From contig NZ_KE136482.1 of the NCBI RefSeq assembly GCF_000407185.1, forward strand, positions 744,001-808,000: a DNA stretch of 64,000 nt. The letters are read 5' to 3'. This stretch comes from Enterococcus malodoratus ATCC 43197 (GTDB lineage: Bacteria; Bacillota; Bacilli; Lactobacillales; Enterococcaceae). Positions 1-64,000 of the stretch are shown here, piece after piece. The first letter of the stretch is position 1; the number at the start of each line of letters is the position of its first letter. The notes under the pieces were generated by a model. The model saw only the letters and a list, made by a program, of their open reading frames with translations, was not told the DNA's origin and did not search any database. Position numbers and translations under genes: made by a program.

Positions 1-1275
<1,275 letters not shown>

Positions 1276-1302
1276 CTATATAAAAAAATATTCAACCGAT
1301 CC

Positions 1303-1614
1303 TCAAGCTATCTTTCTATAAATAGCGACTAATTCTTCCGCTAGATCTGTAAAGGCGATTGATGTCATCAGATGATCCTGGCTATGAACCATCAATAAAG
1401 AAATCTCTGTATTATCGCCAGCGGCTTCAGCCGTCAACAATCCAGTCTGAGTATGGTGCGCTTCTACCAATGATTCTTTCGCGAGTCCAATACTTTTATC
1501 TGCTTCTTCAAACTGCTGATCTTTCGCTGATTGGATAGCTTCCATCGCATAACTTTTAGCGTTACCGCCATGTACGATCAAGCCCATGATTACTTCTAAA
1601 TTTTGATTTTCCAT
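1303..1614 (-). CDS. PTS lactose/cellobiose-type EIIA
   Basis: Cytoplasmic EIIA of the lactose/cellobiose PTS family, which passes phosphate from HPr to EIIB. Its 103 residues match the family length. It has the helical-bundle pattern, with the presumed phosphorylated His in the segment VEAHHTQTG (about residue 53). It sits 3 bp from EIIB and 42 bp before the GH1 gene, so the three are surely cotranscribed. The sugar is probably a beta-glucoside, inferred from the neighbouring hydrolase. Confidence 0.92.
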   Translation of the reverse strand: MENQNLEVIMGLIVHGGNAKSYAMEAIQSAKDQQFEEADKSIGLAKESLVEAHHTQTGLLTAEAAGDNTEISLLMVHSQDHLMTSIAFTDLAEELVAIYRKIA

Positions 1615-1617
1615 TAA

Positions 1618-1938
1618 TCAAGCCCCCGCTTCCATCAATTGAAGAGCCGTCGCGAAGACTTTTTCTCCGTTCATTGTGCCATAATCCTGCATATCAATGA
1701 TTACGACCGGAGCATTGATTTTGGCAGCTTTTTCCTCAAATTGTTTCAACATAAAACGAACTTGCGGACCTAACAAAATCACATCAATTGCTCCTTTTTC
1801 GATTTCAGGATCCGCTTCTGATGCAGACAATGCAAAAATATTGGCTTCTACTCCTTGCGCCTGCGCAGCCTTTTCCATTTTGGTTACTAATAAGCTGGTA
1901 CTCATTCCAGCGGCACATACTAACATGATTGTTTTCAT
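1618..1938 (-). CDS. PTS cellobiose-type EIIB
   Basis: EIIB of the lactose/cellobiose PTS family, 106 residues. The phospho-accepting Cys lies in the N-terminal P-loop MLVCAAGMSTS (residue 8). It receives phosphate from EIIA and hands it to the sugar bound by EIIC. It lies between the RpiR regulator and EIIA on the minus strand. Its partner EIIC, about 1 kb upstream, is frameshifted, so this EIIB may lack a working membrane partner unless the shift is a sequence error. Confidence 0.92.
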   Translation of the reverse strand: MKTIMLVCAAGMSTSLLVTKMEKAAQAQGVEANIFALSASEADPEIEKGAIDVILLGPQVRFMLKQFEEKAAKINAPVVIIDMQDYGTMNGEKVFATALQLMEAGA

Positions 1939-1967
1939 CGAATTCTTTCCTTCCTATTTTCAACTAT

Positions 1968-2780
1968 TTAAGACTGAGGTTCATAATCCGCGGGATCATA
2001 ATCAAAAGGATTCTTGCGTTTTCGAGCAACTAGACAGGTATAGATAACGTCCAATAGATAATCGACTGAAACCCCATATTGCAGCGAGGTCAACTCATAG
2101 TGTCCCGAATAAATATAGAGACTTTCATTGCAAAGCAAATCTAATTTTCGGTTTACATTACTAGTCAATGCGATCGTATATATATTTTTACGCCGCAATT
2201 CCATAGCGGCATTTATCATTACTGGATTCTTTCCGGTGTGGCTGACTAAGATCGCCACACTACCATTATCCGTCAATGTTCCGCTATAAAAATCGTTGTA
2301 AGTGTTAAAAACCTGCGTGTTGATTCCGAGACTGCTTAATTTCAAGCACGCTCCTTGTACTCGAGTGAAATTCGCGTCGTTCGCGTAAAAATCAATTCGG
2401 TTGGAATGAACCAACCGATTGACAATACGATTCAGGGAATTTTTCTTGATCATTTCCTGAGTATAACGAACAGTTTCCTGGTACAAGCCTTCAACCGTTT
2501 CGGACAATTCAATATTTGACGCAATGACATCCAACTTTGTTTGATCATTTTTCTTGTTTTGAGCATATTCACTGACATATTGCAGCTGAAACTCATGATA
2601 GCTCTTGAACCCAAGTTTTTTGCACAGTCGATTAATAGTCGCCGGACTAGTTAAAGTCAGCAACGCAATTTCTTTTGCGGTTTTATCTAAAATGCATTCT
2701 TGATTTTCCAAAATAAAATGAACGACCGCCTTTTCCTGATGGGTAAAGGCCGTTCCCTCTTGTAATTGTTTAATAATCAT
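1968..2780 (-). CDS. MurR/RpiR-family transcriptional regulator
   Basis: Sugar-phosphate-responsive regulator with an N-terminal HTH_6 domain (about residues 1-75, including TSPATINRLCKKLGF) and a C-terminal SIS domain (about 120-250, with LVSHTGKNPVMINAA). The frame is open to a GTG at 2822, but the ATG at 2780 is preferred because GAGGAGTGAGGAA lies just upstream. It is embedded between EIIC and EIIB of a beta-glucoside-type PTS operon, so it probably controls that operon. An extended -10 box upstream may give it its own promoter. Confidence 0.88.
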   Translation of the reverse strand: MIIKQLQEGTAFTHQEKAVVHFILENQECILDKTAKEIALLTLTSPATINRLCKKLGFKSYHEFQLQYVSEYAQNKKNDQTKLDVIASNIELSETVEGLYQETVRYTQEMIKKNSLNRIVNRLVHSNRIDFYANDANFTRVQGACLKLSSLGINTQVFNTYNDFYSGTLTDNGSVAILVSHTGKNPVMINAAMELRRKNIYTIALTSNVNRKLDLLCNESLYIYSGHYELTSLQYGVSVDYLLDVIYTCLVARKRKNPFDYDPADYEPQS

Positions 2781-2870
2781 TTCCTCACTCCTCAGTTTAG
2801 GATGTTTTAGGATATGCTCCACTTTACGTGCGGTACTCGCCGCATCTGTGTAAACGGATTCTTCTATTTG

Positions 2871-2879
2871 ATTATAGCA
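2871..2879 (-). promoter_or_regulatory. Extended -10 element for the RpiR gene
   Basis: The minus strand reads TGCTATAAT, an extended -10 (TG-N-TATAAT), about 90 bp upstream of the RpiR start in the 160-bp gap after EIIC. The matching -35 region is weak (TTATTT). This suggests an internal promoter for rpiR-EIIB-EIIA-bgl. Confidence 0.4.
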
Positions 2880-2945
2880 TCCTAGTCTGAGAAAATAACT
2901 GATTCGTTTGATATAAGGACAGACTGTCGTTTAAATCCTTTCTGT

Positions 2946-4282
2946 TTATGCTTCATTGGGTTGGATCATTTCGGCAGCAGATGCTTCTTCGAGTTTTTGC
3001 TGCTCTTCAGCATCAATACTTTGATTGTAGACTTTCCAGAACGGAAGATAGATGACCATTCCGACCGCAAAAGAAATGATTGGAATAAGTGCTGTCTTCA
3101 CATCACCGGTTCCCAACGGTCCTAATAGAAATGGCGGTGTTGCCCATGGTACGACCGCATAAAACTTGCCGAAGAAACTCGTAGACATCAAGAGATAGCC
3201 GATACCTGAAGAAATCGTTCCGCTTAAAATAAACGGGATCATCAAATAAGGATTCAATGCGATAGGCAAACCGTAAATCACCGGTTCAACAATCGTGAAT
3301 ATTCCCGGTGCTAAAGCGGTAAAACCGATCGTGCGGAATTGTTTTTTCTTTGAAATAATCATCAAGAACAGCAGTGGCCAAACGGCGGCAGTCCACACAG
3401 TTAGACGAATCAAGCCCGTGTTTCCCAACCCTGCTAAAATGTTTGGCAAATCGTATTTTGAAACACCGTCAGCTAAAGCGCTTGCATTTTGATCAACCCA
3501 CATTAGGCCAAATGGTGTAAATAGTGCCAAGAACATATTGTCTCCATGAAGACCAACACTCCATAATAATAGGCAGACAAAAGTCACGAACATCGCCATC
3601 CACAGACTGTCAGACGAAGTAATAATCGGTTCTAAAATCGTATTCAACCAAGAAACCATATCAAAGTTCATGATTGTGCGGATGATCCACGCCAAAGAGA
3701 AGATCGTTGCAAATGGTAGCAAGGCACCAAAAGCATTTCCCACATTAGGCGGTACCGAATCAAGCATTTTGATCGTGATATTTCTATCCAAGAAGAATCT
3801 CAAAATCTGAACTCCAATAATGCTCGTAATAATACAAACGAATAGACCCGTTGCGCTGAATGCTGTAACCAGAATGCCACCGGCCTCATCATACCCATTG
3901 ATGGTAAAGATCAAAAATGTTGCCAAACCTAACAAGCTACAGGTCAATGTGTTCATTTTTTTCTTTTGCCCATAATGGTAAGGAATTGCTACCGCACAAT
4001 AAAGAGACATCATGTTCATTGTCAAACTGTTCATCCACGAAAATTTCGTCGCCCAGGGTGCTAAAAAGCCGATCAACGGTTTTCCGCTAGTTCCTACATC
4101 CGGTGAGCCTAAAACGTACAAAATCAAAAAGATCGAACCAATCATAATAATCGGCGTAACTGAAACCAAGCCAGCTACAACGGAAGAAATAATATAGTAT
4201 TCGCAAATCTGCCCAGCGGTTCGGAAATCTTATTCGTAAAGTCCGTTAATCTATCCATCAAACTTTTCTTTTGTTTATCCAT
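2946..4282 (-). pseudogene. PTS cellobiose-type EIIC, frameshifted near its N-terminus
   Basis: Membrane permease subunit of a lactose/cellobiose-type PTS. The true start is the ATG at 4282, preceded by AGGAGGAGCTCCG and reading MDKQKKSLMDRLTDFTNKIS. That frame ends soon after in LPL-stop. The rest of the protein resumes in another frame from about 4200 (YYIISSVVAGLVSVTPIIMI) and runs intact to 2946. Deleting one base near 4195-4202 explains the break. The restored protein would be about 445 residues with some ten membrane segments, the normal family size. The gene is either inactivated or carries a sequencing error. It lies between a Gfo/Idh gene and rpiR. Confidence 0.8.
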
Positions 4283-4316
4283 TCGGAGCTCCTCCTATTT
4301 TTTGGTAGTCTGCCTC

Positions 4317-4346
4317 AGGGATTACAGTTTTGTCTTCGTAATCCCT
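4317..4346 (-). other. Intercistronic hairpin between oxidoreductase and EIIC genes
   Basis: Perfect 9-bp inverted repeat AGGGATTAC / GTAATCCCT with a 12-base loop, just after the stop of the oxidoreductase gene. No T-run follows on the minus strand, so it looks like an mRNA processing or stabilising hairpin rather than a full terminator. Confidence 0.45.
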
Positions 4347-4371
4347 AATTCGCTACCATTATTCCCAACAC

Positions 4372-5376
4372 TTATTTGTTGCTTGTGCTAACATCTGCAG
4401 GAAAAATCACATCAACCGTTTTTCGTGCCTGCGTTTGAATCTTCATGGTTTCCAATGAGACGTCCATTAATCTTTGTGCTTCCTCCGCTTTTTGGTGATC
4501 AATGATATCGCAAAGGGCCACAAATTCGTGATACATTCTGTGTTTTCCTTGATTTAATTCATAAACCTGCTCATCTGATGAATCATTCATCAATAATTTG
4601 AATTTGGCTACGACATTGGCAGAATCTTCAATGATAATACAGCCTTTATCTCCTTGGATCGAAGTTACGATCGGTGCTTTACAATCCTTAGCAGCGATGC
4701 AGACTGCCTTGAAATCCCCGTAATCCATGTTCAAAATACCCGAAGTATCGATTCCCTTTTGAATATTTCCTTGATAGCTCACCTTGTCGGTTGAACCAAA
4801 CAATGTAACCATTAAGTTGATATTGTAGATATTCAGATCCATCAACGCACCGCCCGATTTTTCTGGATCAAAGGCTGGTTGAACGATCCCTTGCTTAAAC
4901 GCATCATAGCGTGAAGAATACTGTGAATAGTTGGCGGATACGATTTTAATTTCTCCTAAAGTTGGCAATAACTCTTTGATTTTCAATACATTCGGTAAGA
5001 AACGAGTAGAAACAGCTTCTAAAACAAACAAGTTTTTTTCTTGCGCCAAATCAGCTAGTTCCACCGCTTCCCGATAATTTGACGTGAAGGGCTTCTCACA
5101 AATGACATGTTTATCTGCCAGCAATGCTTTTTTGGTAAACGCATAATGGAGATGATTTGGAACACCTACATAGATAGTATCAATGTCAGGATCTTTTAAC
5201 ATCTCATCATAGTTAGTGTACTGTTTGTTGATTCCATGTGTTTCTGCTAATTCTTGAATTACTGTTGCTTCGGATGGCGTCGCACAGATCGCTGCTAGTT
5301 CCATCTCGCTGATTTCACCCGCAAAACTCAGCAAATCATGGACGATCATTCCTGCACCTAATAAACCTACTTTCAT
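4372..5376 (-). CDS. Gfo/Idh/MocA-family oxidoreductase
   Basis: NAD(P)-dependent sugar or sugar-derivative dehydrogenase, 334 residues. The N-terminal Rossmann fold begins MKVGLLGAGMIVHDLLSF. The family motif EKPFTSN (about residue 95, with the conserved Lys) is present and a C-terminal alpha/beta substrate domain follows. Its start codon shares one base with the end of the preceding homologous gene, showing translational coupling. The substrate is not evident. Its place ahead of beta-glucoside PTS genes suggests processing of a modified glycoside or its sugar. Confidence 0.88.
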   Translation of the reverse strand: MKVGLLGAGMIVHDLLSFAGEISEMELAAICATPSEATVIQELAETHGINKQYTNYDEMLKDPDIDTIYVGVPNHLHYAFTKKALLADKHVICEKPFTSNYREAVELADLAQEKNLFVLEAVSTRFLPNVLKIKELLPTLGEIKIVSANYSQYSSRYDAFKQGIVQPAFDPEKSGGALMDLNIYNINLMVTLFGSTDKVSYQGNIQKGIDTSGILNMDYGDFKAVCIAAKDCKAPIVTSIQGDKGCIIIEDSANVVAKFKLLMNDSSDEQVYELNQGKHRMYHEFVALCDIIDHQKAEEAQRLMDVSLETMKIQTQARKTVDVIFPADVSTSNK

Positions 5377-6401
5377 TATTTCGCCTCCTTTGCGACGTTC
5401 ATTGCTGCTTCGATAATTTCTAAAACAGCTATAACTTCTTCATCTTTAACGATTTTTTCTGCATTACCAGCTACGACATCAAAAATGTTGTCATAGATAA
5501 GGCCGTAATCGCCTTTTTCAACAGGGACTTTCATACTCACTTCTTGTCCCTCTTGATCCATATAGGACAAATCGCCCCAAAATTCTTCATCATATTCCTC
5601 TGTTGGCAACGGATAAGGACCATTCGGTTTTGCCTTAGAAGAATTATGTCCAAGCGATGGCATCAGGAAGCTTCCTTTTTTCCCATGAACGATGAAACTA
5701 GGATAATCAAGCTTCACATAATAGCTGGTCTTCACGATCGCTTTTAATCCATTCGGATAGAAGAAATCAATGTCATAATAATCATCCGAGATTCCTGGGT
5801 TATCAATGCTGCGCACATCATAGACAAGTTTTTCTGGAACACCGAACTCTCCAACAATCTGATCAACCGGATGAACAGCCAGTCCATAAAGAACACCCAT
5901 CCCTTTATGATCCGCAATACTTGGACGATAATAATCATAGTGAGATTCAACTTCGATCAGCTCACCTAAAACATCGGATTCAATCACTTTACGAACCGTG
6001 CGCATATCCGCGTCAAAACGACGATTTTGATTGGCCATAGCCAAAAGTCCCTTTTCCTTCGCTAGAGCAAAAACTTCTTTTGCTTCCTCACTGGTCATAG
6101 CGAAAGGTTTTTCAGTCAGAACGTTCTTTCCACTCTCTAAGGCCATTTTGGTATAGGCAACATGAAACTGATCCGGCGTGTTGACCACGATCAGATTCAC
6201 TTCAGGATCTTGCATTACTTCTTCAATCGACGACGTAAACTGAATCGCTGGATACCAGCTTTCCCGTTCTAAGTCCCCCACTCGATCTTCTTCTCTGCGG
6301 TAAATATATTTGACTTTCATCTTGTTTTTACGTGCTTCTACATATGGCAAGTGATATTGGCAAACACTGTTGCCAAAACCAATATAGGCAATGACTAACA
6401 T
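5376..6401 (-). CDS. Gfo/Idh/MocA-family oxidoreductase, first gene of the operon
   Basis: Second Gfo/Idh/MocA dehydrogenase (341 residues), beginning MLVIAYIGFGNSVCQYHLPY. The glycine-rich loop is less canonical than usual (GFGNSV). The family motif TEKPFAMT occurs near residue 96 and the substrate domain holds VHPVDQIVGEFG. GGAGGG lies 7 bases before the ATG. It is the first gene of the minus-strand PTS operon and overlaps the next oxidoreductase by one base. The two proteins are clearly different paralogues, suggesting two steps or a heteromeric pair; the reaction is unknown. Confidence 0.87.
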   Translation of the reverse strand: MLVIAYIGFGNSVCQYHLPYVEARKNKMKVKYIYRREEDRVGDLERESWYPAIQFTSSIEEVMQDPEVNLIVVNTPDQFHVAYTKMALESGKNVLTEKPFAMTSEEAKEVFALAKEKGLLAMANQNRRFDADMRTVRKVIESDVLGELIEVESHYDYYRPSIADHKGMGVLYGLAVHPVDQIVGEFGVPEKLVYDVRSIDNPGISDDYYDIDFFYPNGLKAIVKTSYYVKLDYPSFIVHGKKGSFLMPSLGHNSSKAKPNGPYPLPTEEYDEEFWGDLSYMDQEGQEVSMKVPVEKGDYGLIYDNIFDVVAGNAEKIVKDEEVIAVLEIIEAAMNVAKEAK

Positions 6402-6603
6402 AAACTTTCCCTCCTAATTCAACAATTATTCAAGTATTAATCACTATTACAATAGCAACTAACAACGACCATCAGCTGATTGGTACAGCTCAACCTTACC
6501 ACCTGATTTCAACCATTTCGATGGCATGCCGACAAATAGGGTGGCGCTTTCATAAATGCAGATTTTTTGTGAAAGCGGCTTTCACTCACAACTTCAGAAA
6601 TAG
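6402..6603. other. Intergenic region upstream of the oxidoreductase/PTS operon
   Basis: This noncoding stretch should hold the promoter of the minus-strand operon beginning at 6401. No unambiguous -35/-10 pair could be fixed by eye. No coding region is visible. Confidence 0.35.
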
Positions 6604-6650
6604 AAATACACCCGATAATTAGACATGTAATCTAACTATCGAGTGCATTT
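6604..6650 (-). terminator. Terminator after the large surface-protein gene
   Basis: 20-nt arms around a short loop (AAATACACCCGATAATTAGA against TCTAACTATCGAGTGCATTT). The three mismatches become G-U pairs in the minus-strand RNA. A T-rich tail follows on the minus strand. It lies 74 bp after the stop of the 1325-residue surface-protein gene. Confidence 0.7.
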
Positions 6651-6723
6651 TGAAATTGATGATGCTCTGAACCTACTCATAATCGTACTACTATTCTAAG
6701 AAATAGTAGCACTGCAGAGTAAA

Positions 6724-9700
6724 TTATCCTTGTTGACGTCTACGATTCATCCACATCAACACCGCCAAAAGTCCGATGACTATTAATCCTATTATCGTTA
6801 AGACAGTAGATTTGCTTTCGCCTGTCTTAGGATATGTTTTCACTGAATAAGTATGCGACCGATGAGTAACGTGTGGTACCTTCACTGTTAGATTGATCTT
6901 TCTTATATTCAGTTTCGTCAATTGGACAAACGATGTCTTGTCGGATATTACAAAGTGAAGCGGTATTTGGTCTAATATATAGCCGTCTGGGGCTTTCGTT
7001 TCCACAAGACTATATTTTCCGTTCTTTAATCCGCTGACAGATAAGCTGCCGTTTTTATCGGTAACTAATTTGGTTTGAATCGTCTTTCCGTGATTGTCGA
7101 TTAATTTGAAGTTTGCGTCGGCTAAAACTTCATTTGTTAACGCATCTCTTTTTTCAAGTCTCACGGTTTTCCCTTTTTCTTTATTGGTCTTAGTCAATTG
7201 TTTCTGCGTATTTTCATTGGCTTTGATTGTGAACTTGACCGGAGTTTTATCTAATATATACCCCTCTGGTGCTTTTGTTTCTATTAATTGATAGTTGCCG
7301 GCATGCAATTTTTTAATCGCTAATTTCCCATTGCTATCAGTGACCAGATTTTTAAGAACCACTTTATTGTCTTTATCTCTTAGTTCAAAAGTGGCACCGG
7401 CTAATTTACTTCCGGTCTCAGAGTCGATCTTTTCTAAAATAACCGCTCCGGGAGTTGCCTTATTCGTTTTTGATACTTGAACCGCAGTTTCCTGGTCTTT
7501 TTCAATAGTAAAGCTGACCGGGGTTTTATCTAGTTCATATCCTGTTGGCGCTTGGGTTTCGATAAATTGATACTTGCCTGGAGCTAAGTTATTAACTGCT
7601 AGTTTTCCATCTGGTCCGGTAGTTAAGCCGTTTTTTAATGGTGTGCCATCTTGTTTTTCTAATTTAAAGACCGCTCCTTGCAAGTTTTCTCCAGTAGCGT
7701 CATCCGTTTTAGTTAGTACAACACTATCAACAGATTGTTTATTGGTCATTGATACTTGAACCGCAGCGTCTTTTCCCGTTTCAATTTTAAATGTGACTGG
7801 CGTCTTATCTAAATCGTGACCAGTCGGCGCCTTTGTTTCAACTAGCTGGTACTCTCCTGGTACTAAGTTATCGATTGCTAGTTTCCCATCGGCCCCGGTT
7901 GGTAGACCACTTTTTAAAGGTGTGCCATCTCGCTTTTCTAATTCAAAAACAGCGCCTTGCAGGTTTTCTCCACTCGTGGCATCTTTTTTCGTTAATATGA
8001 CCGCTCCAGTGTCTTTTTGTTTATTCATCATTGATACTTGAACTGGTTTCGTCTGGTCCTTTTCAATAGTAAATGTTAGTGGTGTTTTATCTAGCTCGTA
8101 TCCTGTTGGCGCTTTTGTTTCTATTAATTGATACTCACCCGGCGCTAAATTATCAATTGTCAGTTTTCCATCTGGCCCAGTTGTTAACCCACTTTTTAAA
8201 ATGTTATCGTTTTTGTCTCTTAATTCAAAGACCGCTCCTTGTAACGGTGCTTCAGTTTTTGAATCCATTTTAGTCAATATGACGATTCCAGGAGCTTTTT
8301 TCTTATTCATCATTGATACTTGAACTGGTTTCGTCTGGTCTTTTTCAATAGTAAATGTTAATGGTGTCTTATCTAACTCATATCCGTCTGGGGCTTTTGT
8401 TTCTATTAATTGATAGTCGCCCGGTACTAGATTATCAATCGTTAGTTTTCCATCAGAGCCAGTTGTTAAACCAGTTTGTTGGACTTTTCCATCTTTGTCT
8501 CTTAGTTCGAAGACCGCACCTTGCAATGGGGCTTCACTTTTTGAATCCATTTTGGTTAGTACAACGGTTCCTGTCAGTGTTTTTTTGTTCGTCACAGATA
8601 GATTGATGGGTGTTTCTTGCCCCTCCTTCACTACAAACGGAATCGGCGTGTTGTCTAAATCGTATCCGTTAGGTGCTTTGACCTCGATAAATGAATAATT
8701 TCCCGGATCTAATAATCCTGAATTGATAAAGCCGTTTCCATCCGAGGTTAAGCCTTCAACAATCGTTTTATTGGCGGAATCAACGATCTTAAATTCTGCA
8801 TTCGCTAACGGATCGCCTGAATCTTTATCTGTTTTGTATAAATAAGCACTACCTGCTAGTGTCGTTGTGACATCATTACTGTAGATTGTACTGCCCGCAT
8901 AGTTAATAGAGGCTTTATTGACTATTTTTTCACCTGGGACAGACGCTGCATTTGCATACGAGACATCGAATTTTATTGCTGTACTTTCATTTGCATGGAT
9001 GTCTTTTAATAGTTTATAGGAAATACTATTCTTCGTTTTATCATAGCTGACTTCCGAAATATAGTTAGGATCATACGAAGTCGTCTTATCAAAACGGGTA
9101 TTTTCTGGCAATGGATCGGTAATAATGGTACCCGCATGAACGACATCGCTTGAGCTGGATAGCGTTAATGAATAGCCGATAGTACCTTTTTTCGATGCCA
9201 GTGTTTTTTGATCGACGGTTTTATTTAATTTGATGGCTTGATAATGACTGTCATCAATGATCATTGGAACTTTGCTTTGATTGATTTGCGAGCCATTTTC
9301 TAATTCTCGTGCATCATTGTATCTCGTTCCAAAGTCTTTTGCCGTGACGGTAGGGTCCACCGATAATCCATAAGTAATGACATAGGCATCATTCGAGCTG
9401 ACTCCACCAAGATTGACTGATAAGGACCCATCTGTTGTAGAGATTTTATCCTTAAAATCAGACGTTACATAGGTATAATGTTTTGGTGTTCCATTCGAAT
9501 TCCATTGATCTACTTTATAAATGTTTATGTGTTTATATGGTGACGCATCGCCTGAAGTGACATCTGTTAATATTTTGTATCCATCATGAAGAACAGTATT
9601 ATTAGGCAACTGATCATTTACAGTCACGTTGTCATAGCTGTTATGATTATAATTCACGATAATCACAAAATTATTATTGTAGGTATCTGGCGTAGTATCG

Positions 9701-10701
9701 AGCAAATAAACTTTCTGCCCATTTATTTCGTTATAGGGCAGACCGCTGTATTTAAGAAATGCTGGAGCGCCGCTTTGGGAAGGCTGTGTTTCAGAAGTCT
9801 TTTTATCTTCACTGACCCGTTCCCCATTTACGTCTAATTGCACGCCAAAGTTTACTTCCTTAGGAACTGTTTCATTATTTTCAAAATACGGTGCTCTGAA
9901 TCGGACCTTGAAGGTATATCCTTGAGCAGATGTTTGGTCGATTTTCGTCGAATCGTACTTTACGTTAAGAACATAGTTTCCATTGGCATCTTCACTATAT
10001 GCTGGTGTACCCAAGGAGAATGGATCTCCAATAACGATTTGATCAGCCAATTGACTTGGGTCCTGAACAATGGTTTTAGGGATAGAAACACTAACCGATC
10101 CATCTTTGCTTAGTTTCCCCGCAGAAGTAGAGAGTGTAACATCTAATTCAACTTGCTGCTGTGAGCCGATCGGATTCGTAGCCGTCAGTGTGACACCCGG
10201 ATCATCGCCAGCTGCCTTAGGATCGGGAGTTAAATTTCCAGCAGCAGGTTGGATGCCAGCCTTTTCAACCGGCGTAGAGATTGAGTTTCCTTCTACAGGT
10301 AAATTAGGCGAAACCGCCGCACTGTTTTGGGTAGCTTGGTGACCATCAGTAATGGTGATGGATAGTTCATTTGTTACTGTTGTGCCTGATTTTCCCGCTA
10401 GTTTAAATGTACCGGCTTTATTGCCTTTCAAATAAATCTTTTGTTGATTGTCATTGATCGTTTCTTTTTTCACTTCAGAAATCGATCCATCTTTAGTAAA
10501 TTGAAAATTGCTTAACTGCTCAGGTGTTCCTTGCAGATCTACTGCAAAGGTCTCACCGACTTTGGCCTCTTTTGAAGCAGTGGAAATCTGCAATGACGTA
10601 TTTGTTGTTTCTGCGAACACCTGCATAATTCCTAACTGTCCTAAAATCATAAAGAAGCTTGCTAGTAAGTAAACTGTTTTATTCAATACCTTTTTATTCA
10701 T
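6724..10701 (-). CDS. Large cell-wall-anchored adhesin with seven SpaA/Cna-B-type repeats
   Basis: 1325-residue secreted protein. Residues 1-30 form a signal peptide (MNKKVLNKTVYLLASFFMIL, cut near VFAET). The N-terminal half contains Ig-like and isopeptide-type adhesin domains. From about residue 625 there are seven tandem prealbumin-like SpaA/Cna-B repeats of about 93 residues. Each has a Lys near its start (LTKMD), a central acidic residue in ETKAP and an Asn near its end (MMNKK), as expected for intramolecular isopeptide bonds. The C-terminus has a YPKTGES sorting motif, a membrane helix and MNRRRQQG. The usual first Leu of LPxTG is Tyr here. It follows an Mga-like regulator and a small exported protein on the same strand, so an Mga-controlled adhesin is likely. 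The ligand is unknown. Confidence 0.9.
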   Translation of the reverse strand: MNKKVLNKTVYLLASFFMILGQLGIMQVFAETTNTSLQISTASKEAKVGETFAVDLQGTPEQLSNFQFTKDGSISEVKKETINDNQQKIYLKGNKAGTFKLAGKSGTTVTNELSITITDGHQATQNSAAVSPNLPVEGNSISTPVEKAGIQPAAGNLTPDPKAAGDDPGVTLTATNPIGSQQQVELDVTLSTSAGKLSKDGSVSVSIPKTIVQDPSQLADQIVIGDPFSLGTPAYSEDANGNYVLNVKYDSTKIDQTSAQGYTFKVRFRAPYFENNETVPKEVNFGVQLDVNGERVSEDKKTSETQPSQSGAPAFLKYSGLPYNEINGQKVYLLDTTPDTYNNNFVIIVNYNHNSYDNVTVNDQLPNNTVLHDGYKILTDVTSGDASPYKHINIYKVDQWNSNGTPKHYTYVTSDFKDKISTTDGSLSVNLGGVSSNDAYVITYGLSVDPTVTAKDFGTRYNDARELENGSQINQSKVPMIIDDSHYQAIKLNKTVDQKTLASKKGTIGYSLTLSSSSDVVHAGTIITDPLPENTRFDKTTSYDPNYISEVSYDKTKNSISYKLLKDIHANESTAIKFDVSYANAASVPGEKIVNKASINYAGSTIYSNDVTTTLAGSAYLYKTDKDSGDPLANAEFKIVDSANKTIVEGLTSDGNGFINSGLLDPGNYSFIEVKAPNGYDLDNTPIPFVVKEGQETPINLSVTNKKTLTGTVVLTKMDSKSEAPLQGAVFELRDKDGKVQQTGLTTGSDGKLTIDNLVPGDYQLIETKAPDGYELDKTPLTFTIEKDQTKPVQVSMMNKKKAPGIVILTKMDSKTEAPLQGAVFELRDKNDNILKSGLTTGPDGKLTIDNLAPGEYQLIETKAPTGYELDKTPLTFTIEKDQTKPVQVSMMNKQKDTGAVILTKKDATSGENLQGAVFELEKRDGTPLKSGLPTGADGKLAIDNLVPGEYQLVETKAPTGHDLDKTPVTFKIETGKDAAVQVSMTNKQSVDSVVLTKTDDATGENLQGAVFKLEKQDGTPLKNGLTTGPDGKLAVNNLAPGKYQFIETQAPTGYELDKTPVSFTIEKDQETAVQVSKTNKATPGAVILEKIDSETGSKLAGATFELRDKDNKVVLKNLVTDSNGKLAIKKLHAGNYQLIETKAPEGYILDKTPVKFTIKANENTQKQLTKTNKEKGKTVRLEKRDALTNEVLADANFKLIDNHGKTIQTKLVTDKNGSLSVSGLKNGKYSLVETKAPDGYILDQIPLHFVISDKTSFVQLTKLNIRKINLTVKVPHVTHRSHTYSVKTYPKTGESKSTVLTIIGLIVIGLLAVLMWMNRRRQQG
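6900..8850 (-). repeat. Seven tandem coding repeats (SpaA/Cna-B units)
   Basis: About 280-bp units within the surface-protein gene. The middle units are the most alike, with near-identical stretches encoding GLTTG.DGKL, YQLIETKAP.GYELDKTP and EKDQTKPVQVS. The outer units have diverged. Such repeats can expand or contract by recombination, so copy number may vary between strains. Confidence 0.8.
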
Positions 10702-10735
10702 ATTCTTTCACCTTTCGTTATGAAAAAAATCTTGA

Positions 10736-11074
10736 TCATCCTGTAAATAGAATCGTCTTAGCCAGATAACTCATTTTCTTGCCTAAACTTGTTGTCTTTG
10801 GTGGATCTCCCGACGATGTAGGTTCATTTTCCATCTTGGCAAGCAGCATCTCCAAGGACCCTATATCTGGCACCTTCTTATCAGGGAAGTTTGTTTTTTT
10901 CTTTCTATTCGCTTTGACGATCCGAACTTGATTGTCTTCATATTCAACCACTGCCGGCAATGCTGTATCCTGACTATCGCTTTTTTCCTGTTCAAGGAAG
11001 CTCCAGACAAAAAAGGTTGGTTGAACAATCAGCCACGTTCCAAATAAAATAAATCTTTTTTTCATTTTACTCAC
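10736..11074 (-). CDS. Small exported protein of the Mga/adhesin operon
   Basis: 112 residues, not a recognised family. The N-terminus (MSKMKKRFILFGTWLIVQPT) is a signal or anchor sequence. The rest is charged and ends in DPPKTTSLGKKMSYLAKTIL plus FTG. That tail faintly resembles a degraded or truncated sorting signal, without a full hydrophobic stretch or a basic tail. It overlaps the upstream Mga-like gene by 8 bp and precedes the large adhesin by 34 bp. It could be a small wall or pilus accessory protein; the function is not known. Confidence 0.6.
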   Translation of the reverse strand: MSKMKKRFILFGTWLIVQPTFFVWSFLEQEKSDSQDTALPAVVEYEDNQVRIVKANRKKKTNFPDKKVPDIGSLEMLLAKMENEPTSSGDPPKTTSLGKKMSYLAKTILFTG

Positions 11075-12545
11075 CTGTATCTTCTAGTCTTTTCATATCC
11101 CTATTGAGTAATCGTTCTTTTTTTACTTGGACGATTGAATCGCCAAAAACCTCCCAATCACTGGGAGCCGGCGGATTTTTCCAAACAATTTGTTTTCCTT
11201 TGAAGCGAGGAACAACACAGTTGGATACTAAAATTTCTGTATGGCTCGTCAGCCGATCCCCTATCGCTAAGTTCAGGTCTTTAAATCCCTCAATTTGCTT
11301 AATAATGAACTTCGTATATTCCTTTCCTTGTGAAAAATCAACGAACACATCGATCGGCTTCTCCACTTGCTCTGGCGGAAGAATATCCAGCAAAATAAAC
11401 AAATAGTCATAAAAAAAACGAACCATTTGTCCATTGAGATCCTGTTGCTCTTTAGGAAGATGCTCTTTGATCACGCCCCAAATAATTTCAGAGTAAACGG
11501 GATAGACTTCATTGACCGATTGTATTTGTTTGTTCGTTGAAAAACTGGAGGTATAGAAGCTGTATATCGCGTGCCGCCTGTTTGATTGCCTGACCCTTTG
11601 CCTATAGGAATGACTGATTTCTTCGGGAAGCTGGATTTGATATTTTTCTTCTACTTGATGAAGGATCTGGGTACTGATCTGCTGGCTCTTAGTATCAATC
11701 GTTGCAAAATAGTCAAACTTAAATTCAATTTCATCCGCTTTTCTCAGTAAGCCTTCCACATACAAGAACATTAATAGATAGGACAATTCATCAACTAATT
11801 TATCCGAGTCAACTTGAGTATACGCTGACAGCTGATTCAACTCTGCGGTTTGAAACACCTTGTTAGAAGACAAAAAAGAATCATCAAGCGAACGATCATT
11901 CTTGCAACGAACCAAACTTAGTGCCGTTAACACCTTCAACTTGCCCTTTTGCGTCGGAGTCAATCGCAAATCAAAGTGGAACGTCAAAAACTCAATGACT
12001 TTTTTTGCCGCCTGATTGATCGAATCAGAAAAGGGGCAATAATACCCATTCAATGCTTCAAAGATGATCGTACTGATACTATTTCGAATCATAAGTTCAT
12101 CCCCTGCAAACTTGCCCTTTTTTATTTTTATCCCCAGTGGTTTAAAAAAGGTGATCAGCTGTTTGCGTGCAGCATAAGCTTTTGACGTACTCAAGAAATG
12201 CTCTTGCGCGTATCCATCAATCGTCCCTTGCCCTTCCAGCAAATAGATCATCAGCGGAAAAATATGACTCGTCTCAAAATAGTGAATCTGTAAGAGTTTG
12301 ATCACTTTCAAATCGATATCCTGAAGCTGTACCACATCGTCTTGTACGATTACTTTCGAATCAAAGCCGTTATTGTGCAGGTCATAATTGATATTATGGA
12401 TATATTTTTTAATTTTAAACGTGGATTGACCGGTTAACTCTTCCAGCTTTGATATAGAAATATACTCATCAATCGTCAGATCTAGCAGCCGAACAATAAA
12501 CAATTGGTATCGTTGTTCTTCATCTAGCAATTCATAGATATCCAA
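11067..12545 (-). CDS. Mga-family transcriptional regulator
   Basis: 492-residue stand-alone regulator of the Mga/RofA type. N-terminal HTH segments come first (about residues 20-60, with ISISKLEELTGQSTFKIKKY) and a second winged helix near 100-140. The central region is PRD-like and the C-terminal part EIIB-like. The start is probably TTG at 12545, with GAGAGGG about 10 bases upstream. Such proteins activate virulence and adhesin genes in streptococci and enterococci and can be phosphorylated by the PTS. It overlaps the small exported gene and leads the adhesin operon, so autoregulated control of that operon is inferred. Confidence 0.8.
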   Translation of the reverse strand: MDIYELLDEEQRYQLFIVRLLDLTIDEYISISKLEELTGQSTFKIKKYIHNINYDLHNNGFDSKVIVQDDVVQLQDIDLKVIKLLQIHYFETSHIFPLMIYLLEGQGTIDGYAQEHFLSTSKAYAARKQLITFFKPLGIKIKKGKFAGDELMIRNSISTIIFEALNGYYCPFSDSINQAAKKVIEFLTFHFDLRLTPTQKGKLKVLTALSLVRCKNDRSLDDSFLSSNKVFQTAELNQLSAYTQVDSDKLVDELSYLLMFLYVEGLLRKADEIEFKFDYFATIDTKSQQISTQILHQVEEKYQIQLPEEISHSYRQRVRQSNRRHAIYSFYTSSFSTNKQIQSVNEVYPVYSEIIWGVIKEHLPKEQQDLNGQMVRFFYDYLFILLDILPPEQVEKPIDVFVDFSQGKEYTKFIIKQIEGFKDLNLAIGDRLTSHTEILVSNCVVPRFKGKQIVWKNPPAPSDWEVFGDSIVQVKKERLLNRDMKRLEDTGE

Positions 12546-12897
12546 TTCTATTCTTCCCTCTCACTCGTCTATATATTTTTAAGAATTCAGCCTTATCTCT
12601 GACAACGAAAACAGTGCAGAGAATGGCAAAAAAGTTTTTTTTAGTACGAGAATAACACAGTTGTTATGTTTGCTCCTAACGATAACTAAGCAGCAGATTA
12701 GCGGCTAATGGCCCATTTTCTTGTTCGCAGATTGCGTTTTCCTCCCATTTGCTATCTTATGACATAATGGCGTTTTAAATTGAGCAATGTGCCACTATTT
12801 TTTTTTATTTTTTCGTCAAAAGTAAAATATTAAAAAAAAATGTCCTGTTCAAATTTTTTTACCCATCTGAGAAAAATTTTATTTTTGACTACGCAAA
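12546..12897. other. AT-rich intergenic region upstream of the Mga-like gene
   Basis: Noncoding and rich in A/T runs. A possible minus-strand promoter for the Mga-like gene is TTGTCA (12600-12605), a 17-base spacer and TTAAAA (12577-12582). Poly-A/T tracts around 12800-12890 may be curved DNA. No gene is seen. Confidence 0.35.
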
Positions 12898-12932
12898 AAA
12901 GAAGAACTCAAAAAAAATGAGTCCTTCTTACC
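12898..12932 (-). terminator. Terminator of the alpha-glucoside RpiR gene
   Basis: Arms AAGAAGAACTC and GAGTCCTTCTT (one G-U pair) around an A/T loop, followed on the minus strand by a T-run. It lies about 70 bp downstream of the RpiR stop at 13003. Confidence 0.7.
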
Positions 12933-13002
12933 TTTAGAAACTATCAAAAAAATCCGCCGTCTTTTTTACAGCTGATACTTTATTTTCTCTAGCCGGATCT
13001 TC

Positions 13003-13767
13003 CTACTTACCTCGACAATAATCGACATAACCAAAAGCAAAGGCTTCAATCAATAAAAAGAAAGATGATGAAGTCTGCAGCCACCAATCAGTCGGGTTGG
13101 GACTGCGGCTGCTGGAAGCATAAAGGGAATAATCGGATCGGCCAGATAATAAATTGTTTTGCATATTCGTGATTGATACGATCGTTGAACGATAGGTTGA
13201 AAGAACATTTAGAACATTAAAGAGATGCTGATTCTCACCAGATAATGACAAGACAAAAATAAGATCATCTTCGGTAATGTTTTCCATGATTCGCTTAAAC
13301 TCATTGGATTGTGAAGATGCTGGAATCATTTGTGCTGGTTTTCCAATTAGAAGCAGTAAGCGTTGCAATTCTGCTGCTTGGTTCTGCTGCTTAACACCGG
13401 TTCCTAATAAATACACATTTCGGCTTTTTTCAAGTGCACGATAGATTGTCTCCCAGTTGTTATCTTCGAGATATTTTATCGTACGTTCCGCGTCAGAAAA
13501 AATCCTTTTCTTGAAGGTCGTGTCCTTCACAGCCTCGTTCGGATTATTCTGCCATTTCAAAAAATTGCGCAATTCACTAAAACCAGTAAAACCCAGCTTC
13601 TGTGTAAAGCGGATCACTGAAGATTTTGAGGAGTGGCAGATTTTCGCAAAATCGTTGGTCCCCATCGTCGTCATTTCATTCGGATGGGCACGGATGTAGT
13701 GAACCATTTGTATATCAACCTCATTTAATGTTTCATAATGCTGATTGACAATATCGGAAAAAAGCAT
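13003..13767 (-). CDS. MurR/RpiR-family regulator of the alpha-glucoside PTS genes
   Basis: 254-residue regulator. The HTH_6 domain (about 1-75; KICHSSKSSVIRFTQKLGF) precedes a SIS domain (about 110-240; VFVLSLSGENQHLFNVL). The ATG at 13767 is chosen because AGGAGG lies 6 bases before it; the ATG at 13773 is too close to that site. It is the last gene after EIIA, EIICB and the GH4 hydrolase. In Bacillus, GlvR/MalR, an RpiR-family protein next to maltose PTS and GH4 genes, is an activator. The duplicated element upstream of the two promoters here fits the same role. Confidence 0.85.
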   Translation of the reverse strand: MLFSDIVNQHYETLNEVDIQMVHYIRAHPNEMTTMGTNDFAKICHSSKSSVIRFTQKLGFTGFSELRNFLKWQNNPNEAVKDTTFKKRIFSDAERTIKYLEDNNWETIYRALEKSRNVYLLGTGVKQQNQAAELQRLLLLIGKPAQMIPASSQSNEFKRIMENITEDDLIFVLSLSGENQHLFNVLNVLSTYRSTIVSITNMQNNLLSGRSDYSLYASSSRSPNPTDWWLQTSSSFFLLIEAFAFGYVDYCRGK

Positions 13768-13844
13768 AACCATCCTCCTTATCCTTTATTCTTATTTTAC
13801 CTTACAAAAAAACGATTTCAACTTTCCTAAAAAGATTCTCGATA

Positions 13845-13884
13845 GAAAAAAGTATTAATGATCGTTTCCAATCATTAATACTTC
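13845..13884 (-). terminator. Terminator after the GH4 glucosidase gene
   Basis: Inverted repeat AAGTATTAATGAT / ATCATTAATACTT immediately after the GH4 stop, followed on the minus strand by a T-run. It may make the RpiR gene dependent on read-through or on its own promoter. Confidence 0.7.
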
Positions 13885-13896
13885 CGTTGGCGATTA

Positions 13897-15270
<1,374 letters not shown>

Positions 15271-16824
15271 TTATGGTTCACTCATTCCTAGTCTTTCGCA
15301 GATATCCTCTTTAAATCCTTGAACCCCCATACCAATAATCACTTGGACATTCGTTCCATTCAAAACGACTCCCTTTTGCTGAGAGATTTTCTCTAGTTGA
15401 GCAGAATCTACTAACGCTTCATCTTTGACGGTCACTCGCAATCTGGTGAAACAGTTTGAGATGCTCTCGATATTCACTTTTCCTCCTAGACCCGCAACTA
15501 CCAAATCAAAGTCATTGCCGCCATCGACTGAAAGTTCACCATTCGAAATGGTAGCCAAAACGGCATCTTCTTCCGTGTCATCCTCTCGGCCAGGAGTTTT
15601 GATATTCAATTTATTGATCAATAGAACAAAAACAAAGTACCAGATGACCGACATGATGACGCCGACAATAATCACTAAATAAAATTTGGTGACTGACGGA
15701 CTGAAAACAGAATTTGAAACGACCGTATCAATCAATCCGTACAGCATATACGTTCTCGCTCCGATTCCCCAAAGAATCGTTTCTGAAACGGCCGTCAATA
15801 AACTGTGGATCAACCACAATAACGGCGACGCAAATAGGAATGAGAAATCTAACGGCTCAGTGATCCCTGCAACGGCCGCCACAAACATGGAGGGCAAGAT
15901 CATTCCTTTCACTTCTTCTTTGCGGTGTTTTTTTGCACAATGGATCAACGCTAAGGAAACGGCGATCGAGCCGAATATTTTTACAAACCCAAACGTTGCG
16001 AACCTTAAGGACGGATCCAAAGTCGTGATTGATCCGGCATTCGCCATTTCTGCATAAAAGATATTCGCCGCGCCATTGTAAACCTGTCCGCCGATTTTTG
16101 CGGTTCCGCCTAAAGCGGTAAAACAAAACGGCATCCATAATAGGTGGTGCAGCCCCGTTGGAATCAAGAAACGATTTCCGAATGAATAAATGAAGACGCC
16201 TAATAATCCAGTTGTCAAAATAAATCCTGATAAGGACGAAATCCAGCCGTTTACTACCGGCCAGATATAGCTCATGCCGATCGCCGTCACTAAAATGACC
16301 GGGATCAAAATCATAAAGGAGAAACGTGAGCCGCCGTAGATGCTTAAGAAATCGACGAACTCTTTATCTGAGAAACGATTGTGAATAAAAGCTACGAGAC
16401 AGCCCACCAACATTCCTAGAAAAACGTTCATATCCACAACCTGAAATCCTAAAACAACCGCTTGACCGGTCCCAAAAAGTCCCATTCCACCCGCTTCAGC
16501 CAATTGATTCGTTAACGTCAGCCAAGCATTGTTGGCCGCCAAAAAGAATAAAAATGCGATCAATGATATAAGTGCTGCCTCAACTTTTTTCTTTTTTGCT
16601 AAAGACGCTGTGATTCCTACACAAAAGATCAATGCCAAATTATTTAACATGCTGTCCATCATCGTCTTGATCAATCCGCCAAAGGTCTGTAAAACATTCG
16701 GCATGAATTCCAATTGTAAAATAACAGAAATTGCCAGGAATAACCCCATCACCGCCATGAACTTGACTGGAACGATCACCGCTCTGGAAAAGTCCTGCAT
16801 TGTCTGAGAAAATTTACTTTTCAT
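15271..16824 (-). CDS. PTS alpha-glucoside EIICB (MalB/GlvC type)
   Basis: 517-residue fused permease. The N-terminal EIIC domain (about 1-420) has some ten membrane segments and the motif FLIPTGLHHLLWMPF. The C-terminal EIIB domain (about 435-517) has its active Cys in SNCFTRLRVTV. It imports and phosphorylates alpha-glucosides, taking phosphate from the separate EIIA at 16999. It is followed by the GH4 hydrolase, giving a complete uptake and cleavage route. It has its own promoter with the conserved 25-bp element upstream. Confidence 0.9.
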   Translation of the reverse strand: MKSKFSQTMQDFSRAVIVPVKFMAVMGLFLAISVILQLEFMPNVLQTFGGLIKTMMDSMLNNLALIFCVGITASLAKKKKVEAALISLIAFLFFLAANNAWLTLTNQLAEAGGMGLFGTGQAVVLGFQVVDMNVFLGMLVGCLVAFIHNRFSDKEFVDFLSIYGGSRFSFMILIPVILVTAIGMSYIWPVVNGWISSLSGFILTTGLLGVFIYSFGNRFLIPTGLHHLLWMPFCFTALGGTAKIGGQVYNGAANIFYAEMANAGSITTLDPSLRFATFGFVKIFGSIAVSLALIHCAKKHRKEEVKGMILPSMFVAAVAGITEPLDFSFLFASPLLWLIHSLLTAVSETILWGIGARTYMLYGLIDTVVSNSVFSPSVTKFYLVIIVGVIMSVIWYFVFVLLINKLNIKTPGREDDTEEDAVLATISNGELSVDGGNDFDLVVAGLGGKVNIESISNCFTRLRVTVKDEALVDSAQLEKISQQKGVVLNGTNVQVIIGMGVQGFKEDICERLGMSEP

Positions 16825-16870
16825 CTTTTTTCTCCATTCGTTTTATTGAGTATACGTATCTCTTGACCTT

Positions 16871-16899
16871 AGATTAACAACTTATGAAACCAGTTACAA
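16871..16899 (-). promoter_or_regulatory. Promoter of EIICB-GH4
   Basis: Minus strand -35 TTGTAA (16894-16899), 17-base spacer, -10 TAATCT (16871-16876). The -35 is imperfect, as expected for an activated promoter. The conserved element ends 16 bases upstream of the -35. Confidence 0.6.
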
Positions 16900-16915
16900 T
16901 CCTTCATAGGCTCTT

Positions 16916-16940
16916 TGGACCCAAGTCCACGGTTAGGAAC
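16916..16940. promoter_or_regulatory. Conserved 25-bp regulatory element, copy 1
   Basis: TGGACCCAAGTCCA palindrome, six bases, then GGAAC. The same element with the same internal spacing recurs at 17539-17563. It is probably the binding site of the RpiR-family regulator encoded at 13003. Confidence 0.65.
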
Positions 16941-16998
16941 CAGAAATCGGCGAAATAGTTTTTAATAACAAATATGTCAACTTGATAGAAAACGCCAC

Positions 16999-17469
16999 TT
17001 AGTTGAGAGTCATTGCCAATGTTTCCCCAGCCGTCATCTCTTTCAAATTTGAAGGAATTTCTAATGAGAGACCCTTCGTTTCCGTTACAATCAGCATGAC
17101 CGTATTTTTTAGCCCAGCTTTCTTAATCACTTGAGAATCAAACTCTATCAATGAATCCCCCTGCCGGACTTTCTCACCTTCCTTTACCAAAACATTAAAT
17201 CCTTGATTCTGCAGCGAAACAGTATCGATCCCAACATGAATCAACAATTCACAGCCATTTTTTAACCGCAGACCCAGTGCATGACGCATACGTTGATTTG
17301 CACTGACTACCTCGGCATCTGCCGGAGCGACGATCCTGTCCTTAATTGGTTCAATAGCGAAGCCTTGTCCCATCATCCCACTCGAAAAAACTTCGTCCTC
17401 GACATCTCCTAACGCAATAAATTCTCCACTGATTGGCGCATAGATTTTTATTCTCTTCTTACAAAACAT
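16999..17469 (-). CDS. PTS glucose-type EIIA, stand-alone
   Basis: 156-residue Crr-like EIIA. The phospho-accepting His lies in LLIHVGIDTVSLQNQGF (about residue 77) and the second active-site His in MRHALGLRL (about 62). It probably feeds phosphate to the EIICB encoded downstream, which lacks its own EIIA domain. AGGAGGAGACAAA precedes the ATG. It has a promoter with the shared 25-bp element, separate from that of EIICB, so both are controlled in parallel. Confidence 0.9.
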   Translation of the reverse strand: MFCKKRIKIYAPISGEFIALGDVEDEVFSSGMMGQGFAIEPIKDRIVAPADAEVVSANQRMRHALGLRLKNGCELLIHVGIDTVSLQNQGFNVLVKEGEKVRQGDSLIEFDSQVIKKAGLKNTVMLIVTETKGLSLEIPSNLKEMTAGETLAMTLN

Positions 17470-17493
17470 TTTGTCTCCTCCTTTGCTCCTATA

Positions 17494-17522
17494 AATGTAA
17501 ATGGTATCCGAATCGCATTCAA
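17494..17522 (-). promoter_or_regulatory. Promoter of the stand-alone EIIA gene
   Basis: Minus strand -35 TTGAAT (17517-17522), 17-base spacer, -10 TACATT (17494-17499). The conserved element ends exactly 16 bases upstream of the -35, as at the EIICB promoter. Confidence 0.6.
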
Positions 17523-17538
17523 TGCTGTTTCGCAGTTA

Positions 17539-17563
17539 TGGACCCAAGTCCAAAAACGGGAAC
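17539..17563. promoter_or_regulatory. Conserved 25-bp regulatory element, copy 2
   Basis: TGGACCCAAGTCCA palindrome followed after six bases by GGAAC, identical in plan to copy 1 at 16916-16940. Confidence 0.65.
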
Positions 17564-17611
17564 AAAAAACGAGCTCTTCATGATTCCTGCTTGAACGGAC
17601 GCACTACAAAA

Positions 17612-17650
17612 AAAGAAGGAAAGCACATGACATGCTTTCCTTCTTCCATG
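17612..17650 (-). terminator. Terminator downstream of the Gls24 operon
   Basis: Perfect 11-bp arms GAAGGAAAGCA / TGCTTTCCTTC with a run of T on the minus strand. It is the first strong terminator after glsB on that strand, about 200 bp from its stop. Nothing coding is seen between. Confidence 0.7.
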
Positions 17651-17849
17651 ATGATTGAGCTTTAATACCTAATTGTTTTTTTGTCTTGTCTTTTCTATAT
17701 AAGATAGAAGTCTTCTTCGGGGGAAACACTCTGTAAATCTAACGCATGCGTTTTGGGTACAAGCTTCACAGTGGAGCTGTATCTTTTCATTTACAGGTTC
17801 TCTGCTTCTGTCGATCTCGTATCATTAAAAGTCAATATATAGTAGAAAC

Positions 17850-18095
17850 TTATTTCGATCTTCCTAAGAAGAATGAAACAATTAAGACTAGAATGATCGC
17901 ACCAATAATTGACGGTACGATTGCCATACCAGCTAATGAAGGTCCCCAAGAACCTAACAATGCTTGACCTAAAGCTGAACCTACTAAACCAGCTACGATA
18001 TTTGCGATCCATCCCATACTATTTCCTTTACCAGTGATCGCTCCTGCGATTGCACCGATAACTGCTCCGATAATTAATGACCATAATAAACCCAT
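17850..18095 (-). CDS. glsB: GlsB/YeaQ/YmgE-family stress membrane protein
   Basis: 81-residue, very hydrophobic glycine-rich protein (MGLLWSLIIGAVIGAIAGAI) with three membrane segments, typical of the GlsB/YeaQ/YmgE (transglycosylase-associated) family. It is last in the amaP-DUF2273-gls24-glsB operon, 23 bp after the Gls24 gene. In enterococci this locus takes part in cell-envelope and bile-salt stress; the molecular role of GlsB is not established. Confidence 0.88.
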   Translation of the reverse strand: MGLLWSLIIGAVIGAIAGAITGKGNSMGWIANIVAGLVGSALGQALLGSWGPSLAGMAIVPSIIGAIILVLIVSFFLGRSK

Positions 18096-18118
18096 GATAA
18101 ATTCCTCCTATTAAATAA

Positions 18119-18700
18119 TTATTTTACTCGTGATTCACGATTTTCTTCGATTTTTTCTTGTGCTTTATCTGTTCCGCGGCTGACAGCGCCTTTAGCTTTG
18201 TCTGTTTGTTTTGACGCAAACTCACCAGTTGTTTTCGCAGCGCTGGTTACTTTGTCTTGAACCGTTTCACTGTCTTCTTCGTATTCTGCTTTTGATTTGA
18301 TGTCTACTACATGAATGTTCACTTCAATAACATCTAAATGCGTCATTTTTGCTACTTCGTCACGAATTACTTCTCTAATGCGATCAGCGATCTTAGGAAT
18401 ATCGCGTCCGTATTCAATGACAACATCCATGTCGACAGCCACTTGTTTTTTACCGACTTCTGTTTCAATACCGGTAGTAACGTTGTCTGTATTCACTAGT
18501 TTTTCTGCAATATTTGAGAAGAAACCGCCGTCCACTGTTAACAATCCATCAATTTGTTCAATAGCCGTACCGACGATTTTTTGAATCACTTTGTCCTCGT
18601 AAGTCAAATCGCCTTTCACTTCTGAAGAGCTGTTTGCATTGGTTTGTCCAGATACCGCTGCTTTCTCGTTTACATTTTTGTTTCCATAATTGTTTTCCAT
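18119..18700 (-). CDS. gls24: Asp23/Gls24-family envelope stress protein
   Basis: 193 residues from the internal ATG at 18700, chosen because AGGAGG lies 8 bases upstream; the open frame extends to 18739. The Asp23 domain covers about residues 35-140 (GDLTYEDKVIQKIVGTAIEQ). A charged, Lys/Glu-rich C-terminal tail follows (TDKAKGAVSRGTDKAQEKIE). Asp23 proteins are membrane-associated through AmaP, encoded two genes upstream. Role: general envelope stress. Confidence 0.9.
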   Translation of the reverse strand: MENNYGNKNVNEKAAVSGQTNANSSSEVKGDLTYEDKVIQKIVGTAIEQIDGLLTVDGGFFSNIAEKLVNTDNVTTGIETEVGKKQVAVDMDVVIEYGRDIPKIADRIREVIRDEVAKMTHLDVIEVNIHVVDIKSKAEYEEDSETVQDKVTSAAKTTGEFASKQTDKAKGAVSRGTDKAQEKIEENRESRVK

Positions 18701-18778
18701 TATAAATTCCTCCTGTTTGTATAAAATTAGTTGTTTCACATGCTAGTCCATCAATCTTATTTAGGAGCGGATAACCAT

Positions 18779-18976
18779 TTAGTTATTCCTGCGGCTAAAA
18801 AAATCGTCTAGTAAGTTTGTTTGTTCCAAATAATAACCAAGTGCTGTGCCTAAACCCGTTAACAAAACAATCAATAGCGTTTTGAAAAAACCGATAGACA
18901 CAAGTAATATCGCTAAAATCAAGCCAACGACCCCGAAAATAATCGGGAGTTTGTAGTGTTTAAAGATATCTTTCAT
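18779..18976 (-). CDS. DUF2273 small membrane protein
   Basis: 65 residues with two hydrophobic segments (LPIIFGVVGLILAILLVSIG and a second from about residue 30), ending in a basic tail. Small DUF2273 proteins regularly lie between amaP and asp23. GGAGGG precedes the ATG. It lies 12 bp after amaP. Its precise role is unknown. Confidence 0.85.
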   Translation of the reverse strand: MKDIFKHYKLPIIFGVVGLILAILLVSIGFFKTLLIVLLTGLGTALGYYLEQTNLLDDFFSRRNN

Positions 18977-18988
18977 ATGACTCCCTCC

Positions 18989-19564
18989 TTATTCAACTCG
19001 CGAGCGGTTCGCAGTATACTTGTCTTCCCCATCATCAAAAGACTTATAAGCAACATCCACTTTGATTTTTTCACGACTACCTAAAATTTCCTGCAGTTCA
19101 CGTTGGATATCTGTCATCAATTCTTCTGTTTTTTCAACATGGGCAGACGTACGATTCAATTGACCTTTTACTTTGACTTTGATCTTATTTTTCGTTGCTC
19201 GAACTTTGACATCAGGGGAAGAAACAAAGCCGACCTTCTGTGTTTTCGAACGAACAAATCCTTCGATCGCCTTTTTGTCTAAAGATAAACGACCTTTCCC
19301 TTCCTTGAGTACAAATGTTTGTTTCACCTTTGGATAAAAGATTAATACCAAGATGAAAATCAATAAGAGAACTGTAAAAACCAAGGCTATCCAAAATAAG
19401 TACTGGCGGAAATAATCATTTGATAGAGAATTTCTCAAAAATTCAGTGCGTCGAATCCCAAACGGCAGATTCAGATAAGGTGAACTAATCGCAATGACCA
19501 TCAAGAACACCGACATCACTATAATTGAGAGAATAATCCCAATCGCTTTTATTCCACGATTCAT
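18989..19564 (-). CDS. amaP: Alkaline shock response membrane anchor protein AmaP
   Basis: 191 residues with two N-terminal membrane segments (about 7-27 and 55-76), a cytoplasmic domain and basic stretches. The family role is to anchor Asp23 to the membrane. AAAGGAGGTG precedes the ATG. It is first in the four-gene operon amaP-DUF2273-gls24-glsB, whose gene order is conserved in Firmicutes. Confidence 0.88.
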   Translation of the reverse strand: MNRGIKAIGIILSIIVMSVFLMVIAISSPYLNLPFGIRRTEFLRNSLSNDYFRQYLFWIALVFTVLLLIFILVLIFYPKVKQTFVLKEGKGRLSLDKKAIEGFVRSKTQKVGFVSSPDVKVRATKNKIKVKVKGQLNRTSAHVEKTEELMTDIQRELQEILGSREKIKVDVAYKSFDDGEDKYTANRSRVE

Positions 19565-20149
19565 GGTGCACCTCCTTTAACAATAGTGATAAAAATGGAA
19601 CTTCTTTTCGTGCATCTGAGAGCCTTTAATTTTGAGTGATTACTTACGTAAGATCAAATAATAAAGGTTCCAGACTTGGGGCAATCGCAACTCTTGTCTC
19701 TACGATTTTGTTTCCAACTCATTCTTTTCTAAAACAGATCTTTGTCTATTTTCCGATAGAAACTCAAAGTTACTTTTGATGCTCTCCCCTCGCTTTATAA
19801 TATTATGGTAACTTGAATTATTTTATTTTTAAAACATTCTGCTCACAATATCCAAATACGCATTATTTAAGCATTAAATTTGACAATATAACGATAATAA
19901 GTTACGTGAAAATAGGTTTACAATATTATAATTGTTTTTTCCCAAAAAAATAGATTAACTGAATCCCTCATTTTGACTTGATTTCAATTTTCCTACGAGC
20001 TACTTCCGTAAACACACTTTTGATTTCCCTGATAAATTCCTTACATTAGGTTGCAAAACTGTTAGCTGAAATTCCAATGGATATACTATATACTCACTAA
20101 GTCGAATCTGTTAAAACGTTTTAATAAAAAATTTAAAAGGAGCTTTTTC
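19565..20149. other. Intergenic region between two divergent units
   Basis: 585 bp, very AT-rich, separating amaP (minus) from the CPBP gene (plus). A possible minus-strand promoter is TTGTAA, 18 bases, TATTAT around 19885-19915, but it is far from amaP. A palindrome CTTACGTAAG lies near 19646. No coding region is seen. Confidence 0.35.
20111..20124. promoter_or_regulatory. 14-bp palindrome upstream of the CPBP gene
   Basis: TTAAAACGTTTTAA is a perfect palindrome with a central CG, 26 bp upstream of the ATG. It resembles the core of LacI-family or cre-type operators. The bound protein is unknown. Confidence 0.35.
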
Positions 20150-20797
20150 ATGAACAGTCTATTTCACAAACAAATTGATTTAAAAAAAGGATTTTTTGCT
20201 ACCTTAATTGTCATTCTAGGATACATTGGTCAATTATATGGGTCACTATTCATCAATACGGTTTCCTTAGTAGTAACAACATTAATTGGTTTTTCCATTG
20301 TCTACACACCAAAAGAATTACTCTTACTTTTTTCTAAACCTCTTCATCCTTTAAAAAATACAATTAAATATTTTTTACTAAGCTGGATAATCAGTATGGC
20401 TATTGGCGTAGCTTTAACTGTAATTTTCGGATTGAATCTAAAAGCTAATCCGATTGATACTATCAATGTAAAACCGCTATTACTCCTAGTATTGCCCATT
20501 AGTTTGATGGGGGAAGAACTATTCTGCATTTACTTTTTAAGTATTTTTACTAGTAAATTTGGCCTATTCATTTCCAATGTTTTCAGTGCACTCATTTTTG
20601 GTTTGGCTCACTACTCAACCTACTATAATGGCAGCGTAGTAATTACACTTATTCATATTATCCTAATTCAAGGCGTTACAAGACTTTTGCTAAGTCAAGC
20701 TGCAATCAAAAGCAATTCTATCTGGACCAGCTGGATTATTCATGTACTATTTGATTTTTCTACAATTGCCTTACCGATATTGATAAAACTCCTTTAA
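20150..20797 (+). CDS. CPBP-type intramembrane protease homologue, degenerate motif
   Basis: 215-residue membrane protein with about six hydrophobic segments. The CPBP/Abi (CAAX protease-like) motifs are recognisable. The Glu pair is present in MGEELFCIYF, but the usual Arg of EExxxR is absent. FGLAHY gives the FxxxH motif and HVLFDF the last one. AAAAGGAG precedes the ATG. It is a single gene with its own terminator. Members act in prenyl-protein processing, bacteriocin immunity or unknown tasks. With the Arg missing, activity is uncertain. Confidence 0.7.
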   Translation: MNSLFHKQIDLKKGFFATLIVILGYIGQLYGSLFINTVSLVVTTLIGFSIVYTPKELLLLFSKPLHPLKNTIKYFLLSWIISMAIGVALTVIFGLNLKANPIDTINVKPLLLLVLPISLMGEELFCIYFLSIFTSKFGLFISNVFSALIFGLAHYSTYYNGSVVITLIHIILIQGVTRLLLSQAAIKSNSIWTSWIIHVLFDFSTIALPILIKLL

Positions 20798-20803
20798 CCT
20801 ATT

Positions 20804-20826
20804 ACCGTCAGATATGACGGTTTTTT
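20804..20826 (+). terminator. Terminator after the CPBP gene
   Basis: ACCGTCA-gata-TGACGGT hairpin followed by six T, 7 bp after the stop codon. Confidence 0.85.
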
Positions 20827-21316
20827 CATCATAACAAGCATGTCCCTACTGATTTCATTTCTCTGTACTTCACATTCTGCTATTTATTAAGAAAGCATTA
20901 ATATTGGGATTGTGCACGTCGTCACGCACAACTTGTTTCTACTTAAATAAAGGCCGACTCTTTCCAAAGGCATTGATATGACAACCTTTCAACTTGTTCA
21001 CAAAACTTTATCTTTGTCAAAGTGTTCAAAATTGAATTTGCTCCTGAAAATTGCAGCTATTTCTATCCTCTTTTCTCGGCTGCCCCTATGAAACCAACCT
21101 TTCCAATAAACCAATCGTAAAAAAGCTTGCATTTTTGATGCCCAAATGCAATTTTCACGGGTTTGACCTATTTTTATTTTGTGCTTTATTGTTAAGTCAC
21201 CGGACGAAATAAAAATGCTGAGCATTAAACCACAAAGAAACTAGTAAAGGAAAAATCAAGTGAGAATATTGCATGCACTACCCTCACTTGCTTAAGAAAG
21301 AGAGGAAAAATATCAC
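20827..21316. other. Gap without a convincing gene
   Basis: 490 bp. A 75-codon minus-strand frame (20998-21225) has no ribosome site and no recognisable sequence, so it is not called. Inverted repeats CAAGTGAG / CTCACTTG (about 21258-21291) lie just upstream of the next gene and could form a leader hairpin. Confidence 0.3.
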
Positions 21317-21700
21317 ATGAATGAACAAACATTGTCTCATCGACAACTTTTCAATTTGAAATCGAAAACCTTAGAAAAACGAATTACCGACTATTATTAC
21401 GAAACACAAAATAGCAGTTTAACCATAAAATATATTTTAGCTTTGCGAGTAAGGCACCAACTTGGTGCGGAGGAGTTTGCTCATTTTCTGAAAGATCTTG
21501 TCCGAAAGATTTTTATGAATACCAAGGCTACTCGTACCATGAAACGTTTCTTTTACTACTTTCAGGATTATTTCATGGCACCTGAATGGCGTGCGTTAAG
21601 CTCAAAAGTATTTCCTGTACGAAACTTTGGTCAGAAGGCTATATCACTTTTCCGTTCATTAATCCCCTTTGCCCGTCCAGATGAAACGAATGAGACTTGA
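21317..21700 (+). CDS. Hypothetical protein upstream of the DUF2922 gene
   Basis: 127 residues, not recognised. It is basic and probably helical, soluble, with no signal peptide or membrane segment (MNEQTLSHRQLFNLKSKTLE at the start). AGAGAGG lies 12 bases before the ATG. It ends 47 bp before the likely start of the DUF2922 gene, so the two are probably cotranscribed. High Arg/Lys and aromatic content suggests a nucleic-acid- or protein-binding role, but this is only a guess. Confidence 0.6.
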   Translation: MNEQTLSHRQLFNLKSKTLEKRITDYYYETQNSSLTIKYILALRVRHQLGAEEFAHFLKDLVRKIFMNTKATRTMKRFFYYFQDYFMAPEWRALSSKVFPVRNFGQKAISLFRSLIPFARPDETNET

Positions 21701-21747
21701 GATTAACTAATTACCTTCGCAAAAAAATAAGAGAAAGGACAATCAAA

Positions 21748-22335
21748 ATGATAAATAATCAACATGATTTAGTTGCGACATTTACAAATGGTCTAGGAAA
21801 AGAACACAACTGGACGTACAAAGATGTGAACCCTGATCTGCCAGCACCAGCAATCAAAGATGCTTGCGAATTACTGACGAACTTAGATATTTTTGAACAA
21901 AACGGCGTAAAACTATTTGATTCTATTGTTACGGCAAAGATCGTGACGACCAAAGAGACTGAGATTTTCGATGTGAAGAATGATCCAAAAAATGAGGAAA
22001 AGCAACCTTTAGAAGAAGTGAAAACAGCGAAGGAAGAAGAATCTGCAGAACCGAAAATTGGAGAACTTGGCACAGTAAAGTGTGAAAATACTTCTGCCAG
22101 TTTCCCTGCTGTCTCGCTGCCAGATTCACAGGTTCTTAGAAATCCGAATCGTTTATCACAGAGAAATGGTAACGATTCAAAATCAATGATTAGGGCAAAA
22201 AAAATGAACAGACAAACTAATAACAAAATTCCACAGCCGCCGAATCTATCACCAGAAAAGACCATCGATAGTCTTCGGCAAAGATTCACCCAACTCTGGA
22301 ACAAAAACGGAACAGATAAGGAGGACCCTTCTTGA
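21748..22335 (+). CDS. DUF2922 protein with long charged C-terminal extension
   Basis: 195 residues from the ATG at 21748, preceded by GAGAAAGGA; the frame is open to 21697 without a ribosome site. Residues 1-72 match the DUF2922 pattern (LVATFTNGLGKEHNWTYKDV, then ELLTNLDIFEQNGVKLFDS). This small domain normally is almost the whole protein. Here about 120 extra residues follow: first acidic (EEKQPLEEVKTAKEEE), then polar and basic, ending RFTQLWNKNGTDKEDPS. DUF2922 function is unknown. Confidence 0.7.
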   Translation: MINNQHDLVATFTNGLGKEHNWTYKDVNPDLPAPAIKDACELLTNLDIFEQNGVKLFDSIVTAKIVTTKETEIFDVKNDPKNEEKQPLEEVKTAKEEESAEPKIGELGTVKCENTSASFPAVSLPDSQVLRNPNRLSQRNGNDSKSMIRAKKMNRQTNNKIPQPPNLSPEKTIDSLRQRFTQLWNKNGTDKEDPS

Positions 22336-22707
22336 AGGATATCTGATAAAACTAACGACAACTAAATTCTGCCCTTCTCTAACCAAATACACATAGGTAA
22401 ACTTGCTCTAACCGTCATCTCTCCACTCCGGAATGGATGTGATGCGAGGTTGGGCACGCTTATTCGATATGCCTAGCGCTGATTGGAGTAGTCTATATCG
22501 GCTGTAAGACAAATATCCCTGCGATTAAAAATCGCAGGGGCAGTTTACTTTAACTATAGAATGACTTTTGTCCTCAGTGAACGAGACACAGCCAAATTAT
22601 TTGGTCCTATAATAAGCCAGAGAATATTTCATCGATCACTTCATTTCATCGCTGGTATGATTTAAACCCAATTAATTAATATAATCCAGCTTTTCAGCCG
22701 CTTAAAA
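22336..22707. other. Intergenic region between convergent genes
   Basis: Holds the terminator at 22517-22545 and otherwise no recognisable gene. The stretch 22380-22500 is slightly more GC-rich and could be a remnant, but no reading frame is assignable. Confidence 0.3.
22517..22545 (+). terminator. Hairpin terminator downstream of the DUF2922 gene
   Basis: Stem CCCTGCGATT / AATCGCAGGG with a 4-base loop. The T-run is short, so it may act from either side of this convergent gap. Confidence 0.6.
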
Positions 22708-23597
22708 TCATTGGGTTATTTGAATGTAGCGATCTCCAGGACTATAAGCGTTCAAGTTCAAAAATAAATTACTGTATTCTATGTTTGCCAAGATGTAATT
22801 GACGGTAAACGTGGCTGTTTCTCCCGGTAAAATGGGATGAGCATCGACTTCTTCTTCAACTATATGATCAACAACTTTTCCAACTGTTGTTGGTAAAGGA
22901 TAGGCCGGAGTTTCTAAATAGTAGAAAGTATTGAATGGGTCTGACGGTATTTTATGAATATAGGTTGTGTCTGTAGGTAAGTCAGTATAAAAATCCCCTT
23001 GTTTAGCTAAACGCCTTAACTGTATATAAGGCGAGTAATTGATTGTTTTTTCAGTCAGATTTTTGACCTTTAATTCAATCTCTAGATATTTTGGTCTTAC
23101 TTCAAATTCTCTGATTTCTTTGTTTACCGTATGTTTTCCATCACCTAGTACGTATTCTGTCGCTATCATAGGTTTAAGCTTCCCTTTTTTATCCCATTCC
23201 TCACCGAATGAGTCGTTGCTATCATAGGTTCCGGCTTTTATCTGTTTATTTAAGATGGCCAATTGTTTCGAAGCGATTGTATCACTAAGTGTTGCTTTGA
23301 CCACAGTGAGTTCCTCCAGAGGGTTACCATTAAGATCAATAGTGTTGATTGCCTCATTAAGTTGGACTACCTCACTTTTGTTATTTATATCTAACATCAT
23401 CGGTTCAATACCCTCTGAGATTTTTGAAATCTTTTCGCTAAAATCATCCGGGCTCATGTATTCGATTGCACGGGTGGCTTCTTCTTTAGTAGCTACATTA
23501 GTAAGAGAAAGATTTTGTAGTGACCCCCAAAAGTTAGACTTTTTTCGGAGTGGAGAAATCCACTCCTTTTTTTTGTTGCTTTTATTGTCAATTCTAT

Positions 23598-24611
23598 TTA
23601 GGCAGCTTTCAATGCCGTCTCTCTAAATTGTACCGGACTCTGCCAATTGAGTTTTCCTTTCATACTTTCATGGTTATAGTAGTGAATATAATCATCAATG
23701 ACCCGCTTCAATTCATTAAAGCTATGGTATTCTCGTCCGTGATAGATTTCCTGTTTCAACAGACTGAAAAAATTCTCCATGATCGAATTGTCCAAGCAAG
23801 TACCTTTACGGGACATACTTTGGAAGATTTTATATTCTTTCAACTTATGATTGTAAGCTTTCATTTGATAGGCCCATCCTTGATCGGAATGAAACGTGCG
23901 TCGATAAACGCAGTCTTCCGTTACATGAATCGCTTCTTCTAAAGCCTCCATGATCGCCAATGCGTTCGGTTTCTCTGAAATGCGATAAGAGATAATCTCG
24001 CTGTTGTACATATCTAAAAATGGATCAAGATACAGTTTCTTTTCACGAATAATACCAGATTTGTCCGGTTCAAAATACTTTAGCTCTGTCGTATCTGTTG
24101 TAATCTTTTGATGACAAATGCTTGTGTAAAAGCGTCGATGAATTCGATTTTTCGCAAGCGTTCCGATCTTCCCACGATAAGAGTTATAGCGGCGGGATTT
24201 TCTCGTGAAGGAACGGACTTCTAGTCCTAGCTTTCGAATCAAACGTTGCACTTTCTTTTTGTTTACATGGAATCCTCGATCTTTCAGTTCATTTGTCATA
24301 CGTAAGCAGCCATAATTTGTATGTTTCTCTCTTATTTTAAGCATTTCCTCTTCGATTTCCTGATCTGGATTTTCGCGATCAAACCGTTTTTGCCAATACA
24401 TAAAGGTTGATTTAGGAAATTTCAAGGTTTCAAGAAGCTCAATTAATTTGAATGATCCTCGGAGGCTGTCGATGATTCGCGCGATTGATTCGTTCGTCTT
24501 TGTTGGGCTTCCTGTTTTCGCAGCTTCCTCAATTCTTTTAAAAAGGCATTCTCGATCTGAAGGGAACGCACTTGTTTTTCTAGTCTTTATTTTACAATAC
24601 AAGTGCAACAC
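23598..24611 (-). CDS. IS3-family transposase OrfB (interrupted element)
   Basis: DDE transposase part of the IS150-like element. The HTH_21 region (about 95-150; YGCLRMTNELKDRGFHVNKK) precedes the rve integrase core with TDTTELKYF, FLDMYNSEIISYRI, FHSDQGWAYQM and the Glu in CLDNSIMENFF. In the intact element it would be made as an OrfAB fusion by -1 frameshifting. Its 5' region, up to 24585, is separated from orfA by IS30, so fusion is impossible here. The first 15-20 residues are read from IS30 sequence. Confidence 0.85.
   Translation of the reverse strand: MLHLYCKIKTRKTSAFPSDRECLFKRIEEAAKTGSPTKTNESIARIIDSLRGSFKLIELLETLKFPKSTFMYWQKRFDRENPDQEIEEEMLKIREKHTNYGCLRMTNELKDRGFHVNKKKVQRLIRKLGLEVRSFTRKSRRYNSYRGKIGTLAKNRIHRRFYTSICHQKITTDTTELKYFEPDKSGIIREKKLYLDPFLDMYNSEIISYRISEKPNALAIMEALEEAIHVTEDCVYRRTFHSDQGWAYQMKAYNHKLKEYKIFQSMSRKGTCLDNSIMENFFSLLKQEIYHGREYHSFNELKRVIDDYIHYYNHESMKGKLNWQSPVQFRETALKAA
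24536..24542 (-). other. Probable -1 ribosomal frameshift site of the IS3 element
   Basis: Minus strand T-TTA-AAA fits the slippery pattern X-XXY-YYZ. It lies where the orfA frame (RLEKQVRSLQIENAFLKEL) and the orfB frame (KRIEEAAKTG) overlap. Confidence 0.5.
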
Positions 24612-25676
24612 GATGTGTTTCCCTAGTCTTTCTAATATAATTAAAACAAGGATTTTTCAGAGACGAAGGAGGAGCGATCATGGGAACATACAGACATTTA
24701 TCAATTAAGGAAAGAGAACTAATCTACCTTTATAACGGTATGGGCTTTTCAGTCCGCCGCACTGCAATACTGTTGAAACGAAGTCCGTCCACTATTTCAA
24801 GAGAGTTACGACGGCATACTGAGAGAAGATACTATTCTCCTCACTTCTCTCAAAATAGTTATAAGAAGAATCGTAGTCGCTGCGGTAGGAAAAGATTGTT
24901 AGCTAATCCGTCTCTAAGAAAAATCATCGAACCTTTATTTCTGATACGTCAATGGTCTCCGGAACAAATAGTGCATCGTCTAAAACACGAAGATATCAAC
25001 GTTCAGGTGAGCTACAATACCATTTACCGAGCTATTTATCACGGACTGTTTAATAGCACTCTTTCCCGTGATAGTAAAGGTGCTATTCGCAAATTGCGTC
25101 ATCAGGGAAAGCAACGAAAAACCAAAGATTTTGAAGAAACTCGTGGGCATCTTCCTATTTCTCATGCAATACATGAACGTCCATCTGAAGCTGAATTGCG
25201 CTCTGAATTAGGACATTGGGAAATAGACACTGTGCATGGAAAAAAGGGAAAGAATTGCCTAGTGACTTTAGTAGATCGCAAATCGCGTTTTTTATTGGCG
25301 GGAAGAACTATGAATAAATCAGCAGCAGCTATTTACTCGTCTTTGGACAGTTTACTAGTCTCGTTAAATCCAATGAACTTGAAAAGCATTACTTCCGATA
25401 GAGGTTCTGAATTTGCATTACATTCAGACATTACTAAAAAACATTCGGTTGAGTTCTATTTTTCTGATCCTTACTCGCCATGGCAAAGAGGAACAAACGA
25501 GAATACAAATGGATTGATTCGTGAGTACTTGCCTAAGAGAAAAGATATAGGAGACTATACAGACGAGTTTATAGAGCAATTCGTTGACAAAATGAATCTT
25601 AGACCTAGAAAATGTTTAGGCTGGAAAACACCATATGAAGTCTTTTATGATAAAGTGTTGCACTTAATTTGATAAT
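24586..25676 (+). mobile_element. IS30-family element nested inside the IS3 element
   Basis: About 1.09 kb, with imperfect terminal repeats sharing AAGTGCAACAC near each end (left 24598-24612, right 25655-25668). Removing it with a 2-bp duplication (TC on the plus strand) restores the IS3 orfA frame, joining DRIKER to LEKQVRSLQ. The exact ends are uncertain by a few bases. Confidence 0.75.
24680..25672 (+). CDS. IS30-family transposase (nested copy)
   Basis: 330-residue DDE transposase. The N-terminal HTH (LSIKERELIYLYNGMGFSVR, RSPSTISRELRRH) is followed by a catalytic core with LGHWEIDTVHGKKG (first Asp), ITSDRGSEFALH (second Asp) and the Glu in RGTNENTNGLIREY. A full-length, apparently intact gene with AGGAGCGATC upstream of the ATG. 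It could still be mobile. Confidence 0.9.
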   Translation: MGTYRHLSIKERELIYLYNGMGFSVRRTAILLKRSPSTISRELRRHTERRYYSPHFSQNSYKKNRSRCGRKRLLANPSLRKIIEPLFLIRQWSPEQIVHRLKHEDINVQVSYNTIYRAIYHGLFNSTLSRDSKGAIRKLRHQGKQRKTKDFEETRGHLPISHAIHERPSEAELRSELGHWEIDTVHGKKGKNCLVTLVDRKSRFLLAGRTMNKSAAAIYSSLDSLLVSLNPMNLKSITSDRGSEFALHSDITKKHSVEFYFSDPYSPWQRGTNENTNGLIREYLPKRKDIGDYTDEFIEQFVDKMNLRPRKCLGWKTPYEVFYDKVLHLI

Positions 25677-26111
25677 TCCTCGTTCCTTAATTCGGTCGCG
25701 TTCTTCAGGTGTTTCCTTATTTGTCTTTTTAGTTTCTTTTTTCTTAGACACGATGGTTGGACGTCCTTTCGGTTTTGAGAGTCCGTCTAAACCTTCTGCA
25801 CGAAAGTTTTTCATCCAGTTGGCAATTAGCGTAGGGTTATTCATCCCTAATTGATTCGCCACTTCACGATAGGACAGCTCACTTGTTTGATATAACTCTA
25901 TCGCATCCATCTTAAATTGAACAGAATAAATTTGATTTTGCCGTTTTCGAAGGAGTCCTTCTTCGCCGAATTCTCGATAGACATTGATCCAATCTTTTAC
26001 TTGTCTTTCAGACTTTATCCCGTGTTTCTTTGATAAATATTTCGCTCCTCCTTTCCCGTCAAGATACTCTTGAACGATTTTTACCTTGAGTTCAAAACTA
26101 TATTTAGCCAT
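25677..26111 (-). pseudogene. IS3-family OrfA, 3' end replaced by IS30 sequence
   Basis: OrfA of the IS150-like element. Two helix-turn-helix segments are visible (SKKHGIKSERQVKDWINVY, YREVANQLGMNNPTLIANWM), followed by the basic KPKGRPTIVSKKKETKK linker. The IS-derived reading ends at about 25677 (ERDRIKE); the frame then runs into IS30 for some 20 codons to a stop at 25605. The leucine-zipper and frameshift part is cut off and lies on the other side of IS30. Confidence 0.8.
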
Positions 26112-26845
26112 AAAAATACCGACCTCCCGAAGTTAGATTTTTGGTCTAACTTTTGGGGGTCGGTACATTATCAAGGATTTTTTTTATGTCCTTTTCCGAG
26201 ATATCCCCATAGCATTTCAGTTCAACAAACTTGTTTTCTTTTTCAAAGAATTTCCTAGCTATAGTAGCCTCTTTCCCCGCAAAATCATCTAGTTTTTCAA
26301 CAATATAGGCTGACCCACTTGAAAGCTTGATTTCTTTGTAATCCTTTACGTAGTCATCAATAACCTTATCTTTTTTATCTAATTCATACAGAGTGATGGT
26401 TACTCCTCGAGCGTTGTTCAAAGCCTCGAGGTTTTCTGCGCTATCAGAGGTAAAATCTGGCTCCTCATAAAATGATAATTCTCCTTGATCATCATTTACA
26501 ATAAAATAGGCTGGGACATAGTCTGCCACTAGACGGTAATTACCCGTATCCGGCTGCTGAGAAGCTGTTTTGTCGATTTTGGTTGTGAGCTGATAATCCT
26601 GTTTTTCAACGGTAATCCCCCAAAGTTTCGCTGCAATAAAGGTTCCTACAGGAAAGAAGAATAGTACTATAATTGCTATCATCAATAGCTTGCGCTTAGT
26701 AAAAGTCGCAAAAATAATTGGTTCTTTCTTTTTCAGCTGGATCTTATGCTTGATATTCTCTGTATTTTTAGAGGAAAAGCTGCTATCGTAATAGTTTAAA
26801 AGTTGATCGAGCTCTTCATCAGAAAGCTTACCCATTGGATAATCA

Positions 26846-27430
26846 TCATATCTTTTTGCCATTTCTATCTTCTCCTTTATTTAGTGAAAATAAAAAATCC
26901 ATATCTTGTTCAGCAAAAGCTTGCTGCAAGATTTTTTTCCCACGATAAAGATAATTATTAACCGTCTTTTGAGGGATTTTTAGATCACTGCTGATCATAG
27001 CCGGTGTATTTTCGAAAATATAGCGCTGCAAACAAATTTCACGCATTGGATCATTCAAACTGTTGATCAAATAAAATATTTCATTAATAAACTCGTTTTT
27101 TTCTTCCGCTGCTGCTAGATCATCCAGCGTGAAATTATCATTGAGCAGATAATCTTTTGGGTTGCGTTGAAGCTTATTAATGCTGAGACTCCTCGTAATC
27201 AATATTAGATAATTCTTGAGTGATCCGCGTTTCGGTTGATACTTTGCCGGGGACCTCCATACCCGTAAAAAGGCCTCACTTACAATTTCTTCAATATCCT
27301 GTGGATCATTATTTTTCCCTAGTATTGATAAGGAAACGACCCAAAGCAGTTTTGAATACCTGTCAACTAACATTTCGAAGGCTTCTTCGTTATGCTGCTC
27401 AATCCTTCGCAACAAGTCTAAGTCTTCCAA
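26846..27430 (-). CDS. ECF-type RNA polymerase sigma factor
   Basis: About 194 residues from a TTG at 27430. This start is chosen because AGGAGG lies 7 bases upstream, although the frame is open to 27475. Region 2 (about 10-75; NEEAFEMLVDRYSKLLWVVS) and region 4 (about 125-185; LKIPQKTVNNYLYRGKKIL) are clear. It overlaps the start of the membrane partner gene by 17 bp, a standard ECF sigma/anti-sigma arrangement. Since the partner is broken by ISs, the sigma factor may be unregulated. The regulon is unknown; it may include this operon. Confidence 0.85.
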   Translation of the reverse strand: MEDLDLLRRIEQHNEEAFEMLVDRYSKLLWVVSLSILGKNNDPQDIEEIVSEAFLRVWRSPAKYQPKRGSLKNYLILITRSLSINKLQRNPKDYLLNDNFTLDDLAAAEEKNEFINEIFYLINSLNDPMREICLQRYIFENTPAMISSDLKIPQKTVNNYLYRGKKILQQAFAEQDMDFLFSLNKGEDRNGKKI

Positions 27431-27581
27431 AATTATCCCTCCTCTTTTTACTGTTTCAGTCATATATATATACACAGAGAAATCGGAAATATACTAAATT
27501 TTTTTCAACTTTTTTATATCCGAAGAATGAGGCAACAAAAATTAACCGTTTACATTAAAGTATACACAATCGAAAAAGCAA

Positions 27582-27617
27582 AAAAAATCCACTCAACTAT
27601 TGATGAGTGGATTTTGT
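27582..27617. terminator. Bidirectional hairpin between IS30 and the sigma gene
   Basis: AAAATCCACTC / GAGTGGATTTT stem with A-run before and T-rich end after. It probably ended transcription from the right before IS30 inserted, protecting the sigma operon. Confidence 0.6.
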
Positions 27618-27790
27618 CACTGTCTATATGAATTGTATCTTATTAGGGATAAAAAAAGTGCACCATTTAACTGCCTAAATACCCATTATCTCAGGTATTA
27701 ATTGGATCACAGTTAAATAATACACTCTTGAGTGAATCATTTTAAACTTTGCTACAGCAAAACTTTTTTTCATCGTTTTACTATATCTTA
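27618..27790. other. Short noncoding gap before IS30
   Basis: AT-rich, no gene seen. Confidence 0.3.
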
Positions 27791-28842
27791 ATTGTCAAAT
27801 TAAGTTAGACAAATCATCAATACTTACGTAACTCAAAAATACTTCCAAAGGTGTTCGATAATCCAGTGATTTTCTAGGAATATTATTTCGTTTAGATGTG
27901 ACAGATTGAATAAAAGATTCATCTACTGAATTGAAATCCATAGATTTCAATAAACCATCTCTACGTAACAATCCGTTAGAATTCTCGTTTAGGCCTCTTT
28001 GAGACGGCGTTCCTGGATCAGCGAAATAAATGGCAATATCATTGGCATTACTGATTTGTTTCCAATTTGAAAATTCCTTTCCACAATCAAAAGTGATGGA
28101 TTTGAATAGATTTTTCGGTACAGATTCAAACCAATGATTTAATTTTTTTTCAATATCAATCGCTTGTCTACCACACGGTTTCAATGTGATGATAACTTTT
28201 GATAATCGTTCAACTAAGGTAATTACAGCACTTTTATGTTTCAGACCTACGATAGTGTCACCTTCAAGGTGACCAAACTCATTTGAGAATTGGCTATAAT
28301 CTTTTTCACGTTCATGAATAGAGCGGCGGAAAGCTTGTTTTCCACGCCTTTCTTGATGTCCATTCGGTTTACGCTTGCCTTTCATCGGTAAGTCAGAAGG
28401 ATTAAATAGCCCCTTTTTGAACATACGATAAATGGTACGAGCAGAACAACGAATAGGAAACGCTGCACGACCAACAATCACATCGGGTGTCCATCCTTGA
28501 ACAACCTTTCTTTGAATATATTCTGATTGTTCCTCGGGTAAAACAAGCGGGCGTCTACCACAGTTTGATTTGTTTTTCTTATACTGTTGATAGTATTCTA
28601 AGGCTGATTTTCCTTGCTTGAAGAATAGGTATACTTTATGGATCGTTTGTCTTGAACGATTCAAGCAATGCGCAGTTTTCGCAACAGATTGATTTATTTT
28701 GAAATAAGACTCTATCATTACAAGTTCATCCGTTGTAAGATGGGTATAGGTCATTTGTACTCACTCCTTATAATTCTTTGGTCAGAACTATTTTGAGTGT
28801 AGCACAAATGGCTTTTTTAGTTGTCTAGCTTAATTTTACAAT
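27791..28842 (-). mobile_element. IS30-family element (second type)
   Basis: 1052 bp bounded by 22-bp inverted repeats with two mismatches (27791-27812 and 28821-28842; core AAATTAAG.TAGACAA). A transposase gene fills it. No clear target duplication was recognised. It differs from the nested IS30 at 24586. Confidence 0.85.
27795..28754 (-). CDS. IS30-family transposase
   Basis: 319 residues. The N-terminal HTH (HLTTDELVMIESYFKINQSV, HCLNRSRQTIHKVY) precedes a DDE core with FGHLEGDTIVGLKH, ITFDCGKEFSNW and the Glu in RGLNENSNGLLRRD. AAGGAGTGAG precedes the ATG. The stop lies inside the terminal repeat. The gene looks intact. Confidence 0.9.
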   Translation of the reverse strand: MTYTHLTTDELVMIESYFKINQSVAKTAHCLNRSRQTIHKVYLFFKQGKSALEYYQQYKKNKSNCGRRPLVLPEEQSEYIQRKVVQGWTPDVIVGRAAFPIRCSARTIYRMFKKGLFNPSDLPMKGKRKPNGHQERRGKQAFRRSIHEREKDYSQFSNEFGHLEGDTIVGLKHKSAVITLVERLSKVIITLKPCGRQAIDIEKKLNHWFESVPKNLFKSITFDCGKEFSNWKQISNANDIAIYFADPGTPSQRGLNENSNGLLRRDGLLKSMDFNSVDESFIQSVTSKRNNIPRKSLDYRTPLEVFLSYVSIDDLSNLI

Positions 28843-28858
28843 CGGCGATATTAAACGT

Positions 28859-29644
28859 TTAATCCGCGTTTTCTTTTATTTCTTCTATTACTTGAACTAC
28901 TTGGGCGAATCTCTTAGGGTCGCTGCCGAAGCGGCCGATTAGAACGCCGTCGATGTTTTCATCTTTTACTAGTAGCCGTGTGTTTTCGGGACTGACTGAA
29001 CCGCCGTAAATAATGCGAACATTTTGTGCTGCTTCGTCAGTGAAAAAGTCAGCGATGATTTTTCGGATCATCTCGCCTACCTTATGCACTTGAGGTGCGG
29101 AGGCCGCTAAGGTTTTTCCGACTACCCATTTTGGTGTGTAGGCGATAATTATTTTGTTGATTTCTGAAGCAGCTATATCAAGCGTATCTATATAAAGTTG
29201 TCTTCTTAATTGAAGCTCGATTTCATGATAATCATCGGTCTTATCTTTCTCGCCTACACACAGGATTGGAATCAAGCCGTTTTCCAAAGACAAACGAACT
29301 TTTTTATTGATAATCTCATCCGTATCGCCGAACAATTCACGCCGTTCCCAATGACCGATTTCGACGTATTTCCCGCCAATATCAATCAGTGATTCAATCG
29401 AATATTCACCTGTATACTGACCATGTTTATAGGGTGCGATATTTTGAGCTCCCAGAAGTACGGTAGTATCCTTGGTGACTTCTGAAACAAACGGCAATGT
29501 TCCAATTGATGGGAAAATAATTTTTTCTATCTCCGTATCGTTGTTAAGTTCCTTGATTATTTCAGAAGCAAAATTTACTGCATCTATTTTTTTGTTTTGT
29601 CTCATTGCCCAACTCATAGCAACAACAGGTTTTCGAATTGACAT
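28859..29644 (-). CDS. Triosephosphate isomerase-like protein lacking catalytic Lys and Glu
   Basis: 261 residues with a TIM-barrel sequence of the TpiA family. VEIGHWERRELFGD keeps the electrophilic His. IIYGGSVSPENT and DGVLIGRFG give the phosphate-binding loops. However, the N-terminal motif that normally holds the catalytic Lys (NWKMN-like) reads MSWAMRQN, and the catalytic Glu of AYEPxW is Thr (AYTPKWVVGK). The paralogue at 34762 has both residues. It is the last gene of the DhaK/DhaL operon, 5 bp after dhaL. It may bind a sugar phosphate, act in a different reaction or partner the active enzyme; TIM activity is unlikely. Confidence 0.8.
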   Translation of the reverse strand: MSIRKPVVAMSWAMRQNKKIDAVNFASEIIKELNNDTEIEKIIFPSIGTLPFVSEVTKDTTVLLGAQNIAPYKHGQYTGEYSIESLIDIGGKYVEIGHWERRELFGDTDEIINKKVRLSLENGLIPILCVGEKDKTDDYHEIELQLRRQLYIDTLDIAASEINKIIIAYTPKWVVGKTLAASAPQVHKVGEMIRKIIADFFTDEAAQNVRIIYGGSVSPENTRLLVKDENIDGVLIGRFGSDPKRFAQVVQVIEEIKENAD

Positions 29645-29649
29645 TTGTA

Positions 29650-30303
29650 TCAGCTCCTTTTTTTAAGTTCCTGATCAAACACATTCATTAACATCCATGA
29701 GGAATCGGAACCTGGATCACGATGTCCGATTGCTCGTTCGCCTAGCCTCATGGCTCTTCCTTTCTTGGCAACCAATGGGATCGTCGCATCAGATCCTGCT
29801 CTCATTGCACGAACAAATGAGTCGAAAAAGCTTAATGGATCTTCTGATTCTTGATAGTCATTGATTAATTTTAAGCCCGGAAGAAAGGCATCAATCATGG
29901 TTTTATCCCCTAACTCAGCCTTGCCGCGGAATTGAACAGCCTCGATCCCTGTCCGGATCATATCCAAAAATTCTGAGAATGTTACCTCTGTGCGATCAGG
30001 GTAGTTTCCGCCCATCTTCATGAAGAAGCTTCCATATAAAGGACCAGCCGCACCACCCACTTTAGATAGCAGAATCATCCCAGATTTCTTTAAGAGTGAA
30101 TTTATATCCGGATTTTCTTCGGCTAGTTGGTCGATTTTATCCATAATTCCTCTGAAACCAATACTCAAATTGATTCCATGGTCGCCATCTCCAATATCGG
30201 AATCCAACTTCGTCCAATGATCTCTTTGTTCTTCAGAAAGCTTTGCCATTCCCTTTAATGAATCGACAAAAAATTGTTTATCTAGCTTGTTTATTGAACT
30301 CAT
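29650..30303 (-). CDS. dhaL: DhaL, ADP-binding subunit of a PTS-dependent ketose kinase
   Basis: 217 residues. The nucleotide and Mg-binding aspartates lie in LDSDIGDGDHGINLSIGF (about residue 32), with the loop GGAAGPLYGSFFMKMG near 78 and HRDPGSDSSW near the C-terminus. DhaL carries tightly bound ADP that DhaM phosphorylates, and it transfers phosphate to the substrate bound on DhaK. It lies between dhaK and the TIM-like gene. Confidence 0.92.
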   Translation of the reverse strand: MSSINKLDKQFFVDSLKGMAKLSEEQRDHWTKLDSDIGDGDHGINLSIGFRGIMDKIDQLAEENPDINSLLKKSGMILLSKVGGAAGPLYGSFFMKMGGNYPDRTEVTFSEFLDMIRTGIEAVQFRGKAELGDKTMIDAFLPGLKLINDYQESEDPLSFFDSFVRAMRAGSDATIPLVAKKGRAMRLGERAIGHRDPGSDSSWMLMNVFDQELKKRS

Positions 30304-31371
30304 GACTCTACCAGCTCCTTAGTTTGAATGAAAGACTATATCTTATAGTAAGGCGTATCGCATGGGGTATCCAGCAATTCCTCGATTTCATTATCCAATT
30401 TAAGAAGTGTGACAGACATACCGATCATATCCATTGATGTCGCATAGTTGCCTACTTCAGCCTTATGAATCTCAATGCCTTTTTCGTTCAGAATCTGATT
30501 GACTCTGCGGTAGCAAACGTATTGGTCCATTACAGGAAGTCCGCCTAACCCATTGACTAAAACATAGACTTTGTCTCCTTTAGCAATTCCAGAATCAGCC
30601 AAAATATGGTCCATAATTTCATCGACAACTTCATCCGCAGGTTTGATTTTCGAGCGTTCGATCCCTGGTTCACCATGAATTCCCATGCCAACTTCCATTT
30701 CATCCTCAGCCATTTCAAAAATTGCTTTACCTGTTACTGGCAAGGTTGATGAAGAAAGAGCGACACCCATTGAGTAAGTGTTGTCATTTGCTCGTTCGGT
30801 CACGGCCTTGACTGTATCCAAATCATAGCCTTTTGCGGCAGCACTGCCGGCTACCTTGAAAACAGGAACATCACCCGCAACACCGCGGCGATCTTTTTTA
30901 TTTTTTGAAGAATAGACATCATCCGTTACAACAACTGTTTCGACCCGAATGCCATCTTCGTCTAATGCCATCTCAGCACCCATATCAAAGTTCATTACAT
31001 CGCCAGCGTAATTTCCATAAAGGAACAAGCTGCCTTTCCCACTGTCAACGGCTTTAACTGATCGATAACAAGCATCAGGGGCAGGAGAAGTATTGATGTT
31101 TCCTACAACCGCAGCATCGGCGAAATCCTTGCCAACATACCCTAAAAATAACGGTTCGTGACCTGCTCCGCCACCAACAATAATCCGCACACGAGGTTCT
31201 TCACTCATCACTTTGCTGACAATCACGCGGGGATGTTCTTCATCAATTTTTACATACTTGCCATTTGCTGTAAAGGGCCACGATAAAATGTAGGAAAAGG
31301 GCCATCGAAAATGTAGGTTAGATTTAAAATCTGATATTCTTTTTCATGAAACCATTCAAGGAGAGTGACTC

Positions 31372-32598
31372 ATGCGAAAAGATGTCTTAGAAGGAGTCTT
31401 ACGACACATTATGAACGATATTCAACCTAACTATGCAGCCATGGCCAAGCAATATAATTGTGATTACCGAACAGTCAAGCGTTACTATGAAGCTGGAACT
31501 AAAGGGGAAGTAGAACAGATCAAAAAGAGACAATCTTCTGCTCCTCTTTTATTAAGCGGTTTTGAAGAAATTATTAAAGATAAAATGGAGTTAAGCTGTT
31601 CCGCTTCTTCAATTTATTATTTTATTAAGAAAAAAGGATATCAAGGTGGCTATACCACCGTCAAACGATATTGTCGGAACTATCGAGAAAAGCGTGTAAA
31701 AAAGGCAACCATTCGAATTGAAACGACGCCAGGTCTTTCTGCTCAAGTCGATTGGAAAGAAAATATTAAGATGGTGAGTAAACATGGTGAAGTCTTTTAC
31801 TTCAATCTTTTTCTATATATTCTAGGCTATTCTCGCATGAAATACTTAGAGGTAACCTTTGATCGAACCCAAGCGAATGTCTTCAATTGTTTGGTCAATG
31901 CGTTTGAGTACTGCGGGAATGGTGTTCCTCAAGAAATTTGGTTTGACAATATGAAAACAGTTGTTGATAGAAGTAAAAGCCAATTTGGTCAAACCGTTTT
32001 TAACGAAAAATTTCGTCAATTTGCTAAAGATGCTGGATTCAATCCGATTGCTTGTCGCCCTTTTCGTCCACAAACCAAAGGCAAAGTTGAAGCTTTAGCT
32101 CGTACTGTTAACCGCTTAATGGTCTTTAACTACGAGTTTGAAAATGAGCAGGAGCTAAAACGAATCGTCTATGAGTTTATGAATGACTTAAATAATGAAC
32201 GTTCTCAAGCAGTGAATAATCATCCCTCTAAGCTTCTTATAGATGAACAATCGGTGTTGCGTCCTTTCAATCGTTTAGAATTAGTCAGATATGTTTCTAG
32301 AACCCAACACGTAATTAGAAAAGTTTCCATTGAATCCATGGTCCAATATCAAAACTCAAAGTATTCTGTTCCCGTGAAATATATTGGTAAAGAGGTAACT
32401 TTAGATGTCCGTAAGGACAGTCTATTCATTTGGTATGGCCATCAATGTATTCGCTCGCACCCATTAAGCAAAAAAACCTTAAATTATCAACGTGATGACT
32501 CTCTTGAGATTCTTCGATCTGATGTCTTCAAATACTTAGAAGACGAAGAGTTGGAGCGCTTTGTAGAAGAAAATTTAGATGCTTACGATGAATTATAA
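31372..32598 (+). CDS. istA: IS21-family transposase IstA
   Basis: 408 residues. An N-terminal HTH (YAAMAKQYNCDYRTVKRYYE) precedes the DDE rve core with GLSAQVDWKENIKM (first Asp), EIWFDNMKTVVDR (second Asp) and QTKGKVEALARTVNRL (Glu). CAAGGAGAG precedes the ATG. The stop overlaps the region where the istB message begins. This copy is full length, unlike the one at 56561. Confidence 0.93.
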   Translation: MRKDVLEGVLRHIMNDIQPNYAAMAKQYNCDYRTVKRYYEAGTKGEVEQIKKRQSSAPLLLSGFEEIIKDKMELSCSASSIYYFIKKKGYQGGYTTVKRYCRNYREKRVKKATIRIETTPGLSAQVDWKENIKMVSKHGEVFYFNLFLYILGYSRMKYLEVTFDRTQANVFNCLVNAFEYCGNGVPQEIWFDNMKTVVDRSKSQFGQTVFNEKFRQFAKDAGFNPIACRPFRPQTKGKVEALARTVNRLMVFNYEFENEQELKRIVYEFMNDLNNERSQAVNNHPSKLLIDEQSVLRPFNRLELVRYVSRTQHVIRKVSIESMVQYQNSKYSVPVKYIGKEVTLDVRKDSLFIWYGHQCIRSHPLSKKTLNYQRDDSLEILRSDVFKYLEDEELERFVEENLDAYDEL

Positions 32599-32608
32599 GG
32601 AGGCTCAT

Positions 32609-33370
32609 ATGTCAAATTACCATCAGTTATTAAATCAATTATCAGATTTAAATCTTACCTGTATCAAAGAAATTTTACCTGCCCATTTAGATGAAGTAGC
32701 TAAAAATGAACAATCTCTAGTTGATTCTTTATTTGAATTAACACATCAAGAAATTAGCTATCGTAGAAAGGAGACCCAAAGAAAAATTTTAAAACGGGCA
32801 ATGTTTCCCTATCATAAACGCCTTCATGATTTTAACTTTGATTTTCAACCCAAAATCAAAAAAAGTGAAATTCAAGATTTAGTGACATTACGCTTTTTAG
32901 ACACGTATGACAACCTTTTATTCATTGGAAATAGCGGTGTTGGAAAAACTCATTTAGCCGTTTCAATTGGTTTAGAGTGTATTGATAGAGGGCAGAGCTG
33001 TTTATTTATCACTAGTACAGAACTGGTTAATCGACTTATCCGGGCACATAAACGTGGGACAAGTGATACCATGCTCAAAAAATATGCGAGCTATTCTGTA
33101 TTAATTATTGATGAAGTCGGGTATCTCCCCTTCTCAAAAGAAGGATCTAACTTACTGTTTCAACTAATTAATATGCGATACGAAAGAAAATCAACGATTA
33201 TTACAACGAATATTCCTCTGTCTCAATGGTCCGAAATTTTTGGTAATAAGAAATTGACTAATGCTTTATTGGACCGATTGGTCCATCATTCTAAAATTAT
33301 TCAAATTACAGGACCTTCCTATCGAATGAAAAGTTATAGTGAAACGAAAGGAAAAGAAACGAAACGATAA
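32609..33370 (+). CDS. istB: IS21-family helper ATPase IstB
   Basis: 253 residues from the ATG at 32609, chosen for the AAGGAGG 5 bases upstream; the frame is open from 32579. AAA+ ATPase of the DnaC/IstB type with Walker A GNSGVGKTHLAVSIG and Walker B VLIIDEVGYLPF. It helps IstA choose targets. The gene is identical at the protein level to the second copy. Confidence 0.93.
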   Translation: MSNYHQLLNQLSDLNLTCIKEILPAHLDEVAKNEQSLVDSLFELTHQEISYRRKETQRKILKRAMFPYHKRLHDFNFDFQPKIKKSEIQDLVTLRFLDTYDNLLFIGNSGVGKTHLAVSIGLECIDRGQSCLFITSTELVNRLIRAHKRGTSDTMLKKYASYSVLIIDEVGYLPFSKEGSNLLFQLINMRYERKSTIITTNIPLSQWSEIFGNKKLTNALLDRLVHHSKIIQITGPSYRMKSYSETKGKETKR

Positions 33371-33522
33371 AGAGAAAACTACCTACAATTTCAATGGCCC
33401 AAAACCAACATTTTATTATGGCCCTTGACATTTGCGGCAGCGTATCCTTCAAGCATTTCCTCTACTACTTCATATCCATCATTTACTAGTCTTTTCATAC
33501 TAAATACCTCTTTTCATATAGT

Positions 33523-33864
33523 TTATAAAAATAGCGATAATAGGAATGCCCCAACAATACCGCCAGAGATTGCCGCAAAGACATTCTTCATTGATTTCTT
33601 AACACCAAAGCCTAATCTAGCCGTTGCTACCCAACAACCAATTCCCGCTGCAAGCCCCATGTCGACCCAGGCTTTACCAGATTGAGTGATCATCGGAGTT
33701 GGGATTCCATGATTTAGCGTCCAAATCGTCCCTGTGATAAAGGCCGCAGCCATCCAGCCACCAATCGGTCCCCAAGAATCGACCATCTTCCCCCAAGCCA
33801 TCCGAATAAAGAATGGGAAGAGAAAAGCACCGGAAAAAGTCGCAATAAAAGCTGAAATAGTCAT
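33523..33864 (-). CDS. Small membrane protein, putative transporter subunit (Lin0368-like)
   Basis: 113 residues with three to four membrane segments (MTISAFIATFSGAFLFPFFI at the start). Repeated features include GGWMAAAFITGTIWTLNHG and KAWVDMGLAAGIG. It shares the motif WVDMGLAxGxx with the next upstream gene, showing the two are homologous halves. Similar pairs lie in the Listeria DhaKLM/TIM/RpiB locus and are named putative glycerol transporter subunits. It probably imports the operon's substrate; this is inference. Confidence 0.7.
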   Translation of the reverse strand: MTISAFIATFSGAFLFPFFIRMAWGKMVDSWGPIGGWMAAAFITGTIWTLNHGIPTPMITQSGKAWVDMGLAAGIGCWVATARLGFGVKKSMKNVFAAISGGIVGAFLLSLFL

Positions 33865-33865
33865 G

Positions 33866-34366
33866 TTAGGCTCCTCCTTTAGAAATCATATCGTTCTCGT
33901 TTTTATCTGCCATTCCATCAACAATACCCGTCGAGATGATCGCATGTTCTTCTTTTGTGGTCATCCCAGGTTCTGGTGCATTTTTGCCTTGAGTTGAATC
34001 GTTTGCCTCTAACAAATCTTTGGCAATGTCTTTTTCAAAAGCCGCCGCCACGAATCCGCCGGCTATCGCCCCTAAAATAACCACACCGATGGTCGGTAAT
34101 GATCCCTGAAAAGCATGTCCGCCAGTTAGGAACGTATCTCTGAAGATGCCGCAAACTCCGATCGCAAGCCCCATATCGACCCAGGCCGCATCGTCCTTAT
34201 TGTCCACCAAATTGACATAATGATTCATAAACCATAGTGGTCCGATTAGGATCGTTGAAGCAAGATAGCCGCCAAAAATACCGCCCACCGCTGTTAATTC
34301 TTTCCACACCGCCATGACCAATACACCTGCAATCATATAACCGAAAAATGATCTCGCAAATTTCAT
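33866..34366 (-). CDS. Membrane protein, putative transporter subunit paired with the preceding entry
   Basis: 166 residues from the ATG at 34366, which has AAGGAG 8-9 bases upstream; the longer frame to 34462 would overlap dhaM. It has four to five membrane segments (FARSFFGYMIAGVLVMAVW, FGGYLASTILIGPLWFMNHY) and the motif AAWVDMGLAIGVCGIFRD. A soluble acidic tail follows. It is homologous to the 113-residue partner, which starts 1 bp after its stop. Together they probably form the sugar or polyol transporter of the operon. Confidence 0.7.
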   Translation of the reverse strand: MKFARSFFGYMIAGVLVMAVWKELTAVGGIFGGYLASTILIGPLWFMNHYVNLVDNKDDAAWVDMGLAIGVCGIFRDTFLTGGHAFQGSLPTIGVVILGAIAGGFVAAAFEKDIAKDLLEANDSTQGKNAPEPGMTTKEEHAIISTGIVDGMADKNENDMISKGGA

Positions 34367-34379
34367 TTGATTCATCTCC

Positions 34380-34760
34380 TTAGATTTTTGATAGTTCCAG
34401 AAAAATGTTTTCCTTGGAATCGCCGATCGAAGCTTGAATAGCAGCCGCAAAGGCTCCCTCAATTAACGGCGCATCAACCAATGACACTTTTTCCTTTATA
34501 GGCTCCTCCAACATTTCGATCGCAACTTCAGCACTCATGATAGCGCTTCCTATATCGCAAAAAATAAAAATGTCCTCACAATCTTTACATGCATAAATGC
34601 CATCAAGAATCTTCATCGCACTTGTCCCTAAGCGTTGATCCTCTGTACCGCCCAAAGAAAGAATTCGGACTGGACTTGATTCTGATACCATCTCTTCAAT
34701 CATCTCTTTCAGTCCGTCAGTGATTTTCTGACTATGAGACACTAACAATATTCCTTTCAT
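34380..34760 (-). CDS. dhaM: DhaM, PTS EIIA-type phosphotransfer subunit
   Basis: 126 residues from the ATG at 34760 (GGTGG upstream), beginning MKGILLVSHSQKITDGLKEM. EIIA-Man fold, with active His in LVSHS (residue 9-10). It is the short, single-domain DhaM type that takes phosphate from HPr and rephosphorylates ADP on DhaL. Its presence shows the kinase uses PEP rather than ATP. It starts 1 bp after the stop of the TIM-like gene. Confidence 0.88.
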   Translation of the reverse strand: MKGILLVSHSQKITDGLKEMIEEMVSESSPVRILSLGGTEDQRLGTSAMKILDGIYACKDCEDIFIFCDIGSAIMSAEVAIEMLEEPIKEKVSLVDAPLIEGAFAAAIQASIGDSKENIFLELSKI

Positions 34761-34761
34761 G

Positions 34762-35544
34762 TCATCCACCCTTTGCTTTATTTTTTAAAATCGCTTTCAC
34801 AATAGTTTCAAAATTTTCTGGCTTGTGGCCAAACCGGCCAACAAACACTCCATCTACGTGATCCGATTTAGTTATTTCGTAGGCATTTTCTTTTGATACT
34901 GAGCCACCATAGATCAATCTGATCGAATTTGCAACTATATCGTCGAAATTGTTTTTGAGAATCGTGTAGATGATCTCATGCGTCTTCCATACATGGCTAT
35001 TAGGCGCCGCCTGCTCTTTTCCAATTGACCAACCCGGTTCATAGGCAATAATCAGCTTATCCGCATCTTCAACGTTGATATTTTGAAGCGCGCCAACCAG
35101 CTGCCCCTCGAGAAACGTATAAAGTTCGCTGTAAGTGAGGTTCTCATCTCTTTCACCGACACATAATATAGCCGTCATTCCGAAGGATAAGCTTAGTTCA
35201 ACCTTTTGTTTGATCATGGCGTCGGTCTCGTTAAAATAGTTTCTTCTTTCAAAATGACCGATTTCTACGTACTGTCCGCCAATCGCGTCTAACGTTTCGA
35301 TTGAATACTCGCCAGTATACGCACCATTGCTTTTAGGGGAAATATTTTGCGCGCCGAAGCCTAACTTTGTATTAGATAATTGCTCGGCAACACTCTCCAG
35401 GGTACCTATACTCGGCAGGATAAATATTTCTGCCTCTTGAGTGTGCCCCTCAGCGACTGACTGAATCGCTGAGGCCAACTTCACACTTTCTTCTGGGAGA
35501 TTGATATAATTTTTCAAGCTCATGCCAACAATCGCTTTTTTCAT
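34762..35544 (-). CDS. Triosephosphate isomerase-like sugar-phosphate isomerase
   Basis: 260 residues, TpiA family. The catalytic residues are all visible: Lys in GMSLKNYI, His in VEIGHFERRNYF and Glu in IIAYEPGWSIG; the phosphate loops IRLIYGGSVSKEN and DGVFVGRFG follow. It resembles the TpiA2/EryH/LerI branch found in tetritol and DHA-kinase operons rather than glycolytic TpiA. It lies between transaldolase and dhaM. A likely reaction is interconversion of L-erythrulose 1-phosphate and D-erythrulose 4-phosphate; triosephosphate isomerisation is the alternative. Confidence 0.85.
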   Translation of the reverse strand: MKKAIVGMSLKNYINLPEESVKLASAIQSVAEGHTQEAEIFILPSIGTLESVAEQLSNTKLGFGAQNISPKSNGAYTGEYSIETLDAIGGQYVEIGHFERRNYFNETDAMIKQKVELSLSFGMTAILCVGERDENLTYSELYTFLEGQLVGALQNINVEDADKLIIAYEPGWSIGKEQAAPNSHVWKTHEIIYTILKNNFDDIVANSIRLIYGGSVSKENAYEITKSDHVDGVFVGRFGHKPENFETIVKAILKNKAKGG

Positions 35545-35560
35545 AATTTCTCTCCTAAAC

Positions 35561-36208
35561 TTATTTACTCTTGAAATTTTCCCAATCCTTCATAAATTGA
35601 GTAATGCCATTCGTCGTCAGTGGATGCGTCCATAGTTTTGAAAACAATGATCCTGGGATCGTTGCAATGTCAGAACCTACAGCAGCTACCGCTTCAACAT
35701 GACCAATCGTTCGAACACTTGCCGCGATGATCTCTGATTTATAACCATATTCGCGAAAGACTTTTTTCAGATCCGCAACAACTTTTACGCCATCTGTTCC
35801 AGTATCATCCAAGCGACCAACAAACGGACTGACAAAAGTTGCTCCAGCTTTTGCGGCCATCAGACCTTGCGCAACTGAGAAGATCAACGTGACATTCGTT
35901 TTGATATTTTCTTTTGAAAGGATATGAACCGCTGCTAATCCTGCTTCCGTTAGCGGAATTTTTACAACGATATTATCGGCCCATTTAGAAATCTTACGTG
36001 CCTCATCAACCATTCCTTCAGTGTCTAGTGAAACAACTTCCGCACTGACAGGTCCGTGAACAAGCTGAGCGATTTCTTTAATTACCGTCTCAAAATCCTT
36101 TCCCTCACGAGAAATAATGGTCGGATTGGTCGTCACGCCATCCACTAATCCTAAGACATTGATTCGTTTTATTTCATCAATATTGGCAGTATCTAGAAAA
36201 AATTTCAT
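35561..36208 (-). CDS. Transaldolase, fructose-6-phosphate aldolase type
   Basis: 215 residues, the short FSA/TalC-type of transaldolase. [20 protein letters not shown] begins the barrel and [15 protein letters not shown] follows. The Schiff-base Lys is in [12 protein letters not shown] (about residue 86), then [20 protein letters not shown] and [11 protein letters not shown]. Its start overlaps the rpiB stop by 4 bp (ATGA), indicating coupling. It would link erythrose 4-phosphate or triose phosphates to central metabolism. Confidence 0.92.
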
Positions 36209-36675
36209 TTTTCTTCCACTCCTTGTTCTGTTTCAATCGTAGTAATTTCATCGATTTTTCTTGCTGAATTTTTGCCTCGACCTTCAGTTGTAAAATGCTG
36301 ATCCAAGTAATTTGAAACGATCACTTTGGCTAACTCGATCCCAACCACTTGAGCCCCGATCGTAATAATTTGGGCATGATTACTTAATTCAGCACGTTGA
36401 GCTGAGTAAGCATCATGGGTTTGAGCCGCTCTAATTCCTTTTACTTTGTTGGCCGCAAGAGCCATCCCGATTCCAGTTCCGCAAAACAGAATGCCTCTTT
36501 CTGCTTCACCATTCAAAATTCCTTTTGCTGCTTTAAAGGCAACTTTGGGATAATCTGCAGGTGCTTGCTCGTAAATCCCGTAATCTACAACTTCATAGCC
36601 TTTTTCATCTAAATAATCTTTTATTGCTTCTTTCAACTGCAGCGCGTTATCATCACAACCAATTGCAACTTTCAT
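36205..36675 (-). CDS. RpiB/LacAB-family sugar-phosphate isomerase
   Basis: 156 residues. The active-site Cys is in [18 protein letters not shown] (about residue 70) and the His in [11 protein letters not shown]. The family includes ribose 5-phosphate isomerase B and the erythritol enzymes EryI/DerI, which convert D-erythrulose 4-phosphate to D-erythrose 4-phosphate. As first gene of the Dha/TIM/transaldolase operon, a tetrose-phosphate role is plausible. Confidence 0.9.
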
Positions 36676-36713
36676 CTAGGGTTCCTTCTTTCATTTTCTT
36701 TGATTACACGGTT

Positions 36714-36742
36714 ATAATAGCTTTCGAAACATTCATAGTCAA
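36714..36742 (-). promoter_or_regulatory. Promoter of the rpiB-dha operon
   Basis: Minus strand TTGACT (36737-36742), 17-base spacer, TATTAT (36714-36719), about 40 bp upstream of the rpiB ATG. It overlaps CGAAA-type repeats, the presumed DeoR operators. Confidence 0.7.
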
Positions 36743-36801
36743 CGAAACAAAACATTTCGAAAGTTAAATAATTATTTACGAAAGTAAACGAAAGTTTCGT
36801 T
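36721..36801. promoter_or_regulatory. Cluster of ACGAAA/TTTCG repeats, presumed DeoR operators
   Basis: At least six copies of ACGAAA or its complement TTTCG occur in about 80 bp, including CTTTCGAAAC, AACGAAAC, TTTCGAAAG, ACGAAAG and AACGAAAGTTTCGTT. They cover the shared control region between the rpiB operon and the divergent DeoR gene, overlapping the operon promoter. Confidence 0.65.
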
Positions 36802-36802
36802 A

Positions 36803-36830
36803 TTGATTATTTGAGCAAATCATGTATAAT
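36803..36830 (+). promoter_or_regulatory. Promoter of the DeoR-family gene
   Basis: TTGATT (36803-36808), 16-base spacer, TATAAT (36825-36830), then the ribosome site GGAGAGG and the ATG at 36855. Confidence 0.7.
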
Positions 36831-36854
36831 GCAGATAGGAATGGAGAGGATAAC

Positions 36855-37622
36855 ATGTTTATTAAACAGCGCCAGCAGATCATTCTAAATATGATTGAAA
36901 AAACAGGAAACATTACTGTCGAAGAATTAGTCGCTAAGTTTAACGTCTCTGCACCAACGATTCGAGCGGATTTAAACGCGCTTGCCGAGAATCACTTGTT
37001 GATTCGAACACATGGTGGTGCGATCCGAGCAGAACAAGAAACACAGGAATTAAGCATTGAAAAGCTTTATGATAATCGGAAAAACAAAAACAATGACGAA
37101 AAAAAAATAATCGCTCAAAAAGCGATCAATTTTATAGATGACGGTGATTGTATCGTCCTAGACGCTTCTTCCACCTGCTATGAAGTAGCCAAGCTGCTTC
37201 TTTCAGAATCAATGAATTTGACCATTTTGACTCACGGGCTTCGAACCGCCAATCTCTTAAAAGAATCTCCTTTTTTTAACGTAATCATTATTGGCGGCGT
37301 CGTAAAAAGAGGCTCAAACGCCATCGAAGGAACCTTGGGATTAGATATCGTAAAAAAATTTACGATTGATAAATTCTTTACTTCAAGCTATGCCGTCTCC
37401 ATCGATGATGGCCTATCCGACTTCAGTATTTATGAATCCGAGCTAAAGACCGAGCTGATCGACTATGCGCGTCAGACCTTCGCTCTCATCGATCATACCA
37501 AGTTTGAAAAAAATTCAATCGTTAAATTTGGCGAACTCTCAAAGCTTTCAAAAATAATCACCGACAACGACCTGCTCTTTGAATTGAAATCCGAATACGA
37601 AAAGATCGTGCCTATCATATAA
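36855..37622 (+). CDS. DeoR-family transcriptional regulator
   Basis: 255 residues from the ATG at 36855, with GGAGAGG 5 bases upstream; the frame is open from 36822, but that would place the start within the -10. The N-terminal HTH (ITVEELVAKFNVSAPTIRAD, then LIRTHGGAI) and C-terminal sugar-phosphate sensor domain (CIVLDASSTCYEVAKLL, then ILTHGLRTANLL) are typical. It is divergent from the dha/rpiB operon and very likely represses it until a phosphorylated intermediate binds. Confidence 0.88.
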   Translation: MFIKQRQQIILNMIEKTGNITVEELVAKFNVSAPTIRADLNALAENHLLIRTHGGAIRAEQETQELSIEKLYDNRKNKNNDEKKIIAQKAINFIDDGDCIVLDASSTCYEVAKLLLSESMNLTILTHGLRTANLLKESPFFNVIIIGGVVKRGSNAIEGTLGLDIVKKFTIDKFFTSSYAVSIDDGLSDFSIYESELKTELIDYARQTFALIDHTKFEKNSIVKFGELSKLSKIITDNDLLFELKSEYEKIVPII

Positions 37623-37649
37623 GGTCACTAACGTATATTATGTTAAACA

Positions 37650-37697
37650 AAAACTAAGGCATTCCTTTGGATTGAAAGGAATGCCTTAGTTTTTTTG
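37650..37697 (+). terminator. Terminator of the DeoR gene
   Basis: Perfect 17-bp stem, AACTAAGGCATTCCTTT and its complement around GGATTG, followed by seven T. The A-run on the other side makes it active in both directions, as suits the convergent lipoprotein gene. Confidence 0.9.
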
Positions 37698-37763
37698 CTG
37701 GTAATGAATTCTAGATCATTCGGGTAGAATTGGGACCTGTATGAAACAAATTCTACTTTTCAT

Positions 37764-38300
37764 TTACTCAGTCTCTTTTTTAGAATGACTGTCTATATGC
37801 AAATTATCCCACATAAAATCAAAATTGTTATCCTTGAGGGATTTCCCTTCTAATCCACTTTCTAAAGTAATTTTGGTGGGAAGCCCTAATGCATCCTTAT
37901 CTTCCAATAAATTTAAATGGTATCCAGCAATTGGTATTGCAAGCCTTTGAGCAGTATTGATTATTTTTCTCCTTTTTCTCGGCGACTGAAAGACAGCAAA
38001 TTGATCCATTACGTAGATTGTCAATGTCTTGTCCTTCTCAACTACAATCTTCCGAATAAACTTAAAATCTGAATCCTCATTTTGCTCTTTATTGAACTGC
38101 AAAACTCGATCTATTTCTTTGTTTAATCCATCCAAATTAGTCTTATCCGTTGGCGCAGCTCGATTATCCTTAAGACCAGATTGAGTGCTTTCATTTATTA
38201 CTTTGGCATTCTGCTGACTACAACCACCAAGTACAACGCTAACTGCTACAACAATAAAAACTACAAGGCAAAAATTCTTCATTTTACTTACATCTTTCAT
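37764..38300 (-). CDS. Putative lipoprotein
   Basis: 178 residues. The signal peptide (FCLVVFIVVAVSVVLGGC) has lipobox LGGC at about residue 27, so the mature protein is anchored outside the membrane. The rest is mixed alpha/beta, with KTLTIYVMDQFAVFQSPRKR; no family was recognised. AGGAGG lies 9 bases before the ATG. It is a single gene. Confidence 0.75.
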   Translation of the reverse strand: MKDVSKMKNFCLVVFIVVAVSVVLGGCSQQNAKVINESTQSGLKDNRAAPTDKTNLDGLNKEIDRVLQFNKEQNEDSDFKFIRKIVVEKDKTLTIYVMDQFAVFQSPRKRRKIINTAQRLAIPIAGYHLNLLEDKDALGLPTKITLESGLEGKSLKDNNFDFMWDNLHIDSHSKKETE

Positions 38301-38754
38301 TGAATGTTACCTCCTATCAACTCATGGGCAATTTACTTAGGAAATATCATTGGTATCAAAATTTAAGATATAAAATTGTGAATAGTTGAACAACTATAGT
38401 ATACAACGATAAACGATGTCAGTAAATAAAGGTAATACGATAGAAAAATGATGATATTTCCCGATATATCAGCGTTTTTGAGTCCATTTTTTTAAGAAAC
38501 TACTAGAAATTAAATACCAGTTTTCTTTACTTTCTGTATAGTTATTGGATGTGAGTTTGATTCAAAAATTTGCCATTTTGACGATTATATTTGATAGATT
38601 GTATCGATACTCTTTCTCTTGAATGAAAAATAGCCCAATCATCAACTAAGGATGATTGAGCTTCATGATGATAATAAATAGTTCAAATTTCTATTTGGGG
38701 AAAAATAAAACGATCCTAGATTTAATACTTATATTAGTTTCTACAACATTGATT
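38301..38754. other. Intergenic region
   Basis: Holds the hairpin at 38626-38662 and is otherwise AT-rich without a recognisable gene. The first 100 bp should contain the lipoprotein promoter. Confidence 0.3.
38626..38662 (-). terminator. Minus-strand terminator
   Basis: Stem GCTCAATCATC / GATGATTGGGC on the minus strand followed by TATTTTT. It probably ends transcripts coming from the GH25 gene or the fragment at 38755. Confidence 0.65.
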
Positions 38755-38919
38755 TTAATATCCTAAAGATAACAACAGCTCTAATCCCATTTTCCTGAAT
38801 TTTTCCCATTTTGGAGCATTTTCTACGGCTTCATCTGTCCATAAATTTTTATCTTCATTCATTTTATCTAAGTAATTATCTATCTCTAATCCTATAGCTA
38901 ACTGTTCTTTTGCAGTCCT
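38755..38919 (-). pseudogene. Fragment of an unrecognised gene
   Basis: An open minus-strand frame of about 54 codons (ends KWEKFRKMGLELLLSLGY) with good coding character but no start codon before an in-frame stop at 38920. An internal ATG gives 35 residues without a ribosome site. It is probably the tail of a lost gene; the family was not recognised. Confidence 0.3.
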
Positions 38920-38958
38920 TTAATAAACATTATTAATTTAGCTAAACCATGTATTGTG

Positions 38959-40305
38959 TTACTTGGCATACCATGCAAGACCTTCATAACGCCAACCGTG
39001 TTTGACTAGATTATCCTTTTCATAGCTGTTTAGCGTATAATGATGCGCTCCCGCTTTAGCATTAGGATTGTACAGTCGGTGCAGCATGTTAGCTCCACCT
39101 GAAGACCAGCCGACTCCTTCGTATCTCCAGCCAACTTTCACTAAATGGTCTTTTTCTGAAGCATGCAGCGTATAGTGATGGTCCCCGGCGTTCGGATTAT
39201 ACAGGCGGTAGACTGGATTGCCTGATGTTGGTGCGTTCCACCCAATTCCTTCATCTCTCCAGCCTTTAGAGATCAAATTATTCTTTTCAGCGACATTTTG
39301 CGTGTAAAAATGTTCTCCGCTGTTGGGATTATACAGTCTGTACATTTGTACACTGTCCGCTGGCGGTGTCGTCGTTGGGTTACTAAAAATCGAGGTGTAA
39401 TCAGCATTGATATCGAAATTTCCACTTATCCCAGGAAACGAGAATTGGGAGGACCATTGCCACGCACCATATTGCGTATAAAGATTTGTTGTCGATAACG
39501 TGTATGGGTACGCCGCAACCCAGATATTCTTATTGCCGATAGTATTCCCATTGATCAGCCCGGAATTGAGCCAATGCAATCCGATATAATGACGAACATT
39601 TCCATAACCTAATGCTTTAAGCCGATTTTCAAAGGCTCGAGAATTAGTTGTATGATCTGATTTCCCAGCGATATTCGGCTCTTCAATATCATTTACCATG
39701 ACTGTGCTGGTACTCAAGCCAAATCTTTTCGCAGTAGCCGCAAAGTAATCCGCTTCAGCTGCGGCCTGAGCATCTGTCGTAAACCAACTGTAATGATACG
39801 CAGATACCTTCATCCCAGCCGCTTGAGCATTATTGATTTGCGATTGTGCATAAGGATTCGTGTAGCTTGTCGCCTCAGTGAGCTTGACCACAACGCCAGT
39901 TAAGCCATACTCCTTCATCTTCTGAAAGTTCGCAACGGTTAGATTGCCATTATGTGAAGAGATATCAATAAAGCTCTTGCTTGGAGTATTGTTATTTGTA
40001 GCAGAGACAGATGGTAGCGAAGCATACGGCTGAATAGACTGATAGATATCCGATCTCCCACGCGGCATCGATACGGTCCCATCTGTGGTATCCAATTGAG
40101 AAAGATCAGCAACATCATTTCCCTCTTCTTCGATAACCTCTTCTGCTGTCTGATTTGCTTCTTCGCTGGAAGGAGCAGTTTCAGAAGAATCCGTGACGCT
40201 GACAGCTGTTTCAGAAGTATTTTCCTGACTTTCGCTGGCGTTCACACTAGTGATATTCAAGCTTATTATGGTTAATAAAGTGATTCCTAAAAGTTTTTTC
40301 TTCAT
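38959..40305 (-). CDS. GH25 muramidase with three C-terminal DUF5648-type repeats
   Basis: 448 residues from the ATG at 40305 (GGAGG 5 bases upstream; the frame is open to 40341). A signal peptide (LGITLLTIISLNITSVNASE) and an acidic Ser/Thr linker precede the GH25 domain (about residues 105-305). That domain holds SFIDISSHNGNLTVANFQKM with the catalytic Asp, and MVNDIEEPNIAG. Three repeats of about 42 residues follow (YRLYNPNSGEHFYT, YRLYNPNAGDHHYT, HRLYNPNAKAGAHHYT), the DUF5648 type, likely wall-binding. It is a secreted peptidoglycan hydrolase. Confidence 0.9.
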   Translation of the reverse strand: MKKKLLGITLLTIISLNITSVNASESQENTSETAVSVTDSSETAPSSEEANQTAEEVIEEEGNDVADLSQLDTTDGTVSMPRGRSDIYQSIQPYASLPSVSATNNNTPSKSFIDISSHNGNLTVANFQKMKEYGLTGVVVKLTEATSYTNPYAQSQINNAQAAGMKVSAYHYSWFTTDAQAAAEADYFAATAKRFGLSTSTVMVNDIEEPNIAGKSDHTTNSRAFENRLKALGYGNVRHYIGLHWLNSGLINGNTIGNKNIWVAAYPYTLSTTNLYTQYGAWQWSSQFSFPGISGNFDINADYTSIFSNPTTTPPADSVQMYRLYNPNSGEHFYTQNVAEKNNLISKGWRDEGIGWNAPTSGNPVYRLYNPNAGDHHYTLHASEKDHLVKVGWRYEGVGWSSGGANMLHRLYNPNAKAGAHHYTLNSYEKDNLVKHGWRYEGLAWYAK

Positions 40306-40368
40306 GTCTGCCTCCAGTTTTGTTTTTATTTTGTAGTTCACAGTTTTGAAAAATCATAGATAGAAATA

Positions 40369-40402
40369 GAGGTCGGACAATTCACTCTGTCTGACCTCTT
40401 AT
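40369..40402 (-). terminator. Terminator of the surface-protein operon
   Basis: AGAGGTCGGACA / TGTCTGACCTCT stem, T-rich on the minus strand. It lies downstream of the four surface genes and of the small frame at 40431. Confidence 0.65.
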
Positions 40403-40430
40403 CGCCTTGGATGAGCGTTTACCGTTTCAA

Positions 40431-40577
40431 CTATTTATAGCCTACTGCCACTGAATTAAATCCTAAGTAGTTCAAAAAGACATTAATCACAATACCTTCT
40501 TGGGGATGGCAGCCATCTTTGCTTGTATTGCTGTTGTATTCTTCTAACTTGAATACCTTTATTGTGCGAAAGCCCAT
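40431..40577 (-). CDS. Possible 48-residue small protein at the operon's end
   Basis: ATG at 40577, with GAGAGGGGATAGG upstream, beginning 7 bp after the stop of the LPRTN protein. It has a single Cys (SKDGCHPQEG) and ends NYLGFNSVAVGYK. There is no signal or membrane segment. It could be real or a remnant of a longer gene; no family was recognised. Confidence 0.35.
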   Translation of the reverse strand: MGFRTIKVFKLEEYNSNTSKDGCHPQEGIVINVFLNYLGFNSVAVGYK

Positions 40578-40584
40578 ATCAATC

Positions 40585-40929
40585 CTATCCCCTCTCTGTT
40601 AGGCTCTTTCGTTTGTTTAGAAAACACCTGATTAAAAATGAGAGAAATACGAGTGAAATGCCTAGCAGACTCATACCGTGTTTGATTAAATCATTCGTTC
40701 TAGGCAGATACGACTGATTCGCTGCGAGGCTGCCGCCAGCTTGTGCTGAGTTGCTTTTCGTATCCGGTAGCTGCTCATTGGGTGGTTGTCTGTCTATTTC
40801 AGTCATACTCTCTTTTTCAGGAATGACTAGATCAATCGTCGTTTGATTAGCAGCTTTTACAGTAGTTGGCGCTTGAACCATGCCTATCAGCAGAAAAACA
40901 CTTCCAATAATAAAATAGATTCGCTTCAT
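40585..40929 (-). CDS. Small sortase-type surface protein with LPRTN motif
   Basis: 114 residues from the ATG at 40929 (GGAGGAAG upstream). An N-terminal signal (MKRIYFIIGSVFLLIGMVQA) and a short polar mature part are followed by LPRTN, a membrane helix (MSLLGISLVFLSFLIRCFL) and NKRKSLTERG. The layout is that of a wall-anchored protein, but the fifth residue of the motif is Asn rather than Gly. It is last of four surface genes behind an Mga-like regulator. Confidence 0.75.
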   Translation of the reverse strand: MKRIYFIIGSVFLLIGMVQAPTTVKAANQTTIDLVIPEKESMTEIDRQPPNEQLPDTKSNSAQAGGSLAANQSYLPRTNDLIKHGMSLLGISLVFLSFLIRCFLNKRKSLTERG

Positions 40930-40952
40930 GTTTTTCACTTCCTCCAATACGT

Positions 40953-41429
40953 TTACTGAGGACTAGCAGTAAATACCAATGTTTGAGAATACCCGCCTGC
41001 CAATTTATTACCCTGAGGAACACCAAATTCAATAGAAGCAATTTCTGTTTCAGCCACTTCATATCCTGAGAAACTTCCTACGATCGGATCACTCATTAGT
41101 ACCGGTGAGCTATTAACATTAAGTGAACTTGTTAGCGTATCCGAACTGCTTCCATTTCTCTCCAATTTGATTTGTCCATCTGAATCCATTCCGCTTGTAA
41201 TCGATACGCCAATCGTCTGTCCAGGATCTAGATTGCGATTGACCGTCTTGATGCTCATATTCGTTACAGTATCCGCATTTAGCTCCACTCGTTGTGGAAT
41301 AATTAATGTATACGTGCTATCGACATCATATTCCACCGCTGTAGTATCCGCGGAAGCAATAGAGCCTAACCCGCAAATTCCCAGCGTAATCATTCCAATT
41401 GTTACTCCACCTAAAAGTTTGTTCATCAT
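40953..41429 (-). CDS. Secreted WxL/pilin-like surface protein
   Basis: 158 residues from the ATG at 41429 (GGAGG 8 bases upstream). The signal peptide is followed by a beta-rich domain with YTLIIPQRVELNA at its start and GGYSQTLVFTASPQ at its end. The same pattern (IPAKISLNS ... GSYQGILTFDITYR) ends the InlB-like protein at 41947, so the two share a domain. There is no sorting motif, so it may be retained by binding to wall or partner proteins. Confidence 0.65.
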   Translation of the reverse strand: MMNKLLGGVTIGMITLGICGLGSIASADTTAVEYDVDSTYTLIIPQRVELNADTVTNMSIKTVNRNLDPGQTIGVSITSGMDSDGQIKLERNGSSSDTLTSSLNVNSSPVLMSDPIVGSFSGYEVAETEIASIEFGVPQGNKLAGGYSQTLVFTASPQ

Positions 41430-41457
41430 AATCGTTTCCTCCAACTTCATTTTTTTA

Positions 41458-41934
41458 TTACACTACATTGATTGTTAAATTTATTTCAGAACCATTTAAT
41501 GGTGACTGAACCTCGTCATAGGTAAAACATTCATATTTCAGTACAGCATTTTCAAGCGTACCTTCAGCCAATTCGTTTGCTAAATCGATCGTATAGAGAC
41601 CTTTCCCCGGCTCGATCAATTCCGATTGCCACAGTTGATCGCCATCAGGAGACATCAACGTCAGCTTAAAGTAGCAATCATTGACGTCGGGATTATGGAA
41701 ATTTACTTGCTGCTGTTTTGAATTTGCAGCAAATTGCAGCTCAGAAAAACCCGGGATAGCAATTGAATCTGTCTCGCCGTTCGATTTTTTATTCTTGTTT
41801 CCATCCCAATCAACAGCGGAAGAATCTATCCCCATCAAGTTTCTCTCACCTTGCAGGTAGAAATACCCGCCGAGCGCACCGATAAGCAGCAGCCCAGATA
41901 GGACGATAGTGATTATTTTCTTTTGATTTGTCAT
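41458..41934 (-). CDS. Membrane-anchored extracellular protein of the surface operon
   Basis: 158 residues. The N-terminal membrane anchor (IITIVLSGLLLIGALGGYFY) has no clear cleavage site, so it is probably a single-pass protein. The extracellular domain reads like a beta sandwich (NFHNPDVNDCYFKLTLMSPD). Related proteins accompany InlB-repeat proteins in other Firmicutes. It lies 12 bp after the InlB-like gene and 28 bp before the next. Confidence 0.65.
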   Translation of the reverse strand: MTNQKKIITIVLSGLLLIGALGGYFYLQGERNLMGIDSSAVDWDGNKNKKSNGETDSIAIPGFSELQFAANSKQQQVNFHNPDVNDCYFKLTLMSPDGDQLWQSELIEPGKGLYTIDLANELAEGTLENAVLKYECFTYDEVQSPLNGSEINLTINVV

Positions 41935-41946
41935 TTCATCTCCTCC

Positions 41947-42582
41947 TTATCGATACGTGATATCAAACGTTAGAATCCCTTGATAGGAACCAGTTTGGAC
42001 TTCTTTTGGTTTCTCAAAGCTTATACTTGCTTCCTTTGTTTTTTCATTCTCATCTGATTTGACAGACACAACATTCCATTTTGACTCCGGGTCCATAGAT
42101 TGCCAAGACAACTGAGTCACTGCCTTGATTTCTGAATGATTTTTATTCGTCAACGTTAGCTGCGTCGCATCGTTCAATTCGCTATTCTCATTTTTGAGGC
42201 TGACTGCTAGTGTCTTTTCTCCATTATTTGTTGCCGATAGAGATAACTCTTCCTCTGAATTCAAAGATATTTTCGCAGGTATTTGGACAACGTATTCTTC
42301 GATCCATTTAGCATAGACAGTGGTATCTTGTTCCGCGATCGTATTAAAATCAAACCGTTGTGCATACTCCCTGTCGAGATACCAACCCAAGAAGGTAAAG
42401 CCATCCTTCGTTGGTTTGGCCGGTTCCGTCCAGATGCCCCCAATGTTCGTTTCAACATCGTTAATCAAACTCCCGCCCATTGAATCAAACGTTAGTGAAA
42501 CAGCTTGAACAGCGATCGGTGAAAGATTCCCAACAACTAAAAAAAGAACAGCGCTTTTTAACACACTATTTTTCTTGTTCAT
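41947..42582 (-). CDS. InlB B-repeat (Listeria-Bacteroides repeat) surface protein
   Basis: 211 residues with a signal peptide ending near VQAVS. A single InlB B-repeat covers about 28-92 (LTFDSMGGSLINDVETNIGG, then GFTFLGWYLDREY and YAKW). A beta-rich domain, shared with the protein at 40953, makes up the C-terminal half. No anchor is present. It is first in the surface operon after the Mga-like gene, from which it is separated by a terminator. Confidence 0.8.
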   Translation of the reverse strand: MNKKNSVLKSAVLFLVVGNLSPIAVQAVSLTFDSMGGSLINDVETNIGGIWTEPAKPTKDGFTFLGWYLDREYAQRFDFNTIAEQDTTVYAKWIEEYVVQIPAKISLNSEEELSLSATNNGEKTLAVSLKNENSELNDATQLTLTNKNHSEIKAVTQLSWQSMDPESKWNVVSVKSDENEKTKEASISFEKPKEVQTGSYQGILTFDITYR

Positions 42583-42711
42583 TGTGCCCTCCTCTCAATA
42601 CTATAATTTGTATTTTATCAGCTCTGTCGGCCAGCGAATGTCGGCTTATTTTATATATTTAAAAAATGACTTCACTCGCTAGAACATCATCGCCTCACTG
42701 TTTTATGACAA

Positions 42712-42758
42712 ATAAAAAAACTGATAGTCAACAAACTTTTATCGTTGTTGACTATCAG
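42712..42758 (-). terminator. Terminator of the Mga-like gene
   Basis: 14-bp stem CTGATAGTCAACAA with its complement, followed on the minus strand by seven T. It separates the regulator from the surface operon, so the operon needs its own promoter between 42583 and 42711. Confidence 0.85.
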
Positions 42759-42773
42759 CTCATAATGGAGCAG

Positions 42774-44291
42774 TTATTTTTTCAATTTATTCGTCGCTAT
42801 TTCTGCGAGCTGCTTATTCAGCTTTTCGTAGTCGCCTTCAGCTAGTTTTGTATGCACATAGACAATCGGATGCTTAATCTTAAGTGATTTGATTACTTCT
42901 TTTGACAATAGAAAGTCACTGATAAACAGATCAATTTTCCGATCATATTCTTCTACTACTTCTATATTATAATAGGCAGAAAAATTGGCCTTGAATTCCT
43001 GCGTCAACAATTCATTTGAGACGATCGATAAAACAGCGACTTTGATCTCCTTAGTATGCTTGGAAAGATTAATGTATTTATCAAGAATCAGAACATACTC
43101 CTTTTCAAGATAAGTTTGATCCAACTTTGTATAAGCCGACGCATTTGAATCCATTATTTTTCGAATCAGCTGTTTAAGGTAATCAATTTTAAAGAGCTTG
43201 CTTGGGTGCCGAGTGAGCGCCCTATAAACAGGCAAACTACTATCTAAATCCAGATTCATATCTTCAAACAGAAGTGTCCGATAATGTGTACTCATCAATG
43301 CATAAAGAATTTTATTCTTTTCAATAGTAGAGAATGGGATCAAAAAATTTTGCTCCAGCTGCTCGACAAACAAGTAAATACTGGCTAAAAAATCCAAATC
43401 CTGCAGCCGCTTATCTAAATAAAAGAATGGTGGCGGCGTTTCAATCGTCGAATAGTTGCCAAATGCCAGAATGCAGCTAATTAAAACACTAGATGTGTAG
43501 TTGACATACGCATCATTCGCATTGACCAGATAGGTTTTCATATTTAGAACAAAAGAACGGTACGTATCCTCTTCTTCAATTAAAGGTGGTGAATACAGCG
43601 GAGCATTTATATCTGATAGAAACTGCCCCTTCTTATCCCTCAACAGATGGATCGCCGTGTAATAATGAACGAGTAAGGTCTTATCTATCGTTCCGGAAAC
43701 ATAGATTTCCTTTGGACAATCCGCCAGCAGTTTTGAAATTTCAAAATAATGAATGAAAGAAAACGGCCATTCTCCTCCACCATATACAAACAAATACAAA
43801 ACTGAATAATACAATCGAATCGCTAATTCATTTCCGACAATCGCGACTTCTTTATCCGTTGAAATAGACATATGTCTGCTATCCAGCTTTTCATTCAGCT
43901 GTTTGACCGTCTGCCTAATAGAAAAATAGGACACATTCATTTTATTTGCCAATATCTTCATAGTAGGAAATGATTCCGTCAGCAGCAGCTGCAATAATTG
44001 AAATTTAAGCGACTTTTTCAAGTAAGCACTAAACATGAATTGAATGCCTAAATCCTCTTTTATCTCCAAAGAAAATAACTGCTGCTGCGGAGAATGAACG
44101 ATCGTAAAATCGTTATAGCCAAATTCCTTAGCATCCAAATTTACTTTATCAACCGTAGCGACTAACGTTGGATAGGTGACCTCTAATGCATCTAAGAGCT
44201 CTGTTTGTGCTATAGAATGGTTCTTTGAGTAAAAAATGAGTTCAATCATCTCGATTTTTTTCTGGTACCTTAAATCCAACAGCTCTCTCAT
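42774..44291 (-). CDS. Mga-family transcriptional regulator (second)
   Basis: 505 residues of the Mga/RofA/HTH type. The N-terminal helices (HSIAQTELLDALEVTYPTLV) and a second HTH (TMKILANKMNVSYFSIRQTV) are followed by a PRD-like middle and an EIIB-like C-terminal part (KVAVLSIVSNELLTQEFKAN). It is more distantly related to the one at 11067 than a recent copy would be. It precedes the surface operon on the same strand and probably activates it. Confidence 0.8.
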   Translation of the reverse strand: MRELLDLRYQKKIEMIELIFYSKNHSIAQTELLDALEVTYPTLVATVDKVNLDAKEFGYNDFTIVHSPQQQLFSLEIKEDLGIQFMFSAYLKKSLKFQLLQLLLTESFPTMKILANKMNVSYFSIRQTVKQLNEKLDSRHMSISTDKEVAIVGNELAIRLYYSVLYLFVYGGGEWPFSFIHYFEISKLLADCPKEIYVSGTIDKTLLVHYYTAIHLLRDKKGQFLSDINAPLYSPPLIEEEDTYRSFVLNMKTYLVNANDAYVNYTSSVLISCILAFGNYSTIETPPPFFYLDKRLQDLDFLASIYLFVEQLEQNFLIPFSTIEKNKILYALMSTHYRTLLFEDMNLDLDSSLPVYRALTRHPSKLFKIDYLKQLIRKIMDSNASAYTKLDQTYLEKEYVLILDKYINLSKHTKEIKVAVLSIVSNELLTQEFKANFSAYYNIEVVEEYDRKIDLFISDFLLSKEVIKSLKIKHPIVYVHTKLAEGDYEKLNKQLAEIATNKLKK

Positions 44292-44556
44292 TCAGTTCAG
44301 TCCTTTTCCTATTTCTATATTAATATATTAGATTAAACCCAAATGAATTAACAATGATAACCTTGTTTTTAAACTTATTTTAGTATCTAAGAAGACGTTC
44401 CAACTACGATTATTGCCATTAAGAATTCAAATTATAATCTTTATGTTGATACATAAAGCACAGAAATGTATTCCAAATAGCTGTTAATTTAGTCCCAAGG
44501 TCTTATTCCAATAACCCCCTTGCATAAGGTACACTTAGATAAAAGGAGGATTTCTT
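44292..44556. other. Intergenic region between divergent units
   Basis: AT-rich. It should hold the promoter of the Mga-like gene and of the small plus-strand gene at 44557. No clear pair of boxes was fixed. Confidence 0.3.
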
Positions 44557-44736
44557 ATGAAATGGACGAGCTCTATCAAACCAAATGTATTCTTTTATAT
44601 CGGAATAATTGTTGGTATTGTTAATGCGGTCTTTCTAGGTTTCAACTTCTTTCTATCCCTTTTGAGCATCGCTATAATTTTGTTTTCAGATACCTTTACA
44701 GAGGCAATTAATACTTTTTTAAAAGGCAGTCATTAG
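44557..44736 (+). CDS. 59-residue membrane protein
   Basis: MKWTSSIKPNVFFYIGIIVG begins a protein with two hydrophobic segments, ending FLKGSH. AGGAGG lies 7 bases before the ATG, a strong site. The stop codon lies inside a hairpin (GGCAGTCAT / ATGATTGC) followed by six T, so the gene is compact and self-terminated. The function is unknown. Its size and layout would fit a bacteriocin accessory, toxin-like or immunity peptide. Confidence 0.6.
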   Translation: MKWTSSIKPNVFFYIGIIVGIVNAVFLGFNFFLSLLSIAIILFSDTFTEAINTFLKGSH

Positions 44737-44752
44737 ATGATTGCTTTTTTCT
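44722..44752 (+). terminator. Terminator overlapping the stop of the 59-residue gene
   Basis: GGCAGTCAT-tag-ATGATTGC hairpin followed by T6. Confidence 0.65.
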
Positions 44753-44929
44753 ATAAGACATGTGATTGGCTAGTTTTTCATAGGATCATTCGCGATACTT
44801 TCGGTATTACATTCATCAGTCAAATAGCTGCTAAACGGAAATTTTCATAAATCAGTTTAAATTCTACTGCTTAATTGTGACTTTTTTTATTGTTTGCATA
44901 CTACATGATAAGCAAAATTATTATTTAGG

Positions 44930-45064
44930 TACCGTTCGCGGTTGACACTCTTTTTCAGTTTGTTACTATTATTTGTGAGCTAGGTCTCTTTCTTAAACTA
45001 ACACTCTATTAAAAACTCCTAGTTCATTTTCATTAACCGCTGCCCCCTAAATGCAGCGGTTTTT
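44930..45064 (+). ncRNA. Candidate small RNA unit A
   Basis: Begins with TACCGTTCGCGGTTGA (44930-44945). This overlaps a near-consensus promoter: TTGACA (44942-44947), 16 bases, TACTAT (44964-44969). It ends at a strong terminator, AACCGCTGC / GCAGCGGTT plus T5 (45035-45064). The predicted RNA is about 90 nt, from about 44976. It has no ribosome site or open frame of note. Unit B, 700 bp away, has the same upstream 16-mer and the same TGTG-GCTAGGT internal motif. Confidence 0.55.
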
Positions 45065-45198
45065 GTGTGTTTTATACTATGTATTTTCGTCGGTCACCGA
45101 ACTACTCATTAGATTGTTGCCAAGTTCAACTCGAGATTAATATAATTAATAGAATAATCAAGTATACAATATGAGTATTAACTCTCATCGAAAAAAAA

Positions 45199-45320
45199 CT
45201 AACTTTTGGGACGACCTTTTTCTTTCATAGATCCAGTTAATGTAATCAATTCTCTTTTTTTAACTTGTTCAATTTCAGTTAATGCTGCATACTTAAAAGC
45301 GGGGTGATGAATTTGAAAAC
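45199..45320 (-). pseudogene. C-terminal fragment of an unrecognised gene
   Basis: Minus-strand frame reading HPAFKYAALTEIEQVKKREL and ending TGSMKEKGRPKS at a stop at 45199. It has clear coding character but no start. It overlaps the 5' part of the plus-strand peptide at 45313, so at most one is functional. The family was not recognised. Confidence 0.3.
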
Positions 45321-45444
45321 ACGTCAATTAATACCTATCGTGGCTATTTGGTGGATTGCAATAGCCTCATGTGGAATGATCACAGGAATTACTATTTCGA
45401 GTAACTTGAAAGACAGAAAAAAAATTTGTAAAGACTCCGAATAG
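45313..45444 (+). CDS. Small single-span membrane peptide
   Basis: 43 residues from a TTG at 45313, with GGGGTG 6 bases upstream; an ATG at 45307 adds two residues but overlaps the ribosome site. One membrane span (LIPIVAIWWIAIASCGMITG) is followed by a basic tail (NLKDRKKICKDSE). The stop is inside a terminator hairpin. The layout resembles small toxic or holin-like peptides. It lies between the two small-RNA-like units. Function unknown. Confidence 0.45.
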   Translation: MKTRQLIPIVAIWWIAIASCGMITGITISSNLKDRKKICKDSE

Positions 45445-45457
45445 AGAGTCTTTTTTA
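45431..45457 (+). terminator. Terminator of the small peptide gene
   Basis: AAGACTC-cgaatag-GAGTCTT hairpin followed by six T, overlapping the stop codon. Confidence 0.75.
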
Positions 45458-45629
45458 CTTGATAGCTCCAATTAGCGTTGCTTATTCTTCCCCTTCGCTC
45501 TATCTTTACTAAATATTTCTCCCTTTTACTATAATCACTACAAGCAGTCTTTCATATAATCTGTCTCCTCTTCAAAGAACTTATCCATCCATTAAATACA
45601 GAATTATCTTAATCATTTTTCCTCCTTGC

Positions 45630-45778
45630 TACCGTTCGCGGTTGAAAACTATAGTTCTATATTGCTAAAATTTATAAGTCTATCGGAAAATAGACAACCT
45701 ATGTGTGTGCTAGGTAAACTACTGACAAGTTTCCCTTACCTAGCTTGGACTGCCGCCTCATATTGCGGTGGTCTTTTT
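45630..45778 (+). ncRNA. Candidate small RNA unit B
   Basis: Starts with the same TACCGTTCGCGGTTGA (45630-45645) as unit A. Promoter boxes are TTGAAA (45642-45647), 18 bases, TAAAAT (45666-45671). The predicted transcript of about 100 nt contains a perfect 9-bp hairpin GCTAGGTAA / TTACCTAGC (45709-45744) and ends at a CCGC / GCGG hairpin with T5 (45748-45778). No open frame of note. Probably a regulatory RNA related to unit A. Confidence 0.5.
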
Positions 45779-45960
45779 CTATATAATTGCTTCGATTAGT
45801 TGACTTTTTTATTTTTATCAATCAATTTTTACTATATGTTTAAAATTCATTCCGAAAATATATTATTAAATGTTCGATTGTTTTGTTTCAAATCATTTTC
45901 CATATATTTTACTTTTATTAAATGATAAAATGTCCTTGAAAATAAAAGGAGTTGTTTATT

Positions 45961-46455
45961 ATGAAAAAGATTTTTAATTTTTCATTATTAGGTATACTGT
46001 TTGTTAATGTAATGTCCCCAATTTCAGTTAGTGCTGCTGAAAGCCAACCAGAACCACAAGTTGCTAAATCAAGTATACAATCTGAAATATCTCCACTAGC
46101 GACGCCTTATAAAACCAAAGTGACTCTCGATAACGGTGAATCGTTTAAGATATCTAGAAAGTTTGGATATGTTGTTTATGATGGGCAATCTGCACGAACT
46201 TCTTTCAGAGTTATTTCTAATGATTACGAAATGAAGCACATGAAAATTTCTGTGTTAGGTTCTGATGATCCTTGGTATAATCAAGAATCTTTCTCCTATG
46301 ATTCTGGATTTCAATTACCTCAAATAACTATGGCACTACCTAGAGAGCTTGGTGTGCCACAACTTCATGATGTTAACTTTGAATTGACAAATTATTCGCC
46401 AGGAAAGGTAACATTTGATATTGAAATTGACTTTTTTATTATTAATTTAAGTTAA
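45961..46455 (+). CDS. Secreted protein of unknown function
   Basis: 164 residues from the ATG at 45961 (AGGAG 9 bases upstream). The signal peptide (MKKIFNFSLLGILFVNVMSP) is cut near SVSAAE. The mature part is beta-rich (KTKVTLDNGESFKISRKFGY) without Cys or an anchor motif. It is followed by a small terminator. No family was recognised; it could be a secreted effector or an inhibitor-like protein. Confidence 0.65.
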   Translation: MKKIFNFSLLGILFVNVMSPISVSAAESQPEPQVAKSSIQSEISPLATPYKTKVTLDNGESFKISRKFGYVVYDGQSARTSFRVISNDYEMKHMKISVLGSDDPWYNQESFSYDSGFQLPQITMALPRELGVPQLHDVNFELTNYSPGKVTFDIEIDFFIINLS

Positions 46456-46465
46456 ATTTCACAAC

Positions 46466-46497
46466 ACTCTAGAGAGTCTTTTAGGCTCTCTTTATTT
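46466..46497 (+). terminator. Terminator of the secreted-protein gene
   Basis: GAGAGTC-ttttag-GCTCTC hairpin followed by a T-rich stretch. Confidence 0.55.
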
Positions 46498-46596
46498 TGT
46501 CTTTGATAGGCTGAGTTAGTTGATTAAAGATTTGTCTTCCATCTACTTATTGTGAGATTAGTTTTTCTATAGTATTCTTAATTCGAGGTGATTTAA

Positions 46597-47064
46597 GTGA
46601 AAATGGATAAAAGAAAGACTTTACTTACCGTTTTATCCGGATTTCTTTTTGTCATTGCTAGTAGTTTACTAACATTTTGGATCACGCTTACTGTATTTAT
46701 AAAATCGGCTGGATCAACCACAATTTTGACAAAAGAAACTTTCTTACTACTTGTTGCATTAATCATAATTTTTGGAACTATATCTAACTTGATAACTCTC
46801 ATTATTTTTAAAATCGCTTTAAAGAAAAATAGAGTGAAGATGAAGTTTATTATTGAATCTAATAAAGATATTTTGACAATTGTTGCTTTGATTTCCACTT
46901 TTATAATTACTTTGTTAAATACCACTTTCAACGGTGAAAATCCCATAGAACACTATTCCTTTACATTAAGTCTGACAGTTTGGTCTTTAACATTTTCCAT
47001 AACAGCAATTAGTCTCAATTTAATTTATTTTTTTTATTACAGACTCGATACTTATGCTGATTAA
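46597..47064 (+). CDS. Membrane protein of unknown function
   Basis: 155 residues starting at a GTG with GAGGTG 6 bases upstream. Four hydrophobic segments (TVLSGFLFVIASSLLTFWIT; LVALIIIFGTISNLITLIIF; two more in the second half) separated by short basic loops. It lies about 140 bp after the secreted-protein gene. Not recognised. Confidence 0.65.
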   Translation: MKMDKRKTLLTVLSGFLFVIASSLLTFWITLTVFIKSAGSTTILTKETFLLLVALIIIFGTISNLITLIIFKIALKKNRVKMKFIIESNKDILTIVALISTFIITLLNTTFNGENPIEHYSFTLSLTVWSLTFSITAISLNLIYFFYYRLDTYAD

Positions 47065-47429
47065 TTCTTTTCAACAAATATAGAAACTAGTACTCTGCTA
47101 TTGGCGTGGTTAGCTGATCTTTTACTTTCAAAAGCAAAGTAAATCCTAATCAACATCAATCATACTTCCTCATAATTTCCATCAACCTCTTCATCATTTG
47201 CAGAGGTTACTCCGTGGTTTCCTTCTGACTGTTGCCTCTCCTGTTCTACCAGCTTCTATTTCAGTACGCACCTCTTACCTTTTCTCCTAACAGATATCAA
47301 AATGCGCCATAGAATAATATTTCGTCATGTTTCCTACAGGTTGTTTTATCAGCTCAAAGTTAACCACAAATCCATTGAATACGCTCCTTCAGGTTCAGTA
47401 TAATTAATTCAAGATAAAAAAGAATAGAG
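47065..47429. other. Gap with possible decayed coding remnants
   Basis: 365 bp. The minus strand shows short coding-like stretches broken by stops (for example ELIKQPVGNMTKYYSMAHF), suggesting a decayed gene, but nothing assignable. The plus-strand end should hold the promoter of the XRE gene. Confidence 0.3.
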
Positions 47430-48572
47430 GTGATCACTACGAAAGAGATCCGTATAGCTGAAAATATTGCTCGCAAGCGAAAAGAAAAAGGTGTTACGCA
47501 GGAAGAATTGGCAAGTTTCATGGGCGTGTCCAAAGCCTCTGTCTCAAAGTGGGAAACGGGAAAAAGCTATCCCGATGTCCATTTTCTACCACAGCTTGCC
47601 GCCTATTTTAATATCAGTCTGGATGACCTGATGGGCTATGAACCACAATTGACGGATGAAGAAATTCGTGCACTCTATACGAAGTTAATCGACGAATTTG
47701 CCGCAAAACCACTGGATGAAGTGTTGGAACGCTGCCGCGTCATTGCCAAGAAATACTATGCTTGCTCTTCACTGCTCTATCAAATCGCAATTCTTTTACT
47801 CAACTACGCCCCTGAAGCAGAAGATGATGTTCAAAGAAATACCATAATAGCCAAGGCAAAAGCGCTATTTGTACGTGTAAAAGAGCTGTCCGAAAACATC
47901 GAACTGAGGAGGCTCGCCCTTCAAAGTGAAGCTCTTTGCGAAATGATGTGTGACAATCCGCAAAACATCGTCGCACTATTGGAAAAAGAAAACAGGCATG
48001 AGCCGCAACCATCCATCGGGACACTGTTATCCCAGGCACACCAAATGCTTGGCAATCAATTGGAAGCTAAGATCATATCGCAAGGCAGTGTTTTTGATGC
48101 TGTGATCACTCTTTTTTATGAGATCACATCGCACCTTTCCATCTGCTCCGATGATGCCGAAGAATTTGAAGCAATTTGTCAACGCACACTAGTTTTAGAG
48201 GATATTTTTAAAGTACGCTTCCTTTTTCCCTTACCGGTTCTATCTTTCTATATGACGGTCGCACTGGGATACCTGAACCTTGGAAGCACCGATAAGACTC
48301 TTACGATGTTGGAAAACTATACCCTGCTTGCTTCGGAGCCTATTTTTCCGCTTGGCATAGAGTCCGACGACTTTTTTCCATTAATCAAAGAAGCCAGAGA
48401 AAGGCAGATGTCGGGAAGTTCTATTATCATGCCCGTGCTACCTCGCGATGAGCGGGCCATGAAGCGTGAAATTGTTAGTGCGGTGCTGGAAAATCCGGTG
48501 TTCTCTGTGCTGTCTGACTTGCCGCGTTATGAACTGCTGGCCGACAAATTAAACGTATTGCTGCGAGACTGA
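47430..48572 (+). CDS. XRE-family regulator with long C-terminal domain
   Basis: About 380 residues. The N-terminal HTH_3 domain (about 9-65; ENIARKRKEKGVTQEELASF, then SKASVSKWETGKSYPD) is followed by a helical, TPR-like C-terminal region of about 300 residues. AGAGG lies 8 bases before an ACG codon (47442) where homologues would be expected to have ATG (then KEIRIAENIA). The GTG at 47430 overlaps that ribosome site, so the translation start is doubtful. Base composition is richer in G+C than the neighbours, suggesting acquisition. Confidence 0.75.
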   Translation: MITTKEIRIAENIARKRKEKGVTQEELASFMGVSKASVSKWETGKSYPDVHFLPQLAAYFNISLDDLMGYEPQLTDEEIRALYTKLIDEFAAKPLDEVLERCRVIAKKYYACSSLLYQIAILLLNYAPEAEDDVQRNTIIAKAKALFVRVKELSENIELRRLALQSEALCEMMCDNPQNIVALLEKENRHEPQPSIGTLLSQAHQMLGNQLEAKIISQGSVFDAVITLFYEITSHLSICSDDAEEFEAICQRTLVLEDIFKVRFLFPLPVLSFYMTVALGYLNLGSTDKTLTMLENYTLLASEPIFPLGIESDDFFPLIKEARERQMSGSSIIMPVLPRDERAMKREIVSAVLENPVFSVLSDLPRYELLADKLNVLLRD

Positions 48573-48585
48573 CGCGACAACAAAA

Positions 48586-48783
48586 ATGGAGGCTCCCGGT
48601 AAAGAAAGTACCGTTGAAGTGATGAATATACCTAGTTCTATTTGCCCAAACTGCGAAGCGCAGGTAGTTGACAGTATCACCGCTGCCCTAGTGTATAAGA
48701 GCGCAAAAAAATGCAAAGGGGCCACCCTAGATTTCGACAAACTAAGCGGCATTGGTATTATGGCGGGGAAATTATCGAAGTAA
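48586..48783 (+). CDS. Hypothetical 65-residue protein downstream of the XRE gene
   Basis: Frame MEAPGKESTVEVMNIPSSIC, then PNCEAQVVDSITAAL, ending IGIMAGKLSK. It follows the XRE gene by 13 bp and has the same higher G+C content. The pair of Cys (CPNC) is notable. It may be a fragment of a longer gene once controlled by the regulator. No family was recognised. Confidence 0.4.
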   Translation: MEAPGKESTVEVMNIPSSICPNCEAQVVDSITAALVYKSAKKCKGATLDFDKLSGIGIMAGKLSK

Positions 48784-48969
48784 TATCGGGATTCGTTTTA
48801 TACCCATTACTCCTGTTTTATCGGAGAAAATTAACATTAATAATTTAAAATCTATGGCCTCATAATTGGGGCCTTTTTTATGTGTGATAAGCGTGGTTAA
48901 CATAAATAATTTATCTAATATTCAGCTTCTCTTCATTTGCTATAATAGGATAAAAAGGATGTGAGTCTT

Positions 48970-49149
48970 TTGATTAAAAATTATGATGCTTTTTTCAAGT
49001 TTTCAATTGCTCTTTGTATATTCTTCTTTTTCCTGGCGAATTTTTGGAATAGTTCGGCGTTGGAATTTGCTAAAGGTTTTTCAACTTCATTATTGTTGGT
49101 AAGTATCTTTTTTAAAGTCAAAAATGAGCGGAATACTAAAACGAGCTAG
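48970..49149 (+). CDS. Small membrane protein
   Basis: 59 residues from a TTG at 48970, with AGGATGTG upstream; the GTG at 48961 overlaps that site. Two hydrophobic segments (FFKFSIALCIFFFFLANFW and FSTSLLLVSIFF) and a basic, polar tail (KVKNERNTKTS). The stop codon lies within the terminator. Function unknown. Confidence 0.5.
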   Translation: MIKNYDAFFKFSIALCIFFFFLANFWNSSALEFAKGFSTSLLLVSIFFKVKNERNTKTS

Positions 49150-49169
49150 CTGATCTAGTTCGTTTTTTC
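49141..49169 (+). terminator. Terminator overlapping the stop of the small membrane gene
   Basis: ACGAGCTAG / CTAGTTCGT stem with one G-U pair and T6. Confidence 0.75.
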
Positions 49170-49261
49170 TATACTTTAAAATAGTACGCTTATTCTCTGC
49201 CGTTCTTTTTCAGGACTGCATTTATGGTACTATTATATAAATGACTATTAGGAGGAAAATT

Positions 49262-49585
49262 ATGATTACGTTGGAACAATTTGACGAAGTTGACATGAGA
49301 GTTGGTACGATTACCGCCGTTTCCTTGAATAAGAGAGCCAGAAAACCGGCTTATAAAGTGACGGTCGATCTAGGAGAATTGGGGAGTAAAACGAGTTCGG
49401 CACAGTTGACTAACTATGAACCAGAAGAAATTATCGGCAAACAAGTTGTTTGTGTATGCAGCTTTGAACCCATCCGAATTGGCGATGTCAAAAGTGAGAT
49501 TAGAATACTAGGCAGTGATACTGAAGATGGCTGTATTCTATTAACCTCTTTGGGCAAAGTTAAAGACGGAAGCAAAATATTTTAA
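49262..49585 (+). CDS. csaA: CsaA-type tRNA-binding-domain protein
   Basis: 107 residues from the ATG at 49262 (AGGAGG 6 bases upstream; the frame is open from 49241). The OB-fold tRNA-binding domain covers the whole protein: FDEVDMRVGTITAV, then SAQLTNYEPEEIIGKQVV and KSEIRILGSD. CsaA-type proteins are proposed secretion chaperones or tRNA-binding proteins. It has its own promoter region and terminator. Confidence 0.85.
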   Translation: MITLEQFDEVDMRVGTITAVSLNKRARKPAYKVTVDLGELGSKTSSAQLTNYEPEEIIGKQVVCVCSFEPIRIGDVKSEIRILGSDTEDGCILLTSLGKVKDGSKIF

Positions 49586-49600
49586 AATAAATTTTGATTG

Positions 49601-49634
49601 GACCGCTTGTTTTCGGATAAGTGGTCTTTTTTTT
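49601..49634 (+). terminator. Terminator of the CsaA-type gene
   Basis: GACCGCTT / AAGTGGTC hairpin (one G-U pair) followed by eight T. Confidence 0.85.
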
Positions 49635-49794
49635 CGTTGGATTACTGAACTTCTTCAATTTGGATCAACACCAATCCGATGATAATTCGATATCACATTC
49701 TTTTCATTCTCAATTACATAGTCACTTTTCTTGATATTTTTGAAGTAAACAGATTTCTAAATATGATAAAATTGAAACGAAAAGGAGTGATCTG

Positions 49795-50202
49795 ATGTTT
49801 CATTTAGTACTAATACTATTTCCTTTGATCCTTACTGCTTTGATTATTCCAATCCTTTTATTTGGCTTATCTTCAATTCTTATCAGTATCTTTGGTGGTA
49901 CTGCCACGGCGATTCTTATTAAAGATCGAACAGTAAAGCTTCTGCTTTTTATCGTTTTTGCTATTTTATCAATGGTAGGAGCAGTTTTCTTATTCCCATT
50001 TATCGCTATTTATACCCCTCTGCCACTTAATTATTACCCGATCGTTTTTAATGGGCTGTTTACTTTTATCGGTATCTTTTCAGTTGTCGGGATTATCCAA
50101 TCACGTTCCCTACGAAATAAATACGGTAAAATAATCTTTCTATCCGTATTCAGCATAATGATTTTGGCGGTGGGAGTACTTCTATTGTTGCAAATTCTTT
50201 AA
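49795..50202 (+). CDS. Membrane protein of unknown function
   Basis: 135 residues, about four membrane segments (LVLILFPLILTALIIPILLF; LLFIVFAILSMVGAVFLF; VFNGLFTFIGIFSVVGIIQS; IFLSVFSIMILAVGVLLLLQ). AAAAGGAG precedes the ATG by 7-8 bases. It is a single gene; no family recognised. Confidence 0.65.
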   Translation: MFHLVLILFPLILTALIIPILLFGLSSILISIFGGTATAILIKDRTVKLLLFIVFAILSMVGAVFLFPFIAIYTPLPLNYYPIVFNGLFTFIGIFSVVGIIQSRSLRNKYGKIIFLSVFSIMILAVGVLLLLQIL

Positions 50203-50271
50203 GCTCGGGCGGTTCTACCTTCCATATTATGTTGGAACCTCACTTTTATTAAATTTTATGGAGGTACTATT

Positions 50272-50916
50272 TTGAAAATTGGAATTATTTCCGCGATGGA
50301 ATTGGAAATTCAACCCTTGATAGAACGATTATCTCCTATAGAAACATTCGAATACCTAGGAAAAAAATTCTCTGTTTCAACTCAAAACGATCATCAATTC
50401 ATTTTGCTCTGCTCTGGGCAAGGTAAAACGAATAGTTCCATTTACACCCAGGTATTGATTGACAAATTCGCTCCAGAGTTGATTCTTAATATCGGTATTT
50501 GTGGCGGTATATCTTCTAGCTCTTCTTTATCAGACATTTTTCTTGGGAAGAAATATTGTCATTACGACATTCGTAAAAAGCAATCACAGCTCAAATTCCC
50601 TTATCAACTCTTTTTCGAAGCAGATAACCATGCCCTTCATTCATTTTCAACTCATGATCCAACATTAAAGCTAGGTACTTTTGGTACAGGTGAAGGTTTC
50701 GTCACTACTTCTGAACAAAGAAACGCATTAATTAATGACTTTCATATTGACTGCGTTGACATGGAATCAGCCTCGATAGCTCAATGCTGCTTTTTGAACA
50801 GGGTTCGCTTTTTATCCATACGTGTTGTTTCTGACAAGGCGGATTCTCAGGCGGTTACTATCGGAGAAATGAGGCAAAAAGAATTGATGACAAAATTTTT
50901 GATCTCATATGCTTAA
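50272..50916 (+). CDS. MTA/SAH nucleosidase-family protein
   Basis: 214 residues from a TTG with GGAGG 7 bases upstream. The PNP/UDP phosphorylase fold is clear: MKIGIISAMELEIQPLIERL, LNIGICGGISSS, then VDMESASIAQCC (catalytic Glu and ribose contact) and SIRVVSDKAD (catalytic Asp). These match 5'-methylthioadenosine/S-adenosylhomocysteine nucleosidases. The middle is divergent from typical Pfs, so it may be a second, specialised enzyme acting on another nucleoside. It is a single gene. Confidence 0.75.
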   Translation: MKIGIISAMELEIQPLIERLSPIETFEYLGKKFSVSTQNDHQFILLCSGQGKTNSSIYTQVLIDKFAPELILNIGICGGISSSSSLSDIFLGKKYCHYDIRKKQSQLKFPYQLFFEADNHALHSFSTHDPTLKLGTFGTGEGFVTTSEQRNALINDFHIDCVDMESASIAQCCFLNRVRFLSIRVVSDKADSQAVTIGEMRQKELMTKFLISYA

Positions 50917-50929
50917 TCTATAAAATCGA

Positions 50930-51310
50930 CTAAGCTTTTTTATTTAGGGTTCATTCATGTTTTTCTTTCTGTATGTATTTAGGTCGCTCAAGGTGATGTT
51001 CAAAAAACAGGAGAAAGTTTTATAAATATTTCTTGGAGGCGACATTCTTTTAGTACAAGTATAAATTTAGGAATATGTCTAGATTATTTTGTAACGCATC
51101 AAAAGATCACTAATCATTGATGGACTACTCGACTATTAACTTTTAGGTTTGATATCTATTACAGATACCGCTATGAATTTTAGAGAGGAATTGACGATTC
51201 TGAGACGTGTACAAGGTCTTTTCAAAACCATTTCCCCGAGCGACTCCATTTCCTCCGTTAACAGACTAAAAACTAAATGGTATAATCATTGAAAAAATGG
51301 AGGATATCAT
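50930..51310. other. Gap with a short decayed frame
   Basis: An open plus-strand frame (50983-51120) without a start codon reads GDVQKTGESFINISWRRHSF and onwards; RRHSFST loosely recalls the box of tyrosine recombinases, but this is weak. No functional gene is called. The promoter of the next gene should lie after 51200. Confidence 0.3.
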
Positions 51311-51634
51311 ATGAAATTAAGCAGCTCATTCGAATCATTTGCAAAAGATGCTCCTGAACATCAACAGGCTTTTGGTCAATTAGTAAAAACTTGGGGTGAT
51401 TTAAGTGCCCTGGAGGATAAAACAAATCATTTATCTTATCTCGCGGTCCTTGCGGCAACAGGAAAAACGAGTGGTATCCCATTCCACGTTATGCTGGCAA
51501 AAAAATCTGGTGCGTCTAGACAAGAAGTGATCAGTGCAATCTTAATCGGCCTTCCTGCCGTTGGAAATGAAATCATCAACGCCCTGCCGATAGCCGTTGA
51601 AGCTTACGACGTAAATGAATCGTTAAACTCCTAA
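51311..51634 (+). CDS. Carboxymuconolactone decarboxylase-family protein without CxxC
   Basis: 107 residues. CMD/AhpD fold: FESFAKDAPEHQQAFGQLVK, HLSYLAVLAATGKTSGIPFH, then KKSGASRQEVISAILIGLP. The family's redox CxxC is replaced (TGKTSGIPFH keeps only the His), so peroxidase-type activity is unlikely. TGGAGG lies 9 bases before the ATG. A single gene. Confidence 0.75.
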   Translation: MKLSSSFESFAKDAPEHQQAFGQLVKTWGDLSALEDKTNHLSYLAVLAATGKTSGIPFHVMLAKKSGASRQEVISAILIGLPAVGNEIINALPIAVEAYDVNESLNS

Positions 51635-51654
51635 CATTAGTTAGGAGTTTTTTT
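51626..51654 (+). terminator. Terminator of the CMD-family gene
   Basis: AACTCCTAAC-atta-GTTAGGAGTT hairpin with T8, overlapping the stop codon. Confidence 0.9.
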
Positions 51655-51721
51655 TCTTGATATTTATAACTCGTCAACTTAAATAAGGTATATCAAAAAC
51701 GCCTTTGTCCAAGGCTATTTT

Positions 51722-52543
51722 TTAAGAAAGCTCTATCGGTTTATTAACATTCGCATATCGGCGTATTGTACGAATTCCTAATATACAAAGCGGTAGAGTC
51801 GCCATAATCATAATCAGCCCCATCGATAAGGGCAGGTCTGTCACGGTTGAAGCGGCTTCGACAACTTTGGGTGATTCTGTAAACTCTTGCTGGAAAAACA
51901 AAGTCAGAAAATCAAAAACGGAATGCAGCAGAATAACAGACCACATATTCCCTCTCTTTAAAAAGACACCACATAGATAAATCCCAATAAATGTACTAAA
52001 AATAATCTGCGTCATCGTCGCGATCAGAAGACCATCGGTATAATTCAGCAGATGCACCAAACCAAACAATATGCTGGAAACAATTGCGCTGATGAGTATC
52101 CCGTTCTTTTTGTCACGCCATGAAGAGGCCATGCTCTGAAAAACGACACCGCGCATTAGAACTTCTTCAAATAGCCCGGTACAAAACATATCAAAGAGAA
52201 AGGCCATCAAAATAAGAGCGTTTAACCCCTCGCCAAAAGCGGAAAAATCCAATGATAATACTTGTACAACTAAATATACGGCTCCAATTAAGAGTAATAC
52301 CCAACCATCAAAAAAAACTTTGACAATTCCACTTGCCCGAAATAAGCCTTTCCCCATGCCTAACAAGAACATAAGCACGACGAGTAATACGGATACTGCG
52401 AAACGTCCTTTTAAGTTGGTGAGTATCAGCCCCCATCCGAGAGAGCCATCATCAGGAAGAAATATGAGCCACATAGAGATCGAGATGACAATAACTGAAA
52501 ATATGATTGGAAAACGTTTGGCTAGACTACGAAATTTGTGCAT
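51722..52543 (-). CDS. CPBP-family intramembrane glutamic protease
   Basis: 273 residues with about seven membrane segments. All three CPBP motifs are present: FEEVLMRGVVFQS (EExxxR), FGLVHLLN (FxxxH) and LHSVFDF. Unlike the homologue at 20150, the active-site set is complete. Members process prenylated proteins or pheromone precursors, or confer bacteriocin immunity; the substrate here is unknown. Confidence 0.85.
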   Translation of the reverse strand: MHKFRSLAKRFPIIFSVIVISISMWLIFLPDDGSLGWGLILTNLKGRFAVSVLLVVLMFLLGMGKGLFRASGIVKVFFDGWVLLLIGAVYLVVQVLSLDFSAFGEGLNALILMAFLFDMFCTGLFEEVLMRGVVFQSMASSWRDKKNGILISAIVSSILFGLVHLLNYTDGLLIATMTQIIFSTFIGIYLCGVFLKRGNMWSVILLHSVFDFLTLFFQQEFTESPKVVEAASTVTDLPLSMGLIMIMATLPLCILGIRTIRRYANVNKPIELS

Positions 52544-53066
52544 TAATAGAGTCCTTTCTTATTTGTTTCTATTAGAACAAGTATACCCGCAAAATATCGG
52601 AATATACCACTATTTCTTTGGTATATTCATTGAAAACAAGTGGAGAATGATCTGATATGTTAAAAAGATTACTCAAATTGTTATCATTCTATGATAAACA
52701 CTCTTTCTTATTTTGTTTAGTTTTGTTTCTAAATTTGTAGGCAATGATCAAACTACAAGATATCTTACATATTGATTTTCCATTATTCTCACTATCTCGG
52801 TTATTACTTGAATTTTTGGGAGTTATCTCCTTTTTCATTTCTCTAATTGTCATCGCATTAATAGCTACTAGCGATTCCCATCAGTAATCTATCTATTACT
52901 TTATTTCTTGGTGACTACATCGATTTAACAGTAGTTTTTTCTGTAATTACCCCAATTAGCACTGCTTATTTTCCTATTAGTCGAAACACAAAAACGAACG
53001 TACGTTTGACTAGAATTCAGACTACTGCTATCATGTTAATTAAATTGAATCGGAGGGAGTTTTTTT
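52544..53066. other. Gap containing a broken mini-gene
   Basis: Apart from the interrupted frame at 52657-52887 and promoters for the flanking genes, no gene is seen. A ribosome site GGAGGGAG for the next gene is at about 53050. Confidence 0.35.
52657..52887 (+). pseudogene. Small membrane protein split by a nonsense codon
   Basis: The ATG at 52657 has GGAG upstream. The frame reads MLKRLLKLLSFYDKHSFLFC and on to an in-frame TAG at 52738, then continues in the same frame for 48 codons with a second hydrophobic segment (LLEFLGVISFFISLIVIALI) to TAA at 52885. One point mutation would restore a 76-residue two-span protein. Confidence 0.4.
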
Positions 53067-53678
53067 ATGATTAATATGTTCTTATCTTCATCATTTTCAG
53101 ATGTAGCCGAAAAATTTACGAATTATCTCAAGGATTTCCCTAATGAGAGGCGGGTTACTTTTATCCCCACGGCCAGCTTAGTTGAAGAGGTCGATTTTTT
53201 TGTTGATGAGGCTAAACAAGTATTTGAAAATTTGAATTTCAGCGTAGATGTATTGGACATTTCAACTGAAAACAGCTCCACGATCGCCAACACTCTCGAA
53301 AAAAATGATTTCATTTATATCTCAGGCGGTAATACCTTTTATTTGTTGGAACAATTGAAAGCATCTGGGGCATTTGAAGTGCTACTTTCTAAAATAAACG
53401 CAGGTAAAATTTACATCGGTGAGTCCGCTGGCGCCGTAATCACTTCCGAGAATATCGACTACGCTTCTCAGATGGATGACAAATCTAAAGCTCCTACTCT
53501 GAATTCTTATACCGGACTAAATTTGATTCCCTATTACCCGCTTCCGCACTATAAAGAAGAGCCATTTTCTCAAATCACTATCGATATCTTCAACAAATAC
53601 GATAAAATAAATGACATGATTCCACTTACTAACAGTGAAGCGCTTATAGTAAAAGACACCTCTTTGACAGTTATCTAA
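53067..53678 (+). CDS. Peptidase S51-family (dipeptidase E-like) protein
   Basis: 203 residues, class I glutamine amidotransferase-like fold. FIYISGGNTFYLLEQL and the nucleophile elbow KIYIGESAGAVITS (Ser at about residue 122) mark the S51 family, which cleaves Asp-X dipeptides. PYYPLPHYKEEP supplies the probable catalytic His. Length is close to the family norm of about 205-230, with a slightly short C-terminus. Confidence 0.85.
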   Translation: MINMFLSSSFSDVAEKFTNYLKDFPNERRVTFIPTASLVEEVDFFVDEAKQVFENLNFSVDVLDISTENSSTIANTLEKNDFIYISGGNTFYLLEQLKASGAFEVLLSKINAGKIYIGESAGAVITSENIDYASQMDDKSKAPTLNSYTGLNLIPYYPLPHYKEEPFSQITIDIFNKYDKINDMIPLTNSEALIVKDTSLTVI

Positions 53679-53696
53679 AATATGGTTTTGATCTCT

Positions 53697-53724
53697 AGCT
53701 GCAGGTTTTCCTGCAGCTTTTTTT
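53697..53724 (+). terminator. Terminator of the S51-family gene
   Basis: AGCTGCAGG-tttt-CCTGCAGCT hairpin followed by T7. Confidence 0.9.
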
Positions 53725-53838
53725 GTTTAAAAATGGAGTTATCCCAGCTCGTACCTTAATTAACTTCCCTACTCTTTCTTATCGAGTAATGAAGTGCTAG
53801 AATGAATCCAGATAAAACTATATTGCGAGGTGCCGATA

Positions 53839-54081
53839 ATGATTGAATTGATTTTAGGTCTATTAGTACTGATCTGGCCGTTGGCTAAAGTGCCACAACT
53901 ATTGAAAAACAAACAATTACAAGGGGTTTATTTTACTTCAGATAAAAGAATTTTTATCCCTAAATATATGAATTTTGGGAATGGCTTAAACACCAATAAT
54001 AAAATCGGATTTGTCATAAATGTCCTGCTTGGTACGCTTTTGATTGTTGCTGGAATCCTTGATTTGGTTAGCTTGGGGTAA
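53839..54081 (+). CDS. Small membrane protein
   Basis: 80 residues from the ATG at 53839 (GAGGTG 7 bases upstream; the frame is open from 53830). Two hydrophobic segments (MIELILGLLVLIWPLAKVPQ and VINVLLGTLLIVAGILDLVS) flank a polar loop with YFTSDKRIFIPKYMNFGNGL. Not recognised. Confidence 0.6.
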   Translation: MIELILGLLVLIWPLAKVPQLLKNKQLQGVYFTSDKRIFIPKYMNFGNGLNTNNKIGFVINVLLGTLLIVAGILDLVSLG

Positions 54082-54167
54082 TTGATTTCCACAATAAACC
54101 TCAAGAGTTGCCCTAGTCTTCCGTTAATGAACGAAGAGTTTTCTTAAAGTTTTAGGGAGAATCCATC

Positions 54168-54452
54168 ATGAAAAAAATATGCTTTGTATTAACTGTCAAC
54201 TTCGGTTCATTATTCGCTGACACGGAGTTTCTGAAAGAGTATTTTTCTAAGGATTACGACGTTTCCCTTAACTATCTTCGAGATAAAGACTCCGTTGATT
54301 ATTTGGTAGTTTCTGTGCCATTTACTCCTTTTAAAAATGAGAATGATCTTCCAATAATCGAAGTACCGGCAGTCTTATTTATGGAAAAGGATTTTGAAAC
54401 AATAAAGGACTATATCGATAATTATTTTGCCAGTACGCAAGCAAAAAACTAA
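54168..54452 (+). CDS. Hypothetical cytosolic protein
   Basis: 94 residues starting MKKICFVLTVNFGSLFADTE, with TTAGGGAG about 10 bases before the ATG. The pattern of alternating strands and helices suggests a small alpha/beta fold, somewhat like PTS EIIB-type or response-regulator-size proteins, but no active-site motif was identified. Followed by a very strong terminator. Confidence 0.6.
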   Translation: MKKICFVLTVNFGSLFADTEFLKEYFSKDYDVSLNYLRDKDSVDYLVVSVPFTPFKNENDLPIIEVPAVLFMEKDFETIKDYIDNYFASTQAKN

Positions 54453-54465
54453 CTTAAGTTCAACC

Positions 54466-54505
54466 AAAGAAGCAGCCTACAATAAAATGTAGGCTGCTTC
54501 TTTTC
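54466..54505. terminator. Bidirectional terminator between convergent genes
   Basis: AAAGAAGCAGCCTACA and its complement around ATAAAA, with T-runs on both strands. Confidence 0.9.
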
Positions 54506-54557
54506 TTGATGCAATAAAATCAAGTTCAGTAAAGGTGAGTATTATTCATTTACCCTA

Positions 54558-55169
54558 TTATTTTTCTCTGTAATAGGCCGTATCTGGGATACCACCATTT
54601 TCCTTAGTAGCAAACAGCGTTGTTCCGCCGTTGTTTCCCATGATAATTCGATCGTAATTTGAATCAGTTCCATCTGTATCTATCCCCTCAGATGGACTGG
54701 TTCCCTTCAAAGCGAGCATTAAGTTCATTCCATTAGGTGCAGGAGCCGGATCAAACGACAGGAAGATTACGTTGCTCTGTTTTTCTGGTTTGCTTAATGA
54801 AAATTCTGTTGCCCCACCAACCCCTTCACCAGATAAAGTGACTGAACCATTATTGAATGTTAATTGGTAGCCATTTGAATTTGTCCAAGTTCCATTCAAA
54901 GAACTATAATCGTTATTCAATATAGCTTCTTCCACCAATCCAGTCGTAACGTTTTGTTTCTCTGAACTATTTGTAGCAGCAGTGTGAGATTCTGCTGACG
55001 TTGAACTAGTCGTTTTGCTGCTACTTGCAGTGGATTCTATAGCCGAGCTAGAACTTACTTGACTACTTTTTTCTTTTGAACTGTCTGTAGTTTTTGATGA
55101 ATTATTTGTACAGCCTACCAATATTATTCCCGTAAGTGATGCTAGTAAAAGAAATTTTAAATACTTCAT
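54558..55169 (-). CDS. DUF6287-type lipoprotein
   Basis: 203 residues. Lipobox VGCT at about residue 20 after MKYLKFLLLASLTGIIL. A long Ser/Thr/Lys linker (about 22-75) precedes the C-terminal domain with SLNGTWTNSNGYQLTFNN, which matches DUF6287 in character. It is surface-exposed; function unknown. AGGAGGGGAAG precedes the ATG. Confidence 0.75.
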   Translation of the reverse strand: MKYLKFLLLASLTGIILVGCTNNSSKTTDSSKEKSSQVSSSSAIESTASSSKTTSSTSAESHTAATNSSEKQNVTTGLVEEAILNNDYSSLNGTWTNSNGYQLTFNNGSVTLSGEGVGGATEFSLSKPEKQSNVIFLSFDPAPAPNGMNLMLALKGTSPSEGIDTDGTDSNYDRIIMGNNGGTTLFATKENGGIPDTAYYREK

Positions 55170-55616
55170 TTCTTCCCCTCCTAATTATTTTTCAGTTCTT
55201 CCTTAATCCCTTTTATTGTATCACAACCCTTAATTTCGAAAGATTTCTTCTCATTAGTTGTTGCGCCTTTTTTGTGGATCTAGTCAATCATTAGTCAGAT
55301 GATTAAGCGACACTAGCCAATGCATTCATCGATTAAAAAGCTCAAAAATCAGCTCATTCATCTAACCCTACTTTTCACGAACAGGTTTCAATGATCGAAC
55401 CACGAACATCTTAACTCACTAGTCTATCGTCCAAACAAAAAACGAGATGCCAAGTTACTCGGTCATCTCGTTTGGACTAAAAAATCTTTTATCAGTTTAT
55501 TAAGTTTTATCTGACAATAAATCAGAATATCTTGTTGATTGTCTATGCTAGTAAGTTTTCTAAAATAGCTATGACCTATTTTCCTTTTCTATATGGCGAC
55601 CCTAGTCAAACCTCAA
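55170..55616. other. Intergenic region
   Basis: 447 bp. It holds the lipoprotein promoter region and the arcA terminator at 55433-55478. No gene is seen. Confidence 0.35.
55433..55478 (-). terminator. Terminator downstream of the arcA fragment
   Basis: Nested stem CCAAAC...AACGAGATG with CATCTCGTTTGG, strong in both directions. It ends minus-strand transcription after arcA, so no arcB follows in this operon. Confidence 0.65.
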
Positions 55617-56457
55617 CTACTCCCTAACAAACGGCATACTCATACAGCGTGGTCCGCCTCGGCCGCGAACGAGCTCGCTTCCTGGGATTGTATTTATTTT
55701 GACGCCGGCTTCTTTTAATTTCTTGTTCGTGATTGTATTACGGTCATAGACGATCACTTCGCCAGGGGCGATTGCTAGAGTGTTCGCGCCATCGTTCCAT
55801 TGCTCCCGAGCAGCTGCGGTGATATCGTTGCCGCCGCAGCGAATTAGTTCGACAGCAGGCAGATCAAGATAGCGGCACAGAATGTTCTCCAGCGTATCTT
55901 TTTCTTCACTAATTGTCACTTTTTGATTGGCTTTGATTAGCGAATAGACCACTAAGTCCCCTTCGATCTCTGGATGAATCGTAAATTTATCATGATCCAC
56001 CATCGTAAAGACGGCGTCTAAGTGCATAAATTTCCGTTCTTCGCCAATATTGAAGGCCAGTACCTGCTCAAAGCTTGGCTCTGCTTCAAAAATGCGGGCG
56101 GCTAATTTTTTGATAGATTCCATATCCGTTCTTTGAGAGATTCCAACAGCTAACACCTTACTTGAAAGCACCAACACATCGCCGCCTTCCAGTCTCGTAC
56201 TGTCTTCACGATCGTACAGCAGATTCACAGAATTCTTCATAAACATGGGATGATGGTTGAAGATATACTTGGCATATAAGGTCTCTCTGCGACGGGTTTC
56301 GGCATACATTTTGTTCAGTGCGATGCTGCTTCCGATTGTCAAGAAAGGATCACGGGTAAAATACAAGTTCGGCATTGGGTCAATATAAAATGGTGAAGTT
56401 TCATCCACCCTGCTAGATAGCTGATTTCGTTTCAACCCTGCCATCGTATGATCAATA
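55617..56457 (-). pseudogene. arcA: Arginine deiminase, N-terminus removed at an IS21 end
   Basis: The last 279 residues or so of arginine deiminase. The substrate and catalytic residues are present: [25 protein letters not shown] (His), [14 protein letters not shown], and the nucleophile Cys in [13 protein letters not shown] at the C-terminus. The normal length is about 408, so about 130 N-terminal residues are lost where IS21 begins at 56458. The missing part is not on the other side of the IS, showing a deletion or rearrangement rather than a simple insertion. The ADI pathway step encoded here is lost, unless another copy exists. Confidence 0.9.
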
Positions 56458-56560
56458 TGTAAAGGGCCACGATAAAATGTAGGAAAAGGGCCATCGAAAA
56501 TGTAGGTTAGATTTAAAATCTGATATTCTTTTTCATGAAACCATTCAAGGAGAGTGACTC

Positions 56561-57787
56561 ATGCGAAAAGATGTCTTAGAAGGAGTCTTACGACACATTA
56601 TGAACGATATTCAACCTAACTATGCAGCCATGGCCAAGCAATATAATTGTGATTACCGAACAGTCAAGCGTTACTATGAAGCTGGAACTAAAGGGGAAGT
56701 AGAACAGATCAAAAAGAGACAATCTTCTGCTCCTCTTTTATTAAGCGGTTTTGAAGAAATTATTAAAGATAAAATGGAGTTAAGCTGTTCCGCTTCTTCA
56801 ATTTATTATTTTATTAAGAAAAAAGGATATCAAGGTGGCTATACCACCGTCAAACGATATTGTCGGAACTATCGAGAAAAGCGTGTAAAAAAAGCAACCA
56901 TTCGAATTGAAACGACGCCAGGTCTTTCTGCTCAAGTCGATTGGAAAGAAAATATTAAGATGGTGAGTAAACATGGTGAAGTCTTTTACTTCAATCTTTT
57001 TCTATATATTCTAGGCTATTCTCGCATGAAATACTTAGAGGTAACCTTTGATCGAACCCAAGCGAATGTCTTCAATTGTTTGGTCAATGCGTTTGAGTAC
57101 TGCGGGAATGGTGTTCCTCAAGAAATTTGGTTTGACAATATGAAAACAGTTGTTGATAGAAGTAAAAGCCAATTTAGTCAAACCGTTTTTAACGAAAAAT
57201 TTCGTCAATTTGCTAAAGATGCTGGATTCAATCCGATTGCTTGTCGCCCTTTTCGTCCACAAACCAAAGGCAAAGTTGAAGCTTTAGCTCGTACTGTTAA
57301 CCGCTTAATGGTCTTTAACTACGAGTTTGAAAATGAGCAGGAGCTAAAACGAATCGTCTATGAGTTTATGAATGACTTAAATAATGAACGTTCTCAAGCA
57401 GTGAATAATCATCCCTCTAAGCTTCTTATAGATGAACAATCGGTGTTGCGTCCTTTCAATCGTTTATAATTAGTCAGATATGTTTCTAGAACCCAACACG
57501 TAATTAGAAAAGTTTCCATTGAATCCATGGTCCAATATCAAAACTCAAAGTATTCTGTTCCCGTGAAATATATTGGTAAAGAGGTAACTTTAGATGTCCG
57601 TAAGGACAGTCTATTCATTTGGTATGGCCATCAATGTATTCACTCGCACCCATTAAGCAAAAAAACCTTAAATTATCAACGTGATGACTCTCTTGAGATT
57701 CTTCGATCTGATGTCTTCAAATACTTAGAAGACGAAGAGTTGGAGCGCTTTGTAGAAGAAAATTTAGATGCTTACGATGAATTATAA
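56561..57787 (+). pseudogene. istA: IS21 transposase IstA with premature stop
   Basis: Same as the intact istA at 31372 but for a GAA to TAA change at codon 303 (57467-57469), which leaves a 302-residue product with the DDE core and without the C-terminal domain. Two missense changes are also seen: Gly to Ser in KSQFSQTVF and Arg to His in QCIHSH. The remainder is an open frame from 57527. Confidence 0.92.
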
Positions 57788-57797
57788 GGAGGCTCAT

Positions 57798-58559
57798 ATG
57801 TCAAATTACCATCAGTTATTAAATCAATTATCAGATTTAAATCTTACCTGTATCAAAGAAATTTTACCTGCCCATTTAGATGAAGTAGCTAAAAATGAAC
57901 AATCTCTAGTTGATTCTTTATTTGAATTAACACATCAAGAAATTAGCTATCGTAGAAAGGAGACCCAAAGAAAAATTTTAAAACGGGCAATGTTTCCCTA
58001 TCATAAACGCCTTCATGATTTTAACTTTGATTTTCAACCCAAAATCAAAAAAAGTGAAATTCAAGATTTAGTGACATTACGCTTTTTAGACACGTATGAC
58101 AACCTTTTATTCATTGGAAATAGCGGTGTTGGAAAAACCCATTTAGCCGTTTCAATTGGTTTAGAGTGTATTGATAGAGGGCAGAGCTGTTTATTTATCA
58201 CTAGTACAGAACTGGTTAATCGACTTATCCGGGCACATAAACGTGGGACAAGTGATACCATGCTCAAAAAATATGCGAGCTATTCTGTATTAATTATTGA
58301 TGAAGTCGGGTATCTCCCCTTCTCAAAAGAAGGATCTAACTTACTGTTTCAACTAATTAATATGCGATACGAAAGAAAATCAACGATTATTACAACGAAT
58401 ATTCCTCTGTCTCAATGGTCCGAAATTTTTGGTAATAAGAAATTGACTAATGCTTTATTGGACCGATTGGTCCATCATTCTAAAATTATTCAAATTACAG
58501 GACCTTCCTATCGAATGAAAAGTTATAGTGAAACGAAAGGAAAAGAAACGAAACGATAA
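57798..58559 (+). CDS. istB: IS21-family helper ATPase IstB (copy 2)
   Basis: 253 residues from the ATG at 57798 (AAGGAGG upstream), with Walker A GNSGVGKTHLA and Walker B LIIDEVGYL. Identical at the protein level to copy 1, with a silent base change in the Walker A region. Confidence 0.93.
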   Translation: MSNYHQLLNQLSDLNLTCIKEILPAHLDEVAKNEQSLVDSLFELTHQEISYRRKETQRKILKRAMFPYHKRLHDFNFDFQPKIKKSEIQDLVTLRFLDTYDNLLFIGNSGVGKTHLAVSIGLECIDRGQSCLFITSTELVNRLIRAHKRGTSDTMLKKYASYSVLIIDEVGYLPFSKEGSNLLFQLINMRYERKSTIITTNIPLSQWSEIFGNKKLTNALLDRLVHHSKIIQITGPSYRMKSYSETKGKETKR

Positions 58560-58842
58560 AGAGAAAACTACCTACAATTTCAATGGCCCAAAACCAACAT
58601 TTTATTATGGCCCTTGACACTAATTACTACAAATCTTCTAAAGTAACAAACATCTATCTAAGTATTCACGCAAAAATCTCCTCACCTGACTCTTTCTGCG
58701 CTAAGGCGCTTTTGCCTTGCAGGCAACTACTAACGTAGCTGTTAGCTAAGGCTCACTCTCGCCATAACGTGACTAAGGTCACTGGCTCACGATGATTAAC
58801 CTTTAAGGAATTTGTTGGAATCTAATAGGAGGATAACGTCCA

Positions 58843-58986
58843 TTGAATGACATACTAAAAAAGGATAAGACATTCGTTCTTATCCTTTTTAGTACTCTAT
58901 TAATTGATCCTCGTGTGAATTCATTATTAAAAGTAATAAATTCACTATATAACAGATATGGTTATCTAAACGCTAACAACTACTGA
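58843..58986 (+). pseudogene. Possible N-terminal fragment of a glycosyltransferase-like gene
   Basis: TTG start with AGGAGG 10 bases upstream; 47 residues, MNDILKKDKTFVLILFSTLL, then IDPRVNSLLKVINSLYNRYG. The VLILFSTLLIDPRV pattern recalls the first strand and DPRV motif of GT4-type glycosyltransferases, but the frame stops at once. A hairpin lies inside the frame, so it may equally be chance. Confidence 0.25.
58853..58894. terminator. Strong hairpin, probable terminator
   Basis: TACTAAAAAAGGATAAGA and its near complement around CATTCG, with T-rich ends on both strands. On the minus strand it would end the PTS operon coming from 63.5 kb. Confidence 0.6.
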
Positions 58987-59182
58987 TGTTGGAATAAACG
59001 ATTTAGAACGTACAACAGAGAAATCCACTCCTTAAAAGCCTTACTTTTAGGGTCACTGCAAGTATATAATTAGCTATTTTGGTCTTGTATCCTGAAATAA
59101 TATTCACTTCATTAAACTAATCTCTTTAGATTTCTATTTTATTAATTTAGTGAACTTGCTTTACAAGTAGTTCATATTATTG

Positions 59183-59671
59183 TTATTTTAAAATAACCTT
59201 TCCTACCAAATCATTAGCAGATATATTCATACTACTTGCCATTTGAAACTCTATATCTTCATCGCTTGTAATAATAACTAAAATATCACTTTGTTTATTA
59301 CTCACATTTAACATAGCTAAATCTATATCTGCTATTTTGGTTGAAGGTACAACCAAATCCCCTTCTTTAACAAATACCTCAAAAGGTTTTCCTTGCAATT
59401 CCACTGTATCAATTCCCATATGAACTAATACTTCAACACCTGTTTCTGATTTCAAACCAATAGCATGTTTCGTCGGAAAAACAGATGTGACTATACCACT
59501 AATCGGTGAATATACCTCTTTTATATTAGGTCTAATAGCAAAACCATCCCCTAACATTTTCTGAGAAAACACATCATCTTTCACTTCTGTAATTGGAACA
59601 AATACCCCTGTATTTACGCTATGTAGGGTTAATTGGTTCGTCTTCTTTTTAAATTTTTTAAATAAATTCAC
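59183..59671 (-). CDS. PTS glucose-type EIIA (second alpha-glucoside cluster)
   Basis: 162 residues, Crr-like, with the phospho-His in VLVHMGIDTVELQGKPF (about residue 83) and the second His in KHAIGLKS. It is last in the minus-strand order RpiR, GH4, EIICB, EIIA, 26 bp after EIICB, which lacks an EIIA domain. Codon use is more AT-rich than in the homologous gene at 16999. Confidence 0.9.
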   Translation of the reverse strand: MNLFKKFKKKTNQLTLHSVNTGVFVPITEVKDDVFSQKMLGDGFAIRPNIKEVYSPISGIVTSVFPTKHAIGLKSETGVEVLVHMGIDTVELQGKPFEVFVKEGDLVVPSTKIADIDLAMLNVSNKQSDILVIITSDEDIEFQMASSMNISANDLVGKVILK

Positions 59672-59697
59672 ACTTTATCTTCCCTTCAAAGAAACAA

Positions 59698-61263
59698 TTA
59701 CTCCATTTCTAGTAATTCTCTCATTTCTGTCTTATAGACTGCTGCTTTATTACCATAAATAATTTGAATACCAGATGGAACATTAACAACACCGTTTGCC
59801 CCTAGTTTTTCCGTGAAATGAGTACTTGATTCAACTTTACTTGGCTCTTTTAAAGTTATTCTCAAACGTGTAAAACAAGCATCTACTTTTTCAATATTAT
59901 CTTTACCACCGACAGCAACAATGATCGCTTCTAAAAGCTCTTTAGAATCTGTAGTATTTTCAACAGTACCAGAAATAACAACATCCTCTACTTCTCTACC
60001 TGGAGTTTTTAAATTCCATTTAATAATAGCAAATTTAAAAATAAAATAATATAAACAAAAATATAAAGCACCTAAAGGTATCACCCATAACCAGTTAGAA
60101 CCTTTATCCGCCCCCATAATTCCGTTAAAAATAAGCGACATAAATGGTCCCCCAAATGAAGCAGAACCAACTACGTTAAATGATACTATATAAGTTAATA
60201 GGTAAGCGACTCCTGATAAAATTGCATGAATACCAAATAACATCGGTGCTACAAATAAAAAACTATACTCTAAAGGTTCACTAATTCCCATTAAAGCACA
60301 AGGAATAACTGCAGCTATCATTAAGGATGCAACTTTTTTCTTGTTAGCTGGTAGAGCTGTTTTATACATAGCTAACGCAGCTCCCGGTAAACCAAACATC
60401 GCAAAGATTACTTTTCCATTCATTAAAAAACGGCTAACACTAATATCAAAGTTTGCCCCTGGCGTATTTAAAATAGCATTATAAATATTAACCGCACCTT
60501 CCACTACTTGACCGCCAATCTCCTCTACACCACCCAAACTAGTAAAGAAGAACGGTAAATAAATAAAATGATGTAAGCCAAATGGTAGTAGTAAACGTTC
60601 TGATGTTCCATAGACAAAAGATCCTAAAGATCCAGTTGACACGATAAATTCAGACATAGCCCCCAAAGCATTTTGAATTGGTGGAAAAACAAATGCCATT
60701 ATTAAACCAACAAAAGAAGAAGCAATAATAGTAATAGCTGGAATAAAACGTGTCCCATTAAATAGTGAAATAACAGATGGTAGTTCAATTTTATAATATT
60801 TATTATGTAAGTAACTGACTAAAAGTCCAATGATAATACCTCCAAAAACTCCTGTATCTAAAGTTAGAACTCCTAAAATACTCCGCTGACCTGTTAATAA
60901 ATTATCGGGATCAATGGTTCCCTTTAAGACCAAGAAAGAACCCATCACAGTGTTGAGCGTCATGTAACCTAAAAAGCTAGCTAAAGCAGCTGTTCCTTTC
61001 TCGGATTTAGCAAAACCATACGCAATTGAAATAGCAAAGATAACAGGAATATTATTATTAACTACATTTCCAGCGTCCTTCATCAAACTAAATAAATAGA
61101 CGAAGAAAGTACTGCCTAAAAATGGAACTGATTTAATTAAGTTAGGATTGGAAAAAGCACTTCCTACGCCAACTAAAATACCTGATATCGGTAAAATCAA
61201 CACTGGAGCCATTAAAACTTTTCCTAATTTCTGAAATGATTCTAAAATCTTCTCTTTTGTCAT
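59698..61263 (-). CDS. PTS alpha-glucoside-type EIICB (second cluster)
   Basis: 521 residues. The EIIC domain (about 1-425) with some ten membrane segments holds LLLPFGLHHFIYLPFFFTSL. The EIIB domain at the C-terminus has its Cys in VDACFTRLRITL. It would phosphorylate an alpha-glucoside during import. It lies 71 bp after the GH4 gene. It is related to, but clearly diverged from, the EIICB at 15271, so this is not a recent duplication. Confidence 0.9.
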   Translation of the reverse strand: MTKEKILESFQKLGKVLMAPVLILPISGILVGVGSAFSNPNLIKSVPFLGSTFFVYLFSLMKDAGNVVNNNIPVIFAISIAYGFAKSEKGTAALASFLGYMTLNTVMGSFLVLKGTIDPDNLLTGQRSILGVLTLDTGVFGGIIIGLLVSYLHNKYYKIELPSVISLFNGTRFIPAITIIASSFVGLIMAFVFPPIQNALGAMSEFIVSTGSLGSFVYGTSERLLLPFGLHHFIYLPFFFTSLGGVEEIGGQVVEGAVNIYNAILNTPGANFDISVSRFLMNGKVIFAMFGLPGAALAMYKTALPANKKKVASLMIAAVIPCALMGISEPLEYSFLFVAPMLFGIHAILSGVAYLLTYIVSFNVVGSASFGGPFMSLIFNGIMGADKGSNWLWVIPLGALYFCLYYFIFKFAIIKWNLKTPGREVEDVVISGTVENTTDSKELLEAIIVAVGGKDNIEKVDACFTRLRITLKEPSKVESSTHFTEKLGANGVVNVPSGIQIIYGNKAAVYKTEMRELLEME

Positions 61264-61309
61264 TATTTTCCTCCCAAAAAAACGATTTCATTTACTTGTA
61301 CTAAATAAC

Positions 61310-61332
61310 AGAAGGAGCTTAAAGCCCCTTCT
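61310..61332 (-). other. Intercistronic hairpin between GH4 and EIICB
   Basis: AGAAGGAGCTT / AAGCCCCTTCT inverted repeat (one mismatch) just after the GH4 stop, with no good T-run on the minus strand. It probably moderates or stabilises the transcript. Confidence 0.45.
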
Positions 61333-61334
61333 TA

Positions 61335-62660
61335 TTATTTTAATTCTGGCCAGTAATCTACATTTGCTTCAATTAAAGCATCTAAAATATTTCTAGCTTT
61401 TTTAGCATCTCCTATAGTTCTATTTAAAGTTAAAGCTTGTAATGCTTTTGTATATGATTTTTCTAAATAAGCTTCACATGTTAATTTTTCGTAAGCATAT
61501 TGGCCTTCGATTAATCCTTTGTAAAAAGTACCTATTTCACCTACTGCGTATGGTTGTGGTCCATTAGCACCTAATGATGCTGCGACTTCAATCATTAAAT
61601 CATTTGGTAAATTAGAAACAATCCCATTATTTTGAACAATCACAATAAAGGTTTTTCTTAAATTACCATAGATAGAAGCTGCAACTTCAACAATCATATC
61701 TCCGTGGGCATCATTATGAACAATATGGGAGTCTTTTGCTGTTCCAACCTGAGCAATTCTCTCACACTCTTCAAACACACGTTTTTCACGTCCATCCATT
61801 ACCTCATTAGCTCGTGTATAATTAGGATCTAATGTAGATAACTTGTATTCAGGATATAAATAATACTGTAAGTAAGTATTTGGTAGATAATCTGGAAAGT
61901 CTTTAATCATATCTTCCACCATAGCATAAGTATCTAGCCATGATTGATCACGTTGTTCTGCATCAACAGGTAAGAAGCCATTCTTAATCGTATAATTTTT
62001 GATTTCAGGTAATAAATCATTTCCTTCTTTATCATACACATGTGTGAACCAACCAAAATGGTTCAATCCAAAATAAGTTGGTTCAAATTCGTTAAAATCA
62101 CGATTGATTAAACGTCCAAACGAACGCAATAGATTGACGGGCTGATCACAAATATTTAAAATACGTTTATCATCTGGGAACACCATATTTAATGCATGGG
62201 CAACAATAGCCGCTGGATTTGTGTAATTTAAAATCCATGCTTCTGGACTTAATTTACGAACATCTTCAACTAATTCTATCATGTCTCTAATTGATCTCAT
62301 TCCATAAGCAAACCCACCTGGTCCACATGTTTCTTGTCCAATAAGATCCATAGACAAAGGAATTTTTTCATCTTTTTCACGCATTGGATAACCACCCGTA
62401 CGCATTTGACAGAAAACAAAATCAACATCTCTAAAAGCTTCTTCCTTATCAGTTGTATAGATAAACTCTATATCTGGTGTTTCCTCCCTAAATAAAATCT
62501 CACCAAATTTCCCAATAACTTCTTGTCTTTTTTCATCAATATCATACAAAGTTATTTTATCAAAAGGAAAGATATCTTGATGTTTTGTCAAAGCTTTTAA
62601 AATTCCTGGAGACCAAGTAGATCCTCCTCCAACAATAACAATATTATTCTTTTTTTTCAT
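61335..62660 (-). CDS. 6-phospho-alpha-glucosidase, GH4 (second cluster)
   Basis: 441 residues from the ATG at 62660 (GGAGTGG 5 bases upstream; the frame is open to 62669). The NAD site is IVIVGGGSTWSPGILKAL. Family motifs [39 protein letters not shown] (Cys) and YFGLNHFGWFTHV (His) are present. It cleaves the 6-phospho-disaccharide made by the adjacent PTS. It differs markedly from the GH4 at 13897. Confidence 0.9.
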   Translation of the reverse strand: MKKKNNIVIVGGGSTWSPGILKALTKHQDIFPFDKITLYDIDEKRQEVIGKFGEILFREETPDIEFIYTTDKEEAFRDVDFVFCQMRTGGYPMREKDEKIPLSMDLIGQETCGPGGFAYGMRSIRDMIELVEDVRKLSPEAWILNYTNPAAIVAHALNMVFPDDKRILNICDQPVNLLRSFGRLINRDFNEFEPTYFGLNHFGWFTHVYDKEGNDLLPEIKNYTIKNGFLPVDAEQRDQSWLDTYAMVEDMIKDFPDYLPNTYLQYYLYPEYKLSTLDPNYTRANEVMDGREKRVFEECERIAQVGTAKDSHIVHNDAHGDMIVEVAASIYGNLRKTFIVIVQNNGIVSNLPNDLMIEVAASLGANGPQPYAVGEIGTFYKGLIEGQYAYEKLTCEAYLEKSYTKALQALTLNRTIGDAKKARNILDALIEANVDYWPELK

Positions 62661-62707
62661 TCGAACCACTCCGTTTCATTTGATAATCCTAGTCTATACA
62701 ATTTTTA

Positions 62708-62729
62708 ATCAAAAAAACGCTTTTTTGAT
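62708..62729. promoter_or_regulatory. Inverted repeat upstream of the GH4 gene
   Basis: ATCAAAAAA-acgc-TTTTTTGAT, 48 bp upstream of the GH4 ATG. It could be an operator or a weak hairpin in the gap after the RpiR terminator. Confidence 0.4.
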
Positions 62730-62756
62730 GACTCTATATCAACAACACCCATAAAA

Positions 62757-62795
62757 TAAAAAAAAACACCGTTGTGTTACTCAACACAACGGTGC
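62757..62795 (-). terminator. Terminator of the RpiR gene (second cluster)
   Basis: CACCGTTGTGTT-actc-AACACAACGGTG perfect 12-bp stem, followed on the minus strand by nine T. It overlaps the stop codon, so the GH4-EIICB-EIIA genes need their own promoter between 62661 and 62756. Confidence 0.9.
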
Positions 62796-63524
62796 TAATT
62801 CTTCAAAAATATAATTTAATACATAATAAATACCTAATCTAGAAGAAACATCCATATCGGCGTAAGTTAATTTGTCATAAAAAGTATACATAGTAACATC
62901 AGCTATCTGAGAAATTGAATTTTGAGAAAATCCTGTAATCGAAATCATCTTTGCCTTAGTCAGTTTAACTAAACGAGCCGCATCTAAAGGGGTTTTAGTC
63001 TCACCACTTAGACTTACTACAAATACTAAATCATTTTCTTTCAGTTTTTTAGCTCGTTGTCTCATCACATGAGGCTCATAATAAAGAGACGACTCAAAAC
63101 CTAATATTCTTAATTTCTCTTTCATTTCCTCGCAAGGAAACTTAGAAGGTCCACAACTAAAAAAGTAAATATGATTAGCAGCTAAAATTAATCGTAATAC
63201 TTCTTTTACTGTACTCGAACTCAATAACTCCTCTGTTCGATTCATTTGATCAATAAGTTTTAGCCGGTTCCCTTTTTTTAAAAAACTACTCTTATTATGT
63301 TCCGTTTCAATAGCTAATTTTAATTCAGTATACCCACGATAGTCCAATTTTTTAGCCATTCTGACAATCGTATTCGGCGAGACATAGAGTCTGTCTGCTA
63401 GTTCTTTCAATGTACTATTCTTTAATAAAGAAAAATTTTCTTTATCCATCATATTGTTTAAATGTATTAACTCTTGTTCATTTAATAGATGCTGATTGGC
63501 TTGAAGATGACTAAATAATCCCAT
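62781..63524 (-). CDS. MurR/RpiR-family regulator (second alpha-glucoside cluster)
   Basis: 247 residues. HTH_6 domain (about 1-75; LKELADRLYVSPNTIVRMAK) and SIS domain (about 100-235; VFVVSLSGETKTPLDAARL). GGAGAGA precedes the ATG. It heads the minus-strand cluster and is divergent from the third GH4 gene at 63784, so it probably governs both sides from the 260-bp gap. Confidence 0.87.
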   Translation of the reverse strand: MGLFSHLQANQHLLNEQELIHLNNMMDKENFSLLKNSTLKELADRLYVSPNTIVRMAKKLDYRGYTELKLAIETEHNKSSFLKKGNRLKLIDQMNRTEELLSSSTVKEVLRLILAANHIYFFSCGPSKFPCEEMKEKLRILGFESSLYYEPHVMRQRAKKLKENDLVFVVSLSGETKTPLDAARLVKLTKAKMISITGFSQNSISQIADVTMYTFYDKLTYADMDVSSRLGIYYVLNYIFEELAPLC

Positions 63525-63692
63525 GATAAAATCTCTCCTTACTTGTCATCATTGCTTATCTTTATTATATTTTAACACATCATACATAATTAGACACTAT
63601 TCATTACTAACTTATATCAAACACATTATCATGAAAAAACTCATATTTAGATTTAATAAAAAGTTCGAAATACCTCTCAATACATATCAAAA

Positions 63693-63707
63693 TTTCATAA
63701 TATGAAA
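63693..63707. promoter_or_regulatory. 15-bp perfect palindrome in the divergent control region
   Basis: TTTCATAATATGAAA, 77 bp upstream of the plus-strand GH4 start and about 170 bp from the RpiR start. A candidate operator for the RpiR regulator or another dimeric protein. Confidence 0.4.
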
Positions 63708-63783
63708 GTTTTAAGCGTTCTCATTATTTTAGTGATACATTACTGGTGTACTAAACAAATGAATGGAAGGAAGTTAGATAAAA

Positions 63784-64000
63784 ATGAAAAAACAAGCAGT
63801 TGTCATCGTAGGAGCTGGAAGTACTCACACACCAGGAATTATTCAAAGTTTATTACAAAAGAAAAATGAATTTCCACTTAGAAAACTAGTGATGTATGAT
63901 ATTGACAGTAAAAGAATGCATTTAGTTTACGATATAATGAAACAATTTATCTATCAAGAATATCCTGAATTAGAGGTTATAGTTACAACAGACAAAGAAA
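63784..64000 (+). CDS. GH4-family glycosidase, 5' end only
   Basis: 72 codons before the window ends, starting MKKQAVVIVGAGSTHTPGII, the NAD-binding site of family 4 glycosidases, then FPLRKLVMYDIDSKRM. GGAAGG lies about 15 bases upstream; spacing is loose. It is a third GH4 gene in the window, read divergently from the RpiR gene. Most likely another 6-phospho-alpha-glucosidase; specificity cannot be told. Confidence 0.85.
   Translation, partial: MKKQAVVIVGAGSTHTPGIIQSLLQKKNEFPLRKLVMYDIDSKRMHLVYDIMKQFIYQEYPELEVIVTTDKE

Follow-up and report, generated by a model that had tools for sequence, protein, structure and literature searches.

What does a protein of the triosephosphate isomerase (TIM) family do once it has lost both the lysine and the glutamate of the TIM active site, when an intact paralogue is encoded in the same operon? 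The question is raised by a locus of Enterococcus malodoratus ATCC 43197, within the 64,000-nucleotide stretch of DNA that we analysed and refer to as the window. We call the altered protein TIMv (TIM-fold variant) and the intact operon TIM beside it TIMp. Removal of the Lys is enough by itself to abolish TIM activity: in a study of TIM mutants (PMC12874384), K12M has no detectable activity and K12G has a kcat/Km that is 600,000-fold lower.

TIMv is an uninterrupted gene with an altered active site

The gene and the codons that matter here are as follows, with TIM residues given their usual yeast numbers, mapped by alignment.

28859..29644, minus strand: TIMv, 261 amino acids, catalytic Lys replaced by Ala13 and catalytic Glu by Thr170
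29606..29608, minus strand: codon of Ala13, the catalytic Lys position (variants Ala 7, Ser 7; intact operon TIMs Lys 23/23)
29600..29602, minus strand: codon of Arg15, Asn14 of glycolytic TIM (variants Arg 13, Gln 1; intact operon TIMs Tyr 23/23; glycolytic-type rows Asn 8/8)
29351..29353, minus strand: codon of His98, the catalytic His (His95), which is kept (variants 14/14, intact operon TIMs 23/23, glycolytic-type rows 8/8)
29348..29350, minus strand: codon of Trp99, the Ser96 position (variants Trp 14/14; intact operon TIMs 0/23)
29135..29137, minus strand: codon of Thr170, the catalytic Glu position (variants Thr 14/14; intact operon TIMs Glu 23/23)

The TIMv reading frame is open, with no frameshift or stop, and a GGAG motif resembling a ribosome-binding site stands just 5' of its ATG. 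The protein matches the Pfam TIM profile at 210.2 bits (cut-off 20.1); with NCBIfam TIGR00419, both TIMv (121.3) and TIMp (112.3) score below the cut-off of 130.6. A sequence-only reading of this DNA had held that TIMv lacks both catalytic residues while its paralogue keeps them, and that the active-site His and the phosphate loops are retained. Alignment with intact TIMs confirms this description: Ala13 and Thr170 stand in place of Lys and Glu in TIMv, TIMp has both, His98 is found in the two proteins alike, and TIMv keeps the YGG and GR phosphate loops. Two more active-site changes, absent from that reading, are Trp99 for Ser96 and Arg15 for Asn14. Ser96 lies beside the catalytic base and, according to PMC12874384, is conserved in 98% of TIM sequences.

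The AlphaFold model of TIMv, built from four input sequences, has a pLDDT of 86.3 and a pTM of 0.89. With this model as the Foldseek query, the 50 PDB chains listed were all TIMs, at TM-scores by query length of 0.82-0.91, and the predicted fold of TIMv is thus that of the TIM family. Loop 1, loop 3 and the lid fall in the blocks of which AlphaFold is least sure (71, 56 and 67), only the C-terminal end being lower (52).

There are three TIM genes in the source genome (4.6 Mb, 5 contigs), encoding a glycolytic TIM, TIMp and TIMv. The glycolytic TIM has Lys, His and Glu, and TIMp is thus not the sole intact TIM of the strain.

The window operon

On the minus strand, the operon runs rpiB, transaldolase-like gene, TIMp, dhaM, two DUF6905 genes, dhaK, dhaL and TIMv, with a DeoR-family regulator diverging from it.

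36822..37622, plus strand: divergent DeoR/GlpR-family regulator (NF041397, 152 bits; no model over its cut-off)
36205..36675, minus strand: rpiB-like gene (NF004051, 170.4 bits, cut-off 135; DerI model NF051858, 159.6, under its cut-off of 240)
35561..36208, minus strand: FSA/TalC-family gene with Phe129 (TIGR00875, 292.4 bits, cut-off 245.95)
34762..35544, minus strand: TIMp, intact operon TIM with Lys, His and Glu (Pfam TIM, 220.5 bits; alignment)
34380..34769, minus strand: dhaM, phosphoryl donor subunit (TIGR02364, 142.7 bits, cut-off 98.25)
33866..34462, minus strand: second DUF6905 protein (open reading frame as listed, its true start probably inside; Pfam DUF6905, 115.7 bits)
33523..33864, minus strand: DUF6905 protein (Pfam DUF6905, 115.2 bits)
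33420..33498, lower limit approximate, minus strand: 5' piece of dhaK, across the insertion sequence
31372..33370, plus strand: IS21-like istA/istB reading frames inserted in dhaK, the first with rve and Mu-transposase domains
30336..31226, minus strand: main piece of dhaK, without the N-terminus (TIGR02363, profile positions 39-328)
29650..30303, minus strand: dhaL (TIGR02365, 196.5 bits, cut-off 138.3)
27795..28754, minus strand: IS30-like transposase reading frame, 104 bp beyond the TIMv stop (Pfam hits)

TIMp is, from this context, probably a tetrulose-phosphate isomerase of the LerI/EryH type. The rpiB-like gene probably encodes a D-erythrulose-4-phosphate isomerase; the LerI and DerI steps are described in PMC10733421. 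The DUF6905 pair between dhaM and dhaK, the protein at 33523..33864 being what we assume might be a small transporter subunit, recurs in L035 and L036, in gol-type operons with an intact TIM (such as L039 to L045 and the Listeria loci), and is possibly an importer of the operon's substrate. The gol operon of Listeria is reportedly the subject of a 2012 paper by Monniot and others.

The operon has been damaged in this strain. The IS21-like element splits dhaK, and the reading frame at 27795..28754, which we take to be IS30-like, occupies the site at which E. phoeniculicola has a transketolase gene; elsewhere in the source genome there are four Transketolase_N matches, one of 490 bits. The window operon may be out of use in this strain, though TIMv itself is without a lesion.

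Mobile elements are found at other places in the window. A second istA/istB copy at 56561-58559 closely resembles that at 31372-33370, its istA frame ending early (302 against 408 residues), and adjoins a frame at 55617-56444 (minus strand), presumably for an arginine deiminase and seemingly lacking its N-terminus. Between 23598 and 28754 lie transposase-like frames that we would name IS3-like (23598-24611, 25605-26111) and IS30-like (24680-25672, 27795-28754), placed around what we take for a sigma-factor gene (26846-27475); only 27795-28754 owes its name in part to Pfam hits.

The variants form one clade under purifying selection

A same-family search with TIMv covered 105 genomes and gave 26 matches of at least 199 bits, all of which were read: 12 were variants (8 genomes) and 14 had Lys, His and Glu. 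Matches at 158 bits or below lay outside this residue reading, except six taken as glycolytic rows of the tree. At the level of the order, 395 genomes searched with a profile yielded 17 matches at E <= 1e-68, again all read, and together with 29 genomes of one other family this added two variants, L072 and L073. With repeats of the same gene dropped (L034 repeats L036; L056, L057, L058/L068 and L059/L071 repeat others), the set stands at 14 non-redundant proteins from 10 genomes in two families, from enterococci and their kin, Enterococcus phoeniculicola among them. In each of two genomes, G006 and G013, three different sugar operons contain a TIMv paralogue apiece (L046, L048, L050, L051, L054, L055).

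Wider draws were negative within their limits. Class and phylum draws of 398 genomes each, at E <= 1e-68, a threshold at which members could be missed, matched only the source genome, as did the pattern GHWER...AYTPxW in 398 phylum genomes, with a spacing of 190-220 that misses longer forms such as L046. The same pattern gave nothing in 17 genomes of another class, one further family of 76 genomes had no match at E <= 1e-75 (which could likewise miss members), and viral contigs scanned with two peptide patterns gave no relative. Among plasmids, tblastn matched 172 records; the best of the 30 listed was H1 (E. gilvus), which has Lys and Glu, and the matches read for residues (H1, H2, H3, H8, H13) were all intact.

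Orthologues of TIMv that keep Lys and Glu were sought among these relatives and none was found. The loss is conserved in 14/14 variants (seven Ala and seven Ser at the Lys position, Thr at the Glu position in all) as against 0/23 intact operon TIMs, which rules out chance or sequencing error as its source. No variant has an acid side chain at the Glu column (0/14), and the Arg15 column has a single exception, Gln in L073. At the Ser96 column, where the variants have Trp, the 23 intact operon TIMs have Ile (9), Ala (7), Phe (2), Tyr (2), Ser (2) or Val (1), and never Trp.

A maximum-likelihood tree was built from 45 proteins, namely the 14 variants, the 23 intact operon TIMs and 8 other intact TIMs as the outgroup, with columns 13, 15, 99 and 170 removed. 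Two of the outgroup rows come from Sinorhizobium and Enterobacter plasmids, and that of Sinorhizobium may not be glycolytic. The variants fall on one side of a branch supported at 96/87, the intact operon TIMs at 96/84 and the outgroup at 100/98; the tree carries a long-branch warning, mostly among intact rows. The loss of Lys and Glu, as read from these alignments, fits one origin on this tree. Forcing TIMv and TIMp together is rejected (p-AU 0.0001), so TIMv is not a recent copy of its operon neighbour.

The dN/dS ratios are low: the two closest pairs of variants have 0.066 and 0.112, and two close intact pairs have 0.054 and 0.068. Two further variant pairs give 0.043 and 0.048 at a dS near 3, three pairs are saturated, and the comparison of TIMp between the window and E. 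phoeniculicola gives 0.190 at a dS of 2.8. Between these two strains TIMv is 62% identical and TIMp 47% (transaldolase-like protein 73%, RpiB 72%, DhaK 81%, DhaL 68%). The L072 variant is 56% and 59% identical to those of the window and L036, its intact partner 41% and 44%, whereas L037 and L038 show the opposite trend, at 59% for the variant and 62% for the partner. In three of these four comparisons, then, it is the variant that has diverged less than its intact partner. On the tree, the end branches of the intact partners in the window (34762-35544), L036 (7421-8227) and L072 (10584-11369) are long, at 1.11, 1.2 and 0.92 changes per column, with 0.4, 0.43 and 0.61 for the variants beside them; the partners in the other three operons with two TIMs are not long, and in L037, L038 and L073 it is the variant whose end branch is slightly longer.

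Our conclusion from these comparisons is that TIMv is, as judged by codon and residue patterns, under purifying selection, which supports a protein that has been repurposed rather than one in decay. The earlier argument, that conserved barrel and phosphate loops speak against simple decay, is borne out by the loss in 14/14 members of one clade with low dN/dS.

The pocket is kept, apart from the residues of TIM catalysis

We compared 35 pocket positions, chosen after TIM structures and backed in part by PMC12874384. Identity among the variants is 84.4% over these positions and 48.7% over the rest; among the intact operon TIMs the figures are 82.6% and 45.0%. In neither group did any of 500 random position sets of the same size reach the pocket value. 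Fixed in 14/14 variants are Trp12, Met14, Gln16, Asn17, Gln67, His98, Trp99, Glu100, Cys129, Tyr169, Thr170 and Pro171, and also Trp173, Val175, Tyr213, Gly214, Gly215, Gly237, Arg238, Phe239, Gly240 and Ser241. In TIM numbering, the invariant equivalents include His95, Glu97, Gln64, Tyr164, Pro166, Trp168, Tyr208, Gly209, Gly210 and Gly232.

Some positions are relaxed: the equivalent of Thr75 is Ser in 10, Thr in three and Asn in one, that of Ser211 is Ser in 10, Thr in three and Ala in one, and that of Gly171 is kept in 12/14. Such relaxation would be expected if enediol chemistry is gone. The signature of the intact operon TIMs, Tyr15 and His190 (23/23 each) and His241 (22/23), is lost in the variants.

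Set against known proteins, the variants share with TpiA (EC 5.3.1.1, PF00121) the fold, His95, Glu97, Gln64, Cys126, the lid hinge Tyr164/Pro166/Trp168 and the YGG loop. They differ from it in lacking Lys12 and Glu165 (14/14), in having Trp for Ser96 (14/14) and Arg for Asn14 (13), and in loop 8, which is GRFGS in the variants but GGASL in 7/8 glycolytic-type rows. Their nearest intact relatives on the tree are the intact operon TIMs, which appear from context to be of LerI type and, in the window, share an operon with DhaKLM and RpiB. The two groups have in common the GRFG loop and Lys/Gln177 in the lid; the intact operon TIMs keep Lys, Glu, Tyr15, His190 and His241, whereas the variants have lost all of these and keep only His98. 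On sequence, TIMv would count as a pseudoenzyme in so far as catalytic residues are lost from a conserved and selected protein, and we infer that, for practical purposes, it does not serve as a triosephosphate isomerase.

The variant is found in several kinds of sugar operon

For each variant locus we read a stretch of 13-20 kb (the window in full), with L035 cut by a contig end. Counts across the 14 loci are six for DhaK, six for RpiB, six for an intact operon TIM (window, L036, L037, L038, L072, L073) and 10 for an intact FSA-family, or transaldolase-like, gene. The expectation that the variant always sits next to DhaKLM/RpiB genes thus failed. The proposal that the operon pairs one active isomerase with one repurposed one fits the window, but does not generalise, given an intact TIM in 6/14 loci.

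The FSA-family gene lies directly before the variant, at 31-82 bp, in seven loci; it is a fragment in L051, was not found in the L038 and L050 stretches, and L035 reaches a contig end. The L051 fragment (9589-9870, matching query residues 1-94) immediately precedes an intact TIMv. At a diagnostic position of this family, Tyr marks fructose-6-phosphate aldolase and Phe marks transaldolase; all 24 aligned FSA-family proteins (24/24) have Phe, and we take them to be transaldolases on this meaning of the residue. A full-length transketolase is encoded in four of the 14 loci (L036, L046, L048, L072). The contexts can be set out as follows.

Context (a), window, L035, L036: gol-like operon; GolD/DthD-family dehydrogenase in L036, over the NCBIfam cut-off
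Context (b), L037, L038, L073: fructose-type PTS, DhaK, DhaL and RpiB, with an aldose-epimerase family gene downstream; L037 and L038 also have a ketose-bisphosphate aldolase upstream
Context (c), L072: PdxA, D-threonate-kinase-like protein (under the NCBIfam cut-off), KdgT permease, both TIMs and transketolase
Context (d), L046, and L048 (assigned from its IIB, with aldolase and Gfo/Idh at 90-96% identity): mannose-family PTS, deoxyribose-phosphate aldolase, transketolase, Gfo/Idh
Context (e), L050, L051, L053 (fructose type) and L054, L055 (mannose type): PTS with a KDPG-type aldolase

The genes of contexts (a) to (c) fit a conversion of tetrulose phosphate to erythrose-4-phosphate. Seven variant loci without DhaK, RpiB or an intact TIM have PTS genes with a KDPG-type or deoxyribose-phosphate aldolase instead, and five of these seven have an intact transaldolase-like gene. 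The aldolases of L053 and L055 were assigned by their identity to that of L054 (66% and 92%); of the KDPG-type proteins, those of L051 and L054 pass no NCBIfam cut-off, and those of L050 and L054 pass that of Pfam. The products that these operons share should be glyceraldehyde-3-phosphate or related small sugar phosphates. In L037 (7650-8858) and L052 (10562-11677), one reading frame joins a DhaL-type DAK2 domain to an RpiB domain on its C-terminal side (phmmer scores in both, Pfam also in L037); this is either a fusion of kinase and isomerase or a pair of genes run together in frame.

What TIMv may do

Our main reading, to which we give a probability a little under one half, is that TIMv belongs to a selected TIM-fold subfamily that arose by a single split from the TIMs of tetrose/triose-phosphate operons, and is most likely an enzyme of different chemistry acting on a small sugar phosphate. 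Because the phosphate loops and most lid residues are kept, TIMv would still bind a small phosphorylated sugar in the barrel pocket, and lid closure would be retained. The isomerisation through an enediol, with Glu as base and Lys assisting, that TIM and the erythrulose-phosphate isomerases carry out would be beyond it. The substrate might be one such as glyceraldehyde-3-phosphate or erythrose-4-phosphate, the expected products of the neighbouring transaldolase, transketolase and aldolase genes, and the new site would consist of His98 with the new set of Thr, Trp and Arg. Somewhat more tentatively, the lineage may have turned the TIM active site, a textbook example of catalytic perfection, to a different reaction by removing the base and the Lys, placing Trp for Ser, Thr for the base and usually Arg in loop 1, and keeping the His, the phosphate grip and most of the lid, so as to supply a plug-in step in several unusual-sugar pathways of Enterococcus and its relatives.

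The relaxed positions of TIM catalysis would also be expected of a pseudoenzyme, and a ligand-sensing pseudoenzyme could keep its pocket equally well. Such a protein would bind a triose or tetrose phosphate without turnover and regulate or scaffold another protein, such as the transaldolase whose gene immediately precedes its own in seven loci. This is possible, though we think it the less probable account: the chance of a sensor or scaffold is about one third, as against about one half for a new enzyme. It would explain the loss of both general catalytic residues from a protein whose pocket and most of whose lid are kept, and it is consistent with the intact transaldolase-like gene in 10/14 loci, 31-82 bp before the variant in seven. 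However, the variant is intact where the transaldolase is absent from the stretch (L038, L050) or a fragment (L051), the regulators differ between operons, and the fixation of His98 with the new Thr, Trp and Arg (13/14) is more than simple binding may need. An enzyme is favoured by the place of the gene inside compact catabolic operons under different regulators, and by the three copies that G006 and G013 each keep in three sugar operons. In L050 a fructose-type PTS, a KDPG-type aldolase and the variant are present, with no transaldolase gene found in the stretch read, an arrangement that favours a metabolic step over an accessory role to a transaldolase.

It is improbable that TIMv pairs with the intact operon TIM in a heterodimer, as its regulatory or structural subunit, even though TIM is a dimer whose interface includes the active-site loops 1-4 (PMC12874384) and both genes share an operon in the window, L036, L037, L038, L072 and L073. 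No intact TIM was found in the stretches read at seven of the 14 variant loci (L035 reaching a contig end), and neither G001 nor G013 has an operon-type intact TIM at E <= 1e-40; the sole match of G001 is a variant, while G013 has three variants and one 143-bit match, presumed to be the glycolytic TIM. An obligate heterodimer is thus unlikely.

Comparably doubtful is an isomerase of the same kind working with substitute residues. The window's erythrulose-phosphate context would suit it, as would the retention of His95 and Glu97, and Arg15 could supply a positive charge; the published K12 and E165 mutants (PMC12874384) argue against it, as do Gln for Arg15 in L073 and the want of an acid at the Glu column in 14/14. 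The kept Glu97 says little, given that TIM is only slightly affected by E97D or E97A (PMC12874384).

Recent decay of a dispensable copy, to which the IS21-like element in dhaK and the IS30-like frame after TIMv might seem to point, is refuted as the source of the Lys/Glu loss by the sharing of that loss among 14 proteins in 10 genomes, which makes it older than the window's insertions, by the low dN/dS and by a TIMv frame free of frameshift or stop.

Significance

Catalytically dead paralogues are known that serve an active partner, the trypanosome AdoMetDC prozyme being an example. The likeness of the variants to it lies in the loss of catalytic residues from a conserved fold, with an active paralogue alongside in six variant loci. 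The variants differ from it in that seven loci have no such partner nearby and that their pocket is as conserved as an enzyme's. By title or the start of the abstract, no bacterial TIM pseudoenzyme appeared in searches of an open-licence library; the print record may hold more.

A relative of TIMv could be labelled a triose-phosphate isomerase on profile score alone, which is a warning for annotation. TIM is a model enzyme in which Lys and Glu are treated as indispensable, and a clade that replaces both with its pocket under selection is a natural experiment in the re-tooling of an active site. Should its reaction be found, it may supply the missing step in several pathways of lactic acid bacteria, still uncharacterised, for tetrose, pentonate or keto-deoxy sugars.
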